The notes under the pieces: generated by a model
The model's database searches: none
Told to the model about the DNA's origin: nothing
What the model saw: only the letters and a program-made list of their open reading frames with translations
Program-made: the position numbers and the translations under genes
Assembly (NCBI RefSeq): GCF_001570605.1
Contig: NZ_BBXG01000008.1
Span: forward strand, 358,119-422,118
Length of the DNA stretch: 64,000 nucleotides
Direction: 5' to 3'
Source: Herbidospora cretacea
GTDB lineage: Bacteria > Actinomycetota > Actinomycetes > Streptosporangiales > Streptosporangiaceae
Part shown: in pieces, positions 1-64,000 of the stretch
Layout: the number at the start of each line of letters is the position of its first letter
Position numbering within the stretch: position 1 is the stretch's first letter

Positions 1-515
1 GGATCGCCTACGTCCCGGAGGACCGGAAGGCCGAAGGGTTGCTGCTGCCGCTGTCGATCCGCGACAACATCGCGCTCACCACGCTGGCCCGGCGCTCCCG
101 CGCCGGATTCATCCGCCGACGGGCGGAGAAGGCCGAGATCTCCGGCGTGGCGGCGAAGCTGGCCATCGGCGCGGGCCGCGCGACCTCCCAGGCCGCCGGG
201 ACCCTCTCCGGCGGCAACCAGCAGAAGACGGTGATGGCCCGCTGGCTGCTGGCCGACGCCGACGTCTACCTGCTCTACGACGTCACCCGGGGCGTGGACG
301 CGGCCACCAAGCACGACATCTACCACCTGATCGCCGGCCTGGCCCGCAGCGGCAAGGCGGTCCTCTTCCACTCCAGCGAGACCGAGGAGATCGCCCATCT
401 GTGCCACCGGGTCCTGGTCCTGCGCGAGGGCCGGATCGCGGCCGAGCTCGCGGGCCCGGTCGGCGACGCGGAGCAGATCGTCGCCGCCTCGATCAGGGAG
501 AGCGCCGATGCGTGA
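1..515 (+). CDS. Sugar ABC transporter ATP-binding protein, C-terminal part (5' truncated by window)
   Basis: This is the last 170 residues of an RbsA/MglA-type double-NBD sugar ABC ATPase, which powers a CUT2 importer at the inner face of the membrane. The reading frame is open from base 3. The fragment starts with VPEDRKAEG, typical of the second nucleotide-binding domain, and carries the signature LSGGNQQK. Walker B, normally LDEPTRG, reads LYDVTRG: the Walker B Asp is Tyr and the catalytic Glu is Asp, so this second site is probably a poor ATPase. The stop codon overlaps the next gene's GTG start (GTGA), indicating translational coupling with two permeases. The sugar cannot be told from this fragment. 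Confidence 0.93.
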   Translation, partial: IAYVPEDRKAEGLLLPLSIRDNIALTTLARRSRAGFIRRRAEKAEISGVAAKLAIGAGRATSQAAGTLSGGNQQKTVMARWLLADADVYLLYDVTRGVDAATKHDIYHLIAGLARSGKAVLFHSSETEEIAHLCHRVLVLREGRIAAELAGPVGDAEQIVAASIRESADA

Positions 516-1447
516 TCTCGATGCGTGATCTCCAGGAGCGGCTCGGCTACCTGGTCCTGGCCGCGACCGCCGTCGCCTACTTCGCCGTCTACACGACCAG
601 CCTCGGCAGGCCCCCGGGGTCGTTCGACTACCTGGCCATCCTCAACACGACGATGCCGCTCGTGCTGGTCGCCGTCGGGCAGAGTCTCGTCGTCATCACC
701 GGCGGCATCGATCTGTCGGTGGGCGGGGTGGTGAGCGTCTGCGTGGCCGTCACCGCCGCCACCGGCGGGACCCCCGGCTGGATCCTCGCCGTGCTGGCGC
801 TGGGCGCGGCGGCGGGGCTGGTCAACGGGGTGATCGTGGCGTTCGGGCGGATCGCCCCCATTCTCACCACGCTGGCGACGCTGTCGATCTACACCGGGGC
901 CGCCCTCTGGATCCTGCCGGTCCCGGGCGGGTCGATCCTGCCCGGGGTCAGGGCGGTCCTGTCCAACCCCGGCGTCCCCACGGGGCTGGCCTGGCTGGCG
1001 CTGGTGGTGGCGGGCTGGTGGGTGCTGCGGCGGACCCGGTTCGGCATGCGCGTCTACGCCGTGGGCAGCGACGAGACGGCCGCCCGCGCGGTGGGCGTCC
1101 CGGTCGAGCGCGTCAAGGCGGGTGTGTACGCCCTCTCCGGGCTGTGCTCGGCGCTGGCGGGGGTGTTCTACGTGTCCACCACGACGGCGGGCGACGCCAA
1201 CGCGGGCGCACCGTTCATCCTCACGTCCATCGCCTCGGTGGTCGTGGGCGGGGTGGCGTTCAGCGGCGGCCGGGGCAGCGCCATGGGGGCCGTCGCCGGG
1301 GCGGTCGCGCTCACGCTGGTCATCGACGTGCTGTTCTTCGCGGGCATCGACCCGCTCTACCAGTCGCTCTTCCAGGGACTGTTCCTCGTCGTCGCGGTGC
1401 TGCTCGGCACCGCCGCCGCCCTGCTCGCCCGCCGGAGGACCGCGTGA
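512..1447 (+). CDS. Sugar ABC transporter permease (RbsC/AraH type), first of two
   Basis: This is a roughly 311-residue, very hydrophobic BPD_transp_2 family permease. The conserved GQSLVVITGGIDLSVGG segment and the later VVGGVAFSGGRGS segment are hallmarks of CUT2 sugar permeases. I chose GTG at 512 because it overlaps the ATPase stop by four bases and has AGGGAG about 11 bases upstream. ATG at 521 is the alternative and would shorten the protein by three residues. It probably pairs with the next gene to form a heterodimeric membrane channel. Confidence 0.92.
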   Translation: MISMRDLQERLGYLVLAATAVAYFAVYTTSLGRPPGSFDYLAILNTTMPLVLVAVGQSLVVITGGIDLSVGGVVSVCVAVTAATGGTPGWILAVLALGAAAGLVNGVIVAFGRIAPILTTLATLSIYTGAALWILPVPGGSILPGVRAVLSNPGVPTGLAWLALVVAGWWVLRRTRFGMRVYAVGSDETAARAVGVPVERVKAGVYALSGLCSALAGVFYVSTTTAGDANAGAPFILTSIASVVVGGVAFSGGRGSAMGAVAGAVALTLVIDVLFFAGIDPLYQSLFQGLFLVVAVLLGTAAALLARRRTA

Positions 1448-2370
1448 ACCGCCGTGCCCTCTACGCCGCCGCCGTCGCGGCCGCGGTGCTGGTCGTCGGA
1501 GCGGTCCTCACCCCGGGGCTGGCGTCCTGGCCGGGGCTGCGGGCCGTGCTGGTCGTCGCGAGCTTCACCGGGTTCGTCGCGGCCGGGCAGATGCTGGTGG
1601 TCCTCGTCGGCGGGATCGACCTGTCGATCCCGTGGGTGCTGAACGCGGCGGCGATCGTGCTCACCACCACGAGCCTGGGGGCGTCCGGGCGGCTGCCGCT
1701 CGCGCTCGCGCTGGCGATCGGCGCGGGGCTGGCCGCCGGGCTGGTCAACGGGCTCGGGATCGCCTGGCTCGGGGTGCCTGCCGTCGTCATGACGCTCGGC
1801 ATGAACGGCGTGCTGCAGGGTCTCACGCTGGGGCTCTCCCAAGGGTTGACCTGCGACGACTGCGGCCACTACGCCCCTTCGCCGCTCCGGGACCTGTTCG
1901 CGGGCACCGTCCCGGCCGCGCTGCTGGTGTGGCTGGGCGTCGCGCTGCTCGTGACGGTCCTGCTGCGGCTGACCGTCTTCGGGCGGCGGGTGTACGCGAC
2001 CGGCGTGAACCCCCGGGCCGCCTTCCTGTCCGGGGTCGGGGTCAAGGGGGTCACCGTCGCCCTCTACACCCTGTCGGGCGGGTTCGCCGCGCTGGCGGGG
2101 ATCATGCTGGTCGGCTACGGCGGGCAGGCCTCGCTGGGGCTCGGGGATCCCTACCTGTTCGAGTCGATCGCCGCGGTCGTGGTGGGCGGGGTGTCGATCC
2201 TCGGCGGCCGGGGCGACTACGTCGGCGTCGTCGCGGGGTCGCTCACGCTGGTCGCCGTCACGACGGTGCTGCGGGCCCAGCAGGTGCCCGAGCACGGCCG
2301 GCTCATGATCTACGGCCTGGTCATCCTCGCCATCCTGTTCGCCTACGGCCGGGAGAGAGCCCATGATTGA
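1444..2370 (+). CDS. Sugar ABC transporter permease, second of two
   Basis: This is a 308-residue BPD_transp_2 permease, homologous to its upstream neighbour (GQMLVVLVGGIDLSIPW, VVGGVSILGGRGDY). Its GTG start overlaps the previous stop by four bases (GTGA), and its end overlaps the lactonase gene by eight bases. All four genes are therefore one tightly coupled unit. Two different permeases with one double-NBD ATPase fits a heteromeric CUT2 importer. The periplasmic-type binding protein is not in the window and should lie upstream. Confidence 0.92.
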   Translation: MNRRALYAAAVAAAVLVVGAVLTPGLASWPGLRAVLVVASFTGFVAAGQMLVVLVGGIDLSIPWVLNAAAIVLTTTSLGASGRLPLALALAIGAGLAAGLVNGLGIAWLGVPAVVMTLGMNGVLQGLTLGLSQGLTCDDCGHYAPSPLRDLFAGTVPAALLVWLGVALLVTVLLRLTVFGRRVYATGVNPRAAFLSGVGVKGVTVALYTLSGGFAALAGIMLVGYGGQASLGLGDPYLFESIAAVVVGGVSILGGRGDYVGVVAGSLTLVAVTTVLRAQQVPEHGRLMIYGLVILAILFAYGRERAHD

Positions 2371-3181
2371 CGTCTTCAGCGACATCCCGTGCCGCCTGGG
2401 CGAGAGCGCCCTGTGGGACGGCGAGCGCCTCTACTGGGTCGACGTCCTCGGCCACCGGATCCACGCCAAACCCTGGACCGGCGGCGACACGATCACCCTG
2501 GAGACCCCGGGCCCGGTCGGCGCCGTGGCGCTGCGGCGGCACGGCCTCGTGGCCACGCTCCGCCACGCCGTCGCCTTCGCCGATGTCGACGAGGGCACCC
2601 TGGAGATCGCCGCCGAGGTCGAGGACGCGGCGGAGAACCGGCTCAACGACGGCGCGGCCGACGCCGAGGGCCGGTTCTGGTTCGGGTCGATGAACCTGGC
2701 GGAGGAGAAGCCGACCGGCTCCTTCTACCGGCTCGACCCCGACCGCACGCTCACCCGGGTCTTCGGCGGGGTCACCTGCTCCAACGGCCCCGCCTTCAGC
2801 CCGGACGGCCGCACGCTCTACCACGTCGACTCCACGGCGGCGCGGATCACGGCGTACACGATCGAGGAGGGGGAGGTGACCGGCGGCCGCGTCTTCGCCA
2901 CCGACGACGACTGCTTCCCCGACGGGCTGGCCGTCGACGCCGAGGGCGGCGTCTGGAACTGCAAGTGGAACGGCGCGAGGATCGTCCGGTACGCCCCCGA
3001 CGGCACGATCGACCGGGTGCTCAGGGTCCCGGTGGAGCGGCCGACCCGCTGCGCGTTCGCCGGGCCGGACCTCGACGTCCTGGCGATCACCACCGCCGCC
3101 GGGACACGGCCGTTGTCGGGCCGGGTGTTGCTGGCCGACCCCGGCGCACGGGGCCTGCCCGCCCACGCCTACCTGGGCTGA
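2363..3181 (+). CDS. SMP-30/gluconolactonase/LRE family protein
   Basis: This 272-residue six-bladed beta-propeller of the SMP-30/regucalcin family is a metal-dependent sugar lactonase. Family motifs include the N-terminal LGESALWDG, the N-x-G motif NDGAADAEGRFWFGSM, CSNGPAFSPDGRTLYHVDS and FPDGLAVDAEGGVW. The length matches the family. The ATG follows GGGAGAGA and overlaps the permease stop by eight bases. Because it ends a sugar-import operon, it probably hydrolyses the aldonolactone formed when the imported sugar is oxidised (an L-arabinose, D-xylose or galactose type route). The exact sugar is inference. Confidence 0.9.
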   Translation: MIDVFSDIPCRLGESALWDGERLYWVDVLGHRIHAKPWTGGDTITLETPGPVGAVALRRHGLVATLRHAVAFADVDEGTLEIAAEVEDAAENRLNDGAADAEGRFWFGSMNLAEEKPTGSFYRLDPDRTLTRVFGGVTCSNGPAFSPDGRTLYHVDSTAARITAYTIEEGEVTGGRVFATDDDCFPDGLAVDAEGGVWNCKWNGARIVRYAPDGTIDRVLRVPVERPTRCAFAGPDLDVLAITTAAGTRPLSGRVLLADPGARGLPAHAYLG

Positions 3182-3201
3182 CCTGGGTATATGTTCGGAT
3201 T

Positions 3202-3558
3202 ATGTATGACGACGGTCTGGTGACCTGCACGGACACCGAGCTGATCATCAGGACGTACTACCTCTGGGGCGGCGACAAGCGGATCGCGTTGAGGGCCATC
3301 AGGGCGGTCAACGCGGTGCCGCTGCCCCACGGGAGCCGGCGGCTCTGGGGCACCGGCGACTTCGTGCACTGGTACAACCTCGACCGCGACCGGCCCTCGC
3401 GCCGGATGGCGCTGTGGATCGACGTCGGGGCCCGCGTCGTCCCGGCGGTCACGCCGCGGGACCCGCGCCGGTTGATCACGGAGTTGGCTTCACGAGGGAT
3501 TCGGACGAATCGGGCTGGGGTTGTGCAGCGTGGCCAGAACTGGATGCGGCTGGCCTGA
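3202..3558 (+). CDS. Small conserved-looking protein of unknown function
   Basis: This 118-residue soluble protein has no signal peptide or membrane segment. Alternating hydrophobic strands (LVTCTDTELIIRTYYLWGG, then RIALRAIRAVNAVPL) look like a small PH-like beta-barrel of the kind found in short actinobacterial proteins, but I recognise no named family. No Shine-Dalgarno is evident. A TATATGTT-like -10 lies only about eight bases before the ATG, so the mRNA may be leaderless. The last 83 bases overlap the 3' end of the convergent YihY gene. Confidence 0.65.
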   Translation: MYDDGLVTCTDTELIIRTYYLWGGDKRIALRAIRAVNAVPLPHGSRRLWGTGDFVHWYNLDRDRPSRRMALWIDVGARVVPAVTPRDPRRLITELASRGIRTNRAGVVQRGQNWMRLA

Positions 3559-4420
3559 GGCGCCGGCGGTTCGCCAGGTCGACCACGGTGCCGTGGGAGC
3601 TGGTGGCGGCGTGCGAGGCGGCGTACAGGATCAGCATGTTGAGCAGTTTCAGGAACAGCAGCATGCCCACGGCGCTGGCCACCACGGTGTAGGCCGGATT
3701 CGACGAGCTGATGTTGAAGTAGAACTGCCCGAGGGTCTTCAGCGCCTCCAGGCCGACCGTGATGATCAGGGCGGGCCCGATCACGCGGCGGAACGACAGC
3801 CGCAGGCGCGGCGCGAGGGTGAGCAGGGCGGTCGACAGCAGCAGGTTCACCAGGAACCCCAGGCACACCGCCGCGGCCTGGAGCGCCAGGCGCGACGCCG
3901 GGGCGTCGGGTCCGACTGTGTGGCCGGTCAGCCACGACAGCGCCGACTGCGCGCCGAACGAGAACGCCAGCGAGGTCGCCAGCAGCACCCCGAGCGTCAC
4001 CAGCACGGCCATGTCGATGGCCCACCGCACCGCGAAGGTGCCGGGATGCTCGTCGAGCCCCCACATCGTGCGGCTGGACGATCGCATCGAGTCGATCCAG
4101 AACAGCCCGGTCAGCGGGAGGCCGAACAGCGCGATCCAGCCGGCGGCGTCGCGGGCGTCGCGCAGCGCCGTCACGTCGAGCCGGGGGAAGGTGTCGCTGA
4201 GGTACTCGGCGACCTGGGCCAGCGCTCCGGGGGTGTCCCAGAGGTGGCCCATGATGACGAAGGCCAGCAGGCCGAGCGCGAAGATCGCGAAGAACGCGTA
4301 GTAGGTCATGCCCGCCGACAGACGGCCCCCGCCGAGCCGGTCGAATCTGATCGCCGCGCGCACGTGGTGGTCGAGCCAGGGATGACGCCGGACGAACTCG
4401 CCCCATCCGCTCACCCGCAT
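3476..4420 (-). CDS. YihY/virulence factor BrkB family integral membrane protein
   Basis: The 314-residue protein has the YihY/BrkB pattern: an amphipathic N-terminus, GGRLSAGMTYYAFFAIFALGL as the first helix, then five further hydrophobic stretches, and the family-like segment FYFNISSSNPAYTVVASAVGMLLFLKL. The family is widespread and its molecular role is poorly defined (once mis-assigned as RNase BN). The C-terminal tail is polar and overlaps the convergent unknown gene by 83 bases. It seems to be transcribed alone or with the upstream DUF2087 gene, 28 bases away on the same strand. Confidence 0.88.
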   Translation of the reverse strand: MRVSGWGEFVRRHPWLDHHVRAAIRFDRLGGGRLSAGMTYYAFFAIFALGLLAFVIMGHLWDTPGALAQVAEYLSDTFPRLDVTALRDARDAAGWIALFGLPLTGLFWIDSMRSSSRTMWGLDEHPGTFAVRWAIDMAVLVTLGVLLATSLAFSFGAQSALSWLTGHTVGPDAPASRLALQAAAVCLGFLVNLLLSTALLTLAPRLRLSFRRVIGPALIITVGLEALKTLGQFYFNISSSNPAYTVVASAVGMLLFLKLLNMLILYAASHAATSSHGTVVDLANRRRLRPAASSSGHAAQPQPDSSESLVKPTP

Positions 4421-4448
4421 GGCCCCTTATTACCCGGAGGGCGGCATT

Positions 4449-4721
4449 TCAGACGGTGCCGCCGCTGCGCCAGTAGACGTTGTTCTCCCTGGACAGGAAG
4501 TCATTATCGACCAGGTAGCGGCGCAGCGCGGCGTAGTCGTCGAAGAAGCCGCCGAGGATCTCGTTGACCTCCTTCTCGGGGTAGCGGACGCCGATCTCGA
4601 ACGACGACTGGGCGATGCGGTCGAGCACGGCCATCCGCACGACGTGTTTGGCGGGCATCTGGATGAGGCGGCCGTCGCGCAGGAAGCGGTCGATGACCTC
4701 TGGGGTGACTTCGGTGGTCAT
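4449..4721 (-). CDS. DUF2087 domain-containing protein
   Basis: The whole 90-residue protein is a DUF2087 domain: the basic stretch before MAVLDRIAQSSFEIG, then RYPEKEVNEILGGFFDDYAALRRYLVDNDFLSRENNVYW. DUF2087 is a winged-helix-like module often appended to ArsR/MarR regulators. Here it stands alone, so it is a probable small DNA-binding or accessory protein. It precedes YihY on the same strand with a 28-base gap. Confidence 0.85.
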   Translation of the reverse strand: MTTEVTPEVIDRFLRDGRLIQMPAKHVVRMAVLDRIAQSSFEIGVRYPEKEVNEILGGFFDDYAALRRYLVDNDFLSRENNVYWRSGGTV

Positions 4722-4914
4722 CCCCCGATCCTAGGAGGGTCCGCAACGGCTTTTTCAGTCGGCATAAACTCTCGATAAATGGCATACTTTCCCAGGTCAG
4801 GACCGAAATGGGGATAATCGGCCAGCTTGACCCGTTCTGTTGCCGTATAGAGCGTGTATATCGATCGACCGGTAAGGTGCAGGACACCCCACGAGATCAC
4901 CCCCGAAGGTGGCG
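4722..4914. promoter_or_regulatory. Divergent promoter region of the DUF2087 and SARP genes
   Basis: This 193-base intergenic region is unusually A/T-rich for the window (stretches such as CATAAACTCTCGATAAATGG). It separates two divergent genes. It contains the direct repeat at 4844-4861 described separately, and GAAGG at 4905-4909 as ribosome site for the SARP gene. Confidence 0.6.
4844..4861. promoter_or_regulatory. Putative SARP box upstream of the SARP gene
   Basis: CGTATAG-AGCG-TGTATAT is a 7-base direct repeat separated by 4 bases, giving the 11-bp period expected for SARP-family binding sites. It lies about 55 bases upstream of the SARP start. A near-identical element occurs at 8515-8532 upstream of a secreted peptide gene. 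Because the core TATA is itself palindromic, orientation is ambiguous. Binding by the adjacent SARP is inference. Confidence 0.5.
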
Positions 4915-7900
4915 ATGAGGCTACGTGTTCTCGGTCCGCTCGACATCACGGTCGGCGGCGAACCCGTGCCGTTGCGGTCGGAGAAGCAGCGGCTCCTGCT
5001 GGCCGTGCTGATCGGCAACGCCAACGCCCCGACGACGGGCAGCCGCCTCATCGGCGCGCTCTGGGAGGAGCCGCCCGCGTCCGCGCACGAGAACCTCCGC
5101 CTGTACGTCTACCACCTCCGCAAGGCGCTCGGAGACCGCGACCGGGTGGTGCGCCACCCATCCGGATATGCCCTTTCGGTCGGGCCCGGCGAGCTCGACG
5201 CGGCCGACTTCGAGGCCCTGACGGCCGAGGGCGCGCGGGCGATGAACGGCGGCGACCCGGCGACCGGGCGGCGGCTGCTGGCCAGGGCGCTGGAGATGTG
5301 GCGCGGGCCCGCCTACGGGAACCTCGCCGACCACCCCGCCATCTGGCCCGCCGCGACACGGCTGGAGGAGGCCCGGTTACGGGCGGCCGAGCTGCGGATC
5401 ACCGCCGACCTCGCGCTCGGGCGTCACGAGGACCTCGTCGGCGAGCTCACCGCGCTAGTGGCCGAACACCCGACCCGGGAGCGGCTGCGGGCCCACCTGA
5501 TGCTGGCGCTCCATCGCGCCGGGCGGCGGGCCGAGGCCCTGGAGACCTTCCGCGAGGGACGGCGCGTCCTCATCGGGGAGCTCGGGCTGGAGCCCGGGGC
5601 CGAACTGCGGGCGCTGCACGAGGAGATCCTGCGCGGCGACTCCGGCGCGTCCGCGCCGCGCCCGGCCGAGCCCAAGAGCGGGCCGATGCTGTTCCCCACC
5701 CCGGCGCAGCTCCCCCACGACGTCGCCGACTTCGTCGGCCGGGCCGGGGAACTGGCCGAGCTCGACCGGCTGCTGGAGCTGCGGCAGCGCCAGGGGGTGC
5801 CCGCCTTCCTCGGGCTCACCGGGATGGGCGGCGTCGGCAAGACGGGCCTGGCCGTCCACTGGGCCCACCGGGTGGCCGGGCGGTTCGCCGACGGCCAGCT
5901 CTACGTCGACCTGCGCGGCTACGCCGAGGACGCCGAGCCGCTCGCGCCCCGCCAGGTGGTCGACCGGTTCCTGCGGGCGCTCGGCGTGCCGGGCAGCCGG
6001 ATCCCCGACGACATCGACGAGCGGGCCGGGCTGCTGCGCAGCGTGCTGTCGCGGCGGCGGGTGCTGCTCGTGCTCGACAACGCCCGCGACGCCGGGCAGG
6101 TGCGCCCGCTGCTGCCCGGCAGCCCCGGGTGCGCGGTCATGGTGACCAGCCGCGACGGCCTCGACGGGCTGGTGGCGCAGGAACGCGCCGACATCCTCCA
6201 GGTGCACACGCTGGGCGACTCGGAGGGCGTGGCGGTGCTGGCCGGGCTCGCCGGGGGCGCGGTCGACGCGGCCGATCCGGAGCTGGCCCGGCTGAGCGAG
6301 CTGTGCGGCGGGCTCCCGCTGGCGCTGCGCATCGCCGGGGCGCGGCTGGCCGGGCGCACCCGGCTCACGGCCGGAGTCCTGGCCGGTCACCTCGCCGACG
6401 AGCGGAACCGGCTCAGCGAGCTCAGCCACGGCGGGGTGCGGGTGCGGGCCAACTTCGGGCTCAGCTACCGCGACCTCGACCCGGCGGCGGCGGCGCTGTT
6501 CCGGCGGCTCAGCCTGCTGGGCGTGCCCGACTTCGGCGAGTGGGCCGGCGGGCCGCTGCTCGACATCGGCCGCGAGCCGCTCGGCGAGCTGTTCGAGCAG
6601 CTCGTCGCCGCGCAGCTGCTCGAAGTGGTGGCGCAGGAGGGCGCGGGCGGGGTCCGCTACCGCTTCCACGACCTGGTCCGGCTGTTCGCCCGCGAGCGCG
6701 CCCTGGAGGAGGACGACGCCGCCACCCGCGCCGACGCCATGGCCCGCTCGCTCGGCACCTGGCTGTCGCTGGCCCAGGAGGCCCACCGCCGCGAATACGG
6801 CGGCGACTTCGCCGTGCTGCGCGGCGCCACGCCCCGCCGGGCGCCCGATCCGGCGCTGGCCGACGCGCTGCTGGGCGAGCCGATCGAGTGGCTCGCCGCC
6901 GAGCGGGCCGGGCTCGTGTCGGCCGTCTCGCACGCCGCCGACCTGGGGCTGGCGTCGCTGGCCTGGGAGCTGGCGATGACGTGCGTGACGCTGTTCGAGG
7001 CGCGCAGCCTGTTCGACGACTGGCGCTCCACCCACGAGGTCGCGCTCGCCGCCGCCCGCGCCGCGGGCGACGCGCTCGGCGAGGCCGCGATGGTGTACGG
7101 CCTGGGCAGCCTGGCCCTCTTCCGCCAGGAGTACACCCCCGCGGCCGAACTGCTGGAGGACGCCTCGGCCCGCTTCGAGGGCGTCGGCAGCGACCACGGC
7201 GTGGGCCTGGCGCAGCGCAACCTGGCTCTGCTCGACCGCATCACCGGCACGCCCGAACGCGCCCACCACCGCTACAAGGAGGCCGCCGACCTGCTCAGGG
7301 AGGCCGGCGACCGGGCCGCCCAGGCGCACGCCGGGATCGGGCTGGCCCAGATCAGGCTCGAAGAGGGCGGGTTCGCCGAGGCCGAGTCCCTGCTGCGCGA
7401 CGCGCTGCGCACCTTCCAGGACATCGGCAACCGGCGCGGCCAGGCGCAGGCGCTGTTCCGGCTGGGCGACGCCTACATCCGGCAGGACCGCCCCGAGCCC
7501 GCCCGCGACGCGTTCGCGGCGGCGCTGCCGCTGGTCCGCTCGATCGGCGACCTCGTCGGGGAGGCCTATCTGCTGCGCGGCCTCGGCCAGGCGCAGCTCG
7601 CCTCCGGGGAGCGGCCGGAAGCCGAGACGTCGATGAAGGCCGCCGTCGCCGCCGCGCAGCGGGTCGGCGACCAGTTCGCCGAGGCCAGCGCCTCGCTGGG
7701 GCTCGGTTCCCTCTACGAGTCCGGCGACGACCTCGCCGCCGCGGTCCCCCACCTCGAACGAGCGGTGACGCTGTTCGCCGAGATGGGCAACCCGACCTGG
7801 CGGGCCCGCGCAATGGACGCCCTCGCCGTCACCCTCCGCAGGTCGGGTGACGAGGAGGCCGCGCGGGCCCTGTGGGAGACGGCCCACTCCCTGCTGGCCG

Positions 7901-7959
7901 GCCTCGACTCCCCCGAGGCCGCGAAGCTGGCGGCGAGGCTGACCCCTCGCCCCGAGTAG
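4915..7959 (+). CDS. AfsR/SARP-family transcriptional regulator (SARP DNA-binding, BTAD, NB-ARC, TPR)
   Basis: This 1014-residue large SARP begins MRLRVLGPLDITVGGEPV, the OmpR-like winged helix (about 1-95). A bacterial transcriptional activation domain follows (about 100-245), then an NB-ARC ATPase with Walker A GMGGVGKTGLA near residue 305 and VLLVLDNARD as Walker B, then a C-terminal array of TPRs (about 660-1000). Such proteins activate secondary-metabolite or developmental genes. I chose ATG at 4915 because GAAGG lies five bases upstream; in-frame GTG at 4909 lacks a ribosome site. Codon 155 is the rare TTA (5377-5379), a hallmark of bldA-dependent regulators. The likely local targets are its own promoter and the small peptide genes downstream. 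Confidence 0.93.
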   Translation: MRLRVLGPLDITVGGEPVPLRSEKQRLLLAVLIGNANAPTTGSRLIGALWEEPPASAHENLRLYVYHLRKALGDRDRVVRHPSGYALSVGPGELDAADFEALTAEGARAMNGGDPATGRRLLARALEMWRGPAYGNLADHPAIWPAATRLEEARLRAAELRITADLALGRHEDLVGELTALVAEHPTRERLRAHLMLALHRAGRRAEALETFREGRRVLIGELGLEPGAELRALHEEILRGDSGASAPRPAEPKSGPMLFPTPAQLPHDVADFVGRAGELAELDRLLELRQRQGVPAFLGLTGMGGVGKTGLAVHWAHRVAGRFADGQLYVDLRGYAEDAEPLAPRQVVDRFLRALGVPGSRIPDDIDERAGLLRSVLSRRRVLLVLDNARDAGQVRPLLPGSPGCAVMVTSRDGLDGLVAQERADILQVHTLGDSEGVAVLAGLAGGAVDAADPELARLSELCGGLPLALRIAGARLAGRTRLTAGVLAGHLADERNRLSELSHGGVRVRANFGLSYRDLDPAAAALFRRLSLLGVPDFGEWAGGPLLDIGREPLGELFEQLVAAQLLEVVAQEGAGGVRYRFHDLVRLFARERALEEDDAATRADAMARSLGTWLSLAQEAHRREYGGDFAVLRGATPRRAPDPALADALLGEPIEWLAAERAGLVSAVSHAADLGLASLAWELAMTCVTLFEARSLFDDWRSTHEVALAAARAAGDALGEAAMVYGLGSLALFRQEYTPAAELLEDASARFEGVGSDHGVGLAQRNLALLDRITGTPERAHHRYKEAADLLREAGDRAAQAHAGIGLAQIRLEEGGFAEAESLLRDALRTFQDIGNRRGQAQALFRLGDAYIRQDRPEPARDAFAAALPLVRSIGDLVGEAYLLRGLGQAQLASGERPEAETSMKAAVAAAQRVGDQFAEASASLGLGSLYESGDDLAAAVPHLERAVTLFAEMGNPTWRARAMDALAVTLRRSGDEEAARALWETAHSLLAGLDSPEAAKLAARLTPRPE

Positions 7960-7990
7960 GCGCGCTCACATCCCGGTGGTCAGCCACTGG

Positions 7991-8182
7991 TCAGCCGTTG
8001 GGCGGACGCTGGTTGCCCCAGTGCATGTTCGGGTCGGGCTTGATGGTGCAGGTGCCCTCCGAGTCGATCTCGCACGGAGGCACCGGCGGGCCCGCCGGCG
8101 CCGCGAGAGCCGGGCCGCTGACGGCTCCCAGCACCCCGGTGGTCAGTGCGGCGGCGACCAGCGCCTTTTTGATCTTGTGCAT
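7991..8182 (-). CDS. Small secreted peptide 1, NMHWGN family
   Basis: This 63-residue protein starts MHKIKKALVAAALTTG and has a clear Sec signal peptide with an ALA cleavage site near residue 28. The mature part is about 35 residues, Pro-rich, with two Cys and the motif NMHWGN near the C-terminus. It is a paralogue of the next gene upstream (signal peptide core LGAVSGPALA against LGAVSAPASA, and the same NMHWGN). I know no family for it. GGGGGAACGG precedes the ATG. It is probably co-transcribed with 8275-8469. Confidence 0.72.
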   Translation of the reverse strand: MHKIKKALVAAALTTGVLGAVSGPALAAPAGPPVPPCEIDSEGTCTIKPDPNMHWGNQRPPNG

Positions 8183-8225
8183 GTCCGTTCCCCCGTCGAA
8201 GTTGAGATTCCAGCACTCGTTCCAC

Positions 8226-8263
8226 CGCGACCGCCGCCGGCCCCCGTCGCGACGGCGGTCGCG
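8226..8263. terminator. Strong hairpin between the two peptide genes
   Basis: CGCGACCGCCG (8226-8236) pairs perfectly with CGGCGGTCGCG (8253-8263) around a 16-base loop. It lies downstream of peptide gene 2 and upstream of peptide gene 1 (minus strand). There is no T-run, so it may attenuate read-through, stabilise the first transcript end, or act as a processing site. Confidence 0.5.
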
Positions 8264-8274
8264 TCCAGGAGCCG

Positions 8275-8469
8275 TCACGTGCCGTCGTCACCACCGCCAC
8301 CGGGACCCTTGCAGCCCTCGTTGCCCCAGTGCATGTTCGTGTCGCACACGCTGGCGGGCGGTGGCCACGGCGACCCGTCCGACCGGGCCGAGGCCGGGGC
8401 GCTGACCGCGCCCAGCGCGCCGGCGGTCAGCGCGAGGACGATCAGCCCTGCTTTCGTGCTCTTGTTCAT
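8275..8469 (-). CDS. Small secreted peptide 2, NMHWGN family
   Basis: The 64-residue product has the Sec signal peptide MNKSTKAGLIVLALTAGALG with an ASA cleavage site. The mature peptide of about 36 residues holds CDTNMHWGNEGC and ends in a Gly-rich acidic tail. The NMHWGN hexapeptide is flanked by two Cys (C-x2-NMHWGN-x2-C), which could form a disulfide loop. GGGGGAGCCGCC precedes the ATG. A SARP-box-like repeat lies 46-63 bases upstream. Function is unknown; size and export suggest a signalling, morphogenetic or antimicrobial peptide. Confidence 0.72.
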   Translation of the reverse strand: MNKSTKAGLIVLALTAGALGAVSAPASARSDGSPWPPPASVCDTNMHWGNEGCKGPGGGGDDGT

Positions 8470-8514
8470 GGGCGGCTCCCCCGTATGAGGTGAGACGCCA
8501 GCGTGGCACGCCGA

Positions 8515-8532
8515 CGTATAGGGCGCGTATAT
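8515..8532. promoter_or_regulatory. Second putative SARP box, upstream of peptide gene 2
   Basis: CGTATAG-GGCG-CGTATAT is a 7-base direct repeat with an exact 11-bp period. It differs at only three of 18 positions from the element at 4844-4861. It sits 46-63 bases upstream of the peptide start, where an activator would bind. The shared element links the peptide genes to the adjacent SARP (inference). Confidence 0.5.
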
Positions 8533-8539
8533 CCACTGA

Positions 8540-9394
8540 TCATGGGCGCTGTACGGAGATCGCGACGTCCACCCCCAGCTCCGCGAGCTCCCGGACGGCC
8601 GCCGCGAGGACCGGCCGGACCAGCGGGAAGAGCCGTTCCGGCGGCACCGGCGTGGCGGTCAGGAGGGCGAACACCACCGACCGCGGGCGGAACCTGGTGC
8701 CGACCCGGCGGCGGCCCAGGCTCGCCGACTCGACCCGGCCGGCGAACCGGGCCCGCGCCTCCCGCGAGGTCGCCAGCGACCGGGCCGACTCCACCGCCCG
8801 CCGGACGGCGGACCCCAGGTCGGCGACCGTGGTGACGTGGACCAGGTCGCCGGTCTCGGTGAGCAGGTCGCCGAACTCGCCGCCGAGGGGCAGCAGGCCG
8901 GGGCGGAGGTTCCCGGCGTTGGCCGCGTAGGCGGCGGGCGAGTCGCCGGGGCGCCAGGCGGGCAGGTCGGGCCGGGTCCCGAAGAGAGGGCGGATCTCGT
9001 CGAGCGCGGCGGCCATGGCGGCGGGGTCGAGGGCGGACCAGTCGCCGTCGACCAGGGCCCACCGGTCGTCGACCACCGCCTGGAGCCAGGCCGGCACCCG
9101 GGCTCCCCCGATGTCCTTCGAGCCGGCGTACATGCGGATGGTCCCTGAACGGAGCGCGGCCACCCGCTCGCCCTCGCGCTGGAGCAGGACGCGCTGGAGC
9201 ACGTAGGAGAGGTCGACGCTGTCGCGGTTCCCCGACACGCTGCCGATTTTGACGCGGAAGCGGTCGGCCCGGGGCAGCGCGGCGCGGCAGGCGGGCGGCA
9301 CGACGATCTGCCAGGTCACGGCGTCGTCGCCGATCGCCGCGTCGAGACGGGCGTCGAGGACGGCCCGGGGTAAGGGGGGCTCGCAGCGGCTCAT
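8540..9394 (-). CDS. DUF6119/TIGR04141-like protein, short form
   Basis: This 284-residue soluble protein begins MSRCEPPLPRAV, with GAGGAA six bases before the ATG. The segment RWALVDGDWSALD ... LPAWRPGDSPAAYAANAG ... GEFGDLLTETGDLVHV, followed by a C-terminal strand-helix unit (SVVFALLTATPVPPERLF ... LAELGVDVAISV), resembles what I remember of the C-terminal half of the sporadically distributed TIGR04141/DUF6119 family. That family usually exceeds 500 residues, so this would be a short form. Codon 8 is a rare TTA (9371-9373). It diverges from the nuclease/helicase operon across 110 bases holding phased repeats, so the two are probably co-regulated. Assignment is from memory of the motif pattern and needs a profile search. 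Confidence 0.55.
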   Translation of the reverse strand: MSRCEPPLPRAVLDARLDAAIGDDAVTWQIVVPPACRAALPRADRFRVKIGSVSGNRDSVDLSYVLQRVLLQREGERVAALRSGTIRMYAGSKDIGGARVPAWLQAVVDDRWALVDGDWSALDPAAMAAALDEIRPLFGTRPDLPAWRPGDSPAAYAANAGNLRPGLLPLGGEFGDLLTETGDLVHVTTVADLGSAVRRAVESARSLATSREARARFAGRVESASLGRRRVGTRFRPRSVVFALLTATPVPPERLFPLVRPVLAAAVRELAELGVDVAISVQRP

Positions 9395-9504
9395 GAGGTT
9401 CCTCGTTTCTCGCGGTTCACAGTCGCAGAAGATAATGCTGGAATTTACTGGAAGCAACTGGAATAGCTTGGCTTTCCGTGGGGGCGCTGTTAAGGTGCGG
9501 AAAC
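9395..9504. promoter_or_regulatory. Divergent promoter region with 10-bp-phased CTGGAA iterons
   Basis: CTGGAA occurs at 9438-9443, 9448-9453 and 9458-9463, exactly one helical turn apart. A degenerate TTGGCT follows at 9468-9473, continuing the phase. Head-to-tail repeats on one face of the helix suggest cooperative binding of a regulator (BldC-like or the wHTH protein of the operon). AAGG at 9492-9495 is the ribosome site for the rightward operon. Confidence 0.6.
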
Positions 9505-10254
9505 GTGGATCTGGACGGGCTGGAAGAACAGATGGGAAAGCTGAGGACGGCCATCCGGCAGGCCACGGCGGCCGGACGGCACGCCGAGGCGCGGGCGCTG
9601 TGGGCCCGGTTGCGGGAGACCGAACGTCAGTGGGAGACCGCGGTCGAGCAACCCTCGGCCCAGCCCCCCCTGGTTCCGGTGCGCGAACAGGTCCACCGGG
9701 CGCTGACCCTGCTCGGCGCCCCGACCGCCGCGAAGATGATCGTCGCGGTCGACGAGTCGTTCTTCGGCGGCCAGATGGCCAACACCCAGCTCACCAGCCT
9801 CCGGCGGGACGAGGAGAAGTCCTACCGGTCGGCGCCCGGCGCGCGGCCCTACTACCTGTGCGCGGCGCTGACCTCCGAACTGCTGTCACCGGCCCGGGGT
9901 TTACTGGCGCTCAGCACGTGGGACCTGCCGCAGCGGATCATCGGGCCGCTGAGCCCCCGCACCGACTTCCTGACCTCGGCCGTCCGGCTCGCCGAACACC
10001 TGATGCGGCTGGAGAGCGCCTCGGCGGGGGCGTTCCGGCTGCTGGGGCAGCTCGCGCGGAACATCCCGGGGGGCGGCGACGCCTTCGGGCCGGCCGACCC
10101 GGCCAAGGTGATCGCCGCGGCGGAGGCGGAGCTGGCCGTACACCAGGAGAGGGATCAGATGGACAGGCGGGAGGCGGCCGCGCGGGCGGCCGACCGGCTC
10201 AAGCCGGTCGAGCGGCTCTTCGGTTCCGGGGTCAGGACGGTGAGGTCGGCGTGA
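9505..10254 (+). CDS. Unknown protein with coiled coil and winged-helix-like domain (candidate system gene 1)
   Basis: The protein is 249 residues long. Residues 1-50 form a charged helical segment (MDLDGLEEQMGKLRTAIRQA and on), probably a coiled coil. Residues 55-160 (VREQVHRALTLLGAPTAAKM, VDESFFGGQMANTQLTSLRR, ARPYYLCAAL) look like a winged-helix DNA-binding domain. The rest is helical. I chose GTG at 9505, with AAGG nine bases upstream; GTG at 9478 is possible. Codon 133 is TTA (9901-9903). The stop overlaps the nuclease gene start (GTGA). It may recognise DNA or RNA for the nuclease-helicase pair, or regulate the operon. No family recognised. Confidence 0.75.
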   Translation: MDLDGLEEQMGKLRTAIRQATAAGRHAEARALWARLRETERQWETAVEQPSAQPPLVPVREQVHRALTLLGAPTAAKMIVAVDESFFGGQMANTQLTSLRRDEEKSYRSAPGARPYYLCAALTSELLSPARGLLALSTWDLPQRIIGPLSPRTDFLTSAVRLAEHLMRLESASAGAFRLLGQLARNIPGGGDAFGPADPAKVIAAAEAELAVHQERDQMDRREAAARAADRLKPVERLFGSGVRTVRSA

Positions 10255-11324
10255 CCCGCCTCGACGCGATCCGGGGGCGCACCCCGGGTCAGGACCACAA
10301 CGCGCGCAGCATCGCCGCCCTCGCGGCGAACCCGGCGTGCGACCGGCGGGCGGTCCTCGACGCGGCGGCGATCGACAAGCCGCTGCTGATGAAGCGGCTG
10401 CGGTTCGACGACCGGTGGGGCCAGTCGCCGTTCGCGATCCAGCGCAACCAGCAGTTCACCGACCTGGTGAAGGCCAACGGCGCGGCCCACCTGCTGCGGC
10501 TGCTGCGCGGGCTGCTCGGCCTGCCGATCGAGGAGGCCGGTTACGTCAACCTCGAGGACGTCGGCGGGGCCGAGGGCCACGCCGCGCGCCACGGCCACAC
10601 CCGCCGGATCATCCGGCAGACCGCCGAGGGCCGGGGCCGGGCGACCATCCTCGACCGGCCGCTGCTGCGGCTCGACGTCGCGGGCGCGCGGGTCTACCTG
10701 GAGCCCGACGTCATCGCCTTCCAGCTCGGCGGAATGTTCCACATCGTGGCGATCAAGTCGTTCGCGATCCTCGACGACCAGGCCGACACCCCGAAGGTGT
10801 CGGCGGCGGCGCGCGAGGCGGCGGTCTACGTCCACGCCCTGCGTGACCTCGTGGGCGCCGACCTGGTCTCCCACGACGTGATCCTGATCTGCCCGAAGGA
10901 CTTCACCAACGAGCCGACGGCGACCACCGTCGACGTGCGCCACCAGCTCGTCACGCTGGCCCGCCAGCTCTCCCGGCTGACCAGGATCGACGCGATCCTC
11001 GACCGGCTGCCCGAGGGGTTCAGCCTCGACCTCGACCGGCTGTCGCCCGGCGAGATCGAGGCGGCGGTGGCCGCCGTCCCGGCCCGCTACGCCCCGCAGT
11101 GCCTGTCGGCATGCGAGCTGTCGCATCTGTGCCGCAAGGAGGCCCACCTGAACGAGCAGGTCGACGCGCTGGGCCGGGTGGTCCGCGACGACCTGGGCGG
11201 CATCGAGTCGGTGACCGCCGCGCTGCGGGTGGCGACGCCGGGCGAGCCGGTGGCCGCCGACCAGGCGGAGATCGCCGAGCGGCTCCGCCACGTCGCGCGC
11301 ATCTACGACGAGGCGGTCGCGTGA
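10251..11324 (+). CDS. Cas4/AddB-like PD-(D/E)XK nuclease with putative Fe-S cluster (candidate system gene 2)
   Basis: The 357-residue protein has the RecB/Cas4/AddB nuclease layout. One Cys lies near the N-terminus (Cys30, NPACDRR). A core strand LEPDVIAF carries Asp153, and the strand HIVAIKSF carries Lys169. A QxxxY-like helix follows (AAAREAAVYV, Gln replaced by Glu). A C-terminal triplet QCLSACELSHLCRKE holds Cys284, Cys288 and Cys294. One N-terminal plus three C-terminal Cys is the 4Fe-4S clamp pattern of Cas4 and AddB. The acidic residue of (D/E)xK is Ala167 (AIK), so catalysis may use a migrated carboxylate or be lost. Coupled by four-base overlaps on both sides. Fold is inferred by eye. 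Confidence 0.7.
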   Translation: MTRLDAIRGRTPGQDHNARSIAALAANPACDRRAVLDAAAIDKPLLMKRLRFDDRWGQSPFAIQRNQQFTDLVKANGAAHLLRLLRGLLGLPIEEAGYVNLEDVGGAEGHAARHGHTRRIIRQTAEGRGRATILDRPLLRLDVAGARVYLEPDVIAFQLGGMFHIVAIKSFAILDDQADTPKVSAAAREAAVYVHALRDLVGADLVSHDVILICPKDFTNEPTATTVDVRHQLVTLARQLSRLTRIDAILDRLPEGFSLDLDRLSPGEIEAAVAAVPARYAPQCLSACELSHLCRKEAHLNEQVDALGRVVRDDLGGIESVTAALRVATPGEPVAADQAEIAERLRHVARIYDEAVA

Positions 11325-12778
11325 GCCTGCTCCACTCCTACGTGAAGGTGCGGGCGCGGGAGCGGGGCCGGGCGCTGCCGCGCGCGACCGTGCGGCACGT
11401 CCACCTGGCCGAGGCGCCGATGGTGTTCGTGCCGCTGCGGCTGGCCGGGGAGGCCGCCGCGCCGCTGGGGGCGATGGTCGGCACCGATCCGCGCCACCCG
11501 ACGCTGCTCGTGGTGCCCCAGCCGCGCAACCGCGACCTGCGGTTCCAGTTCCTCGCGGACCTGGGGGCGGTGCTGCTGCCGTACATCGACCGGATCTCCC
11601 GGCAGGTCGAGACGGTCGAGGCGAAGACGCCGTTCGAGCGGTGCCTCGACGCGCCGCAGATCGTCGTGCCGAGCGCGGGCGGGGTCGAGTTCACCGCCAA
11701 GCTGGGGCGTTCGTCGCGGTTCCGGCGCACGACCGGGCCCTACGCCGTCGACCCGGCGGTGCCGGTGCTGGGCCGGTGGCTGACGTTCCTGGCCGAGCAG
11801 AGCGAGTTCGCCGGGTCGTCGCTGATGGTGGCGATGACCGACCTGCTGACCGCCCACTGGGTGACCGGCCAGAGCGCCGTGGAGGACGGCGACCTGGCCG
11901 CGCTGCTCGGCTGGATCGACCCGCCCGAGGGGATGACCGGGGCCGAGGCGGCGGCACTGGCCGACGACCCGCTGACCCCGCCGGCCGGGCCCGACACCCA
12001 TCCGGAGTTCGACCGGCAGGAGCTCCAGAAGGCGATCGCCCACTACGACGAGACCGGCTCGACCGGCCAGGTCGAGAAGGCGCTCGACGGGCAGCTGCGC
12101 CCGACGTGGGACCGGATGTGGCAGGCGATCGGGCTGCTCTCGGCGCTGAAGGAGTCGCCCGGCGCGACCTCCCGCTGGGAGCGCGACCGCGTCCACGTCG
12201 CGATGCACCGCGCCTGGATCGACGGCGGCGGCCTGCCGCAGGGCAAGCGCGACAGCGCGGTCGCGGCGGCCAAGCGGCTGGCCCGGCTGGAGGCGGCGCA
12301 GCAGTCGTTCGAGGCTGCCCGCGCCTTCGACGACCCGCTCGTCATGGCCGAATACCGGGCCGACGGGGTGGCGTTCGCGGGCGAGGTCGTGGCCGTCGAC
12401 CTGACCCGGCGCATCGTGCCGCCGGGCGGGAAGCGCGAGGTCCCGCGCCCCCTGGTGACGATCGAGACGTCCGATCCGGTACGCCTGTCGCGCGGCAAGA
12501 AGGTGAGATCGCCCTCCCGTCCGCGCCAGTCGGCGACGATCACCTCCCTCTCCGACCGGATGATCACCCTCCAGATCGACGACGGCATGGGCCGGGGCGC
12601 CCTGCCCGCCGAGGGCAGCGTGCCCGGGGTCGGGACCGTGATCTGCTACACCGAGCTCGACCCCGGCGAGTCGCGCCGCGCGCCGCTGCCGCCGCGCGAG
12701 GAGACGCCGTGGACCCACGGCGGCCCCCCGCCGGAATACGTCCCGACCGACGACGACGCCGTGGAGCCCTGGTCATGA
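11321..12778 (+). CDS. Unknown 485-residue protein, possible helicase-associated beta-barrel (candidate system gene 3)
   Basis: There is no signal peptide or membrane segment. The N-terminal half is mixed alpha/beta (VHLAEAPMVFVPLRLAG, TLLVVPQPRNRDLRFQFLAD). The middle is helical and charged (residues 225-345). The C-terminal 130 residues run as beta strands (GEVVAVDLTRRIV, RPLVTIETSDPVRLSRGKK, SATITSLSDRMITLQIDDG) like the beta-barrel that precedes the helicase core in Upf1/Dna2-type SF1 helicases. It may thus supply the barrel in trans to the helicase encoded next. GTG start overlaps the nuclease stop; its stop overlaps the helicase ATG (ATGA). No named family recognised. Confidence 0.72.
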   Translation: MSLLHSYVKVRARERGRALPRATVRHVHLAEAPMVFVPLRLAGEAAAPLGAMVGTDPRHPTLLVVPQPRNRDLRFQFLADLGAVLLPYIDRISRQVETVEAKTPFERCLDAPQIVVPSAGGVEFTAKLGRSSRFRRTTGPYAVDPAVPVLGRWLTFLAEQSEFAGSSLMVAMTDLLTAHWVTGQSAVEDGDLAALLGWIDPPEGMTGAEAAALADDPLTPPAGPDTHPEFDRQELQKAIAHYDETGSTGQVEKALDGQLRPTWDRMWQAIGLLSALKESPGATSRWERDRVHVAMHRAWIDGGGLPQGKRDSAVAAAKRLARLEAAQQSFEAARAFDDPLVMAEYRADGVAFAGEVVAVDLTRRIVPPGGKREVPRPLVTIETSDPVRLSRGKKVRSPSRPRQSATITSLSDRMITLQIDDGMGRGALPAEGSVPGVGTVICYTELDPGESRRAPLPPREETPWTHGGPPPEYVPTDDDAVEPWS

Positions 12779-14067
12779 CGCCCGCCGAAGCCGCCAGGGC
12801 GGCCACCGACACGATCCTGGCCGACTACACCAGCGCGTCCTCGCCGGGCCTGGTGGTCGACTCGCCCCCCGGGGCCGGGAAGACCACGCTGGTCGTCGAG
12901 ACGACCGCCGCCATCGCCGGCAAGGGCGAGCGGCTGATGATCGTGGCCCAGACCAACGAGCAGGTCGACGACCTGGTCGACCGCCTCGCGAGACGGGCGC
13001 CCGACCTCACCGTCGGCCGGTTGCACGCCGAGGGCTTCGACCCGCCCGAGCGGGTCCGCCGCCACGACTCCGTCACCACCGGCAGCAAGATCGCCCAGGT
13101 GGACGGCTGCCAGGTCGTCGCCGCCACCGCCGACAAGTGGGCCTACGTCGCCGACCGGAGCTGGCGCTGGGCCATCGTCGACGAGGCCTACCAGATGCGC
13201 TCCGACAAGCTCCTCGGCGTGGCCCGGCTGTTCGCCGACGGCCACGCCCTGTTCGTGGGCGACCCGGGGCAGCTCGACCCGTTCAGCGTGGTCGACAGCG
13301 AGCGGTGGACGGGCCTGAAGTGGGACCCGCTGCAGAGCGCGGTCGCGGTGACCCAGCGGCTCAACGGGCTGCGGACCCACCGGCTGCCGGTGTCGTGGCG
13401 GCTGCCCGCGAGCGCGGCCCCGATGGTGTCGGAGGCGTTCTACCCGGCGGGCGGCTTCACCGCCGGGACCGAGGACGGGACCCGGCGGCTGGAGCTGACC
13501 GTGCCGGGCCTGCGGTCGGTCTGGGACCGGACCGTGGAGATCGCCGCCTCCACCGGATGGGCGCTGCACGAGCTGCCCAGCCGCCACACCGTCCGCACCG
13601 ACCCCGAGGCCGCGCACGCCTGCGCCGAGATCGCCCGCCGCCTGGTCCAGCGCGGCGCGGTCGCCCACGACGAACACGGCTCCCACCCGGTGACGCCCGA
13701 CCGCATCGCGATCGGCTGCGCCCACAACGACCAGGTGGCGGCGGTCCGGCTGGCCGGTCCGCCCGAGGGCGTCACGGTCGACACCGCCAACCGGCTCCAG
13801 GGCCGCGAATACGACGTCACGATCGTGCTCCACCCCCTGTCGGGGCGGCGCGACGCGACGGCGTTCCACCTGGAGTCGGGGCGGCTGTGCGTGCTGACCT
13901 CACGCCACCGGCACGCGTGCGTGGTGGTGGCCAGGGCCGGGATCGCCGACCTGCTCGACCACCATCCGATGAGCCCCCGGGTGCAGCTCAACGTGCCGAT
14001 CAAGTTCCCCGACGGGTGGGCGGCCCACCACGCCGTGCTGGCACACCTGGAGAACTACAAGGCCTGA
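12775..14067 (+). CDS. Superfamily 1 DNA/RNA helicase (AAA_11/AAA_12-like; candidate system gene 4)
   Basis: This is a compact SF1 helicase of 430 residues. Walker A is SPPGAGKTT (Lys36), motif Ia MIVAQTNEQVDDL, motif II VDEAYQ (Asp136, Glu137), motif III FVGDPGQLDPF, motif V VDTANRLQGREYDVTIV, and motif VI LTSRHRHACVVV. The motif set is closest to Upf1/Dna2-like SF1B enzymes rather than UvrD. ATG overlaps the previous stop by four bases, so it is translated with the nuclease and partner proteins. The 3' end overlaps the convergent oxidoreductase gene by 13 bases. Likely role: DNA (or RNA) unwinding or translocation for the nuclease complex. Confidence 0.88.
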   Translation: MTPAEAARAATDTILADYTSASSPGLVVDSPPGAGKTTLVVETTAAIAGKGERLMIVAQTNEQVDDLVDRLARRAPDLTVGRLHAEGFDPPERVRRHDSVTTGSKIAQVDGCQVVAATADKWAYVADRSWRWAIVDEAYQMRSDKLLGVARLFADGHALFVGDPGQLDPFSVVDSERWTGLKWDPLQSAVAVTQRLNGLRTHRLPVSWRLPASAAPMVSEAFYPAGGFTAGTEDGTRRLELTVPGLRSVWDRTVEIAASTGWALHELPSRHTVRTDPEAAHACAEIARRLVQRGAVAHDEHGSHPVTPDRIAIGCAHNDQVAAVRLAGPPEGVTVDTANRLQGREYDVTIVLHPLSGRRDATAFHLESGRLCVLTSRHRHACVVVARAGIADLLDHHPMSPRVQLNVPIKFPDGWAAHHAVLAHLENYKA

Positions 14068-14930
14068 GCCAGGACGTCGGCGATCAGGGTCTCGGTCAGC
14101 GGGATCTTGTAGGCGGTCTCGGGGAAGGCCGGCGTCCAGCCGAGGCGGGCGGCCCGCGCGAACAGCTCCTGCGACGGCGGCTGCCCGACGAGCGCGCGCT
14201 CGACGTCGGGGAGCCGCAGCGGGACCGCCGCCACTCCCCCGACGGCCACCCCGGCCCGGACGACGACGCCGTCGCCGACAGTCAGGCGGGCGACCGCCTC
14301 GGCCAGCGGCCATTCGGCGGAAGCGCGGCCGATGGCCCGCTTGTACCCGGCCTTCTCGCCCTCGGCCGGGGGCGGCAGGACGATCGCGGTCAGCAGCTCG
14401 CCGTCGCCGAGCAGGTGGTCGCGGGCGCCGTCGCCGTAGAGGTCGGCCACCTTGCGCGGCTGCTGATCCTCGATCTCGGCGTCCGCGTCGTAGGCGAGCA
14501 GGGCGAGGGCCACCGACGACGGGTGGGGCGCGACGCACGGCCCGACGTCGAGCACGACCGCGCGCTCGCCCGGGTTGCCGCGCGCCGGGCAGCCGGTGCC
14601 GCCGGTCTTCAGGCACTCGTAGTGCTCGCTCCGGTAGTAGCGGCAGCGGGTGCGCTGGAGCAGCACCCCGCCGAGCGTGGCGGCGCGCCTGATCTGCGGG
14701 GTCGCCAGCGCTCCGGCCGTCAGGGCCAGCGCCGGATAGGCCGTCGTGAGCGCCGGATCGGTGGCGAGGGTGTCGACGGTGACCATCGCGCCGGCGCGGA
14801 ACCCGCCGTCGGGCGTGCGGTCGATCGAGCGGAGGTCCCGGTCGTACAGGTCGATGAGAGGGCCCGTCGAGCGGCCGGACGCGCGGCGTTCCATCAGGTC
14901 CGTGCCACCGGCACGGTATTCGGCGGTCAT
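14055..14930 (-). CDS. Molybdopterin dehydrogenase FAD-binding subunit (CoxM/XdhB type)
   Basis: The 291-residue FAD subunit of a molybdenum hydroxylase starts MTAEYRAGGTDLMERR, matching the family's AGGTDL FAD-binding motif. It continues with ATPQIRRAATLGGVLLQRTRCRYY, the usual ATLGGN region with a Cys insertion seen in many family members. It transfers electrons between the Mo/2Fe-2S subunit and an acceptor. ATG overlaps the upstream Mo-subunit stop by four bases. Substrate unknown. Confidence 0.9.
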   Translation of the reverse strand: MTAEYRAGGTDLMERRASGRSTGPLIDLYDRDLRSIDRTPDGGFRAGAMVTVDTLATDPALTTAYPALALTAGALATPQIRRAATLGGVLLQRTRCRYYRSEHYECLKTGGTGCPARGNPGERAVVLDVGPCVAPHPSSVALALLAYDADAEIEDQQPRKVADLYGDGARDHLLGDGELLTAIVLPPPAEGEKAGYKRAIGRASAEWPLAEAVARLTVGDGVVVRAGVAVGGVAAVPLRLPDVERALVGQPPSQELFARAARLGWTPAFPETAYKIPLTETLIADVLAQAL

Positions 14931-17443
14931 CGGGCCATCCCTTCGAGCAGGCGGTCGGGGCGGATGGGCAGGTCGAGCGGGCGGAACCCGGTCGCGTTGA
15001 AGACCGCGTTGGCGACCGAGGCGGCTACCGAGATGGTGCAGACCTCGCCGAGGCCGACCCCGCCGCCGGGGACGTGGTCCCAGCCGTCCTCGTGGAAGTG
15101 GATGGTCATCTCGGGGGTGTCGGCGATGCCCGGGAGGCGGTAGTCCTCCAGGTTCGCCGACAGGACCACGCCGGTGCGCGGGTCGGTGACCCGCTCCTCG
15201 TACAGGGCGTAGCCGATGCCCTGGATGATGCCGCCCTCGCACTGGTTGCGGGCGGTCTGCCGCGAGAAGACGGTGCCGACGGCGATGCCGCCCCAGACCC
15301 GCACGACCCGCGTCCGGCCGAGCAGCGTGTCGACCTCGACCTCGGTCACGTGGACGGCCCCGGCCAGCCCCCGCCCGATGCGCAGATGGTCCATGGACAC
15401 CGGGACGGCCGAGCCGCCCCTGTCCTTGGGCCGCTGACCAAGGACGCTCACCCCTTCGGCCTCGCCGACGGGCTTGCCGCCGAGGTGGCCGGCGAGCTTC
15501 GTGGCGGCGTCCCGCGCCGCCGGGCCGACCGAGGCGGTCGACCGGCTGCCGCCCGCGACGGGACCGTGGGGCGCGTCGGCGCTGCCGAGTTCGACGACGA
15601 TCTCGGCGTCGGGGAAGACCTCCCTGACCGCGTTGCGGATGACGGTCCGGACGCCGGTGCCGATGTCCTGGGTGGCGGTCCGGGCGACGATCCGGCCGTC
15701 GCGGACGGTGAGCTCCACCTTGGTGTCGAGGTCGGCGGTGTAGATCCAGTTGGCGGCGGCGGCCCCGACGCCCCGCCGGTAGCGGCCGGTCTGGCCGGGC
15801 GCCGGGCGGTCGCGCCACAGGGGCAGCTCTCCGGCGATCTCGTAGAGGGCGCGGCGGCGGACGTTGCCGTCCCAGGTGCGGCGGAGCTTGAGCGGGTCGG
15901 CGCCGAGGCGGTGGGCGATCTCGTCGACGCCCTGCTCGACGGCCCAGGCGAACGGCGGCCCGCCGGGGCCGCGGAACGGGCTGGCCGGGGGCGCGTTGCC
16001 GATGACGTCGCGGTCGCGGAAGTGGCGCGGGCCCCGGCCGTACATCATCAGGCCGAGGGTGGCGACCATGGAGCCGGTGGAGACGCCGCCGTGCCCGGAG
16101 ACGTCGAGCGCGATGGCGGCCAGGCCGCCGGTGGGCGTGCCGAGCATCCGCAGTTCCGAGCGGGTGCCGGGGCGGTAGCCGGTGTCGGTGAGCTCCTCGG
16201 CGCGGGACATCTCGACCTTCACCGGGCGGCCCGTCTTCCTGGACAGCTCGACGGCGGCCACCGCGTCGGCGCCGAGGGAGAGCTTCGACCCGAACCCGCC
16301 GCCCACGTGGTGGGCGATCACCTCGACCCTGGGCGGGCTCCACCGTTTGGCGGCGGCGGCCTTGATGTGCGGGAGCCCCTGGGTGGAGGTGTGGATCGTC
16401 AGCCCGTCGGCCCGCCAGTCGGCCACGGTCACGTGGGGTTCGAGCGCGGTGTGCGACTGACCGGCGGTGGTGAACGTGGCGGCGAAGTAGCCGGGGGCCT
16501 TCCGCTCCTCGGCCGCGTCGAGCCGCCGCCGCGCGGTGCGCCCGCGCCAGGCCGAGGGGTAGCCCGACCGGACGTTGCCCTTCCAGCGGCCCGGGAACCC
16601 GGAACCCTCCGCGCTCGACGGGGCGTTCCTGCGCTGGTCGCCCTCGAAGACGACCGGGGCGTCCGGGCGGCGGGCCTCCTCGGGGTCGACGACCGAGGGC
16701 AGCGGCTCGTAGGCGATCCTGACGCTGTCGGCCAGCGCCCGCGCCGCGGCGGGCGTCTCGGCGGCCACCGCGGCGATGGGCTGGCCGGTGTAGCGGACCA
16801 CGCCGCCGTCGAGGAGGAGCACGGACGGTTCGGGCAGTTCGAAGGAGACCCGGGCGTGCGGCTGGGCCGACCGGACGATCGCGCCGTGGAGCATCCCGTC
16901 GAGCACGACGTCGACGGTGTACCGGGCCGCGCCGGTGACCTTGTCGGGCGCCTCGACCCGGGCCGGGACCGGCTCCCGGTCGTCGAACGCGCCCGCGCAG
17001 GCCTTCTGGACGGCGGTCAGGATGTTCTCGTACGCCCCGCACCGGCACAGGTGCCCGGTCAGCGCGCCGGCCACCTCCTCGCGGGAGGGCGGCTCGTCGC
17101 GCTCCTTGCGCCACCGGTCGTGGAAGGCGACGGCCTCGGTGACGAACCCGGGGGTGCAGAACCCGCACTGGAGCGCGTCGCACTCGACGAAGGCCCGCTG
17201 CACGGGGTGGTCACCACCGACCCCCTCGACGGTGGTGACCGACGCCCCGTCGAGGTGGGCGGCCGGCAGCAGGCACGACACCTTCGGCTCGCCGTCGACG
17301 AGGATCGTGCAGGCCCCGCAGACCCCCGCGCCGCAGGAGACCTTGGTGCCGGTGGCCCCGAACGCCGTCCTGATCACCTCGGCGGCGGTGTCGTCGGGCG
17401 CGGGGTCGTGCTCGCGCGGACTGCCGTTGAACGTCAGGCGCAT
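14927..17443 (-). CDS. Xanthine dehydrogenase-family Mo-cofactor subunit fused to 2Fe-2S domain
   Basis: This 838-residue fusion has an N-terminal 2Fe-2S ferredoxin-like and helical domain (1-155), with CGAGVCGACTILVDGEPKVSC and then CGFCTPGF and GHLCRCGAYENI as the eight cluster ligands. The Mo-bis/mono-pterin subunit follows (VEAPDKVTGAARYTVD onward), with GGGFGSKLS and the C-terminal GVGLGEVCT carrying the catalytic Glu. These are normally two genes (CoxS and CoxL types). It hydroxylates an N-heterocycle or aldehyde; the substrate is not predictable. GGGGAG precedes the ATG. A TetR-type palindrome lies 23-40 bases upstream of the start. Confidence 0.92.
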   Translation of the reverse strand: MRLTFNGSPREHDPAPDDTAAEVIRTAFGATGTKVSCGAGVCGACTILVDGEPKVSCLLPAAHLDGASVTTVEGVGGDHPVQRAFVECDALQCGFCTPGFVTEAVAFHDRWRKERDEPPSREEVAGALTGHLCRCGAYENILTAVQKACAGAFDDREPVPARVEAPDKVTGAARYTVDVVLDGMLHGAIVRSAQPHARVSFELPEPSVLLLDGGVVRYTGQPIAAVAAETPAAARALADSVRIAYEPLPSVVDPEEARRPDAPVVFEGDQRRNAPSSAEGSGFPGRWKGNVRSGYPSAWRGRTARRRLDAAEERKAPGYFAATFTTAGQSHTALEPHVTVADWRADGLTIHTSTQGLPHIKAAAAKRWSPPRVEVIAHHVGGGFGSKLSLGADAVAAVELSRKTGRPVKVEMSRAEELTDTGYRPGTRSELRMLGTPTGGLAAIALDVSGHGGVSTGSMVATLGLMMYGRGPRHFRDRDVIGNAPPASPFRGPGGPPFAWAVEQGVDEIAHRLGADPLKLRRTWDGNVRRRALYEIAGELPLWRDRPAPGQTGRYRRGVGAAAANWIYTADLDTKVELTVRDGRIVARTATQDIGTGVRTVIRNAVREVFPDAEIVVELGSADAPHGPVAGGSRSTASVGPAARDAATKLAGHLGGKPVGEAEGVSVLGQRPKDRGGSAVPVSMDHLRIGRGLAGAVHVTEVEVDTLLGRTRVVRVWGGIAVGTVFSRQTARNQCEGGIIQGIGYALYEERVTDPRTGVVLSANLEDYRLPGIADTPEMTIHFHEDGWDHVPGGGVGLGEVCTISVAASVANAVFNATGFRPLDLPIRPDRLLEGMAR

Positions 17444-17465
17444 GGGGGGCTCCCCTTTCCTATCC

Positions 17466-17483
17466 GGAGTGAATGTTCACTCC
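17466..17483. promoter_or_regulatory. TetR-type operator upstream of the Mo-hydroxylase genes
   Basis: GGAGTGAATGTTCACTCC has perfect 8-base arms around TG. It sits between the TetR gene stop (it overlaps the TGA) and the oxidoreductase ATG, where a repressor would block transcription. The GTGAA/TTCAC arm form is common for TetR regulators. Confidence 0.7.
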
Positions 17484-18058
17484 GCAGGGCGGTCGTTGTC
17501 AAGCAGCGCCCAGCACGCCGCCCGCCCCGCCTCCAGATCGGCCTCATCGAGCACCAGGCCGCCCCGGCGGGCCTTCACCAGCCCGACCAGCGCGCCGTAG
17601 ACGAGGGCGACCAGCATCTGCGGGTCACCCGCCCGGATCTCCCCGGCCTTCTGCCCCTGCCGGACGAAATCCACCGCCATCTCGTCCATCGACGTCGACG
17701 TGGTCCGGCTGTCGAGGTCGAGATAGCCCTCGTGCTGCTGCAGCTCCAGGAACGCGAACGCCTCCGGATGGTCGGCCGCGAACCCGACGAAGGTCCGGAA
17801 CATCGCCGCGAACACCGCCTCCGCGGAGGCGTCGTCGACCCGCTCGGCCGCGAGCCGCTCGGCCAGCCGCTCCTTCCAGAGCCGGTAGACGGCGTTGCCC
17901 AGCGCCTCCTTGCTGGGGAAATGCCGATAGAGGGTGCCCACGGACACCCCCGCCCGGTCGGCCACCAGGGCCACCGGCGTGTCGCCATAGGTACGCTCGT
18001 TGAACACGGCGAGGGCTGCTTCGAGCAGCGCCGCACGCGTACCTCCCGCTCGTGTCAT
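17477..18058 (-). CDS. TetR/AcrR family transcriptional regulator
   Basis: The 193-residue repressor has an N-terminal helix-turn-helix (residues 8-52: AALLEAALAVFNERTYGDTPV, VADRAGVSVGTLYRHFPSKEAL) and a helical ligand-binding domain. It lies directly upstream of the Mo-hydroxylase genes on the same strand, and a perfect palindrome overlaps its stop codon. It therefore probably represses those genes, releasing them on binding the substrate or a related ligand. Endonuclease V diverges 22 bases upstream. Confidence 0.92.
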   Translation of the reverse strand: MTRAGGTRAALLEAALAVFNERTYGDTPVALVADRAGVSVGTLYRHFPSKEALGNAVYRLWKERLAERLAAERVDDASAEAVFAAMFRTFVGFAADHPEAFAFLELQQHEGYLDLDSRTTSTSMDEMAVDFVRQGQKAGEIRAGDPQMLVALVYGALVGLVKARRGGLVLDEADLEAGRAACWALLDNDRPAE

Positions 18059-18080
18059 TCCGGCAGTCTACGGTGGCCTG

Positions 18081-18731
18081 ATGCGCATGACCTGGGACGA
18101 ACCGGCCACCGTCGACGAGGCGACAGCGATCCAGAACCGGCTGCGCCCGCTGGCCGACCTCTCCTCCGCCGGCCCGGCCGAGGTCCGGTTCACGGCCGGG
18201 CTCGACGTGGGCTACGCCGGCGACGAGACGGTGACCGGAGCCGTCGTGGTGCTCGACGCGTCCCTCCGGGTCGTCGACCAGGCGGTGGCGCGGGAGAGGG
18301 CGCGCTTCCCCTACGTGCCGGGGCTGTTCGCGTTCCGCGAGATCCCGCCGCTGCTGACCGCGCTCTCGCGGCTGTCGGTCCAGCCTGACCTGCTCGTCTG
18401 CGACGGCTACGGCGTCGCGCACCCGCGCCGGTTCGGGCTGGCCTGCCACCTGGGAGTGGTGACGGGGCTGCCGTCGATCGGGGTGGCCAAGACGGCGTTC
18501 GTGGGGACCTCCGCCGAACCTCCGCAGGCCCGGGGGTCGTGGACGCCGATCGTCCTCGACGGCGACACGGTCGGCCGGGCCCTGCGGACCCGGACCGGGG
18601 TGAAGCCGGTGTACGTGTCCCAGGGACACCGGATGAGCCTGGACAACGCATGCGCCCACGTGCTGCGGCTGGCCCCGGAGTTCCGGCTGCCCGAGCCGAT
18701 CAGGCTGGCCGACCGCCTCTCCCGGACCTGA
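18081..18731 (+). CDS. nfi: Endonuclease V (deoxyinosine 3' endonuclease)
   Basis: This 216-residue Nfi-family nuclease nicks DNA near deoxyinosine (deaminated adenine) in alternative excision repair. Conserved blocks are GLDVGYAGD (catalytic Asp), PYVPGLFAFREIPPLL, CDGYGVAHPRRFGLACHLGV and PSIGVAKT, ending KPVYVSQGHRMSLDNA. I chose ATG at 18081 (MRMTWDEP); ATG 18087 is an alternative. The 22-base gap to the divergent TetR start means the promoters overlap. A 16-bp palindrome covers its stop codon. Confidence 0.92.
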   Translation: MRMTWDEPATVDEATAIQNRLRPLADLSSAGPAEVRFTAGLDVGYAGDETVTGAVVVLDASLRVVDQAVARERARFPYVPGLFAFREIPPLLTALSRLSVQPDLLVCDGYGVAHPRRFGLACHLGVVTGLPSIGVAKTAFVGTSAEPPQARGSWTPIVLDGDTVGRALRTRTGVKPVYVSQGHRMSLDNACAHVLRLAPEFRLPEPIRLADRLSRT

Positions 18732-18745
18732 GTAGGGCCCTACTC
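18730..18745. repeat. Perfect 16-bp palindrome between nfi and the S41 peptidase gene
   Basis: GAGTAGGGCCCTACTC is its own reverse complement. It begins inside the nfi stop codon and lies 74 bases before the peptidase ATG. It could be an operator for the peptidase gene. It is too short of loop and T-run to be a convincing terminator. Confidence 0.45.
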
Positions 18746-18818
18746 TCCCCGGGGACATTCCCGGCGGCCATGGTGGATTTCCGACATCACCTCCCCAGGC
18801 CACCAGGAGGCCTCCGAC

Positions 18819-20684
18819 ATGGACGTCACAGCTGTCTTGGCCGCCGCGGCGGCCGATCCCCGGCCGGAGGCCGCCGCGCCCCAGCCCGTCTGGACGGTCG
18901 TCCCCGGCACGCTGGCCGGCTTCCTCGCCACCGCGGGCACCCTCACCCTCGACCAGCGGCGTCTCATCGTCCGCCAGGCGCTGCTGGTCTTCGAGCAGAA
19001 CTTCGCGCACCTGCCGCTCAAGGTCGCCATGCACGGCGTCAACCCCGTCCAGCGGCTGCGGCTCCTCGACGCGCGGCTGAGCGGGGAGGAGGACCCCGGC
19101 CCCGAGTGGGCGTTCCACTTCGAGCTCCAGTCGATCTTCCACTCGGTCCGCGACCTGCACACCGGCTACCGGCTCCCGGCCCCGTTCGCCGACCACGCGG
19201 CGTTCCTGCCGTTCCGGATCGAGGAGGCCTTCGAGGACGGCGCGCCCCGCTACGTCGTCACCCAGGTCAACGCCGCCCTGCTGCCGGTCGGCTCGGACCT
19301 TGCGGTCGGCGTCACGGTCACCCACTGGAACGGCGTCCCGGTGGGACGCGCCGCCGACGTCAACGGCGAGCGCTACGCCGGGAGCAACCTGGCCGCCCGC
19401 CACGCGCGGGGGCTCGACTCGCTGACCCAGCGGGCGCTGGCCGGGCACCTGCCCCCCGACGAGGAGTGGGTCACGCTCTCGTACGTCGACCTCGACGGCA
19501 AGCCCCGGGAGCTCACCCTGCCGTGGCTGGTGCTCCGCCGCACCGTCCCGGCTCCGCCGGTGGGCGGGGTCGCGCCGCGCGGGGTCGACATCGAGGGCGA
19601 GGAACTGGCCTCCATCCGGGGCTTCCTGTTCCCGCCCGGCGGCGCGGGCCCCTCGGGCTACACGGCCACCGGGATCTTCCTGTGGCGCGAGGTCGAGACG
19701 GCCTCGGGCACGTTCGGCCACGTCAGGATCACCGGGTTCAGCCTCGGCCGGTTCACCTCGCAGGCCGCGTGGGTGGCCGCCGTCCAGGCGCACGTCGAGG
19801 CGTTCGCCTCGATCGTCACCTCGCTCCCCGGCGAGGGGCTGATCATCGACATCCGGGGCAACCCCGGCGGCCACATCGTGGCGGGAGAGATCCTGCTCCA
19901 GTTCCTCACCCACCGCCGCGTCCAGCCCGAACCCGCCCAGATGATCAGCTCGCCGCTGAACCTGCTGCTGGCCCGGACGACGGGCGACTACGCCCCTTGG
20001 GAGAGGTCGCTGGCGCTGGCTGTGCGGACCGGCGCGGTCTACTCCGACGCGTTCCCGCTCAGCTCGGAGGAGCTCGTCAACGCGTTCGGGCAGTTCTACC
20101 ACGGGCCCGTCGTGCTGATCACCGACGCCCGCTGCTACTCGACCTCCGACATCTTCGCCGCCGGGTTCGCCGACCACGGCATCGGCACGATCATCGGCAC
20201 CGACGGCAACACCGGCGCGGGCGGCGCGAACGTGGTCGGCCAGGCCGACCTCCTCGACGACCTCAAGGACGTGCCCGGCAGCCCCTACCGGAAGCTCCCG
20301 GCCGGGGCCGAGATCAGCGTCGCCATCAGGCGCACCCTGCGGGTGGGCGAGTCGGCCGGGACCCCGCTGGAGGACCTCGGCGTCGTCCCGCAGGTGCGCC
20401 ACCGGCTCACCGTCGCCGACCTCCTCGGCGGCAACCCCGACCTCATGGAGACGGCCGGGCGCGAACTGGCGAAGCTCCCCCGGCGACGCCTGCGGATCAG
20501 CCTCGCCGGGGGAACCCTCCACTACGACACACTCGGTCTCGACCGGGTGGACTTCTACGTCGACGGACGCCCCCGTGGCTCAGCCGACGTCACCGACGGC
20601 CCCGGCGACCTGCCCCTGGAAGGGGAGCGGGTCAGGGCCGAAGGGTTCCTCCGAGGCGACCTCGTGGCGGTCGCCACCGCCTGA
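18819..20684 (+). CDS. S41 family (C-terminal processing-like) peptidase
   Basis: This 621-residue protein has the S41 tail-specific protease core in its C-terminal half: GLIIDIRGNPGGHIVAGE, then VVLITDARCYSTSDIFAAGF, where the Ser in CYSTSD is the expected nucleophile, and GIGTIIGTDGNTGAGGANV. The N-terminal 300 residues include a helical region and a PDZ-like segment but no evident signal peptide, so it may be cytoplasmic. AGGAGG precedes the ATG ideally. It appears monocistronic. Substrate unknown. Confidence 0.85.
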   Translation: MDVTAVLAAAAADPRPEAAAPQPVWTVVPGTLAGFLATAGTLTLDQRRLIVRQALLVFEQNFAHLPLKVAMHGVNPVQRLRLLDARLSGEEDPGPEWAFHFELQSIFHSVRDLHTGYRLPAPFADHAAFLPFRIEEAFEDGAPRYVVTQVNAALLPVGSDLAVGVTVTHWNGVPVGRAADVNGERYAGSNLAARHARGLDSLTQRALAGHLPPDEEWVTLSYVDLDGKPRELTLPWLVLRRTVPAPPVGGVAPRGVDIEGEELASIRGFLFPPGGAGPSGYTATGIFLWREVETASGTFGHVRITGFSLGRFTSQAAWVAAVQAHVEAFASIVTSLPGEGLIIDIRGNPGGHIVAGEILLQFLTHRRVQPEPAQMISSPLNLLLARTTGDYAPWERSLALAVRTGAVYSDAFPLSSEELVNAFGQFYHGPVVLITDARCYSTSDIFAAGFADHGIGTIIGTDGNTGAGGANVVGQADLLDDLKDVPGSPYRKLPAGAEISVAIRRTLRVGESAGTPLEDLGVVPQVRHRLTVADLLGGNPDLMETAGRELAKLPRRRLRISLAGGTLHYDTLGLDRVDFYVDGRPRGSADVTDGPGDLPLEGERVRAEGFLRGDLVAVATA

Positions 20685-20693
20685 TGCCACCGC

Positions 20694-21920
20694 CTAGCGG
20701 CGACCGGCGGCGGGCCGGCGGACCTTCTTGTCGAGCCAGGTCGGGCCGCTCGACCGGACCGTGACCGGGGCGTCGAGCTCCTGGGCGACCAGTCCCGGCC
20801 ACGACTCGGGGGCCGGGGACAGGACCGGGCGGGCAGTGAGCAGGCGTTCGGACACCTTGGCCCGGTGGTCGAGGTTGCCGCCGGGCACCAGGGTCAGGCC
20901 GTCGGCGTACTCGCGGCAGACCTTGAGCTCGGGGTGTTCCTCGGCCACGTCCATGTGGGTCAGGGCGATCTCGTCGACGCCGCCGCAGACGCCCGCCGCG
21001 TACTTCAGCGCGACGAGGTCGAGGTGGCCGGTGCGGAAGGGGCCCTGCCACTCGCCGGTCCTGTTGTGGCGCTCGGGCAGGTCGAGCGTCGGGTCCTCGG
21101 TCACGAAGGGGCCGTTGCCGTGCCGGGTCATGTACGTCCGGACGACGCCCAGCCGCTTCGCGTCGTCCATGCCGGCCTCGCCGAGCAGCTCGAAGGCGTT
21201 GGTGAACGTGGTGGTCGCCCAGGTCGTGTACGGGTGGAAGCCGTACCACTCGTCGAGCAGGACGCCCTGCGCGCCCTCGAAGACGAGCGGCCCGCCCGAG
21301 GGCAGCCGGCCGGTGCGGACGGTCGCCCCGAACTGGCGGTAGACCTCGGTCACGTCGTCGACCGTGGGCAGTTTGATCGGCCGGCCGATCTCGGCCGAGG
21401 CCCAGTCGCGCAGCCGGGTGAGCAGCCGCCGCACCACCCAGGGGTTGCCGCAGTCGGCGACCCGGATGGCGAAGTCGGGGTTCTCCAGCGCGTACGACGC
21501 CGTCTCGCCCACGCCCATGCCGCACGAACCGTGGCGGTGCTCCCCACGGGAACGTTCCCGGTGCTGGTTGACGCGCTTGTGGAAGGGCGTGGTGACCAGC
21601 GCCTCGGGGTCGACGGTGAGCAGGCCCATCGGGTCGGGCACGCTCATCCACCGCAGGTGGTTGGCCTCGCTGGCCAGCCGCAGCGGGTCGATCATCATGA
21701 ACCGCGACAGGAACGTCGGCACGCCCCAGAACGTCCCCGCGCCGAACTGGGCGAAGGTGTGGTGGCGGCCGTCGGGGGTGACGACGTTGTGGCCGGCCTG
21801 GCCGCCGCCGTTGTAGCGGACGACCGCCCGCACCGGGTTGCGGGAGCACAGCCAGTCGACGATGGTGCCCTTGCCCGCGTCGCCGTACCCGAGGTCGGCG
21901 ACGATGATGTGATCTTCCAT
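20694..21920 (-). CDS. Adenylosuccinate synthetase-like ligase (divergent PurA paralogue)
   Basis: This 408-residue PurA-fold GTPase/ligase starts with IIVADLGYGDAGKGTIVDW (PurA: GDEGKG), so the catalytic Asp and P-loop are kept. GGGQAGHNVV keeps the catalytic His of GGNNAGHT. EGAQGVLLDEWYGFHPYTT replaces the usual DIDHGTYPF, and VVRTYMTRHGNGPFVTE and TGHLDLVALKYA are conserved. Divergence at the IMP/Asp-contact loops suggests a different nucleotide or acid substrate rather than housekeeping AMP synthesis. It forms a same-strand cluster with a vWA protein (17-base gap) and a NUDIX regulator. Confidence 0.82.
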   Translation of the reverse strand: MEDHIIVADLGYGDAGKGTIVDWLCSRNPVRAVVRYNGGGQAGHNVVTPDGRHHTFAQFGAGTFWGVPTFLSRFMMIDPLRLASEANHLRWMSVPDPMGLLTVDPEALVTTPFHKRVNQHRERSRGEHRHGSCGMGVGETASYALENPDFAIRVADCGNPWVVRRLLTRLRDWASAEIGRPIKLPTVDDVTEVYRQFGATVRTGRLPSGGPLVFEGAQGVLLDEWYGFHPYTTWATTTFTNAFELLGEAGMDDAKRLGVVRTYMTRHGNGPFVTEDPTLDLPERHNRTGEWQGPFRTGHLDLVALKYAAGVCGGVDEIALTHMDVAEEHPELKVCREYADGLTLVPGGNLDHRAKVSERLLTARPVLSPAPESWPGLVAQELDAPVTVRSSGPTWLDKKVRRPAAGRR

Positions 21921-21937
21921 GGCGGCGTCCACTCTCG

Positions 21938-22768
21938 CTAGTGGGCCTTCTGGGACATGACTCGGTCGACGACGGTGAGGGCGATCGTCTCGCAGATCGA
22001 CGAGATGTCGTCGAGCTCGATCACCCGGTCGCCGAGGAGGGCGCGCCACAGGCCGCTGACCTGCTGGTCGCCCGCGTAGGAGGTGCCGCCGGGGATGATC
22101 ATGTTGATGTCCCAGGTGCGGGAGGCCTCCTTGACGATGGTCTCGATGCCGACGTCCTTGACCAGGGACTCCCCGAACAGCCCGGCCACCTGGTGGCCGG
22201 CCACGGACGGGTAGGGCATCTCGTCGCCGATGATGAAGGCGACGCCCTTCACCCCGCGCTTCTCGTGGCAGTCGAGCGCGGTGTGCCGGGCCAGGAAGTA
22301 GAGGGCCAGTTCGTAGCTCTCCTGCTTGCCGCCGCCCCCGCCGCCCTCCAGGAGGATGCGGCGCAGGTCCTCGTCCATCCGGTTGTCCGACTCGAACTGG
22401 CCGATCTGGAGCGGGGCGCGGTCGCAGGTGGCGTCGCCGACGGCGCCGAAGAGGATCTGGGCGTCGGGGATCAGCGCGGTGACCGCCGACAGCAGGTTCG
22501 GCAGCCGTTCCTGCAGGTCCCGGGGGACGCGCTGCATCGATCCGGTGACGTCGAAGAAGACCGCGACGGCGATGCTCTCGGGGTGTTCCTGGGAGTCGCG
22601 GGCCTCGCGGACCCTTACGTTGTAGGGGTCGAGCGCCTGGTGCACCCGCCACGTGTCGCGCGGCTGGTGGCGCATCGTCTCGTTGTGCCCGAAGGCGGCC
22701 AGGCCGCGCTGCTCGCGGTAGATCCGCGCGGCCTGGTATTCATCGTCGGACCAGTGGCCCCATCCCAT
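21938..22768 (-). CDS. von Willebrand factor A domain protein
   Basis: The 276-residue cytoplasmic protein has a vWA fold with the MIDAS motif FFDVTGSMQ (D-x-T-x-S) near residue 75, and later VAFIIGDEMPYP as the second metal-ligand strand. The N-terminal 60 residues (MGWGHWSDDEYQAARIYREQ) are specific to this group. vWA proteins bind partners through a metal ion; here the partner may be the PurA-like ligase encoded 17 bases downstream. A Gly run (GGGGGGKQ) interrupts the domain. Confidence 0.82.
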   Translation of the reverse strand: MGWGHWSDDEYQAARIYREQRGLAAFGHNETMRHQPRDTWRVHQALDPYNVRVREARDSQEHPESIAVAVFFDVTGSMQRVPRDLQERLPNLLSAVTALIPDAQILFGAVGDATCDRAPLQIGQFESDNRMDEDLRRILLEGGGGGGKQESYELALYFLARHTALDCHEKRGVKGVAFIIGDEMPYPSVAGHQVAGLFGESLVKDVGIETIVKEASRTWDINMIIPGGTSYAGDQQVSGLWRALLGDRVIELDDISSICETIALTVVDRVMSQKAH

Positions 22769-22810
22769 GTGCGGTGGCTCCTTCGGTGACTTCTTCGGTG
22801 GCTTCGAGCT

Positions 22811-23554
22811 TCATTCGGTGGTCGGGCGCAGTAAGGCCGGGTGGAGCTGGGTGGCGTCGCCCGGCCGGTAGAGGCGGGCACGGGGGCCCCCACGTTCTCC
22901 CCCGCGCTCGGTCGTGCGGCCGGTCTCCTCGACGAAGTTGCGCACCGACAGCACCTTGCGGTGGAAGTTGGCGGCGTGCAGCTGCTCGCCCCACACGGCC
23001 TCGTAGACCGTGCGCAGTTCGGAGATGGTGAACTCGGGGCCGACGAACCTGGTCGCCAGCGGGCTGTACTCGAGCTTGTCGCGGGCCCTCTCGACCCCCG
23101 CGGCGAGGATCTCCGAGTGGTCGAAGGCCAGCTTCATCTCCCCGGTGGCAGCCAGGGGGATCCAAGCGGCGTTCTTGGCGTCGGTGTCGGCGACGGGTTC
23201 GGGCAGCCGGGGCGCGAAGGCCAGGTAGGCCACGGTGTAGACGCGCAGGGGTCGCGGGTCGCGGCCGGGCTTGCCGAAGGTCTTCAGCTGCTCCAGGTGG
23301 ACACGGTCGAGGTCGCTCTGGGTGAGGCCCGTCTCCTCTCTCAGCTCTCGGGCGGCGGCGTCCGGCAGATCTTCGTCATTCAGGACGAATCCGCCCGGGA
23401 GCGCCCACTCGCCCTCGAACGGCGGCTGGCCGCGTTCGATGAGCAGGACGTGGAGCTCCTTGTCGCGGATGGTCAGGATGACGAGGTCGACCGTCACGCC
23501 CACAGGCGGGTAGTCGCGCGGCTCATAGGAGTTCAGCCATTCCGCCTCTTCCAT
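22811..23554 (-). CDS. NUDIX hydrolase with C-terminal winged helix (NrtR-like)
   Basis: The 247-residue protein has an N-terminal NUDIX domain (VTVDLVILTIRDKELHVLLI, GEWALPGGFVLNDEDLPDAAARELREETGL as the Nudix box) and a C-terminal wHTH (KLEYSPLATRFVGPEFTISE, VYEAVWGEQLHAANFHRKVL). This architecture is that of NrtR regulators, which sense ADP-ribose or related nucleotides and control NAD metabolism. It may regulate the PurA-like/vWA genes next to it. I chose ATG at 23554 (MEEAEWLNSYEPRD); an upstream in-frame start lacks support. Confidence 0.88.
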   Translation of the reverse strand: MEEAEWLNSYEPRDYPPVGVTVDLVILTIRDKELHVLLIERGQPPFEGEWALPGGFVLNDEDLPDAAARELREETGLTQSDLDRVHLEQLKTFGKPGRDPRPLRVYTVAYLAFAPRLPEPVADTDAKNAAWIPLAATGEMKLAFDHSEILAAGVERARDKLEYSPLATRFVGPEFTISELRTVYEAVWGEQLHAANFHRKVLSVRNFVEETGRTTERGGERGGPRARLYRPGDATQLHPALLRPTTE

Positions 23555-23566
23555 TCCACCGTCTTT

Positions 23567-23581
23567 CTCAATCTGAGTACT
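23567..23581. promoter_or_regulatory. Possible operator upstream of the NUDIX regulator gene
   Basis: CTCAATCTGAG (inverted CTCA/TGAG, 23567-23577) abuts the palindrome AGTACT (23576-23581). The element begins 13 bases upstream of the NUDIX start, in a locally A/T-rich stretch. It could be an autoregulatory site; no match to a known NrtR box can be claimed. Confidence 0.3.
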
Positions 23582-23772
23582 TCTGAAAATGAGGATAACC
23601 CTCCGCCCCGAGTCGCACAAGCCGCGATTCTGAACGTTTCACCCATCCCCCGGACGGCGTCCCACGTCGGCTCACCCAGGGCCGTCACGTTGCCGAAACA
23701 CCCTGTACTCGGGACGGAAACGCGCCCACATTGAGAGCCGCCCACCCCCCTTGCCCCGGAGACGACCTGCTG

Positions 23773-26700
23773 ATGAGACCTCCAGCTCCACCACCCAGAT
23801 TCCGGCTGCGGTCATGGCGGTTCCGCGTCACGGCGGTGTTCACCGCCCTCGTGGCGGCCGTCGCGCTCGCCACCGTTCCGACCCTCCCCGCCAACGCCGC
23901 CATCGCGTGCCAGGTGACCTACGCCAAGCAGTGGGACAACGGCTCCGGCTTCGGCTCCAACATCACGATCCAGAACCTCGGCGACGCGGTCAGCCCGTGG
24001 CGGCTGACCTACACCTGGCCGGGCAACCAGACCGTGCAGCAGGGCTGGAACGGCACCTGGTCCCAGTCGGGCGCGAACGTGACGGTCGTCGCGCCGTCGT
24101 GGGCCCAGAACCTCGCCTCCGGCGGGAACGTCGGGATCGGCTTCAACGGCCAGTACAGCGGCGCCAACACCAACCCGACCTCGTTCTCGCTGAACGGGAC
24201 GGTCTGCAACGGCCCGAACCCGTCGCCGTCGCCGTCCCCCTCGCCGACCCCGCAGGCGCTGATCGTGACGCCGACCACGGTGAGCGTGCCCGAGGGCGGC
24301 ACCGCCACCTACTCGGTCCGGCTCCAGGCGCAGCCGACGTCGAACGTCACGGTGACCTCGACGGCCGGTTCGGGTGACACGAGCCTGACCGTGAGCTCCG
24401 GCGCGAGCCTGACGTTCACGACGTCGAACTGGGCCACCGCGCAGAACGTGACGCTGGCCGCCGCGCAGGACTCCGACAGCACCAACGGCTCCCGCACGAT
24501 CACGGTCGCCTCCAGCGGCCTGACCAGCGTGAACGTCACGGCGAACGAGGCCGACGACGACCCGGGCACCACCCAGTCGCTCGTCGTCTCGCCGACCGCG
24601 CTGACGGTCCCCGAGGGCAACACCGCCATCTTCAGCGTCCGGCTGGCGATCGCGCCCACCTCGAACGTCACCGTGACCACCACGGCGGCCTCCGGCGGCG
24701 ACGCCGACCTGACCGCGACCGGCGGCACCTCGCTGACCTTCACCCCGTCGAACTTCGCGACGGCGCAGAACGTGACGCTGAGCGCAGCGCAGGACACCGA
24801 CAGCGTCAACGGCTCGCGCACCTTCACCGTGGCGTCCACCGGCCTGACCTCGGTGGCGGTCACCGCGACCGAGGCCGACGACGAGAACACGAGCAACGCC
24901 TACATCACCGAGTTCCAGACGCAGTACAACAAGCTCAAGGCCAGCGCCTCGGGCTACCTGTCGCCGGAGGGCATCCCCTACCACTCGGTGGAGACGCTGC
25001 TCGTCGAGGCGCCCGACCACGGTCACGAGACCACGTCGGAGGCGTTCTCCTACCTGATCTGGCTGGAGGCGCAGTACGGCCGCATCACCCGCAACTGGGC
25101 CCCGTTCAACGCCTCGTGGGCGCTGATGGAGCAGTACATCATCCCGTCGACGGCGGGGCAGCCGGGCGGGCAGACCGCGTACAACCCGAGCGACCCGGCC
25201 GACTACGCGCCCGAGTTCAACCAGCCGAACCAGTACCCGTCGCCGCTCTCCACCAGCGTCGTCGCCGGTCAGGACCCGCTGGCCAACGAGCTCCAGTCGA
25301 CCTACGGCAACCGCACCATGTACGCCATGCACTGGCTGATCGACGTCGACGACGTCTACGGCTTCGGCACCGGCCGCGGCAGCAGCCTGACCGAGTGCGG
25401 CGACAACACCAAGCGCGTCACCTACATCAACACCTACCAGCGCGGCCCGCAGGAGTCGGTCTTCGAGACCATCCCGCACCCCTCGTGCGAGACGCAGCGG
25501 TACGGCCAGACCGGCGGCGGCTTCCAGCCGCTGTTCATCCAGGGCACCGCGGCCCCGCAGTGGCGCTACACCAACGCGCCCGACGCCGACGCCCGCGCCG
25601 TCCAGGCCGCCTACTGGGCGCTCCAGTGGGCCACCGAGCAGGGCAACCAGTCGCAGATCTCGGCCACCCTCACCAAGGCCGGCAAGCTCGGCGACTACCT
25701 GCGCTACGCGATGTACGACAAGTACTTCAAGAACCCCGGCTGCGCGTCCCCGACGTGCACGGCGGGCTCCGGCAAGAGCAGCTCGGCGTACCTGCTGAAC
25801 TGGTACTTCGCCTGGGGCGGCGCGCTGGACGGCACGTGGGCGTGGCGGATCGGCTCCAGCCACAACCACGGCGGCTACCAGAACCCGCTGGCGGCCTGGG
25901 TGCTCAGCTCGTCCGGCCCGGCCGCGCTGCGCCCGCAGTCACCGACGGCCGCGACCGACTGGACCACCTCGCTCACCCGCCAGGTGCAGTTCTACAAGTG
26001 GCTCCAGTCCGCCGAGGGCGGCATCGCGGGCGGCGCGACCAACTCGTGGGACGGCGCCTACGCCGCCCGGCCGAGCAACCTGCCGCAGTTCTTCGGGCAG
26101 ACCTACGACGTCGACCCCGTCTACCACGACCCGCCCTCCAACCAGTGGTTCGGCTTCCAGGCCTGGGGCATGCAGCGCCTCGCGGAGCTCTACTACGTGA
26201 CCGGCAACACGACGGCCAAGTCGGTGCTCGACAAGTGGGTCCCGTGGGTGATCTCCAACACGACCCTGGGCAGCGGCGCGACCTTCGCCATCCCCAACGA
26301 GATGGACTGGTCGGGCGCCCCGTCGGCCAGCTTCAACTGCGCGACCTGCGTCCCGGCCGACAACCCCGGCCTGCACGTGTCCATCCGCAACACCGGCACC
26401 GACGTCGGCGTGGCCGCGTCCCTGGCCCGCACGCTGATCTGGTACGCGGCCAAGGAGAACGGCTCGACCCTGGGCACCCAGGCCAAGGCCACGGCCAAGG
26501 GGCTGATCGACCGCCTGCTGCTGTCGAAGACCAGCAAGGGCATCGCGATCCCCGAGCCGCGCGCCGACTACCAGCGCTTCGACGACGTCTACAACGCCTC
26601 GACCGGCCAGGGGGTCTACATCCCCTCGGGCTTCAGCGGCGTCATGCCCAACGGCGACACGATCGTCCCGGGCAAGTCGTTCCTCGGCATCCGGTCCTTC

Positions 26701-26844
26701 TACCTGCAGGACCCGGAATGGCCCAAGGTCCAGGCATACCTGGACGGCGGAGCCGTGCCGACGTTCACCTACCACCGGTTCTGGGCCCAGGCGGACATCG
26801 CCATGGCCTTCGCCGACTACGGCACGCTGTTCCCGGCGGGCTGA
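23773..26844 (+). CDS. Secreted GH48 cellulase (reducing-end cellobiohydrolase) with CBM2
   Basis: In this 1023-residue exported enzyme, residues 1-46 are a long twin-Arg-less signal peptide (FTALVAAVALATVPTLPANA). Residues 47-150 are a CBM2 cellulose-binding module (CQVTYAKQWDNGSGFGSNI to LNGTVCNG, paired Cys), then a Pro-Ser linker. Two Calx-beta-like repeats (about 160-380) both read VPEG-x-TA-x-(Y/F)SVRL. Residues 385-1023 are GH48, with HGHETTSEAFSYLIWLEAQYG holding the general acid Glu, plus WKW-type aromatic subsites. It cleaves crystalline cellulose processively from reducing ends. I chose ATG 23773 (GGAG about 12 bases upstream); an upstream TTG at 23731 is unlikely. No TGGGAGCGCTCCCA CebR box was seen upstream. 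Confidence 0.93.
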   Translation: MRPPAPPPRFRLRSWRFRVTAVFTALVAAVALATVPTLPANAAIACQVTYAKQWDNGSGFGSNITIQNLGDAVSPWRLTYTWPGNQTVQQGWNGTWSQSGANVTVVAPSWAQNLASGGNVGIGFNGQYSGANTNPTSFSLNGTVCNGPNPSPSPSPSPTPQALIVTPTTVSVPEGGTATYSVRLQAQPTSNVTVTSTAGSGDTSLTVSSGASLTFTTSNWATAQNVTLAAAQDSDSTNGSRTITVASSGLTSVNVTANEADDDPGTTQSLVVSPTALTVPEGNTAIFSVRLAIAPTSNVTVTTTAASGGDADLTATGGTSLTFTPSNFATAQNVTLSAAQDTDSVNGSRTFTVASTGLTSVAVTATEADDENTSNAYITEFQTQYNKLKASASGYLSPEGIPYHSVETLLVEAPDHGHETTSEAFSYLIWLEAQYGRITRNWAPFNASWALMEQYIIPSTAGQPGGQTAYNPSDPADYAPEFNQPNQYPSPLSTSVVAGQDPLANELQSTYGNRTMYAMHWLIDVDDVYGFGTGRGSSLTECGDNTKRVTYINTYQRGPQESVFETIPHPSCETQRYGQTGGGFQPLFIQGTAAPQWRYTNAPDADARAVQAAYWALQWATEQGNQSQISATLTKAGKLGDYLRYAMYDKYFKNPGCASPTCTAGSGKSSSAYLLNWYFAWGGALDGTWAWRIGSSHNHGGYQNPLAAWVLSSSGPAALRPQSPTAATDWTTSLTRQVQFYKWLQSAEGGIAGGATNSWDGAYAARPSNLPQFFGQTYDVDPVYHDPPSNQWFGFQAWGMQRLAELYYVTGNTTAKSVLDKWVPWVISNTTLGSGATFAIPNEMDWSGAPSASFNCATCVPADNPGLHVSIRNTGTDVGVAASLARTLIWYAAKENGSTLGTQAKATAKGLIDRLLLSKTSKGIAIPEPRADYQRFDDVYNASTGQGVYIPSGFSGVMPNGDTIVPGKSFLGIRSFYLQDPEWPKVQAYLDGGAVPTFTYHRFWAQADIAMAFADYGTLFPAG

Positions 26845-26851
26845 CGATCTG

Positions 26852-26883
26852 ACCGGCGCGGGCCTGACCGGGCCCGCGCCGGT
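26852..26883 (+). terminator. Rho-independent terminator after the GH48 gene
   Basis: ACCGGCGCGGGC (26852-26863) pairs perfectly over 12 bp with GCCCGCGCCGGT (26872-26883) around an 8-base loop, followed by TTCTCT. It separates the cellulase from the condensation-domain gene 17 bases further on. Confidence 0.85.
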
Positions 26884-26899
26884 TTCTCTGGAGTACGCA

Positions 26900-28249
26900 G
26901 TGAAAGCAGAATTCGCCGGGGGCCGGGAAGGGAGTGCGCGGCTGGCCTGGGGGCAGCGCGCCATCTGGGACGCGATCCAGCAGGCCGGCCCGGCCAACGC
27001 CCATTTCTTCAACATCGGACGCCTGATCGCCTTCGCCCGGGGGCGCGGCCCCTTCCCGATCGAGGACGCGGTCGGGGCGGTGGCCGCGATGGTCCTGCGG
27101 CACGAGGCCCTGCGGGCCAAAACCCACGTCGACGCCGGCGGCGAGCCGTACCAGGTCGTTCACGGCGAGGGGAGGCTGCCGGTCCGGGTGGCCGAGTGCG
27201 CCGACGACGAGGCCGACGAGGTGGCCGAGGTGCTGCTGGCCGAGCTGGCCCGCACCGCGTTCTCGCCGGACGACGAGTGGCCGGCCCGGTTCGGCCTGAT
27301 CGTCGTCGACGGCATGGTGCGGCACGTCGTGTTCGTGCTGTGCCATCTGGCCGCCGACGACTACGCCGCCGACCTGGTGGCCCGCGAGCTGCGGAACCTG
27401 CTGCTGCGCGGCGGGTTCCCTGCGCCGCCGTCGCAGCAGTTGCTCGACCTGGTGGCCGAGGAGGAGTCGGGCGTCGGCCGCTACCGCTCCGAGGCGGCGC
27501 TGGCCCACTGGGAGAACGGCTACCGCCGCATCCCGCCCACGATGTTCCCCGCCGTGGTGGGCCCCCCGGCGGAGCCGCGCTGGAGCCGGGCCGTGCTGGA
27601 GTCGCGCGCCTTGGAGGACGCCGTCGCGGTCGTCGCCGCCCGGCACCACGTCAGCACCGGGACGGTCCTGATGACGGCGGTGTCCACGCTGCTCGGCGCG
27701 TTGCAGGGGCACGACGTCTGCGCGATCACCCCGATCGTGCACAACCGCTACCGCCCCGCCACCCGCGACCTGGTCGCCACGCTCACCCAGCTCGGCCTGT
27801 TCACCCTCGACATCGACCCGCTCGCGCCGCTCGCCAAGACCCTGGAGCAGTCGCACTCGGACGCGATGCGCTCCTACCGCCACGCCCAGTACGACCAGCG
27901 CGCCTGGGACGCCATGGTGGAGAAGGTCAGCGCCGAGCGGGACGTGCGCGTCTACCCGTCGTGCTGCTTCAACGACGTCCGGCCGGTCGAGCAGCGGGTG
28001 GCCCTCTCGGCGATCGACGGCGACCCGGGCCCGGCCGAGGTCGAGTGGCTGCCGGGGGTGGAGCACTTCAACTGCGACTTCTGCTTCGTGGTCACCCGGC
28101 AGGCCGGCACGCTCGCGATCGGGCTGACGGCGGACACGTGCCGGTTCCCGCGCGAGCGGATGGTGACGCTCATGCGCGGCGTCGAGGAGCTCGTCGTGGA
28201 GTCGGCGTTCCGGGACACCAGACCCATGGACCTTGAGGTGTTGCGCTGA
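26900..28249 (+). CDS. Stand-alone condensation-domain protein with modified active-site motif
   Basis: This 449-residue NRPS condensation-fold protein is not attached to other domains. The expected HHxxxDG reads CHLAADD (about residue 148): the catalytic second His is kept, while the first His is Cys and Gly is Asp. Other condensation landmarks are LAWGQRAIWDA at the N-terminus, RHEALRAKTHVD and the latch/bridge region HFNCDFCFVV. GTG start with GGAG nine bases upstream. It faces the NRPS genes across a nuclease gene and may act in trans on a carrier-bound intermediate or be a CAT-like acyltransferase. Activity is uncertain. Confidence 0.8.
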   Translation: MKAEFAGGREGSARLAWGQRAIWDAIQQAGPANAHFFNIGRLIAFARGRGPFPIEDAVGAVAAMVLRHEALRAKTHVDAGGEPYQVVHGEGRLPVRVAECADDEADEVAEVLLAELARTAFSPDDEWPARFGLIVVDGMVRHVVFVLCHLAADDYAADLVARELRNLLLRGGFPAPPSQQLLDLVAEEESGVGRYRSEAALAHWENGYRRIPPTMFPAVVGPPAEPRWSRAVLESRALEDAVAVVAARHHVSTGTVLMTAVSTLLGALQGHDVCAITPIVHNRYRPATRDLVATLTQLGLFTLDIDPLAPLAKTLEQSHSDAMRSYRHAQYDQRAWDAMVEKVSAERDVRVYPSCCFNDVRPVEQRVALSAIDGDPGPAEVEWLPGVEHFNCDFCFVVTRQAGTLAIGLTADTCRFPRERMVTLMRGVEELVVESAFRDTRPMDLEVLR

Positions 28250-28431
28250 CATTTCGGCCAGGGGGCGGCGGCCAGGTGGCCGGGCGGTGAACTGGGGTTT
28301 TTGCCGAAGTTGGCTTGAGCGGGTTCACACGAAGACACGCCCGCCCGGTGGTCAAAGCCTGATATTTCGGGACATTGTCAAAAATGTGAGAGTCCCCTTG
28401 ACAAGGTTCACAACCTCCCAAGGAGACCCCC
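28250..28431. promoter_or_regulatory. Intergenic region before the secreted HNH nuclease
   Basis: The 182 bases contain an inverted repeat TTGTCAA (28375-28381) / TTGACAA (28398-28404) with a 16-base spacer, close to the nuclease start. Either arm could be a -35 element. AAGGAGA precedes the GTG. No other structure was recognised. Confidence 0.4.
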
Positions 28432-29052
28432 GTGCGGCGTGCCCTGTCCTTAGGTGCGGCTTCGATCGCCACTCTCGCCCTGCTCTCCACCCCCGCCTCG
28501 GCCACCCCTCCGGGCATCCCCTCCTACGCCACCGCCGTCAGCCAGCTCAACGCCCTGACCGTGGCCGGCGAGGCCAACGCCGGCTCCTACAACCGCGACC
28601 TGTTCCCGCACTGGAGCACCGTCTCCGGGGCGTGCAACACCCGGGAGCAGGTGCTCAAGCGCGACGGCACCGGCGTCGTGGTCAACTCCTCCTGCGCCGC
28701 GACCTCCGGCAGCTGGTACTCGCCCTACGACGGCGCCACCTGGAGCAACGCGGCCGACGTCGACATCGACCACATGGTCCCGCTGTCGGAGGCCTGGAAG
28801 TCCGGCGCGAACGCCTGGACCACCAGCCGCCGCGAGCAGTTCGCCAACGACCTGTCGAGCCCCCAGCTCTGGGCCGTGACCGACAACGTCAACCAGTCGA
28901 AGGGCGACAAGGACCCGGCGGCGTGGAAGCCGTCGAGGACCGCCTTCTACTGCACCTACGCCAAGTCCTGGATCACCGTGAAGTACAAGTACTCCCTGAA
29001 GCTCCAGTCGGCGGAGAAGACGGCCCTCAACTCGATGCTCGGCTACTGCTGA
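28432..29052 (+). CDS. Secreted HNH (DUF1524-type) endonuclease
   Basis: The 206-residue protein has a Sec signal peptide (MRRALSLGAASIATLALLST, cleavage after ASA). The extracellular domain carries the HNH/beta-beta-alpha-metal motif DIDHMVPLSEAW (catalytic His) and the downstream Asn in VTDNVNQSKGDKDP, as in the GmrSD C-terminal family. Five Cys suggest disulfides. It is a probable extracellular DNase for nutrient release or competition. Codon 7 is TTA (28450-28452), so expression may be development-dependent. The 3' end overlaps the convergent NRPS gene by 10 bases. Confidence 0.88.
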   Translation: MRRALSLGAASIATLALLSTPASATPPGIPSYATAVSQLNALTVAGEANAGSYNRDLFPHWSTVSGACNTREQVLKRDGTGVVVNSSCAATSGSWYSPYDGATWSNAADVDIDHMVPLSEAWKSGANAWTTSRREQFANDLSSPQLWAVTDNVNQSKGDKDPAAWKPSRTAFYCTYAKSWITVKYKYSLKLQSAEKTALNSMLGYC

Positions 29053-32000
29053 CCCCGCACCGCCAGGGGGCCGGTCCGTCCGGCCCCCTTCAGCATCTCC
29101 TGGCCGATCAGGTCGTCCGGGAGGGCGTCGGGGACCTGGTCGTCGAAGTACCAGAGCACCCGGATGAACCGGGACACCAGCACCGCCGTGGCCATGACCA
29201 GCGCGAACAGCACGTACATCAGCGCGATCCCGCGACCCTCGCCGGTGCCGATGACGAGCCCGACCGACCCGGCCAGCAGGCCCCCCTCGACCATCAGCGG
29301 TTCGAGCAGGGCGGTGCCGTAGGGGGCGACCAGGCCGTAGCCGAGGGGCAGGGTGGAGAAGGCGACGAGCTGGTTCAGCGCGAAGACCCGGCCGTGGAAC
29401 CGCTGCGGCACCTTGACCTGGATGATCGTGTTGTAGATGCCGTTCAGCACGGTCAGTGAGAAGAACATCCCGAACACCCCGGCGGCGATCACGACGAGGC
29501 TCTCGTGCGCCCCCACCACGACCGCGCCCGCCGACAGCGCCACCGTCGACCAGAGCTGACCCCGCAGGCGGCGTCTGCGCGGGCCGCCCCAGATGGTCAT
29601 GAGCAGGCCGCCGATGAAGACGCCCAGCCCGCCGGCGAAGGTGACCCGGCCGACGTCCTGGAGGTCGCCGAAGCTCAGCACGAGCGGCGAGACCAGCAGG
29701 AACAGCGGCGACATGAACAGGTTCACCACGGCGAAGAAGAGCAGCATGCTCCGGATGCCGCGGTTGCCCCACGTGAATCTCAGGCCGTTGACCAGCTCGG
29801 TGAGCAGCGGCTCGCGCCGCCGCCAGCCCATCGTCTTCGGGAACCTGACCAGCGTGACGGTGAGGATGGCGACCGAGTAGCTGACGACGTCGATGACCAG
29901 GATGCCGCCGAGCCCGACGACCGACATGAGCCCGGCCGCCGCCAGCGGCGGCACGAGGTTGGCCAGGCCGCCGACCATGCCCATGAGCCCGTTGGCGTGC
30001 CCGAGGAACCGTTTCGGCACGATCTGCGGGACCGAGGCGGCCCAGGCGACCCGCTGGAAGGTGAGCGCCAGCGAGAGCAGCACGAGCAGCGGGTAGACGT
30101 GCCAGACCAACAGGTTCCCGGTCCACACGAGCACGCCGAGCGCGAGCTGGGTGCCGCCCGCCGCGACGTCGCCGGCCAGGATGACCTTGCGCCGGTCGAA
30201 CCGGTCGACGACCGCGCCCGCGAGCGGCGCGGCCAGCATCCCGGGCACCAGCGCCAGGACGGAGAACAGCGCGAAGTTCACCAGCGAGCCGGTGGTCATG
30301 TAGATCCACAGCGGCAGCGCGAACTCGGTGAGCGCCGTCCCGGTGATGGAGACGAGCTGCCCGGCGGCCAGCGCGGCGAAGCGCTTCATGCCCGGCTTCG
30401 GCCCGACGTGGATCTCCCGGGGCTCCTCTCCCCGGGGCGCGCCGAGGGTCGACAGGCCCTCCAGCCACCAGGTCTCCTCGCCGGTGGTCCTCTCCAGGGT
30501 CTCCGTCGTGCCGTCGCCGATGGCGCGGTGGGTGTGGGTGACGATGGTGGCCAGTTCGTCGTTGCGGTACTTCACGAAGTAGTGGGCGGCCTCGTCGAGC
30601 ACCACGCAGGCGGTCGTCTCGGCCACGCAGTGCCATTCGCGGAAGCGTTCCTGGTAGTACTCCATCGCGGGGTCGCGCTCCCCCACCACCGCGATGACGG
30701 GGGCCGACAGGGGCGGCAGCTCCTGCTCGAAGACCTCGGTGAAGTACTCCTCGGCCTCCCGCGTGCCGGTCCTGCGGTTGGCCACGATGAGCTTGAGCTC
30801 CTCCTGATCGAACTCCGCGACGTCCAGACCGGCGGCCGACAGCGCGTTGATGCGGCCCTGGTCGCCGCCCAGCTCCTCCAGCCACTGGCCGACCCGGGAG
30901 AAGGGGCCCTTCGGGCGGGCGAAGGGGAACGCCCCGCCCAGGTAGACCGCCTCGGGGGCGCGCCCGGCCGCCTCCAGGTGGCGGGCCGCCTCGATGCTGA
31001 TCATGCCGCCGAGGCCGCAGTGGCCGTACAGCACGATCGGGCCGGGGACCTTGGCGAGGATCTCCTCGGCGTACTCGCGGGCGACCTCCTTCATCGGTCG
31101 GGGTTCCTCGCCCAGTTCGTTGCCCGGCACGGCCAGCGAGAACAGCGCCCAGTCGGCGGGGAGTGCGTCGGCCAGGGGCTTGTAGATGATCGCGCTGCCG
31201 CCGCCGTAGGGGGCGCAGACGACCGAGGCCCTCACCGGCCGTGAGGGGGTCAGGCGGTGCAGCAGGCCCGCGCTCCCGCGTTCGGCGGAGGGGTCGAGGA
31301 GCCGGGCCAGGTCGCGGACGGTCGGGTGCTTGAACAGGTCGAGCAGGGTCGCGACGTGCCCGGCCTTGCGCAGCCGGGCGACGACCTGCATGGCCAGCAG
31401 CGAGTGGCCGCCGAGGTCGAAGAAGTCGTCGGTGACGCTGACCCGCTCCAGGCCCAGCACGGCGGCCCAGATCCCGGCGACGAGCTCCTCCAGCTCGGTC
31501 TCCGGGTCGGTGAACTCGGCCGTCGGCTCGACGACCGCCGCCGGGTCGGGCAGCGCGCCCCTGTCGACCTTGCCGTGGGACTTGAGCGGCAGGCGGTCGA
31601 GCCAGACGTACCGCGCCGGGACCATGTAGTCGGGCAGGCGGTCCTTGAGCCGGCTCCGCAGCGCGGCGGTGTCGCCGGTCCCGGCCAGGTAGGCGACCAG
31701 GCGCTGGTCCCTCAGCTCGACCACGGCCTGCGCGACGCCCTCGTAGGCGCCCAGCAGGGTCTCGATCTCGCCGAGTTCGACGCGGTAGCCCCGGACCTTG
31801 ACCTGGAGGTCGCGGCGTCCGAGGAACTGGAGCTCGCCCGACTCCAGCCAGCGCCCCAGGTCGCCGGTCCGGTAGAGGCGGGCTCCGGGAGGGCCGTACG
31901 GATCGGGCACGAACTTCTCGGCGGTCAGCGCGGGGCGCCCGAGGTAGCCGCGGGCCAGGCGCGCGCCGCCGAGATGGATCTCGCCCGGCATGCCGATCGG

Positions 32001-34366
32001 GACCGGCCCGCCGTTGGCGTCGAGCAGGCGGACCGTCGCGCCCGGGAGCGGGCGGCCGATCGGGAGCAGGCCGCGTTCGGCGCCGACCTCGTGGGTGGTG
32101 ACGCCGACGGTGGCCTCGGTGGGGCCGTAGTGGTTGACGACCCTGACTCGGGTGGCCAGTTCGGCGGCCCATTCGGCCGGGGCCGCCTCGCCGCCGAGGA
32201 TGAGGAGCTTGCGGGGCAGCAGTTCGGCCGGCTCGGCCTCGGCCAGCAGCGCGGCCAGGTGGGAGGGGGTGATCTTGAGGTAGTCCGCCGGATAGATCTT
32301 GAAATATGCCGCCAGGTCGGGCGCGGCGGTCTTCGGCGGCAGCAGGTGCAGGCAGCCGCCGGTCATGAGGGACAGGTAGAAGACCGTGATGCCGAAGTCG
32401 AAGGCGAGCGACTGGAGCAGCGCGAACTCCGAGCCTGGCTCGACCGCGAACCGCTCGTGCACCCCGGCCAGGTAGACCAGCACCTCCCGGTGCTGCACCG
32501 CGACGCCCTTCGGGCGGCCGGTGGTCCCGGACGTGTAGATGACATAGGCCAGGTCGTCGGGGGTGACGCCGGTCTCCGGCGCGGTGTCGGCCCCGCCTCC
32601 GTCGAGGTGGATGCCGGTGACCCCCTCGGGCTGGAGCCCGGGGGTGGTCACCGCGAGGGTGATCCCGGCGTCCTCGACCATGTACGCGATCCGCGCCGCC
32701 GGCAGCTCCGGGTCCACCGGCACGTAGGCCGCCCCCGCCTTCAGCACGCCCAGGATCGCCACCGCGATGTCCACCGACTGCTCCAGGCAGACCGCGACCC
32801 GGTCACCGGGCCGCACGCCCCGGTCGAGCAGCCGCCGGGCCAGGTGGTTGGCCCGCCGGTCGAGCTCCCGGTAGGTGAGCGTGGCGTCGCCGAACACCAC
32901 CGCGGCGGCGTCGGAGACCGTGACGACCTCGTGCAGCAGCGCCGCCTCCAGCGGCTTCGGCGGGGTCGACTCCCCGAACTCCAGCACCCTGGCCGCCTCG
33001 TCGGCGGGCAGCAGGTTCAGCGTGGAGATCCGGGCCCCGGGGTCGGCCGCGATCGACCGCAGCAGCGTCGCGAACGACCCGGCCAGCCGTTCGACCGTGG
33101 CCGGGCGGAACAGGTCCGTGCAGTAGATGAACGACGCGCCCATGCCCTCGGGGCCCTCGAAGAGGTAGAGGGCCAGGTCGAAGCGGGCGGCCGTCACCTC
33201 GGCCGAGAAGCCGGTGACCTTGACGACGTCGGCCCCGGCCGGGCCGGTCTGGTAGTTCTGCAGCGCGAACAGCACCTGGAAGATGGGCGTCCGGCTGACG
33301 TCGCGTTCGACGTTGAGCTCGTTGACGAGCTGGTCGAACGGGAGTTCCTGGTGGGAGAAGGCGTCGAGCGCGGAGTCCTTCACCCGGTCGAGCAGCTCGG
33401 TGAAGGCCGGGTCGCCGTCGAGGTCGGCGCGCATGGCGAGGGTGTTGACGAACATCCCCACCAGCCCGTCGAGCTCGGGCTGGCCGCGCCCGCTGACGGG
33501 GGTGCCGATGGCGAAGTCGTCCTGCCCCGACCAGCGGCCCAGCAGCACCTGGAGCGCGGTCAGGAAGATCATGTACGGCGTCGCCCCGCGCGCGCTGCCC
33601 ATCTCGGTCAGCGCGGCCACCAGGTCGGCGTCGAGCCGGAAGGCGTGCTCGGCGCCCTTGGCGCTCTGCTCGGGCGGCCGGGGCAGGTCGGTGGGCAGGT
33701 CGAGCGGCGGCACGTGCGCGAGCCGGTCGCGCCAGTAGTCGATGTCGGCCTGGCCGACCCTGCCGCGCTGCCAGAGGGCGTAGTCGCCGTACTGGATCGG
33801 GAGGGGGGCCAGGTCCCGTCCGGCGACGCGGCTGAGGATGTCGCCGAGCAGCACGTCGCCCGACCAGCCGTCGGTGACGGTGTGGTGGGCGGCGAGCTGG
33901 AGCACGTGCTGGTCGGGGGCGAGCCGGACGAGCGTGGCCCGCAGCAGCGGCCCGGTGGCCAGGTCGAAGGGCCTGGCCAGCTCGGCCGAGATGAGCCGCC
34001 GGGCCTCCTCGGCGGTCTCCGCCTCGCGGACGGTCAGGTCGACGGTGGGCTCGTCGTCGATGACGAGCTCCGGCAGGCCGTCGTCGCTGGTGGTGAACCG
34101 GGTGCGCAGGGTCTCGTGGCGGGCCGTGACCTCCAGGAGCGCGTCGGCGATCTGGTCGGCGGTCAGCTCGCCCTCCAGCCAGACCGCGAACGGGACCGTG
34201 TAGGCGGTGGTCCCCGGCCGGTACTGCTCCAGGAACCAGAGCCGTTCCTGCGCGTGCGAGAGCGGCGGGACGACGCCCGGCTCCCGGGGCGTGATGACGG
34301 CCTTGGCGGTGCGGCGGCGGAGCCGCTGCTGGATGAGGGCCCGCTTGGCGGCGGAGAGGTCCTGGG

Positions 34367-34370
<4 letters not shown>
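29043..34370 (-). CDS. NRPS termination module fused to an MFS exporter: C-A-PCP-TE-MFS
   Basis: The protein has 1775 residues. The condensation domain (about 30-455) has an intact HHTVTDG. The adenylation domain (470-960) gives specificity residues, read by eye, of D-F-T-K-I-G-H-V-G-K, close to known Asp codes. The PCP has its Ser in GGHSLL at about residue 990. The thioesterase (1035-1300) has the nucleophile motif GHCGLGG, so Cys1118 replaces the usual Ser; Asp in GERDP and His in DEAAHYF complete a triad. Residues from about 1327 onward form a 12-helix MFS transporter with DRFDRRKV. It releases the product and probably exports it. ATG overlaps the preceding NRPS stop by four bases. Confidence 0.92.
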
Positions 34371-40684
<6,314 letters not shown>

Positions 40685-40749
40685 GCAGCCATCTCCCAGG
40701 GATGAAACAGGACTTCTCCGCGATCATGGACGTGGGCCACAATCGCGGG

Positions 40750-42066
40750 ATGACAGTGCCCGAACAGGCCGACAAGCGCCGCGCCCTCGTGGCCAAGCTG
40801 CTGGCGCGCAAGGCCGCCCCGCAGGGGGTCACCCCGGTTCCGCGGGACGGCGGCCCGCTCCCCTGCTCCCACGAACAGCGCCGCATCTGGCTCGCCCAGC
40901 AGTCCGACCCGGGCGCCGCGCCCAACGTGACGCTGGGCGTGGCCCTCTCGGGGCCGCTGGACCTCGCCCGGCTGGCCGGCGCGTTCGCCGCGCTGATCCG
41001 GCGGCACGAGGTGTTCCGGACGACGTACACGGAGGTGCCCGAGCAGGTGGTCCACGCGGCGCTGCCCGCGCCGCTGGAGTACCTGGACCTCGCCGGGCTG
41101 CCCGAACAGGCGGCCCTGGACCTGGCGCTGGCCAGGAGCGGTGAGCGCTTCCCGGTCGGGACCGGGCCGCTGCTGCGGCTGACCGTCTTCCGGGTGGGCC
41201 ACGAGGAGCACCGGCTGTTCCTGGTCTGTCACCACATCGCCGCCGACGGCGGCTCGCTGGGCATCGTCGCCGACGACCTCGCCGCGCTCTACTCGGGCCT
41301 GGACCGGCCGGAACCGCAGATCCAGTACGCCGACTACGCCGTCTGGTCGGTGCGCCGCGCCGAGACGAGGATCGAGGAGAGGCTCCCCTACTGGACCGAG
41401 CTGCTGAGCGGCGCGCCCGGCCCGCTCTTCGAGGGTGGCGGCGACAGGGGCGAGCGGGCCGGCGCGACGGCGGCCTTCCGGGTCGGCCGGGAGACGGTCG
41501 ACCGGCTGCGGCGCCTGGGCGACGGGGCCACCACGCCGTTCGTGGCGCTCTGCGCGGCCTACCTGACGCTGCTCCAGCGGATGACCGGCCGCCGGGACCT
41601 GGTCACCGGCATCGTGGCGGCCTCGCGCACCCGCCGGGAGCTGGAACAGGTCGTCGGCACGTTCGTGAACATGCTCCCGCTGCGCGTCGCGCTGCCCGCC
41701 GGGCAGGGGTTCGCCGCGCTGCTCACCCAGGTGAGGGAGGCCGCGGCGGGGGCGCTGGCCAACGAGATCCCCTTCGACACCCTGGTCTCGCGGGCGGGCG
41801 TGGCCCGGATCCCGGGCGTGCATCCGGTGTTCCAGACGTCGTTCATCCACCGGGACGACCCCCGGCCGCCCGCCACCTGGGAGGGCCTGACGGCCCGCGT
41901 CTGGGACCACGAGGTCGACGACGCCGCGCTCGACCTGATGCTGACCGCGACCCCGCGCGGCGACGAGTACGAGCTCGCCTTCACCGGCAAGCTTGACCGA
42001 TTCTCCGCAGGTCAGGTCAAGGAGCTGCCGGTCGTCTTCCGCGGGTTGCTCGACGAACTTCGCTGA
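40750..42066 (+). CDS. Stand-alone condensation-domain protein (intact HHxxxDG)
   Basis: This 438-residue free condensation domain has an intact CHHIAADGG (about residue 160) and C-domain landmarks PCSHEQRRIWLAQQ, RHEVFRTTY and GTFVNMLPLR. The N-terminus MTVPEQADKRRALVAKLLAR resembles the start of the neighbouring C-first NRPS. I therefore chose ATG 40750 over in-frame ATG 40702, which would leave only 17 bases to the divergent NRPS. It could complement the broken condensation domain in trans, or couple an acyl or amine group to the product. Confidence 0.85.
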   Translation: MTVPEQADKRRALVAKLLARKAAPQGVTPVPRDGGPLPCSHEQRRIWLAQQSDPGAAPNVTLGVALSGPLDLARLAGAFAALIRRHEVFRTTYTEVPEQVVHAALPAPLEYLDLAGLPEQAALDLALARSGERFPVGTGPLLRLTVFRVGHEEHRLFLVCHHIAADGGSLGIVADDLAALYSGLDRPEPQIQYADYAVWSVRRAETRIEERLPYWTELLSGAPGPLFEGGGDRGERAGATAAFRVGRETVDRLRRLGDGATTPFVALCAAYLTLLQRMTGRRDLVTGIVAASRTRRELEQVVGTFVNMLPLRVALPAGQGFAALLTQVREAAAGALANEIPFDTLVSRAGVARIPGVHPVFQTSFIHRDDPRPPATWEGLTARVWDHEVDDAALDLMLTATPRGDEYELAFTGKLDRFSAGQVKELPVVFRGLLDELR

Positions 42067-42183
42067 CGGGCCCGGCACCCGCGCATTGGATCACGCCGGA
42101 ACGGGCGGGCGGTACCCGCGTCTCACTGGCCGGTCCAGTCTTCAAAGCCCGAATGGCAGAAATAGACAAGACGGGCCGGTACC

Positions 42184-42237
42184 CGGATCGCCGGGTGGGG
42201 CGTGGCGCGCGCCGCCCGTTTCCCACCCGGCGATCCG
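42184..42237. terminator. Long perfect hairpin between convergent genes
   Basis: CGGATCGCCGGGTGGG (42184-42199) pairs with CCCACCCGGCGATCCG (42222-42237): 16 bp with no mismatch, and a 22-base loop that contains its own GGCGCGCGCC palindrome. A second hairpin GCCGGTG/CACCGGC (42253-42273) lies next to it. They probably terminate the condensation gene and gnd from either side. Confidence 0.7.
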
Positions 42238-42288
42238 AGACGGGGTCAGGGGGCCGGTGGTCAGGTCACCGGCACCCCGTGAGGTTCC

Positions 42289-43728
42289 TTACGACTGCTG
42301 GCTCTCCAAGCGGTCGCCGCTCCAGTCGGTGTGGTACACCCCCTCGCGGTCGACGCGGTTGTAGGTGTGCGCGCCGAAGAAGTCACGCAGGCCCTGGATC
42401 AGGGCCGCCGGCAGGCGGTCGCGGCGCAGGCCGTCGTAGTAGGCCAGCGCCGAGGAGAACCCGGGCGTCGGGACGCCGATCGAGGCGGCCGTGGAGACGA
42501 CCCGCCGCCAGGCGCCCTGCGCCTCGGCCAGGGCCTCGGCGAAGGACGGCGAGGCCAGCAGCGTCGGCAGCGCCGGGTCCTTGGCGTAGGCGTCGCGGAT
42601 CCGGTCGAGGAACCGGGCGCGGATGATGCAGCCGCCGCGCCAGATCGTGGCCATGTCGCCGAGCTTGAGGTCCCAGCCGAACTCCTTGGAGGCGGCGGCC
42701 ATCTGGTCGAAGCCCTGGGCGTACGCCACGATCTTCGAGGCGAGCAGGGCCTGCCGGACGTCGTCCACCAGGGAGTAGTTCGGCGCCGAGCCGATCGGGC
42801 CCTCCAGGTCGCGGGCCGCCTGGCGACGGGTCACGTCACCCGACAGGCCGCGCGCGAACACCGCCTCGGCGATGCCGGTGACCGGCACGCCGAGTTCGAG
42901 GGCGTTCTGGACGGTCCAGCGCCCGGTGCCCTTCTGCTCGGCGCGGTCGGCCACGACGTCGACGAACGGACGTCCCGTCTTGGCGTCGACGTGGCCGAGC
43001 ACCTCGGCGGTGATCTCGATCAGGTACGACTCCAGGTCGCCCCGGTTCCACTCGGTGAAGATCTCCGCCAGCTCGCCCGGGGTGCGGCCGAGGGCCTGCC
43101 GGAGCAGGTCGTAGGCCTCCGCGATGAGCTGCATGTCGGAGTATTCGATGCCGTTGTGGACCATCTTCACGAAGTGGCCCGCGCCGTCGGCGCCGACGTG
43201 GACGCAGCAGGGCACCCCGTCGACCTTCGCCGAGATGTCCTCCAGGATGGGGCCGAGCGACCGGTAGGCCTCCGGCGACCCGCCCGGCATGATGCTGGGG
43301 CCGTTGAGCGCGCCCTCCTCGCCACCGGAGATGCCGGTGCCGACGAAGTGGATGCCGCGCTCCTTCAGCGCGGCCTCGCGCCGGCGGGTGTCGGTGAACA
43401 GGGCGTTCCCACCGTCGACGATCATGTCGCCGGGTTCCATGTGGGCCGCCAGGTCCTCGATCACGGCGTCGGTCGACGGACCGGCCTTCACCATGATGAT
43501 CGCCTTACGGGGCTTCGTGAGCGACGCCACGAACTCCGCCGTCGTGCCCGTCGGGACGAACGCACCCTCTCCGGCGTGGTTCTCGACGAGCTCCTGGGTC
43601 TTGCTCTCGGTGCGGTTGTGCACCGCGACGACGTATCCGTGGTGGGCCAGGTTCCTGGCGAGGTTCCGGCCCATTACCGCAAGGCCCGTCACCCCGATGT
43701 CCGCCGTGCCCAAAACGTTCTTGTCCAT
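42289..43728 (-). CDS. gnd: 6-phosphogluconate dehydrogenase, NADP-type (decarboxylating)
   Basis: This 479-residue enzyme of the oxidative pentose phosphate pathway converts 6-phosphogluconate to ribulose 5-phosphate, CO2 and NADPH. N-terminal Rossmann GLAVMGRNLARNLAHHG, with Asn-Arg-Thr (HNRTESKT) after beta2, fits NADP. Catalytic elements are GTGISGGEEGALNGPS, KMVHNGIEYSDMQLIAEAY and the C-terminal AHTYNRVDREGVYHTDW. Length is normal. GGAGCGGCGC precedes the ATG. Confidence 0.96.
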   Translation of the reverse strand: MDKNVLGTADIGVTGLAVMGRNLARNLAHHGYVVAVHNRTESKTQELVENHAGEGAFVPTGTTAEFVASLTKPRKAIIMVKAGPSTDAVIEDLAAHMEPGDMIVDGGNALFTDTRRREAALKERGIHFVGTGISGGEEGALNGPSIMPGGSPEAYRSLGPILEDISAKVDGVPCCVHVGADGAGHFVKMVHNGIEYSDMQLIAEAYDLLRQALGRTPGELAEIFTEWNRGDLESYLIEITAEVLGHVDAKTGRPFVDVVADRAEQKGTGRWTVQNALELGVPVTGIAEAVFARGLSGDVTRRQAARDLEGPIGSAPNYSLVDDVRQALLASKIVAYAQGFDQMAAASKEFGWDLKLGDMATIWRGGCIIRARFLDRIRDAYAKDPALPTLLASPSFAEALAEAQGAWRRVVSTAASIGVPTPGFSSALAYYDGLRRDRLPAALIQGLRDFFGAHTYNRVDREGVYHTDWSGDRLESQQS

Positions 43729-43754
43729 GCGCCGCTCCTATCCTTCCGGGCAGC

Positions 43755-44966
43755 TCAGTAACCGTAATTGCCGCCCGCTGACGACGTCGGCGCAGTGCTC
43801 GCCGACGGTTTGGGCGTCGCCGTCGCCGCCGGCGACGACGCCGACCCGGCGCCGGGCAGCGGCCCGGCGTCCGACGGCCTCAGCACGCCGAGGAGGCCGT
43901 GCTGGGCCTTGTCGATGCCCGCCGCGAACCATACAGAGTTCTCTCCGCCGTTCGTCGCGGTGCCCGGCTCCAGATCCCACAGACCTTCCAGCACGATCGG
44001 CTGGCCGTTGGACTGCCGCAGCGCGCCGAGGTATCGGCCCGAACGTGCGTTGAAGGCGTTGACCTGCCCATCTCCGAAATTACCCACCAGAACGGCACCG
44101 GCCAAGGCGCCGAATCCCCGCGGCGCGCGGATCATCGCCCACGGCGCGTTGAGCGCGCCGCGCTGGGCGAAGCGGCCGAGATAGCGGCCGTTGGCGGAGA
44201 ACCGCGAGACGAAGCCGAGACCCCGCCCGGGGACGGCCTTGCCGGTGGTGGCGTCGCGCTTGGCGTACGCGACCATGATCACGTTACCGACGACCTCGAC
44301 GTTGAACGGCGCGTAGTCGCGGGGCATCCGGGGGTCGCGGAACTGCGAGTGGGTCAGCCTCACGCGGTCGAACTCGGCGTCGTAGACGTGGATCCGGCCG
44401 TGCGAGAATGAGGGGGCCAGCAGGAACGCCCCCTTGTTGGTGTTCATCACCGCCAGGCCCTTGTAGTCGGCGTTCTTCGTGAACGCCGCGATCGCCGCGT
44501 TCTTCGGGTTGACCTCCGCGTTCCATGCCGTGATCGCCCCCGAGGGGCTGGCGAAGATGAAGGTCGCGGGCTTGTCCTTGATCAGGAACTCGTCCTGCGA
44601 CATGTTGACGACCTGTCCGGTCGGCGTGCCGCCCGGAATCGCGACCTCGGTCTGCTCCTTCTTGGCGTTGCCGGAGTAGACGGTGGCGACACCGGTGCCG
44701 GCGCCGGAGACCCACAGAGTCTTGCCCATCGCCAGGCCCCAGGGGTTCACCAGCTTGGGGTCGGTGACGGGAGCCTTGCCGGGCACGTCCGACACCAGGT
44801 TGACCTGGGCATAGCGGTTGGACGCGCTCTTGGCCGCGGGCTTCGCGGCGGGCTTGGCGGCGGTGACTGGCTTGGCCTGCGGGGCCGTCTGGGCGCTGGC
44901 GGGGATGCTCAGGGGGGTGCTCAGAACGAGCGTCCCGGCGGTGAGCACGGCGACGCGTGAACGCAT
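43755..44966 (-). CDS. TIGR03118 family secreted beta-propeller protein
   Basis: The 403-residue protein has a Sec signal peptide (VAVLTAGTLVLSTPLSIPASA), an Ala/Lys/Pro linker (about 27-50) and a propeller domain with TIGR03118 landmarks: NLVSDVPGKAP, NPWGLAMG, LWVSGAGTGVATVY, NPWAMI-like APWAMIRAPRGFG, LVGNFGDGQVNAFN and LWDLEPG. The C-terminus is a Ser/Ala/Pro tail. The function of the family is unknown; it is extracellular. AAGGAGA precedes the ATG. Confidence 0.88.
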   Translation of the reverse strand: MRSRVAVLTAGTLVLSTPLSIPASAQTAPQAKPVTAAKPAAKPAAKSASNRYAQVNLVSDVPGKAPVTDPKLVNPWGLAMGKTLWVSGAGTGVATVYSGNAKKEQTEVAIPGGTPTGQVVNMSQDEFLIKDKPATFIFASPSGAITAWNAEVNPKNAAIAAFTKNADYKGLAVMNTNKGAFLLAPSFSHGRIHVYDAEFDRVRLTHSQFRDPRMPRDYAPFNVEVVGNVIMVAYAKRDATTGKAVPGRGLGFVSRFSANGRYLGRFAQRGALNAPWAMIRAPRGFGALAGAVLVGNFGDGQVNAFNARSGRYLGALRQSNGQPIVLEGLWDLEPGTATNGGENSVWFAAGIDKAQHGLLGVLRPSDAGPLPGAGSASSPAATATPKPSASTAPTSSAGGNYGY

Positions 44967-45198
44967 CTGGTGGTCTCCTTCGAGGGCCTTCTCGGTTCAT
45001 GACCTAAGGTGCTGGAGGTTCGCGAACTCCCCTTACGGGCGGAGATACGCGGGGGTCACCGAGAGGGTTCAGGGGAATATCACCGGTCTATAAACCCAGT
45101 AAAAGGGTAGGGTTTGTCGAGTTAACGACCTGGCAAAACCTCTCTGACGCCGCGACCTGGTTGTCTATCGTCGACGTGTGATCCTTGGAGACTCCGGA

Positions 45199-46074
45199 AT
45201 GTTCCTCCCTCAGCCTCAGCGTTCCGTCGTGGCGATCCCTCCGCCGGGAGACGGTCCCGGTTTCTGGGCCGGCGCGCCGAGCGCCGTCGTCACGCCCGAC
45301 GGGACGATCTACCTGGCCTACCGGCTGCGCCGCCCGATCGGCGAGGGCCGCGGCTACGCGATCCAGATCGCCCGGTCCGACGACGGCGAGCGCTTCGAGC
45401 CCGTGCTGACGATCACCAAGGACCAGATGCGGACCGAGTCGCTGGAGCGCCCGACGCTCGTGCTGACCCCGTCGGGCGTCTGGCGGCTCTACCTGAGCTG
45501 CGCCACCTACGGCACCAAGCACTGGCGGGTGGAGCTCCTGGAGGCCGCCCGCCCCGAGGACCTCGACCCGGCGACCGCCCACGTGGTGCTCCCCGGCGAC
45601 CTCAAGACGGGCGTCAAGGACCCGGTGATCGTCCACCACGGCGGCCAGTGGCACCTGTGGGCGTCCTGCCACCCGCTGGAGATCGCCGAAGAGGCCGACC
45701 AGATGGTCACCGACTACGCCACCAGCCCCGACGGCCGCGACTGGACCTGGCACGGCACCGCCCTCGACCGCCGCCCCGGTGCCTGGGACTCCCGCGGCGT
45801 CCGCATCTCGGCGGTCCGCTTCACCGACGACGGCGTCCTGGCCTACTACGACGGCCGGGCCAGCGCGGCGGAGAACTACGAGGAGCGCACCGGCGTCGCG
45901 ACCGGCCCCGACCCGTCGACCCTGACGGCGGTCGGCGTCCACCCGCACGCCGAGTCACCCCACGGCGGCCTCCGCTACCTCGACATCGTCGACCTGCCGG
46001 GCGGCGGCCGGCGCATCTACTACGAGTGGACCCGCCCCGACGGCGCCCACGACCTCCGCACGGAGCTGATCTAG
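45199..46074 (+). CDS. Five-bladed propeller protein, glycoside hydrolase-like (GH43/GH130-like)
   Basis: The 291-residue cytoplasmic protein has repeated propeller strands: [58 protein letters not shown] and [20 protein letters not shown]. The pattern of Asp at blade starts recalls the clan of GH43/GH130 and GH32 enzymes. I could not place it in one family or confirm all three catalytic acids. ATG 45199 has GGAG nine bases upstream; GTG 45178 has no ribosome site. A hairpin terminator follows. Confidence 0.75.
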
Positions 46075-46080
46075 CGAGCA

Positions 46081-46100
46081 CCCGCGCCATCCGGCGCGGG
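46081..46100 (+). terminator. Terminator after the propeller gene
   Basis: CCCGCGCC-ATCC-GGCGCGGG has a perfect 8-bp stem followed by TCTTCCTC, seven bases past the stop codon. A second hairpin, CCGGGCGCC/GGCGCCCGG at 46140-46163, lies just before the convergent sulfotransferase's end and probably terminates that gene. Confidence 0.8.
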
Positions 46101-46139
46101 TCTTCCTCGCTTCCGTCACGGCTCCGCCGCCCGCCCCGG

Positions 46140-46163
46140 CCGGGCGCCGCATCCGGCGCCCGG
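46140..46163 (-). terminator. Terminator after the sulfotransferase gene
   Basis: CCGGGCGCC (46140-46148) pairs with GGCGCCCGG (46155-46163) around GCATCC. It lies ten bases beyond the sulfotransferase stop on the minus strand. No T-run is present. Confidence 0.6.
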
Positions 46164-46172
46164 CACCGCCGG

Positions 46173-47126
46173 CTATCTGGGGCGGCCGTTCCTGGCCTGG
46201 CCCTGGCCGTCGGGACGGTGGCCGACCTGGCCGCCCGAGCGGTCGCGAGGCCCCACCCAGTCGGAGAAGTCCTCCCCCGTCACCTCTTCCAGCAGCTTGA
46301 TGTCCTCGTAGAAGTACGGGATGAGCTCCTGGCGCTGCTCCCACGTCAGGGGCCGCCGGGCCTTGCCCTCGCGCTGGAGGACCCGGGCCAGCGGCGCGGT
46401 CAGCACCTGGCCCCCGAGCCGGTCGCCGACCCGCACCACCTGCGACAGCACCTGGTGGAGCACCGTCTCGTGGGGGTGGACGGTCACGTTCTCCCGGGGG
46501 ACCTCGGAGATCAGCCCGGTGCGCACGCCGAGATGCCCGCAGATGCGGTCGAGCGTCTCCTGGGGCCGGTCGAGCAGGTCCCGGTAGCGGAAGACGAGCA
46601 CCTGCTCCTCGGTGAACAGGTCGTACAGGTCACGCAGTTGCTCGCCGTACCTCCCCAGGCCCACGTAGTGCCAGAACGGCGCCCATCCGGCCCTGATCCG
46701 CTCGGGCTCGCGGGCGCACGCCTCCACGACGTCGCCCACCGGCTCCAGCCCCGCCGACCACAGGTGCGTCCAGTTGGAGTGGGCCCGCTCCACGGGATCG
46801 CGGAGCACCACGATCAGCCGCGCCTCCGGGATCAGCGCCTGGATGCGCCGCTGGGCGTCGCGGTCGTACAGGTAGAACGGGGTCGACTCGCCGTTCAGGT
46901 ATCCGGGCCGGAACAGGGCCTCGTAGTCGGAGCGGCGCCACACGTGCTCGCGGTAGGTCTCCGCGTCGCCGGGCCCGCCCTTGTCCGGCGGCGGGCCGTC
47001 GGACAGGAAGAACTTGGGCTCCTTCACCTCGGACATCCACAGGTCCGGATGGGCGGTGAGGGCGGCGTGCAGGGCGGTCGTGGCGGCTTTCGGGGCCCCC
47101 ATGACCAGGAAACCGGGCAGAGTCAC
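46173..47126 (-). CDS. PAPS-dependent sulfotransferase
   Basis: The 317-residue cytosolic-type enzyme transfers sulfate from PAPS to a hydroxyl or amine. The 5' phosphosulfate loop is VMGAPKAATTALHAAL near the N-terminus, and the 3' phosphate site is VVLRDPVERAHSNWTHLWSAG. Substrate could be a glycan, a lipid or a small metabolite. The C-terminus is a polar Arg/Gly/Gln tail. The start is GTG with GGAGG upstream. It is not obviously linked to its neighbours. Confidence 0.9.
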   Translation of the reverse strand: MTLPGFLVMGAPKAATTALHAALTAHPDLWMSEVKEPKFFLSDGPPPDKGGPGDAETYREHVWRRSDYEALFRPGYLNGESTPFYLYDRDAQRRIQALIPEARLIVVLRDPVERAHSNWTHLWSAGLEPVGDVVEACAREPERIRAGWAPFWHYVGLGRYGEQLRDLYDLFTEEQVLVFRYRDLLDRPQETLDRICGHLGVRTGLISEVPRENVTVHPHETVLHQVLSQVVRVGDRLGGQVLTAPLARVLQREGKARRPLTWEQRQELIPYFYEDIKLLEEVTGEDFSDWVGPRDRSGGQVGHRPDGQGQARNGRPR

Positions 47127-47253
47127 GATAATCCTCCACTTTTCCTACAAATTTAGTATGGAATCGATCCTCCTTCAACGTCCCGGCCCTTCCCACGGTA
47201 CGGACCGCACACCGCCGGTTGGCAACCAGATCTCCGCCAAGGTATTCACAATA

Positions 47254-47271
47254 AGTAATCAAGCGATTACT
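47254..47271. promoter_or_regulatory. 18-bp palindrome upstream of the SH3 protein gene
   Basis: AGTAATC-AAGC-GATTACT has perfect 7-base arms, 52 bases before the ATG. A nearly identical element (16 of 18 bases) occurs at 58402-58419 upstream of another secreted-protein gene. A half-site TAGTAAC follows at 47277-47283. It is a likely operator for a shared regulator. Confidence 0.6.
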
Positions 47272-47323
47272 CTTGGTAGTAACAGCAGGTCAAAAGCCTG
47301 CCTGGTACGTAAGGAGTGAGATC

Positions 47324-47890
47324 ATGGATCTCGTCAAGCCCGCCGCAGTCGTCGCAGCGACCGTGTTCTGCCTGGCCCTCCCGGCCGACGCGAACACCGC
47401 CTCCGCCCGCGCCGCCGCCCCCGCGGTCACCGCGGCCCCCTCCACCGTCCACGCCGGCCAGACCGTCCGGCTCCGCACCAGGACGTGCCCGACCCGGCCC
47501 GCCTACGCCTACTCGCCGGCCTGGGGCCGCAGCGTCACGCTGCTGCCCGACGGGGTCCGGGCGACCGGCACGGCCACCGTCTGGTCGGGCACGAAGCCGG
47601 GCACCTACTCGATCTCCGTCGCCTGCCAGGGGCAGTCCCGTCCGACGGCGTCCGGTTACCTGACGGTCGTGGCCGCCGGGACCTCGGTGAAGTACCGGGT
47701 CCAGCACGTCCGCAAGGGCAGCCGCCTCAACGTCCGGTCGGGGCCGGGCCTCGGCCATCGGGTGGTCGCCAAGCTGAATTGGAAGGCGACCGTCCAGGGG
47801 TCCCCCGTCCGGGACAGGGGCTGGGTCAAGGTCACCACCAAGAGCGGCAAGACCGGCTGGTCGTACGGCTACTACCTGCGCCGCGCCTGA
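47324..47890 (+). CDS. Exported SH3b-domain protein
   Basis: The 188-residue protein has a short Sec-type signal (MDLVKPAAVVAATVFCLALP, cleavage near ANA), an Ig-like first domain (about 35-115; TVHAGQTVRLRTRTC, two Cys) and a C-terminal bacterial SH3 domain (RLNVRSGPGLGHRVVAKL, GWVKVTTKSGKTGWSYGYYL). SH3b domains bind cell-wall peptides, so it is probably a wall-associated protein. ATG 47324 has AAGGAG at ideal distance. It overlaps the convergent YibE/F gene by 19 bases. Confidence 0.85.
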   Translation: MDLVKPAAVVAATVFCLALPADANTASARAAAPAVTAAPSTVHAGQTVRLRTRTCPTRPAYAYSPAWGRSVTLLPDGVRATGTATVWSGTKPGTYSISVACQGQSRPTASGYLTVVAAGTSVKYRVQHVRKGSRLNVRSGPGLGHRVVAKLNWKATVQGSPVRDRGWVKVTTKSGKTGWSYGYYLRRA

Positions 47891-49014
47891 TCGCTCACCA
47901 GATCGCGGGCCCGTTCGGGCACGTCCCCGGCCGAACGGGCCCGCCCCCCGCAGGTCAGCGCGGCCAGCGCCGTGGTGATCGGCACCGCCGCGATCAGCCC
48001 GAGAGTGCCCACGACGCTCCGCACGAGCTCCTGCGCGACCACCGGCCCGGTCAGCACCTCACCCAGGGGCTCGTTCCCGATGCTGATGAGCAGCAGCAGG
48101 GGAAGCGACGCGCCGGCGTACGCGAGCACGATCGTGTTGATGACCGAGGCGATGTGCGCCCGCCCGACCCGGGTCGCGGCCCGGTAGAGCTGCCGGGACG
48201 TGTACCCGGGGTTGGCGTGGGCGAGTTCGGCGACCGTGGCCGACTGGGTGACCGTGACGTCGTCGAGGACGCCCAGCGAGCCGATGATGATGCCGGCCAG
48301 CAGCAGGCCCTGGGTGTTGATCTGGTAGTTCGTGCCGAGCAGCCAGCTGCTGTCGTCGCTCACGCCGGTCAGGTGGGCCTGCTCGATGGCCAGCAGCGAG
48401 AGCAGGCCCGTGAGGCCGAGGCTGACCAGGGTGCCGATCACGGCCACCGAGGTCGGCACGGAGACGCCGTGGGTGACGTACAGGACGACCAGCATGATCG
48501 CCGCCGCGCCCACGACGGCGACCAGCAACGGCGGCCGCCCTTCGAGGACGGCCGGGAGCACGAACGTGAGCAGCAGCCCGAACGTGATCGCGAGCCCGGC
48601 CAGCGCGGTCACCCCCCGCCACCGCCCGAAGGCGATCACCGCGAGCGCGAACGCCCCCGCCAGCAGCCAGAGCGACGACGAGCGGTCGTGGTCGGAGACG
48701 GCGTAGGTGCCGTCCTGGAGGTCCAGGACGATCACCCTGTCGCCCTGGGCGAACGTCGCCGACCCGGGAGCGGTCGGCAGCAGCGCGCGGACCGAGTGGT
48801 AGCGCGAGATCTCGACGGTCGCCGTCTCCTGGGCGATCGAGGTGATCGTGCCGGTCAGCTCGGGAAGCGCGGGCTCCTGCGCCTTCCTGACGTCGCCCGG
48901 CCACAGGACCACGAGCGCGACCAGCGTCGCCACCGCCAGCGGCACGATGACGGCCAGCACGGCCCAGACGGTTCTGCGGTCGGCGGGCGCGACCGGCCCG
49001 TGCGAGTGCCCCAT
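47872..49014 (-). CDS. YibE/F family integral membrane protein
   Basis: The 380-residue polytopic protein starts MGHSHGPVAPADRR with His residues. The first helix (VWAVLAVIVPLAVATLVALV) is followed by an extracytoplasmic beta-rich domain (LTGTITSIAQETATVEI), then about seven more helices. The conserved segment GSLGVLDDVTVTQSATVAEL is diagnostic for YibE/F. Function unknown; transport is likely. It is followed on the same strand by no gene; the copper monooxygenase lies 19 bases upstream. Confidence 0.9.
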   Translation of the reverse strand: MGHSHGPVAPADRRTVWAVLAVIVPLAVATLVALVVLWPGDVRKAQEPALPELTGTITSIAQETATVEISRYHSVRALLPTAPGSATFAQGDRVIVLDLQDGTYAVSDHDRSSSLWLLAGAFALAVIAFGRWRGVTALAGLAITFGLLLTFVLPAVLEGRPPLLVAVVGAAAIMLVVLYVTHGVSVPTSVAVIGTLVSLGLTGLLSLLAIEQAHLTGVSDDSSWLLGTNYQINTQGLLLAGIIIGSLGVLDDVTVTQSATVAELAHANPGYTSRQLYRAATRVGRAHIASVINTIVLAYAGASLPLLLLISIGNEPLGEVLTGPVVAQELVRSVVGTLGLIAAVPITTALAALTCGGRARSAGDVPERARDLVSDQARRR

Positions 49015-49033
49015 GGCCGGGAAGGGTAGTGGC

Positions 49034-50152
49034 TCAGACCGACATGATGGCGACCCCCAGGCACATCTCGTCGGCGGTCCCCTCGCCCCAGACGACGTAG
49101 CGGGGCTGCTCCTTCTCGAACTGCGGCAGCATCGACCGGAGCGCGGCGTCGTGGGTGCACGTCACCCGCACCACGTCGCCCCGCGCGACCTTCACGGGTT
49201 CGGCGAGCGGGACGAGGGCCTGGTTGTCGAAGTTGTACTCGGGGACGTCCAGGAGCGTCCGGGCGTCCGGCTCGCCGGGGTTCAGCTCCAGTTTGATCGC
49301 CCGGCCGAGCAGGTGCATGTGCCCGGTCACCGCGTGCAGCGTGCCCGCCTCCCGCACGGGGATGTCGCAGTGCTGCGTCGGTCCCGGCTCGGCCGGACCG
49401 CACATCTGCGCGAGCCCGTCCGGCGTCTGCCGCGACTCCGGCCCGAACCGGCGGCCGATGTCCTCGACCGCGGCCGCCCGGTCACAGAGCGGCCCCTTCT
49501 CTTGTGCCGTGCACGGCAGCTCGACCGACCCGGGGAAGAGGGCGGTGCCGAGCGGTTCGAGCTGCTTGTCGCTCACCCGCAGCCGGATCGCCGACTGGTC
49601 GGGCCCCTCCCCCGCCCGGGTGTTGTAGTGGACCTGCATGACGAGCTGGCTGCCCCGCGGGATCGGGTGGCCGTACTTCGGGTCGAGCAGGGTCTCGGTG
49701 GTGCCCGGCGCCCAGTGGGACACCCATCCGGCCTCCCGGACCCCGGCGTCGGCGAAACAGGTCCAGCCCTGGCCGGGGGCCGCCGCGTCCATCCTCCTGG
49801 CCTCGGCGACCTGCTCGGGCGACAGCCGGAAGAAGATGGCGTGATGGACGACGGCGGTGTTCAACGGCTGGAACTGCGCCCCCGTCAGGAACCCGCTGCC
49901 CTGCGCGCCGGGGTCGATGAGGAAGCACCGGTAGTCGTCCTTCCCGCCGTTGGGTCCCTTGGGGGTGTACGGCTCCGGCATCGTCAACGTGACGAACCGC
50001 TCGCCCTCACGTAACGGCAGCGGCTTCTCCTCCGCGGCCGGGTGACCGTGCTTGGGAGTGGCGGCGGGCGGCGCCGCCGCCTCCTGAGTGCCACAGGCCG
50101 CCAGCGCGCCGAGCAGGACGAGCGCGGCCGTCGTTCCCCAGAGTCGATTCAT
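49034..50152 (-). CDS. Copper type II monooxygenase-like lipoprotein (PHM/DBM fold)
   Basis: The 372-residue predicted lipoprotein has lipobox LLGALAAC and then a peptidylglycine-hydroxylating-monooxygenase-like pair of domains. Copper ligands can be read: NTAVVHHAIFF (HH of the first site), QVHYNT (His), GHMHLLG (His-x-His) and GTADEMCLG near the C-terminus (Met ligand of the second site). Such enzymes hydroxylate C-H bonds with O2 and copper outside the membrane. The N-terminal extension has PKHGHP. It lies among copper genes. I chose ATG 50152 because it starts the signal sequence MNRLWGTTAALVLL. Confidence 0.85.
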   Translation of the reverse strand: MNRLWGTTAALVLLGALAACGTQEAAAPPAATPKHGHPAAEEKPLPLREGERFVTLTMPEPYTPKGPNGGKDDYRCFLIDPGAQGSGFLTGAQFQPLNTAVVHHAIFFRLSPEQVAEARRMDAAAPGQGWTCFADAGVREAGWVSHWAPGTTETLLDPKYGHPIPRGSQLVMQVHYNTRAGEGPDQSAIRLRVSDKQLEPLGTALFPGSVELPCTAQEKGPLCDRAAAVEDIGRRFGPESRQTPDGLAQMCGPAEPGPTQHCDIPVREAGTLHAVTGHMHLLGRAIKLELNPGEPDARTLLDVPEYNFDNQALVPLAEPVKVARGDVVRVTCTHDAALRSMLPQFEKEQPRYVVWGEGTADEMCLGVAIMSV

Positions 50153-50277
50153 GCCTTCCACGCTGACGTACGCGGCGCCGCGCGGGCGTCCTCCTTCCGG
50201 ATGGTCCGCTATGTCGACCCACGTATGACGGCTCTCCGGCCGCATGCGGAGAAGCGGGTGGTCTCGGGCTGGCCACC

Positions 50278-50956
50278 TCACTTGAGCAGTCCAGCGGACA
50301 GCGCCTTCAGCTGGGGGAACTCCCCCATCCCGCTGATGCTCCCGTTGTGGACGGGCGGTCGGCATCCCTCCATCACCATGACCCCGACCCCGGGGCCGTC
50401 GGCGTACCGGAACTGCAACCGCTAGGTCTTCCCATCGGTCTCTCTCGTGCAGCCGCCCGACCCGGGTTGACGCGGGATGCCGTTCAGGGCCGCGGCCAGA
50501 GCGGCGGCCACGTCGCGGCCGTGGTCGCGCTTGGAGCCGGGGCCGCAGACCAGCACCCCGACGGGCCGCCCGGGGACCATGGCGCCCTCCTGACCGCGCC
50601 GGCCGAGAGACCTCACGCAGGGGTCCTCGTGCTCAGGAGTGGTCCACGTCCCCTCCGTGTACGCGGCGGCGACCGCCTCACCCACGTAGGCGGGCGTGTC
50701 GCGGGCCATCCGCGCCGTCACCTCGGCCGGCAGTTCCCGCTGCCCGGCCAGTCTCTCGCCGCCGGGGTCCCGGGATGGGCGCAGACGAGGGCGCCGACCG
50801 GCGCGCCGGGGACCAGCGTCTCCGACGCCCCTTCGACGGCGGTCTCCTCCGGCGCGGCCCCGACCAGGTCGGCGGGCACGGAGGCGCCGCGGTGACGGGG
50901 GCTGGCGTGCAGGCCGTGCTCAGGAGAATCACCGGTAACAGCGGGGAAAGCCTCAT
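50278..50956 (-). pseudogene. Decayed lipoprotein gene (two frameshifts and an in-frame TAG)
   Basis: The start at 50956 encodes a good lipoprotein signal, MRLSPLLPVILLSTAC. After TPAPVTAA the coding sense moves to the +2 frame (VPADLVGAAPEETAVEGASE, LVPGAPVGALVCAHPGTPAA). It then shifts again (ERLAGQRELPAEVTARMARD, MVPGRPVGVLVCGPGS), with VPG-x-PVG-x-LVC recurring as an internal repeat. TAG at 50422-50424 interrupts that frame, but sense continues in it (FRYADGPGVGVMVMEGCRPP, MGEFPQLKALSAGLLK) to TGA at 50278. About 225 residues originally. Three lesions make a sequencing error unlikely. Family unknown. Confidence 0.75.
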
Positions 50957-51035
50957 GGCCTCATGGACGCGCGCCACCGCCGGAGGGTTCACCACCTTGG
51001 GAGGCGGCCCGTGGCCGTGCGATGATGTCCGCGCC

Positions 51036-51602
51036 ATGACACCTGCCACGCCAGCCTCGACGCCCTTCCGGGCGGTCCGGGCCGCCGTCTTCTCGGCGGT
51101 CTCGGTGTTGCTGAGCGTCGGCGCGCACGCCTACGCCGGGGGCATGACGTCCACGACGGCGGTGCTGGTGGCGCTGGGCCTGTCGTTCCTCGCCGGGTTC
51201 GCCCTGGCGGGGCGCGAGCGGCCGGGGCGGGTGATCCTGCCCGCCCTGGCGGCGGGGCAGGCCGCGCTCCACCTGATGTTCTCCTACGCCCACGCCGTCG
51301 ACCCCATGATGGCCGGCCACCACCACACGACCACGCTGCTGCCCAGCCTGAGCATGCTGCTCACCCACGCCTGGGCGGTCGGGCTCACCGCCCTGTGGCT
51401 GTCGCGGGGCGAGGCGCTCCTGTGGGGGCTGCTGCGCCGTGTCGGCGTGCGGCTCCTCCTGTTGCTTCGGGTGGCGATCGAGCCCGCCCACCCGCGCCCT
51501 TCGCGGCCCGCCGACCGGGTCGTCATCCCGGGCTCGGCGCTGCTGCGACACGAGATCAGCCGCCGGGGGCCTCCCGGCACCGTCAGTTCCGCCACCGCCT
51601 GA
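51036..51602 (+). CDS. Small integral membrane protein of the copper operon
   Basis: The 188-residue protein has four to five predicted membrane helices (AAVFSAVSVLLSVGAHAYAG, AVLVALGLSFLAGFALAG, ILPALAAGQAALHLMFSYAH, and SMLLTHAWAVGLTALWL) and an extracytoplasmic MMAGHHHTTT loop whose Met and His residues could bind copper. The cytoplasmic tail is Arg/Pro-rich. It is first in a rightward cluster with PCuAC, DyP and CopC, 55 bases upstream of PCuAC. It may be a copper importer component, but no named family is certain. Confidence 0.75.
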   Translation: MTPATPASTPFRAVRAAVFSAVSVLLSVGAHAYAGGMTSTTAVLVALGLSFLAGFALAGRERPGRVILPALAAGQAALHLMFSYAHAVDPMMAGHHHTTTLLPSLSMLLTHAWAVGLTALWLSRGEALLWGLLRRVGVRLLLLLRVAIEPAHPRPSRPADRVVIPGSALLRHEISRRGPPGTVSSATA

Positions 51603-51657
51603 CCTCCGGTCAGCGCGGCTCTCTGACGTTGCCGTTTCCCCGAAGGGTTCTTCTCTC

Positions 51658-52218
51658 ATGTCTTCGCGCCTCGCGCTGTCCCTGCTCGCCCTCGCCACCG
51701 CCGCCGCGATCTCCTCGTGCGGCTCGGCGGAGACCCCGACCGCCGCCGCTCCGGTCGCCGCCGCACCGGCCACCCCCGCACCCGCCACGCCCGCCGCACC
51801 CGCCCTGTCGATCACCGACCCCTGGGTGAAGACGGCCAAGAAGGGCATGACCGCCGCCTTCGGCACGCTGGTCAACAACTCCGGGGCCGACGTCACCGTC
51901 GTCTCGGGGACGTCCCCGCTGTCGCCGATGATCGAGCTCCACGAGGTCGTCGACAAGGACGGCAAGATGGTCATGCAGCCCAAGCAGGGCGGCTTCGTCA
52001 TCCCGGCGGGCGGCTCCCACGAGCTCAAGCCCGGCGGCGACCACATCATGATCATGGACGCCAAGGAGGCCGTCGAGCCGGGCGCCGAGATCCCGTTCAC
52101 CCTCACCTTCGCCGACGGCGGGACCTTCGAGTTCACCGCGATCGGCAAGGACTTCGCCGGCGCGAAGGAGGACTACCAGCCGGGGATGGACATGGAGGAC
52201 GAGTCCCACAATGGCTGA
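51658..52218 (+). CDS. PCuAC copper chaperone lipoprotein (DUF461)
   Basis: The 186-residue lipoprotein has lipobox AAISSC, an Ala/Pro linker, then a PCuAC domain (about 50-165): LSITDPWVKTAKKGMTAAFG, MIELHEVV with a following Met (GKMVMQP), and HELKPGGDHIMIM, giving the H(M)x10Mx21HxM copper site. It delivers Cu(I) outside the membrane, classically to cytochrome oxidase. The stop region overlaps the DyP gene by eight bases. Confidence 0.93.
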   Translation: MSSRLALSLLALATAAAISSCGSAETPTAAAPVAAAPATPAPATPAAPALSITDPWVKTAKKGMTAAFGTLVNNSGADVTVVSGTSPLSPMIELHEVVDKDGKMVMQPKQGGFVIPAGGSHELKPGGDHIMIMDAKEAVEPGAEIPFTLTFADGGTFEFTAIGKDFAGAKEDYQPGMDMEDESHNG

Positions 52219-53350
52219 GCTGACCCGCCGGGGACTTCTCGCCGGCGGCGTCGTGGCGGGGGTGGCCGCACTCACCCCCGCCGCGTCGGCCCAGCAGGCC
52301 CGCGCCGCCGAGACCGTCGTCCCCTTCCACGGCCCCAGGCAGGCCGGCGTCGCGACCGAGCCGCAGGCCCACGCCGTCTTCGTCGCCTTCGACCTGCGCG
52401 AGGGCGTCGACCGCGACGCCCTCGGCCGGATGATGCGGCTGCTCACCGACGACGCCAGGCGGCTCACCCAGGGCCGCCCGGCGCTCGCCGACACCGAGCC
52501 CGAACTGGCGGCGTCACCGGCGCGGCTGACCGTGACCTTCGGTTTCGGTCCGGGCCTGTACGCCCACGCCGACGCGAAGTCCCCGGTCAAGCCCCTGCCC
52601 CGCTTCTCCGTCGACAAGCTGGAGAAGAGGTGGACCGGCGGAGACCTGCTGGTCCAGATCTGCGCCGACGACCCCCTGACCGTCACCCACGCCCTGCGGA
52701 TGATCGTCAAGGACGCCCGCTCGTTCGCCACGGTCCGGTGGACCCAGCGGGGCTTCCGCCGCGCCGCCGGCACCCAGCCCGGCGGGCAGACCCAGCGCAA
52801 CGTCATGGGCCAGCTGGACGGCACCGCCAACCCGAGGCCAGGAACCCCGGAGTTCGACCTGGCGGTCTGGCGGCCGGACGGCACCACGCAGCTGGTCGTC
52901 CGCCGCATCAAGGCGGAACTGGAGACCTGGGACGCCGCCGACGTCGTGGCCAGGGAGTTCACCATCGGCCGCCGCCTGGCGACCGGCGCTCCCCTGACCG
53001 GCGTGAAGGAGCACGACGCCCCCGACTTCGCGGCGACCGAGGCCCACGGCTTCCCGGTGATCTCGGAGTACGCCCACATCCGCCGCGCCCACGTCGGCGA
53101 CCCGTCGCTCCGCATCCTGCGGCGCGTCTACAACTACGACGAGGACGTCACCGCGCAGGGCCACGCCGACTCGGGCCTGGTGTTCGCCTCCTACCAGGCC
53201 GACATCGAGCGCCAGTTCGTCCCGATCCAGAGACAGCTCGCCGAGGCCGACCTGCTCAACGAGTGGATCACCCCGATCGGATCGGCGGTCTTCGCCATCC
53301 CGAGGGGCTGCGACGAGAAGGGCTGGATCGGCCAGGAGGTGCTGTCGTGA
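52211..53350 (+). CDS. Dyp-type heme peroxidase, Tat-exported (EfeB-like)
   Basis: The 379-residue peroxidase has a Tat signal (LTRRGLLAGGVVAGVAAL, cleavage near ASA). The DyP motif GxxDG is present as MGQLDGTANP, with a distal Asp. The proximal heme His lies in the C-terminal half (HGFPVISEYAHIRRAHVGD), and Arg near FASYQADIERQFVPIQ is typical. It uses H2O2 to oxidise dyes, porphyrins or metals. Sandwiched between PCuAC and CopC with 8- and 4-base overlaps, it probably works in extracytoplasmic copper or iron handling. Confidence 0.93.
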   Translation: MAELTRRGLLAGGVVAGVAALTPAASAQQARAAETVVPFHGPRQAGVATEPQAHAVFVAFDLREGVDRDALGRMMRLLTDDARRLTQGRPALADTEPELAASPARLTVTFGFGPGLYAHADAKSPVKPLPRFSVDKLEKRWTGGDLLVQICADDPLTVTHALRMIVKDARSFATVRWTQRGFRRAAGTQPGGQTQRNVMGQLDGTANPRPGTPEFDLAVWRPDGTTQLVVRRIKAELETWDAADVVAREFTIGRRLATGAPLTGVKEHDAPDFAATEAHGFPVISEYAHIRRAHVGDPSLRILRRVYNYDEDVTAQGHADSGLVFASYQADIERQFVPIQRQLAEADLLNEWITPIGSAVFAIPRGCDEKGWIGQEVLS

Positions 53351-53889
53351 GAGCGGTCGCGGCCCTCGCCGCCCTGCTCGCCGTCCTCGTGGCCGCAAGC
53401 GCGCCCGCACAGGCGCACGACCAGCTCAAGGGCAGCGATCCGGCGAAGGACGCGACCGTCGGGTCGCTCGACTCGATCACGCTGACCTTCTCGGCCGGGG
53501 TCCGGTTCCCCGCGATGGTCCTGCACGACGCGGCGGGCGCCGCGATCCCGCTGACCGAACCGGAGGTCCAGGGCAAGGACCTGGTCGCCGGCGTGGTCTC
53601 ACCGCCCGCGCCGGGGAGGTACGTGATCGGCTGGCGGGTGGTCTCCTCGGACGGCCACCCGATCGAGGGCGAGATCCCTTTCACCCTGGCGGGTTCGGCC
53701 ACGGCCGTGAGCCCAGGAACGGCGGCCGTACCGACGGCCGGCGCCCCGGCGGAACGTCCGGCCGGCCCCGTGCCGGTCTCCGCGCCTGAGGAGGATTCCG
53801 GCGGCGGCCTCCTGTGGGCAGGTGGCGCGTTGGTCGTCCTGCTGGGACTGGGACTGTTCCTGGTCCGAGGCCGTCGTACCGGCAGATGA
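53347..53889 (+). CDS. copC: CopC-domain copper-binding protein with C-terminal membrane anchor
   Basis: The 180-residue protein has a signal peptide (VAALAALLAVLVAASAPAQA), and the mature N-terminus begins AHDQLKGSDPAKD, where the first His and the later DGHPIEGE His form the CopC copper site. A Pro/Ala linker and one C-terminal helix (LLWAGGALVVLLGLGLFLV) with an Arg-rich tail follow. This is the YcnJ/CopC arrangement without CopD. The GTG start overlaps the DyP stop (GTGA). Confidence 0.92.
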   Translation: MRAVAALAALLAVLVAASAPAQAHDQLKGSDPAKDATVGSLDSITLTFSAGVRFPAMVLHDAAGAAIPLTEPEVQGKDLVAGVVSPPAPGRYVIGWRVVSSDGHPIEGEIPFTLAGSATAVSPGTAAVPTAGAPAERPAGPVPVSAPEEDSGGGLLWAGGALVVLLGLGLFLVRGRRTGR

Positions 53890-53896
53890 CATGAAT

Positions 53897-53923
53897 ACGG
53901 CCCCCGCCTCAGGCGGGGGCCGT
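53897..53923. terminator. Bidirectional terminator between copC and the MFS gene
   Basis: ACGGCCCCCGCC-TCA-GGCGGGGGCCGT has a perfect 12-bp stem with a three-base loop. It lies between the convergent copC and drug-efflux genes, with A/T on both sides. Confidence 0.9.
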
Positions 53924-53937
53924 ACACATAAAGGGTT

Positions 53938-55518
53938 CTAGAGGGCCGCCACCGGCTCCTCCTTGGCGAGCTCCTCGGGACCGCCCCGGAGCGGGACCTC
54001 CTTGATGAAGGCCGCCAGGATCGGCACGACGACCGCGAACACGACCGCCCACAGGAACACGCCGGAGATCGCACCCGCCAGCGACTCCAGGAAGCCGAGC
54101 TTGACCGGCCCTTCGAGCTTGGCCAGGGCCGCCGGGCTCATCTGGCCGCCCTTGGCGACCATCTCGGCGGAGGCCGCGCCGAACTTCTCGCGCAGGCTGT
54201 CGGCCAGGTGGTTGTTGAACACCGCGCCGAACAGGGCCACGCCGAAGGAGCCGCCGATCGACCGGAAGAAGGTCGAGGCGCTGGAGGCCACGCCCAGGTC
54301 CTTCTGCTCCACGCTGTTCTGCGCGATCAGCATGGTGGTCTGCATCAGGAAGCCCATGCCGAGGCCGAGGACGGCGATGAACACGCCGGTCTGCCAGAGC
54401 GGGGTCTCGACGTTCATCAGGGTCAGCAACGCCATGCCGACGGCCATGACGACACCGCCGATGACCGGGAACGCCTTGTACTTGCCGGTCGCGGTGATGC
54501 GCTTGCCGACGTACAGGGAGACGACCATCGACGCCGCCATCATCGGCAGCAGGAGCAGGCCGGAGTTGGTCGCGGTCGCGCCCTGCACGAGCTGCTGGAA
54601 CAGCGGCAGGAACGAGATCGCGCCGAACATCGCGAAGCCGAGCAGGAAGCCGACGCCCGAGATCAGGTTGAAGTTGCGGTCCTTGAACACGTGCAGGGGC
54701 ATGATCGGCTCGGGGGCGCGCCGCTCGACCGGGATGAAGGCCGCGAACGACACGACGGCCAGCACGCCCAGGCCGATGATCTGCCACGATCCCCACGGGT
54801 AGCCGTGACTCTGGCCGCCCCACGAGGTGATCAGGACCAAAGCGGTGATCCCGACCGTCAGGATGATCGCGCCGAACCAATCGATGCGGTGCTCGGTGCG
54901 CTTCTTGGGCAGGTCGAGCTTGAGCCAGAGCCAGACCAGGGAGACGCCGCCGAGCGGCAGGTTCACGTAGAAGGCCCAGCGCCAGTCGAGGTGGTCGGTG
55001 ATGAAGCCGCCGGCGAGGGGGCCGGCGATCATCGCGAGGGACATGATCGCGGCCATGATGCCCTGGTACTGACCGCGCTCGCGCGGGGGGACCAGGTCGC
55101 CGATGATGGCCATCACGCCGACGATGAGGCCGCCGGCGCCGAGGCCCTGGATGGCGCGGAAGGCGATCAGCTCGGTCATGCCGTTGTCGACGCCGCCGAG
55201 GAACTCCGAGCCGGACATGCCGCACAGGGCCGATCCGACCAGGAAGATCACGATCGAGGTGAGGAAGACGGTCTTGCGGCCGTAGAGGTCGCCGAGCTTG
55301 CCCCAGATGGGGGTGGACACCGTCGTGCCCAGGATGTAGGCCGTGGTGACCCAGGTGAAGTATTCGAGACCGTTGAGTTCGCCGACGATGCGGGGCATCG
55401 CGGTGCCGACGATCATGTTGTCGAGGAAGGCGAGCATCATCGCCAGGAGCAACCCTGGGAGGATGATCATGACCTCTCTGGACCGCGCCGGACGTGGAGC
55501 GGCGGCGGTTTCCGACAT
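53938..55518 (-). CDS. MFS drug efflux transporter, DHA2 (EmrB/QacA) family
   Basis: The 526-residue transporter has 14 predicted helices. Family motifs include AFLDNMIVGTAMPRI (DHA2 motif D1-like), GKLGDLYGRKTVF (motif A) and LGAGGLIVGVMAIIGDLVPPRERGQYQG (motif B/C region). It exports drugs by proton antiport. It is divergent from a TetR gene with a perfect operator between them. Poly-Ala/Arg cytoplasmic N-terminus. Confidence 0.94.
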   Translation of the reverse strand: MSETAAAPRPARSREVMIILPGLLLAMMLAFLDNMIVGTAMPRIVGELNGLEYFTWVTTAYILGTTVSTPIWGKLGDLYGRKTVFLTSIVIFLVGSALCGMSGSEFLGGVDNGMTELIAFRAIQGLGAGGLIVGVMAIIGDLVPPRERGQYQGIMAAIMSLAMIAGPLAGGFITDHLDWRWAFYVNLPLGGVSLVWLWLKLDLPKKRTEHRIDWFGAIILTVGITALVLITSWGGQSHGYPWGSWQIIGLGVLAVVSFAAFIPVERRAPEPIMPLHVFKDRNFNLISGVGFLLGFAMFGAISFLPLFQQLVQGATATNSGLLLLPMMAASMVVSLYVGKRITATGKYKAFPVIGGVVMAVGMALLTLMNVETPLWQTGVFIAVLGLGMGFLMQTTMLIAQNSVEQKDLGVASSASTFFRSIGGSFGVALFGAVFNNHLADSLREKFGAASAEMVAKGGQMSPAALAKLEGPVKLGFLESLAGAISGVFLWAVVFAVVVPILAAFIKEVPLRGGPEELAKEEPVAAL

Positions 55519-55548
55519 TGCGGGGCCCCCTTGTTAACCCATGCACTT

Positions 55549-55566
55549 ACTTGCCGACCGGCAAGT
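55549..55566. promoter_or_regulatory. TetR operator in the efflux/TetR intergenic region
   Basis: ACTTGCCGACCGGCAAGT has perfect 8-base arms around AC. It lies 31 bases upstream of the efflux ATG and 68 bases upstream of the TetR ATG, so one dimer or two could repress both promoters. The CTTGCCG...CGGCAAG form is typical of TetR/AcrR sites. Confidence 0.8.
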
Positions 55567-55633
55567 GGCCGGAGTTAAGGTAAGGTCCGTACAAGCCGCC
55601 CGTCAAGTTGAATTAAAAGGACGACCAGAAGCC

Positions 55634-56212
55634 ATGAGCGAACGTGCGTTCGCCCCCCGGGAGACCCGGGACACCCGCGCGCGCATCCAGGAGATCGCGC
55701 TCGAACTGTTCACCGAGCAGGGCTACGAGGCGACCTCGCTCCGCGAGATCGCCGAGGCGCTGGGGGTGACCAAGGCGGCCCTCTACTACCACTTCAAGAC
55801 CAAGGAAGACATCGTCGCGGGCATGATGATCGACCGCATCGCGACGCTCGACGTGATCATCGAGGAGCTCCGGGCCCACGACACGGTCACCCCCGAGGTC
55901 CGCCGCGCCGCCATCGTCCGCTACGCCGAGGGCGCCTACGAGGCCCGCGCCGTCACCCGCTTCATGGAGCGCAACCCGACCGCGATGAAGCACCACCCTG
56001 TGATGCTGCGGATGCGCGAGAAGGTCGTCGAGCTCAGCGAGCTCCTGATCGACCACGACCAGCCGCTGACGCTCCGGCTCAAACACGGCCTGGCCCTGTT
56101 CGCCATCCACGCGGTCGGGTTCATGCTCCCCGACCCGAAGATCGACGAGAACGAGAAATACGAGGCGTCGCTGAAGGTCGCCCTGGAATTGATCGAGGCG
56201 ACCGGGAGCTGA
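55634..56212 (+). CDS. TetR/AcrR family regulator of the efflux pump
   Basis: The 192-residue protein has an HTH at residues 12-58 (RARIQEIALELFTEQGYEAT, LREIAEALGVTKAALYYHFK) and a helical ligand pocket. It is divergent from the DHA2 pump with an ideal operator between. I chose ATG at 55634 (MSERAFAPRETR), preceded by AAGGACGACC; an upstream in-frame ATG at 55541 would place the operator inside the coding region. Confidence 0.94.
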   Translation: MSERAFAPRETRDTRARIQEIALELFTEQGYEATSLREIAEALGVTKAALYYHFKTKEDIVAGMMIDRIATLDVIIEELRAHDTVTPEVRRAAIVRYAEGAYEARAVTRFMERNPTAMKHHPVMLRMREKVVELSELLIDHDQPLTLRLKHGLALFAIHAVGFMLPDPKIDENEKYEASLKVALELIEATGS

Positions 56213-56608
56213 CCGGCCCGGACACCGCACGCTTTTCGACAAGGACGCCCGGTTGGCCTTTGCCAGGTCGTACAGCTCGGCCCTCGACTCGTCCCGGCAG
56301 CGAGGGCGGTGCGCTGGAGGAAGCGCCTGAACGGCCTCGACGACTCCGAACTCATCGGATTCTGGCGAAGTGGTGAGGCCGCGGACGCGGTCCCGCATCT
56401 CCCGACGTTGTGCAGGAGCCGTGATGTGAGGGCTCGCCCAGGGGGAGAGTGCCCCTTCCTGCCGCGAGGGAGGCAGGGGCGTTCCGTGGCTCCGGTGAAC
56501 CTCGGCGGGTGGCCGCCCTCCCATGTCCGGCATGGTGCCCGGCTCGCCCCGAAACGGATCGACTACTCCCAGCAGTGACTTGATCACTACATGAATGGAA
56601 GAGTAGGC
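56213..56608. other. Non-coding stretch between the TetR and I36-like genes
   Basis: The 396 bases have no convincing gene. A minus-strand frame reads CRDESRAELYDLAKANRASL near 56260-56310, which could be a worn fragment of a SAP/Rho-N-like sequence, but it is too short to assign. A/T content rises near 56575-56605, where the next gene's promoter should lie. Confidence 0.4.
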
Positions 56609-56955
56609 ATGATCAAAACCGCTGTCGCCCCTGCCATCGTTGCCGCCGGACTGGGCCTGGCCGCACCGGCACCCGCCTCTGCCGCCCAAACGGACCTCTG
56701 CTATCCCAACTACATCTGCTTCTACCCTCAAGCCAACTTCCAGGGGAAATGTCCTCCCACTACAACCCCTGGTGGGGCAAGTGCGGGCACATCCCCGGCA
56801 ACGGCACCGCGCGGTCGGTCATCAACAACGACAACCAGACCTGGACCATGTACGCCGGGGAGTACGGCCGCAAAACCTGCGAAGGCCGCGATGTCGACGT
56901 CCCGCCCGGAACCAGCGACGCCGACCTCGGATTCGACGCCACGAACTGGGGCTGA
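56609..56955 (+). pseudogene. Peptidase inhibitor I36-like secreted protein, frameshifted
   Basis: ATG 56609 opens a signal peptide (MIKTAVAPAIVAAGLGLAAP, cleavage after ASA) and then LCYPNYICFYPQANFQG, the start of a crystallin-like I36 inhibitor domain. Sense then jumps to another frame at the GGGG run near 56742: MSSHYNPWWGKCGHIPGNGT, ending DLGFDATNWG at 56955. One extra G in that run would restore a single 116-residue frame. It may be a true recent pseudogene or a homopolymer sequencing error. GGAAGAG serves as ribosome site. Confidence 0.7.
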
Positions 56956-57074
56956 CGCGTTCGTCCCCCGGCCGTGACCGCTCGCATGGGGACTGGACCG
57001 CCTCGCAGATCAGGCGACCGCGGAACCTGGGGCGCGCTTCGGCGCACGGCGAGCACTCGCCCGTCGCAAGGCCG

Positions 57075-57103
57075 CGCCCCGCCTCCCTCGTTGGGGCGGG
57101 GCG
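57075..57103 (+). terminator. Terminator downstream of the I36-like gene
   Basis: CGCCCCGCCTC (57075-57085) pairs with GGGGCGGGGCG (57093-57103), 11 bp with one T-G wobble and a 7-base loop, followed by TTT. Confidence 0.75.
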
Positions 57104-57253
57104 TTTCGGCGTTCCCGGGAGACGGATTGGGCCTCCCCTCTGCCGAAAACGGGGCGTACCGTAATGAACCCGCTCCAGCGGAACGGCCTGCCGCCTCGCG
57201 TGGCAGGCCGTTCCCGTGTCGCGCACATGGAGCCACCCCGCCAGGAGGCGCCC

Positions 57254-57724
57254 GTGTCCGAGAACATCGTCATCACCGGCTGGCTGGCCGACAGAGCACT
57301 GATCGTCGCCGGCGTGCTGTTCGTCTGGACGTTCCTGGCCGGCGCCTGGTTCGCCCTCTGGGTGTCAAGAAGGCGGCGTATGCGCAGGCTGCAACTGGGC
57401 CCTCTGATTTCCGACGAGGACATCGCGGCTCTCGAACAACAGAAGCAATCGGCCGCCATCGGCTTGATCACCGCCGCGGTCGAAGACGCCCACGACCCCA
57501 GCGGGAACCTGGCCGAACTCACACTTCAGGACCAGATACCCCTCAGCCTGACCGAAGCGGCGGCCTACCAGCGGGCACAGAGCGACATCATCTTCCACCT
57601 GCTCGACAAGCTCGCCGCCTACGAGACAGGCGACAGGCGCGACATCTGGCAGAACGTCGCCGAGGAGGTAACGAGCTACTGGCATGAGCAGCGCCGACGT
57701 GACGAGGACACGCCCACGATCTGA
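57254..57724 (+). CDS. Single-span membrane protein of unknown function
   Basis: In this 156-residue protein, residues 10-35 are one membrane helix (ALIVAGVLFVWTFLAGAWFA) followed by SRRRRMRRL, giving a cytoplasmic C-terminal domain. That domain is helical and acidic (LISDEDIAALEQQKQSAAIG, AAYQRAQSDIIFHLLDKLAA). I chose GTG at 57254 because GGAGG lies five bases before it; in-frame ATGs at 57164 and 57227 lack a site. No family recognised. The next small gene follows after 48 bases. Confidence 0.65.
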   Translation: MSENIVITGWLADRALIVAGVLFVWTFLAGAWFALWVSRRRRMRRLQLGPLISDEDIAALEQQKQSAAIGLITAAVEDAHDPSGNLAELTLQDQIPLSLTEAAAYQRAQSDIIFHLLDKLAAYETGDRRDIWQNVAEEVTSYWHEQRRRDEDTPTI

Positions 57725-57772
57725 AGCCGGACTGCGCGTGAGTGCATTTACCCAGGTCAGCTACATTGAGCC

Positions 57773-57973
57773 GTGGCAATCTGGCACGGGCCGAAGGGTA
57801 TCGAGGTCGACCTCATCATCCTCGGCCAGCGGCCCCTGCTCCGCGTCACCCAGGTTCTTGGTGGCCGACGCTGGCACATCGCCAACTGCAAGAGCGTGCG
57901 CGAGGTGGCCGAGCTCGTCGACCTGGCCGACCTGGTGGAGGTCATCCCGCTGCCCGTCCGGGCCGCCTCTTAA
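57773..57973 (+). CDS. Small conserved-looking protein of unknown function
   Basis: The 66-residue protein reads MAIWHGPKGIEVDLIILGQR, then LLRVTQVLGGRRWHIANCKS, then VAELVDLADLVEVIPLP: three strands and a helix in a compact domain. It resembles short hypothetical proteins of actinomycetes, but no function is known. GTG start without a clear ribosome site, perhaps leaderless. Confidence 0.5.
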   Translation: MAIWHGPKGIEVDLIILGQRPLLRVTQVLGGRRWHIANCKSVREVAELVDLADLVEVIPLPVRAAS

Positions 57974-58512
57974 GACCGGCCGGCAAGGGTGGCCAGGGAG
58001 AAGGGGGTCCTTGCCGCCGGCTGTGTAACAGGCGCAGTCGACGACGACCGGAGTGGCTACGTCACTGACTTCGAGAGCCACTCGGTGATCTTCCTCGCTC
58101 AGAAATGTCGGCGAGATTGGGAGCCGGCCACTAGTGCCTGCAGTGGTCGGCGGACGTGGTCGAGGCCGACGTGCTCGACGTGACCCCACAGACCATGACG
58201 GCCCCTCGCTCGGGTCCGTGCTACCAGCCGCAAAGTGACGCGGTAGCGACCTGGGGCGTCTTCGCCTGTTAGTGATCTGTGAGGGCCCCGGAACTCCTAC
58301 AGCCCGGCCGGCCGCCGGTCATGACCAGTAGGTGCGGCGGCAGCTCTCACGGTTAAGTTTCGGCTTCGGTGAGGGATAGATCATCACACCATAAGTAACT
58401 CACAGTAATCAATCGACTACTATTCGTGTTGACCGTGGTGATCCAGATCATTCTTACAGCGGTCCCCAGGCCCCCTTCCCGGGGGCGTGACAGCGAAAGG
58501 AACCACTCCGCC
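57974..58512. other. Intergenic region holding a weak hairpin and the second shared palindrome
   Basis: Five hundred and thirty-nine bases without a convincing gene. CGGCAAGG (57981-57988) / CCTTGCCG (58009-58016) could terminate the upstream small gene. From about 58370 the DNA becomes A/T-rich, and the palindrome at 58402-58419 marks the promoter of the secreted-protein gene at 58513. Bases 58020-58360 show nothing I can name. Confidence 0.5.
58402..58419. promoter_or_regulatory. 18-bp imperfect palindrome, second copy of the shared motif
   Basis: AGTAATCAATCGACTACT matches 16 of 18 bases of the palindrome at 47254-47271. It is preceded by a half-site AAGTAAC (58391-58397). It lies 93 bases upstream of the ATG at 58513. 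Both copies precede genes for exported proteins, suggesting one regulator. Confidence 0.55.
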
Positions 58513-59031
58513 ATGACCACACGACTCTCCCTGCGCCGTCGGCTGCTGGGCCGCACCGCCGCCGCGGTCTGCCTGATCCTGCTCGCCCTGCCGCTGCCCG
58601 CCGACGCCGCAGCCGACCCGATCATCCCCGGCGACTCCTACTACCTGCACGCCCACACCAGCTACGGAACGCGCGGCACCACCTACGAGAGCTGGCTGGG
58701 CTCGGACTATGTCCTGCTCACAAACAACACCGGCGACAGCGGAGCAGCCTGGGTGTTCGACAAGGACGGCGAGAACTACCGCATCAGGCAATCGCCTGGG
58801 TACGGCGCCTGGTGCGTCCGCGGCAACGACATCAAGCTCACCGATTGGCGAACCTGCTCCACACGCTGGACACTCACCCCCGCCCCAAACGGAACCTGGC
58901 ACATCGGGGTGGCCAACACCCCCTTCAAAGTCACCAACGTCATCACTGATCGCGGTTCGTGGCTGGCGATCTACACGATCGAGAACGGCTACCGCGAGTT
59001 CACCCGCTTCACCTTCACCCGCGCCATCTAA
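58513..59031 (+). CDS. Secreted protein of unknown function
   Basis: The 172-residue protein has an N-terminal signal with twin-like Arg residues (LSLRRRLLGRTAAAVCLILL), cleavage after ADA near residue 35. The mature domain (about 137 residues) is rich in Tyr, Trp, Thr and Asn (YYLHAHTSYGTRGTTYESWL, WCVRGNDIKLTDWRTCSTRW) with two Cys, resembling a beta-trefoil or jelly-roll lectin-like fold. No family recognised. Promoter carries the shared palindrome. Confidence 0.72.
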   Translation: MTTRLSLRRRLLGRTAAAVCLILLALPLPADAAADPIIPGDSYYLHAHTSYGTRGTTYESWLGSDYVLLTNNTGDSGAAWVFDKDGENYRIRQSPGYGAWCVRGNDIKLTDWRTCSTRWTLTPAPNGTWHIGVANTPFKVTNVITDRGSWLAIYTIENGYREFTRFTFTRAI

Positions 59032-59353
59032 CCGCCCAGCCCGCACAGCGGCGCCCCTGGGTCCTCTCCCCCTCTCCCCCTCTCTCTGGAGGCCGGGTGC
59101 TGGGGTCCGTGTCACCAGGGACAGAGTCGGGCGGTGACGCGGGCACGCCGGGGAACGTGGGTCGCAGATGACTCTGAGTAACCGTCTGCAGGCCGCTGGT
59201 CTTGGAGCGATGTGGCAAGATCGTGCGCATTTCGGGTGCAATGATCTTGGCTAACCTGGGAGTTCTCTGGGGTCGTGCGGAGCGACGGCTGAACGCATCG
59301 ACGCGCGTCAACTCCATGATCAGCGCTCCTACCTGGGGTGTTAGGCTGAGGCC
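59032..59353. other. Intergenic region without recognised features
   Basis: The 322 bases include a pyrimidine tract (CTCTCCCCCTCTCCCCCTCT near 59064). No gene is supported on either strand. The end (GTTAGGCTGAGGCC before the ATG) provides GAGG as a weak ribosome site for the next gene. Confidence 0.45.
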
Positions 59354-59755
59354 ATGCTTTTCGGTAAGGAACACGTCGAGCGTTACCAGGCCACCGACGG
59401 CGCCGAGGGTCACGAGTGGCAGGGCACGACCGCGGCCCTGCTGACCACCACCGGCCGCCGCTCCGGCAAGCAGCACACGACTCCGCTGATCTACCAGAAG
59501 TACGGCGACGACTTCCTGCTGGTCGCGTCCAAGGGCGGCGCGGACGCCCCGCCCGAGTGGTACCTGAACCTCCAGGCCAACCCCGAGGTGGAGTTCCAGG
59601 TACTGGGCGACAAGTTCCGCGCCCGCGCCCGGACCGCCACCCCGGAGGAGAAGCCCGACATGTGGCGGGTGATGACCGCCGCCTGGCCCGACTACGACGA
59701 GTACACGAAGAAGACCGACCGGGAGATCCCCGTCGTCGTCATCGAGCGCCTCTAG
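59354..59755 (+). CDS. Nitroreductase-family deazaflavin (F420)-dependent oxidoreductase
   Basis: This 133-residue protein is the full length of the DDN/F420-dependent nitroreductase (DUF385) split-barrel family. Motifs are TTTGRRSGKQHTTPLIYQKY, LLVASKGGADAPPEWYLNLQ and ANPEVEFQVLGDKFRARART, covering the phosphate-binding loop for F420. Such proteins reduce quinones or activated double bonds with F420H2. Convergent with the SDR gene, zero bases apart. Confidence 0.93.
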   Translation: MLFGKEHVERYQATDGAEGHEWQGTTAALLTTTGRRSGKQHTTPLIYQKYGDDFLLVASKGGADAPPEWYLNLQANPEVEFQVLGDKFRARARTATPEEKPDMWRVMTAAWPDYDEYTKKTDREIPVVVIERL

Positions 59756-60448
59756 CTACCAGGCGAGGGCGCCCTCCTCCCTGACGAACGCGCCCGTGGG
59801 GCCGTCGTCGCCGAGCAGGGCCATCGACACCGACACGGCCGCGCCCAGAGCGGCCGGTCGGGTCGCCGCGAAGCCGTTGAGATCGGTCGCGCAGTAGCCG
59901 GGGCAGATCGCGTTGACCTTGATCGGGGCCAGTTCCTTGGCGTAGAGCGTGGTGATCATGTTCAGGGCGGTCTTGGACGACTGGTAGGCCAGGCTGTTCA
60001 TCTCGTACCACGGCGTGGCCGGGTCGGTCGTGCTCGCGATGCTGCCGACCTCGCTGGAGACCATGACGATCCGCCCGGCGGGCGACTTGCGCAGCAGCGG
60101 GACCATGGCGTTGGTGACCGCGACGACGCCGAAGACGTTGACGTCGTAGACCTCGCGCATGAGGTCGAGCGGGGTCTCCGTGGGCGGGCCGCCCTGGGCG
60201 ATGCCCGCGTTGTTGACCAGGATGTCGAGCGAGCCGTGGCGCTGCCCGATGAGGGCGGCGGCGGCCTCGGCGGTCTCGGGCCTGGTCACGTCGAGTTCCA
60301 CGAACTCGGCCCCGAGCCGGGCCGCGGCCTGCTCGCCCCTCAGCGGGTCACGGGCGCCGATCACGACGGTCACGCCCCGTTCGGCCAGGAGGCGGGCGGT
60401 CTCGTAGCCGATGCCCTTGTTCGCGCCGGTGATGAGTGCGGTTGTCAT
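59756..60448 (-). CDS. SDR family NAD(P)-dependent oxidoreductase
   Basis: The 230-residue classical short-chain dehydrogenase has the cofactor motif TGANKGIG, NNAG, an active-site Ser in VMVSSEVGS and the catalytic pair YQSSK. Carbonyl-reductase-like (a Tyr-Glu insertion before the catalytic Tyr is common in that group). It is divergent from an XRE/MmyB-type regulator gene, a frequent pairing, so it is probably controlled by it. Confidence 0.94.
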   Translation of the reverse strand: MTTALITGANKGIGYETARLLAERGVTVVIGARDPLRGEQAAARLGAEFVELDVTRPETAEAAAALIGQRHGSLDILVNNAGIAQGGPPTETPLDLMREVYDVNVFGVVAVTNAMVPLLRKSPAGRIVMVSSEVGSIASTTDPATPWYEMNSLAYQSSKTALNMITTLYAKELAPIKVNAICPGYCATDLNGFAATRPAALGAAVSVSMALLGDDGPTGAFVREEGALAW

Positions 60449-60550
60449 GGGGGCAACGATGGGCGGGCGGCGGCGCGCCCACGAGAGACCGGCGGAGGCT
60501 GGGATCGGCGGTACCACCCACTCGCCTTCCCCGCGAGGGAGGATCGGGGC

Positions 60551-61372
60551 ATGGACAGGACCGATCTCGCCGACTTCCTCCGCACCCGCCGCGCCCGGCT
60601 GAAGCCGCGCGACGTCGGGCTGCCCGACGGCGCGCGCCGGCGGACCGAGGGGCTGCGCCGTCAGGAGGTCGCCGAGCTCGCCGGGATGTCGATCGACTAC
60701 TACATCCGGCTGGAGCAGGCGCGCGGCCCCCGCCCGTCGAGGCAGGTCCTGAACGCGCTGGCCCGCGCCCTCATGCTCACCGGCGACGAGCGCGCCCACC
60801 TCTACCACCTCGCCGGGGAGACACCCCTGGCCGGGGAGTCCCCGGCCGGCGCCCTCCGGCAGGGCACCCAGGAGCTCCTGGCGACGCTGACCGACATCCC
60901 GGCCTACGTCCTGGACGCCGGGTTCGGCATCCTGGCCGCCAACCCGCTGGCCCTGCACCTGATCCCCTACCTGCGGGTCGGCGGGAACGAGATGCGCGGC
61001 ATCTTCTCCGGCCCCCTCCACCGGGAGGTCTGCCGCCACGCCGAGTCGTTCGCCTCGGCGGCCGTCCGGGAGCTGCGGGCCGCGCGGGCGACCCGGCCCG
61101 AGCTGACGGGCCTGGTGGAGGAGCTGGCCGCCACGAGCCCCCTCTTCACCCGGCTCTGGGCCGCCCATGACGTGGAGATCCGCCGTGAGCTGCGCAAGCG
61201 CCTGCTTCATGAGGTCGTCGGGGAGATCGACGTACGGAGACAGATCCTCGACATCCCCGATTCGGGTCAGCGGCTGATCATGTACGTCCCGGTACCCGGC
61301 ACCGGCGCGGTCGAGGCGCTCAGGACGGTCCGGGAACTGTTGGAGAGACCGGGATACGCGCGGTCAGGGTGA
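60551..61372 (+). CDS. XRE-family regulator with MmyB-like ligand-binding domain
   Basis: The 273-residue protein has an HTH at residues 5-75 (LADFLRTRRARLKPRDVGLP, RRTEGLRRQEVAELAGMSID, YYIRLEQARGPRPSRQVLNA) and a MmyB-like PAS-related C-terminal domain (VLDAGFGILAANPLA, HAESFASAAVRELRA). Such regulators sit next to SDR genes and respond to fatty or aromatic ligands. ATG 60551 has GAGGGAGGAT upstream. The 3' end overlaps the convergent histidine kinase gene by 53 bases. Confidence 0.92.
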   Translation: MDRTDLADFLRTRRARLKPRDVGLPDGARRRTEGLRRQEVAELAGMSIDYYIRLEQARGPRPSRQVLNALARALMLTGDERAHLYHLAGETPLAGESPAGALRQGTQELLATLTDIPAYVLDAGFGILAANPLALHLIPYLRVGGNEMRGIFSGPLHREVCRHAESFASAAVRELRAARATRPELTGLVEELAATSPLFTRLWAAHDVEIRRELRKRLLHEVVGEIDVRRQILDIPDSGQRLIMYVPVPGTGAVEALRTVRELLERPGYARSG

Positions 61373-62468
61373 ACCCGCCGGCGGAGGCCCCCGCCTGGAG
61401 CGTCCCGCCGACCAGCATGACCCGTTCCCGCAGCCCCGCCAGCCCGTAGCCCGACTCGCCGAAGACCCGCACGCGCGGCGGCGCGACGGCGTTGTGGATG
61501 ACGACCACGAGCTGGTCGTCGGCGACGTGCACCCGCACGGTCACGGTCGCCCGGGGGGCGTGCTTGCGGGCGTTGTTCAGCCCTTCCTGGACCACCCGGT
61601 AGGCGGCGTGCTCGACGCTGCGCGACAGCCGGGTCCCCTCGACCGCGAAGTCGAGCTCCACCCGCTGCCCGGTCGTGTTGCTGTCGGCGACGAGCTGCGG
61701 AATGGCGTCGACGCCCTGGGCGGAGCTGGGCAGGTCCCCCGCGCGCAGGACGGTCAGCAGCTCGCGGAGCTCGTTGAGGGCGCGGACGCCCTGGTCCTCG
61801 ATGTCCCTGGCCAGCGCCGGGTTGTCCTCCGCCTCGCTGTCCTCCTGGATCATCCCGGCCTTGAGCACCATCACGGTCACGGCGTGGGTCACGGTGTCGT
61901 GGAGCTCGGCCGCGATCCGCCTGCGCTCTCGCGCGGCGGCGTTCTCCTCCCTGATGTGGACGTCGTCCGTCAGGCGCTGGATCGCGTCGCGGTAGCCGCG
62001 CACCCAGGTGCCGAGCACGGCGGCCACGTACACCGTGGTGACCCCCCGCACCAGGCTGACGAAGGCGTTGGGGTACTCGTGCGGCTGGTAGTAGTTCCCG
62101 ACCGCGAACCCCACGGCCAGCAGGCCCGCCACGGCCTGCCACCACCGCACGGTCCGGTGGGCCGTCATCGCGTAGGCGGAGATCGACACGGGCATCGCCT
62201 GGGCGGTCAGCAGGTAGCAGACCAGCCCGAACACCACCGAGGGCCCGGCCCAGCGCCGCCGCACCAGCATCGTCAGCGACGCCACCACCGCGCTCGCCAC
62301 GGCCACCCATATCGGGGCCGAGACGGCGGAGTCGTTGGGGTCGACCAGCGCGGGAGGCAGCGTGTAGACCAGGAGCGTGGCCGACAGGGTGACGTCGACG
62401 ACCCGGTTCCGGCGTTCCTGATCGAGGGAATCCCAGCGCTCCCGCCACCGGTCGATCGTCTCCCGCAT
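61320..62468 (-). CDS. Sensor histidine kinase, NarL/HisKA_3 type
   Basis: The 382-residue kinase has about five to six N-terminal helices (residues 25-165), then the HisKA_3 dimerisation helix RRRIAAELHDTVTHAVTVMV (phospho-acceptor His in ELHDT), and a HATPase domain (VVQEGLNNARKHAP, then GYGLAGLRERVMLVGG). ATG 62468 is preceded by GGCGGG. No response regulator gene is adjacent in the window, so it is an orphan here or its partner lies elsewhere. Confidence 0.92.
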   Translation of the reverse strand: MRETIDRWRERWDSLDQERRNRVVDVTLSATLLVYTLPPALVDPNDSAVSAPIWVAVASAVVASLTMLVRRRWAGPSVVFGLVCYLLTAQAMPVSISAYAMTAHRTVRWWQAVAGLLAVGFAVGNYYQPHEYPNAFVSLVRGVTTVYVAAVLGTWVRGYRDAIQRLTDDVHIREENAAARERRRIAAELHDTVTHAVTVMVLKAGMIQEDSEAEDNPALARDIEDQGVRALNELRELLTVLRAGDLPSSAQGVDAIPQLVADSNTTGQRVELDFAVEGTRLSRSVEHAAYRVVQEGLNNARKHAPRATVTVRVHVADDQLVVVIHNAVAPPRVRVFGESGYGLAGLRERVMLVGGTLQAGASAGGFTLTARIPVSPTVPGPS

Positions 62469-62607
62469 CCCGCCAATGTCGGGGCTCCGGAGGACCCGGC
62501 AGCCCGCTGACACGCGGACTTTCCCGATCTTGTACGAACTCTCTGTCCGCCCCGCGCGGACCCGCGGCTCGTTTCGCTCTCCCGCCGCTTGGGGGCAGGA
62601 TAGAGCG

Positions 62608-64000
62608 GTGAGCCTGATCGAGCGCCTGCCGCGGACCCCCGACCCTGATTCCCTCTTCGAGGCGTTCTCCGCGTGGAACGAGGAGCGCGGGCTCACGCTC
62701 TATCCGGCGCAGGAGGAGGCGCTGATGGAGGTGGTGACGGGGAGCAACCTGATCCTGTCCACCCCCACCGGGTCGGGCAAGTCGCTGGTCGCGGCCGGGG
62801 CCCACTTCGCCGCGCTGGCCAATAACCAGGTCTCCTTCTACACCGCGCCCATCAAGGCGCTGGTGTCGGAGAAGTTCTTCGACCTGTGCGCGATCTTCGG
62901 GACCGAGAACGTCGGCATGATGACCGGCGACGCCTCGGTCAACGCCGACGCCCCGATCATCTGCTGCACCGCCGAGATCCTCGCCCAGGTGGCGCTCGCC
63001 GAGGGCCGTGAGGCCGACGTCGGCATGGTCATCATGGACGAGTTCCACTTCTACGCCGAGCCCGACCGGGGCTGGGCGTGGCAGGTCCCGATGCTGGAGC
63101 TCCCGCAGGCCCAGTTCGTGATCATGTCAGCGACGCTCGGCGACGTCACCCGCTTCGAGAAGGACCTCACCCGCCGCACCGGCCGCCCGACGGCCGTGGT
63201 GAAACACTCCGAGCGGCCGGTGCCGCTGGTTTATTCGTACCGGATGACGCCTCTCCACGAGACGCTGGAGGAGTTCCTGTCGACCGGGCAGGCCCCCGTC
63301 TACGTCGTCCACTTCACCCAGGCCGCCGCCATGGAGCGGGCACAGGCGCTGATGAGCATCAACATGTGCAGCAAGCCCGAGAAGGAGGCCATCGCGGCCC
63401 TGATCGGCAACTTCCGCTTCACGACCAAGTTCGGCCGCGCCCTGTCCCGGCTGGTCCGCCACGGCATCGGCGTCCACCACGCGGGCATGCTGCCCAAATA
63501 CCGCCGGCTGGTGGAGAAGCTCGCCCAAGCCGGGCTCCTCAAGGTCATCTGCGGCACCGACACGCTCGGCGTCGGCGTCAACGTCCCGATCCGGACCGTG
63601 CTGTTCACCGCGCTGACCAAATACGACGGCAACCGGGTCCGCCGCCTGCGCGCCCGCGAGTTCCACCAGATCGCCGGCCGGGCCGGGCGCGCGGGCTTCG
63701 ACGTGATCGGCTACGTCTCCTGCCAGGCCCCCGACCACGTGATCGAGAACGAACGCGCCCTCGCCAAGATCGGCGACGACCCCAAACGGCGGCGGGGATA
63801 CGCCCGCAAGAAGCCGCCGGAGGGCTTCGTCAACTGGAACGAGGAGACCTTCGAGAAGCTCCAGACCGCCGAGCCCGAGCCGCTGACCAGCCGGTTCAAG
63901 GTGTCCAACGCGATGCTGCTGGCGGTGATCAACCGTCCGGGCAACTGCTTCGAGGCGATGAAGAGCCTGCTCACCGACAACCACGAGGAGCGCAAGAACC
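62608..64000 (+). CDS. DEAD/DEAH-box helicase of the DUF3516 family (3' truncated by window)
   Basis: The frame is open from GTG 62608 to the window end (464 residues seen; full members are about 830). Q-motif region LYPAQEEALMEVV, Walker A STPTGSGKS, motif II MDEFHFY (DEFH variant), motif III MSATLGDV, motif V GTDTLGVGVNVP and motif VI HQIAGRAGRAGFD are present: a Ski2/Mtr4-like RNA helicase core found across actinobacteria. GGGGGCAGGAT precedes the start. Divergent from the histidine kinase. Confidence 0.93.
   Translation, partial: MSLIERLPRTPDPDSLFEAFSAWNEERGLTLYPAQEEALMEVVTGSNLILSTPTGSGKSLVAAGAHFAALANNQVSFYTAPIKALVSEKFFDLCAIFGTENVGMMTGDASVNADAPIICCTAEILAQVALAEGREADVGMVIMDEFHFYAEPDRGWAWQVPMLELPQAQFVIMSATLGDVTRFEKDLTRRTGRPTAVVKHSERPVPLVYSYRMTPLHETLEEFLSTGQAPVYVVHFTQAAAMERAQALMSINMCSKPEKEAIAALIGNFRFTTKFGRALSRLVRHGIGVHHAGMLPKYRRLVEKLAQAGLLKVICGTDTLGVGVNVPIRTVLFTALTKYDGNRVRRLRAREFHQIAGRAGRAGFDVIGYVSCQAPDHVIENERALAKIGDDPKRRRGYARKKPPEGFVNWNEETFEKLQTAEPEPLTSRFKVSNAMLLAVINRPGNCFEAMKSLLTDNHEERKN

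Follow-up and report, generated by a model that had tools for sequence, protein, structure and literature searches.

A four-gene cassette widespread in filamentous actinomycetes may encode a Dna2-like DNA-processing machine split over three proteins

RESULTS

Four interlocked genes lie beside a divergent DUF6119-like gene

The locus that we examined lies within a 64,000-nucleotide stretch of the Herbidospora cretacea genome (contig NZ_BBXG01000008.1; hereafter the window) and holds five genes and an operator-like element. Genes B (9505-10254), C (10251-11324), D (11321-12778) and E (12775-14067), all on the forward strand, are interlocked by overlaps of GTGA (B/C), GTGA (C/D) and ATGA (D/E), each of which was confirmed from the sequence as the original prediction had it; a GTG at 9478, further upstream, is an alternative start for B. 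Gene A (8540-9394, reverse strand) diverges from B across a 110-bp gap, a promoter region that does carry the phased repeats reported for it, three copies of CTGGAA at 10-bp spacing (9438-9463, forward strand). The 284-residue product of gene A passes the curated cut-offs of both families to which it had been likened, DUF6119 (57.7 bits, cut-off 27) and TIGR04141 (44.2 bits, cut-off 35), in each case over the C-terminal half only (profile positions 226-521 of 524 and 223-513 of 516, respectively); the N-terminal half of the family is missing from A.

The set had been thought to match no named system, and this holds for PADLOC 2023, Pfam and NCBIfam. The B, C and D proteins fall below every family cut-off in Pfam and NCBIfam, and A to D give no PADLOC match at E ≤ 1. 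Only the helicase E matches PADLOC profiles (MkoA with 41.5 bits, GajB with 16.5 bits, and others), and the partner-protein profiles of Mokosh, Gabija and the other PADLOC systems are unmatched by A to D at that threshold. The PLuB system fares no better, with 35.2 bits for the NCBIfam profile PLuB_AAA against a cut-off of 999. We therefore set aside a named defence system as the identity of the cassette. In the portions of the open-licence PMC literature that we consulted, we recognised no description of the cassette, of a Wadjet-SbcCD-helicase linkage or of a split bacterial Dna2.

E is a compact SF1B helicase and D may supply its missing barrel

Gene E encodes an SF1B helicase of the Upf1/Dna2-like type, based on profile matches to SMUBP-2 (3.5e-10) and DNA2 (1.5e-7), in agreement with the original description of a compact helicase of this kind. 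Among E proteins, the Walker A motif is present in 102 of 102 and DEAY/F in 101 of 102, and the strict motif VI pattern is found in 59 of 102. Only 32 residues stand ahead of the Walker A sequence GAGK, which starts at residue 33, and this leaves little room for a 1B domain; the stalk and 1B barrel that would stand before motif I are absent from the E polypeptide, and a candidate for the barrel is found in D.

The AF2 model of D (pLDDT 89.4) has an alpha/beta N-terminus, followed by long helices (residues ∼228-337) and a C-terminal beta barrel (∼351-444). The best Foldseek match is Dna2 (5ean, E 8.8e-3, TM 0.17); 4b3g, 8ftm, 2xzl and 5eaw are also among the top 23 matches, which include Dna2 (twice), IGHMBP2, senataxin and Upf1. 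The matches to the stalk and barrel are weak (E 8.8e-3 to 0.2, none with E below 0.001; TM ∼0.13-0.17), and unrelated barrel proteins reach scores close to those of the Dna2-type matches. Based on this model, we propose that D may be the stalk/1B part of the helicase.

We also considered a viral origin, using D only. Fifteen D candidates in viral_contigs yielded none that was confirmed, a search of phage records with the D protein of the clade-2 paralogue (described below) found none, and comparison of D to a viral structure library gave nothing informative; a viral origin is thus unsupported by each of these three sources.

C carries a nuclease-like motif that is incomplete in the window's lineage

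Gene C had been called a nuclease. Its PD-(D/E)XK-like motif and its cysteines agree with this designation, but the acidic residue of ExK is replaced by alanine in the window's protein (D..AxK), which has thus probably lost nuclease activity. The cysteines at positions 30, 284, 288 and 294 are kept in 137 comparison proteins, barring one gap at Cys30, and point to a putative Fe-S cluster. Assignment of C as PD-(D/E)XK-like is motif-based, with no Pfam cut-off reached: PDDEXK_1 matches 4 of 28 C members, all below cut-off (best E 0.0092), and in one scan it was matched by 1 of 45 members (E 0.011) compared to 5 of 45 for HTH_20 (best E 0.0014), a better score for HTH_20 that counts against the assignment. 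Searches of PDB profiles returned only designed repeat proteins and one unrelated weak match, and we rejected these as the identity of C.

The state of this motif bears on whether the cassette degrades DNA at all. None of the 13 rows in the window's subclade has a complete D..ExK motif; the substitutions differ among them and the cysteines are retained. This pattern would fit a regulated helicase complex that does not degrade DNA, with C as a structural Fe-S scaffold, and that might instead resolve replication-transcription conflicts or assist in chromosome handling during sporulation; the invariant Walker A motif of the E proteins would fit as well. We find, however, that the motif is intact in 58 of 73 C proteins from named loci and in 21 of 21 from clade 2, such that catalysis looks to be the usual state, and we regard the non-degradative reading as doubtful. 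Loss of the motif with retention of the cysteines, in several lineages, would make it possible to test whether a nuclease domain has taken on a structural role.

Gene B is associated with a conserved operator-like element

With up to two mismatches allowed, the threefold CTGGAA pattern has a single match in the window (100 shuffled versions gave a mean of 0.00) and a single match in the 8.28-Mb genome. It is also conserved. Upstream of B, 85 of 97 loci have at least two CTGGAA-type repeats spaced by 10 bp. Such repeats occur in 0 of 26 loci without a detected B and in 0 of 121 control stretches; among 2460 random windows of 330 bases, from which the true sites were not masked, 10 had matches, compared to 0 of 2460 shuffles. 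Gene B, undetected in some cassette loci, encodes a helical hairpin and a middle part that we read as winged-helix-like (AF2 model, pLDDT 88.1). Its profile matches are weak ones to the Rbsn coiled coil and one to WHD_HRQ1 below cut-off (E 0.11); the fold search gave no useful structural match, and a fold-based identity for B was dropped. We propose B as the probable binder of these phased repeats and regulator of the operon. Because the operator is conserved and occurs once in the window's genome, it offers a direct route to learning when the operon is expressed.

The cassette is widespread, without gene A, and near-fixed in some genera

The cassette is widespread in filamentous actinomycetes, and we found no name for it. 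Of 80 named loci, 70 have C, D and E directly next to one another and 63 have all of B, C, D and E in this arrangement. These counts are not independent, as the rows share ancestry and some repeat each other (for example, L114 and L128 denote a single place, L091 belongs to the window's own genome, and L139 and L140 mark the two ends of a single chromosome). No fusions of C, D and E were seen among the loci read, in which they are separate genes throughout. D and E are listed in an identical set of 76 of the 393 genomes of the class and neither is listed in the other 317 (thresholds E ≤ 1e-3 for D and E ≤ 1e-60 for the helicase, the latter chosen to exclude other helicases); the two are strict partners, and the idea of a coherent nuclease/helicase-like cassette is supported. 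Seven Micromonospora loci have E without a complete adjoining cassette, yet D is present in all seven genomes (36 kb from E in one of them).

Gene A does not share this distribution. The idea that all five genes travel together and form one system draws on the presence of A at the cassette's locus in 7 of 7 Herbidospora genomes and on a full-length A in Acrocarpospora catenulata. A is near only 3 of the 80 named loci, however (at least 3 kb of upstream sequence is available in 75 and less than 3 kb in five), and in addition to its truncation it evolves faster (dN/dS 0.40 and 0.58) than D (0.14-0.24) or E (0.10-0.12; two comparisons each). We consider a five-gene system extremely improbable, and because the DUF6119 gene was not found at 77 of 80 named loci we rejected it as a member; we treat A as a neighbour at the locus, outside the cassette.

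Strong matches to E are found in 13 of 31 genera sampled from the same family, a patchiness that is unlike a classical housekeeping system, but the distribution is not simply sporadic, since E is found in 7 of 7 Herbidospora and D in 379 of 392 Streptomyces. A core and syntenic distribution, which had been named as an outcome that would refute the original prediction, is thus seen within some genera but not in all relatives. For the mid-chromosome Streptomyces copy, flanking families are common to 9 of 10 loci examined, and the E tree broadly tracks taxonomy. One of the ten loci examined for flanks, L128, is another version.

These results bear on stand-alone defence against phages or plasmids, near-fixed in Streptomyces and Herbidospora, in which B would sense foreign DNA and C, D and E would unwind and degrade it. 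Patchiness at the family level fits such a role, as do two Micromonospora loci in which a GmrSD_N or RhuM gene lies between D and E; one of these loci also has a pair of type I methyltransferase genes after E. On the other hand, the near-fixation of D in Streptomyces, the shared flanks and the taxonomic signal of the E tree all argue against defence, as do the unconfirmed status of D in viral contigs and phage records, the incomplete nuclease motif in the window's lineage and the lack of PADLOC matches for A to D.

A clade-2 paralogue is paired with SbcD and often with Wadjet

A paralogous form of the cassette (clade 2) resides on two plasmids and, in many cases, close to the ends of chromosomes. 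SbcD adjoins the clade-2 cassette at all 21 loci, and each of the six clade-2 genomes that we checked carries it as an additional copy; no SbcC was found in L142, and SbcC and SbcD are fragmentary in L112. In 13 of the 21 loci, Wadjet genes (type I or II) lie downstream of E on the same strand, with a gap of 110-238 bp in 12 and a helicase gene in between in L127. In the remaining 8 of 21 no JetA was found within 7.3-9.4 kb downstream of E, and L137 has only a weak JetC2-like match on the opposite strand. These counts do not represent a random sample, because the Streptomyces places were hand-chosen, and L135-L145 were placed in clade 2 on the strength of D identity (74% or more) rather than via the tree. 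In the reverse direction, of the five type I JetA genes that pass the cut-off in 150 Streptomyces genomes, only one is beside a listed cassette, which argues against a fixed link between Jet and the cassette.

The window-type cassette differs. We found no Jet match in the window (type I queries) or in the L011-L090 stretches (types I and II), and no SbcCD in the latter except in L090 (Crossiella); few of the stretches retrieved are longer than 20-30 kb, and tblastn may overlook diverged Jet and SbcC genes. Thus, the suggestion that the genes lie in defence islands finds support in clade 2, which sits with Wadjet in 13 of 21 loci, but not in the window, where the called genes around the cassette look metabolic or regulatory by eye (calls from a home-made GC3 script, checked by homology only). 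The plasmid-borne and chromosome-end copies with Wadjet would suit stand-alone defence; the stretches free of Jet and, outside Crossiella, of SbcCD would not, and we judge stand-alone defence to be unlikely overall.

DISCUSSION

We favour DNA-end processing over stand-alone defence, and we consider the chances about even that a single Dna2-like machine for DNA processing is divided among the C, D and E proteins. In such a complex, E would be the ATP-driven motor, D would give E its missing DNA-gripping stalk and barrel, C would be the Fe-S nuclease module, and B would govern the operon through the CTGGAA repeats. Its substrates might be stalled structures or the ends of DNA, and its role in filamentous actinomycetes a chromosomal one. 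The nuclease centre appears to have decayed in the window's lineage with the cysteines retained, such that the complex there would probably be a translocase or helicase, perhaps one that hands ends to another nuclease. Clade 2, which keeps the nuclease motif, would have an SbcCD (Mre11-Rad50) partner of its own, much as eukaryotic resection does, and frequently Wadjet as well. Adjacency to SbcCD, found for clade 2 and Crossiella but not for the window's clade, counts against this reading, as do the weak fold match of D and the patchiness among genera of the same family.

A broader proposal is more tentative, and we hold it to be somewhat unlikely as a whole: actinomycetes would own a three-protein bacterial Dna2, the core form of which is a chromosomal DNA-end machine, while the SbcCD-equipped form has joined Wadjet near chromosome ends and on plasmids as composite immunity. 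Wadjet would cut circular plasmids, and the Mre11-Rad50/Dna2-like module would resect and destroy the linear product, or else shield the linear host replicon's own ends. If this is true, Streptomyces and its relatives have a near-core machine that has so far lacked a name, the eukaryotic Mre11-Rad50/Dna2 pairing is matched in bacteria by one that is spread across three proteins, and the clade-2 loci would show what may follow Wadjet's cut.

Several known systems invite comparison. The adnAB genes are reported to be essential in Streptomyces (Zhang 2014, as cited in PMC5124664). Cas4-like nucleases are linked with helicases in repair-like or defence-like contexts in the part of PMC5704561 considered here, but the helicases of those loci are UvrD-like or COG1205, and the words Streptomyces and actinobacter- are absent from the main text.

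TM0106-type proteins fuse a RecB-like nuclease (TIGR03491) with an SF1 helicase, and their helicase parts align with E over 344 columns (hhalign probability 98%). Neither C nor D aligns with the fused protein, for which the profile comprises three sequences, and profile searches with D gave no confirming match. TIGR03491 itself is found in 0 of 7 Herbidospora and in 3 of the 21 genomes searched. Since only E aligns, we rejected descent of the whole cassette from a TM0106-type protein.

Wadjet (JetABCD) is a neighbour of clade 2 rather than a relative, as the products of A to E are not Jet proteins and the window-type cassette has no Jet match nearby. The archaeal association of Mre11-Rad50 with HerA-NurA resembles clade 2 and L090 in placing helicase- and nuclease-type genes beside Mre11-Rad50 genes, but HerA and NurA belong to other families than the cassette proteins.

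The comparison that underlies our reading is to Dna2, in which an Fe-S nuclease, the stalk/beta-barrel 1B and two RecA domains follow one another in a single protein. The cassette differs in using three polypeptides plus B, and the cysteines of C are spaced Cx3Cx5C rather than the Cx2Cx5C of Dna2, with a nuclease motif that is incomplete in several lineages. Nevertheless, E matches DNA2 and SMUBP-2 by profile, the best fold match of D, weak as it is, is Dna2, and C has the C-x(n)-C-x3-C-x5-C set and, in most relatives, the D..ExK-type motif. The order of the genes C, D and E is also the order of the domains in Dna2.

The conserved cassette comprises genes B to E

Reading of the sequence bore out the predicted arrangement of five genes with GTGA, GTGA and ATGA overlaps: gene A (8540-9394, minus strand) and genes B to E (9505-14067, plus strand). 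Gene A scores above the curated cut-offs for DUF6119/TIGR04141, matching in its C-terminal half only, while B, C and D fall below every Pfam and NCBIfam cut-off and gave no PADLOC match at an E-value ≤1. We scanned genome contigs with E, confirmed at least 591 relatives out of 597 candidates listed, and used the best 80 loci, all of which carry actinomycete titles. C-D-E are contiguous (gaps ≤400 bp) in 70 of these 80 loci and B-C-D-E in 63; four-base overlaps, counted in loci with both genes, occur in 34 of 65 B/C, 32 of 72 C/D and 33 of 74 D/E junctions. Gene A is found in all seven Herbidospora genomes. The grouping of A to E as one five-gene set did not survive this comparison, since A lies close to just 3 of the best 80 loci (in 75, the sequence ahead of the cassette extended for 3 kb or more); the cassette is B to E rather than A to E.

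We also noted that the window's A lacks the N-terminal half of its family, and that in Acrocarpospora catenulata the divergent gene at this place is full length, at 563 aa. Beyond A, at 7991-8480 (minus strand), we saw by eye two tandem small secreted-peptide-like frames, each with an NMHWGN motif close to its end, adjoined by an AfsR/SARP-type regulator (4909-7959). Further along, 29043-42066 holds large NRPS-like genes of 1775 and 2105 aa (minus strand) and one of 454 aa (plus strand), also noted by eye, and is likely a biosynthetic cluster.

Distribution and inheritance

E is present in all seven Herbidospora genomes; the closest named relatives of the window's genome are H. mongoliensis and H. 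solisilvae. D is found in 142 of 150 Streptomyces genomes, and in 379 of 392 with a query from clade 2, the paralogous cassette. Strong E matches occur in only 13 of 31 same-family genera sampled. Flanking families c33-c37 are common to nine of the ten mid-chromosome Streptomyces loci read, the tenth, L128, being another version. A tree of E (102 rows), built by a quick method with long branches flagged, groups broadly by family and places 10 Streptomyces rows in one group, L128 being long-branched; exceptions include Nonomuraea soli, outside its family, and Crossiella, among Micromonosporaceae. From this distribution, the flanks and the E tree, we infer that inheritance is mainly vertical within genera, with absence from many genera. 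The cassette thus behaves neither as a mobile island that roams between genomes nor as a gene set that all relatives share.

D and E are strict partners

Among 393 genomes of the class, D (E-value ≤1e-3) and E (E-value ≤1e-60, a cut-off picked to exclude other SF1 helicases) were each found in 76, and the two lists name the same 76 genomes; D and E are strict partners. In some genomes the genes are separated. About 36 kb lies between D and E in G124, one of the 76; another case has 36 kb between C-D and E on a single contig; and in seven Micromonospora loci in which E is separate from the other cassette genes, D is present in all seven genomes, with two Ds each in M. phytophila and M. musae. 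In the Micromonospora locus L052, other genes fill the 8.9 kb between E and the D that precedes it.

Micromonospora D-E junctions can hold inserts encoding a GmrSD_N or RhuM protein (L082, 7650-9947; L079, 8944-9993), and in L082 E is followed by a pair of type I methyltransferase genes. Defence-type genes do enter this junction, which does not show the cassette itself to serve in defence. Four Micromonospora loci (L169, L172, L173 and L174) have C-D pairs without E, followed by a called gene of ~735-775 aa, with a 517-aa gene between in L172.

E is an SF1 helicase. Walker A was found in 102 of 102 proteins and DEAY/F in 101 of 102, and the alignment of E to the helicase of a fused TM0106-type protein had a probability of 98%. 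In Dna2 and Upf1, a stalk/1B region precedes motif I. Walker A of E starts at residue 33, which by sequence leaves little room for such a region. The AlphaFold2 model of D is good (pLDDT 89.4), and predicts an alpha/beta part at the N terminus, followed by long helices (~228-337) and a barrel (~351-444). Its top Foldseek match is Dna2 (E-value 8.8e-3; none was below 0.001), and the top 23 also include another Dna2 entry, IGHMBP2, senataxin and Upf1, intermixed with unrelated proteins, ATP synthases among them. Profile comparison of D with the fused TM0106-type protein gave no alignment. We treat the modelled likeness of D to Dna2/Upf1 relatives as a lead, to which the strict partnership of D and E adds weight.

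C retains four cysteines and lacks a complete D..ExK motif in the window's subclade

We aligned 138 stretches of C including that of the window (73 from named loci, 21 from clade 2 and 43 others, which contain duplicates and three Herbidospora, one being the window's own genome). Cys 30, 284, 288 and 294 are retained throughout, save for a gap at Cys30 in one stretch. A complete D..ExK motif is present in 58 of 73 named-locus, 21 of 21 clade-2 and 30 of 43 other stretches. The window's C has D..AxK, and in its subclade of the E tree all 13 rows lack the complete motif, having lost its D, its E or, in one row, both. In Herbidospora, dN/dS values (0.25 and 0.43 for C; 0.14 and 0.24 for D; 0.10 and 0.12 for E) indicate that C is still constrained, less than D and E. 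Matches of C to the PDDEXK_1 model stayed under the cut-off and came from 4 of 28 members in one scan and 1 of 45 in another; a helix-turn-helix model outscored it in one scan. The assignment of C to the PD-(D/E)XK fold is weak.

Eight stretches (L113, L114, L128, L148, L150, L152, L153 and L154) have D..LxR in C and form a further Streptomyces version; L114 occupies the same place as L128, and the six loci read have B and operator-like repeats.

B is the predicted binder of a phased repeat array

Three CTGGAA repeats at 10-bp spacing lie between A and B (9438-9463) and are unique in the genome at ≤2 mismatches. Among 97 loci, TGGAA-type repeats precede B as a set of three (≤2 mismatches) in 54 and of two (≤1 mismatch) in 31 more. 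Where B was not detected (26 loci, of which 18 begin with C, 2 with D and 6 with E) no repeats were detected, nor in 121 control stretches further upstream. The last repeat often lies 19-20, 30-31 or 41 bp from the B start, distances that differ by roughly a turn of the helix, although some loci depart from this. Because the array is conserved, B-linked and helically phased, B is its predicted binder. In the B model a helical hairpin leads into a region that may be winged-helix-like; a fold search gave no match. A TGnTA-type candidate -10 follows the repeats, by eye.

A paralogous cassette adjoins SbcCD and often Wadjet genes

Clade 2 makes up 10 of the 102 rows of the E tree, and two of its copies are on plasmids. 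Copies lie near both chromosome ends in G471, G540 and G704 and ≤20 kb from one end in G508 and G355; that of G523 is ~0.5 Mb from its end. In a set of 21 clade-2 loci from 20 genomes or replicons, SbcD adjoins B divergently in all 21 (gap 98-438 bp in 20; fragments only in L112) and SbcC is present in 20. This SbcD is an extra copy, a more distant SbcD being found elsewhere in all six genomes checked. In 13 of the 21 loci, same-strand Jet genes come downstream of E (8 loci with type I and 5 with type II), with an E-JetA gap of 110-238 bp in 12 and an HA-domain helicase between them in L127; type II was confirmed with Pfam and PADLOC at L134, and types elsewhere were assigned by tblastn. No SbcCD or Jet match was found at 21 other loci in the same table, and among the 80 named loci SbcCD occurs only in L090 (Crossiella), arranged differently.

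Few Streptomyces carry a type I JetA: 5 of 150 genomes have one that passes the cut-off. Since one of these adjoins a listed cassette, Wadjet does not need the cassette. Wadjet is reported to be enriched at Streptomyces chromosome ends, in passages that make no mention of the cassette (PMC10482375). At L127 (5794-8043), L131 (5672-7981) and L139 (2-1780), an HA-domain DEAD-type helicase adjoins the clade-2 cassette or a relative with 37% identity lies at the chromosome end, which calls to mind ttrA at the ends of replicons (PMC8743542).

Proposed mechanism

The original prediction of an anti-phage or DNA-processing module is upheld in part: a link to plasmid defence is supported for the paralogue only, and the context lends no support to a defence role for the window's own cassette. 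We propose that C-D-E form a Dna2-like machine built from three separate chains, with the putative nuclease motif intact in clade 2 and most core copies, and the Herbidospora form would be motor-only or a scaffold. Wadjet cuts circular plasmids, and together with it the module could destroy the linear product of that cut. In eukaryotic resection, blocked ends are first opened by Mre11-Rad50 and then resected by an enzyme of the Dna2 type; together with SbcCD, the cassette would follow the same logic.
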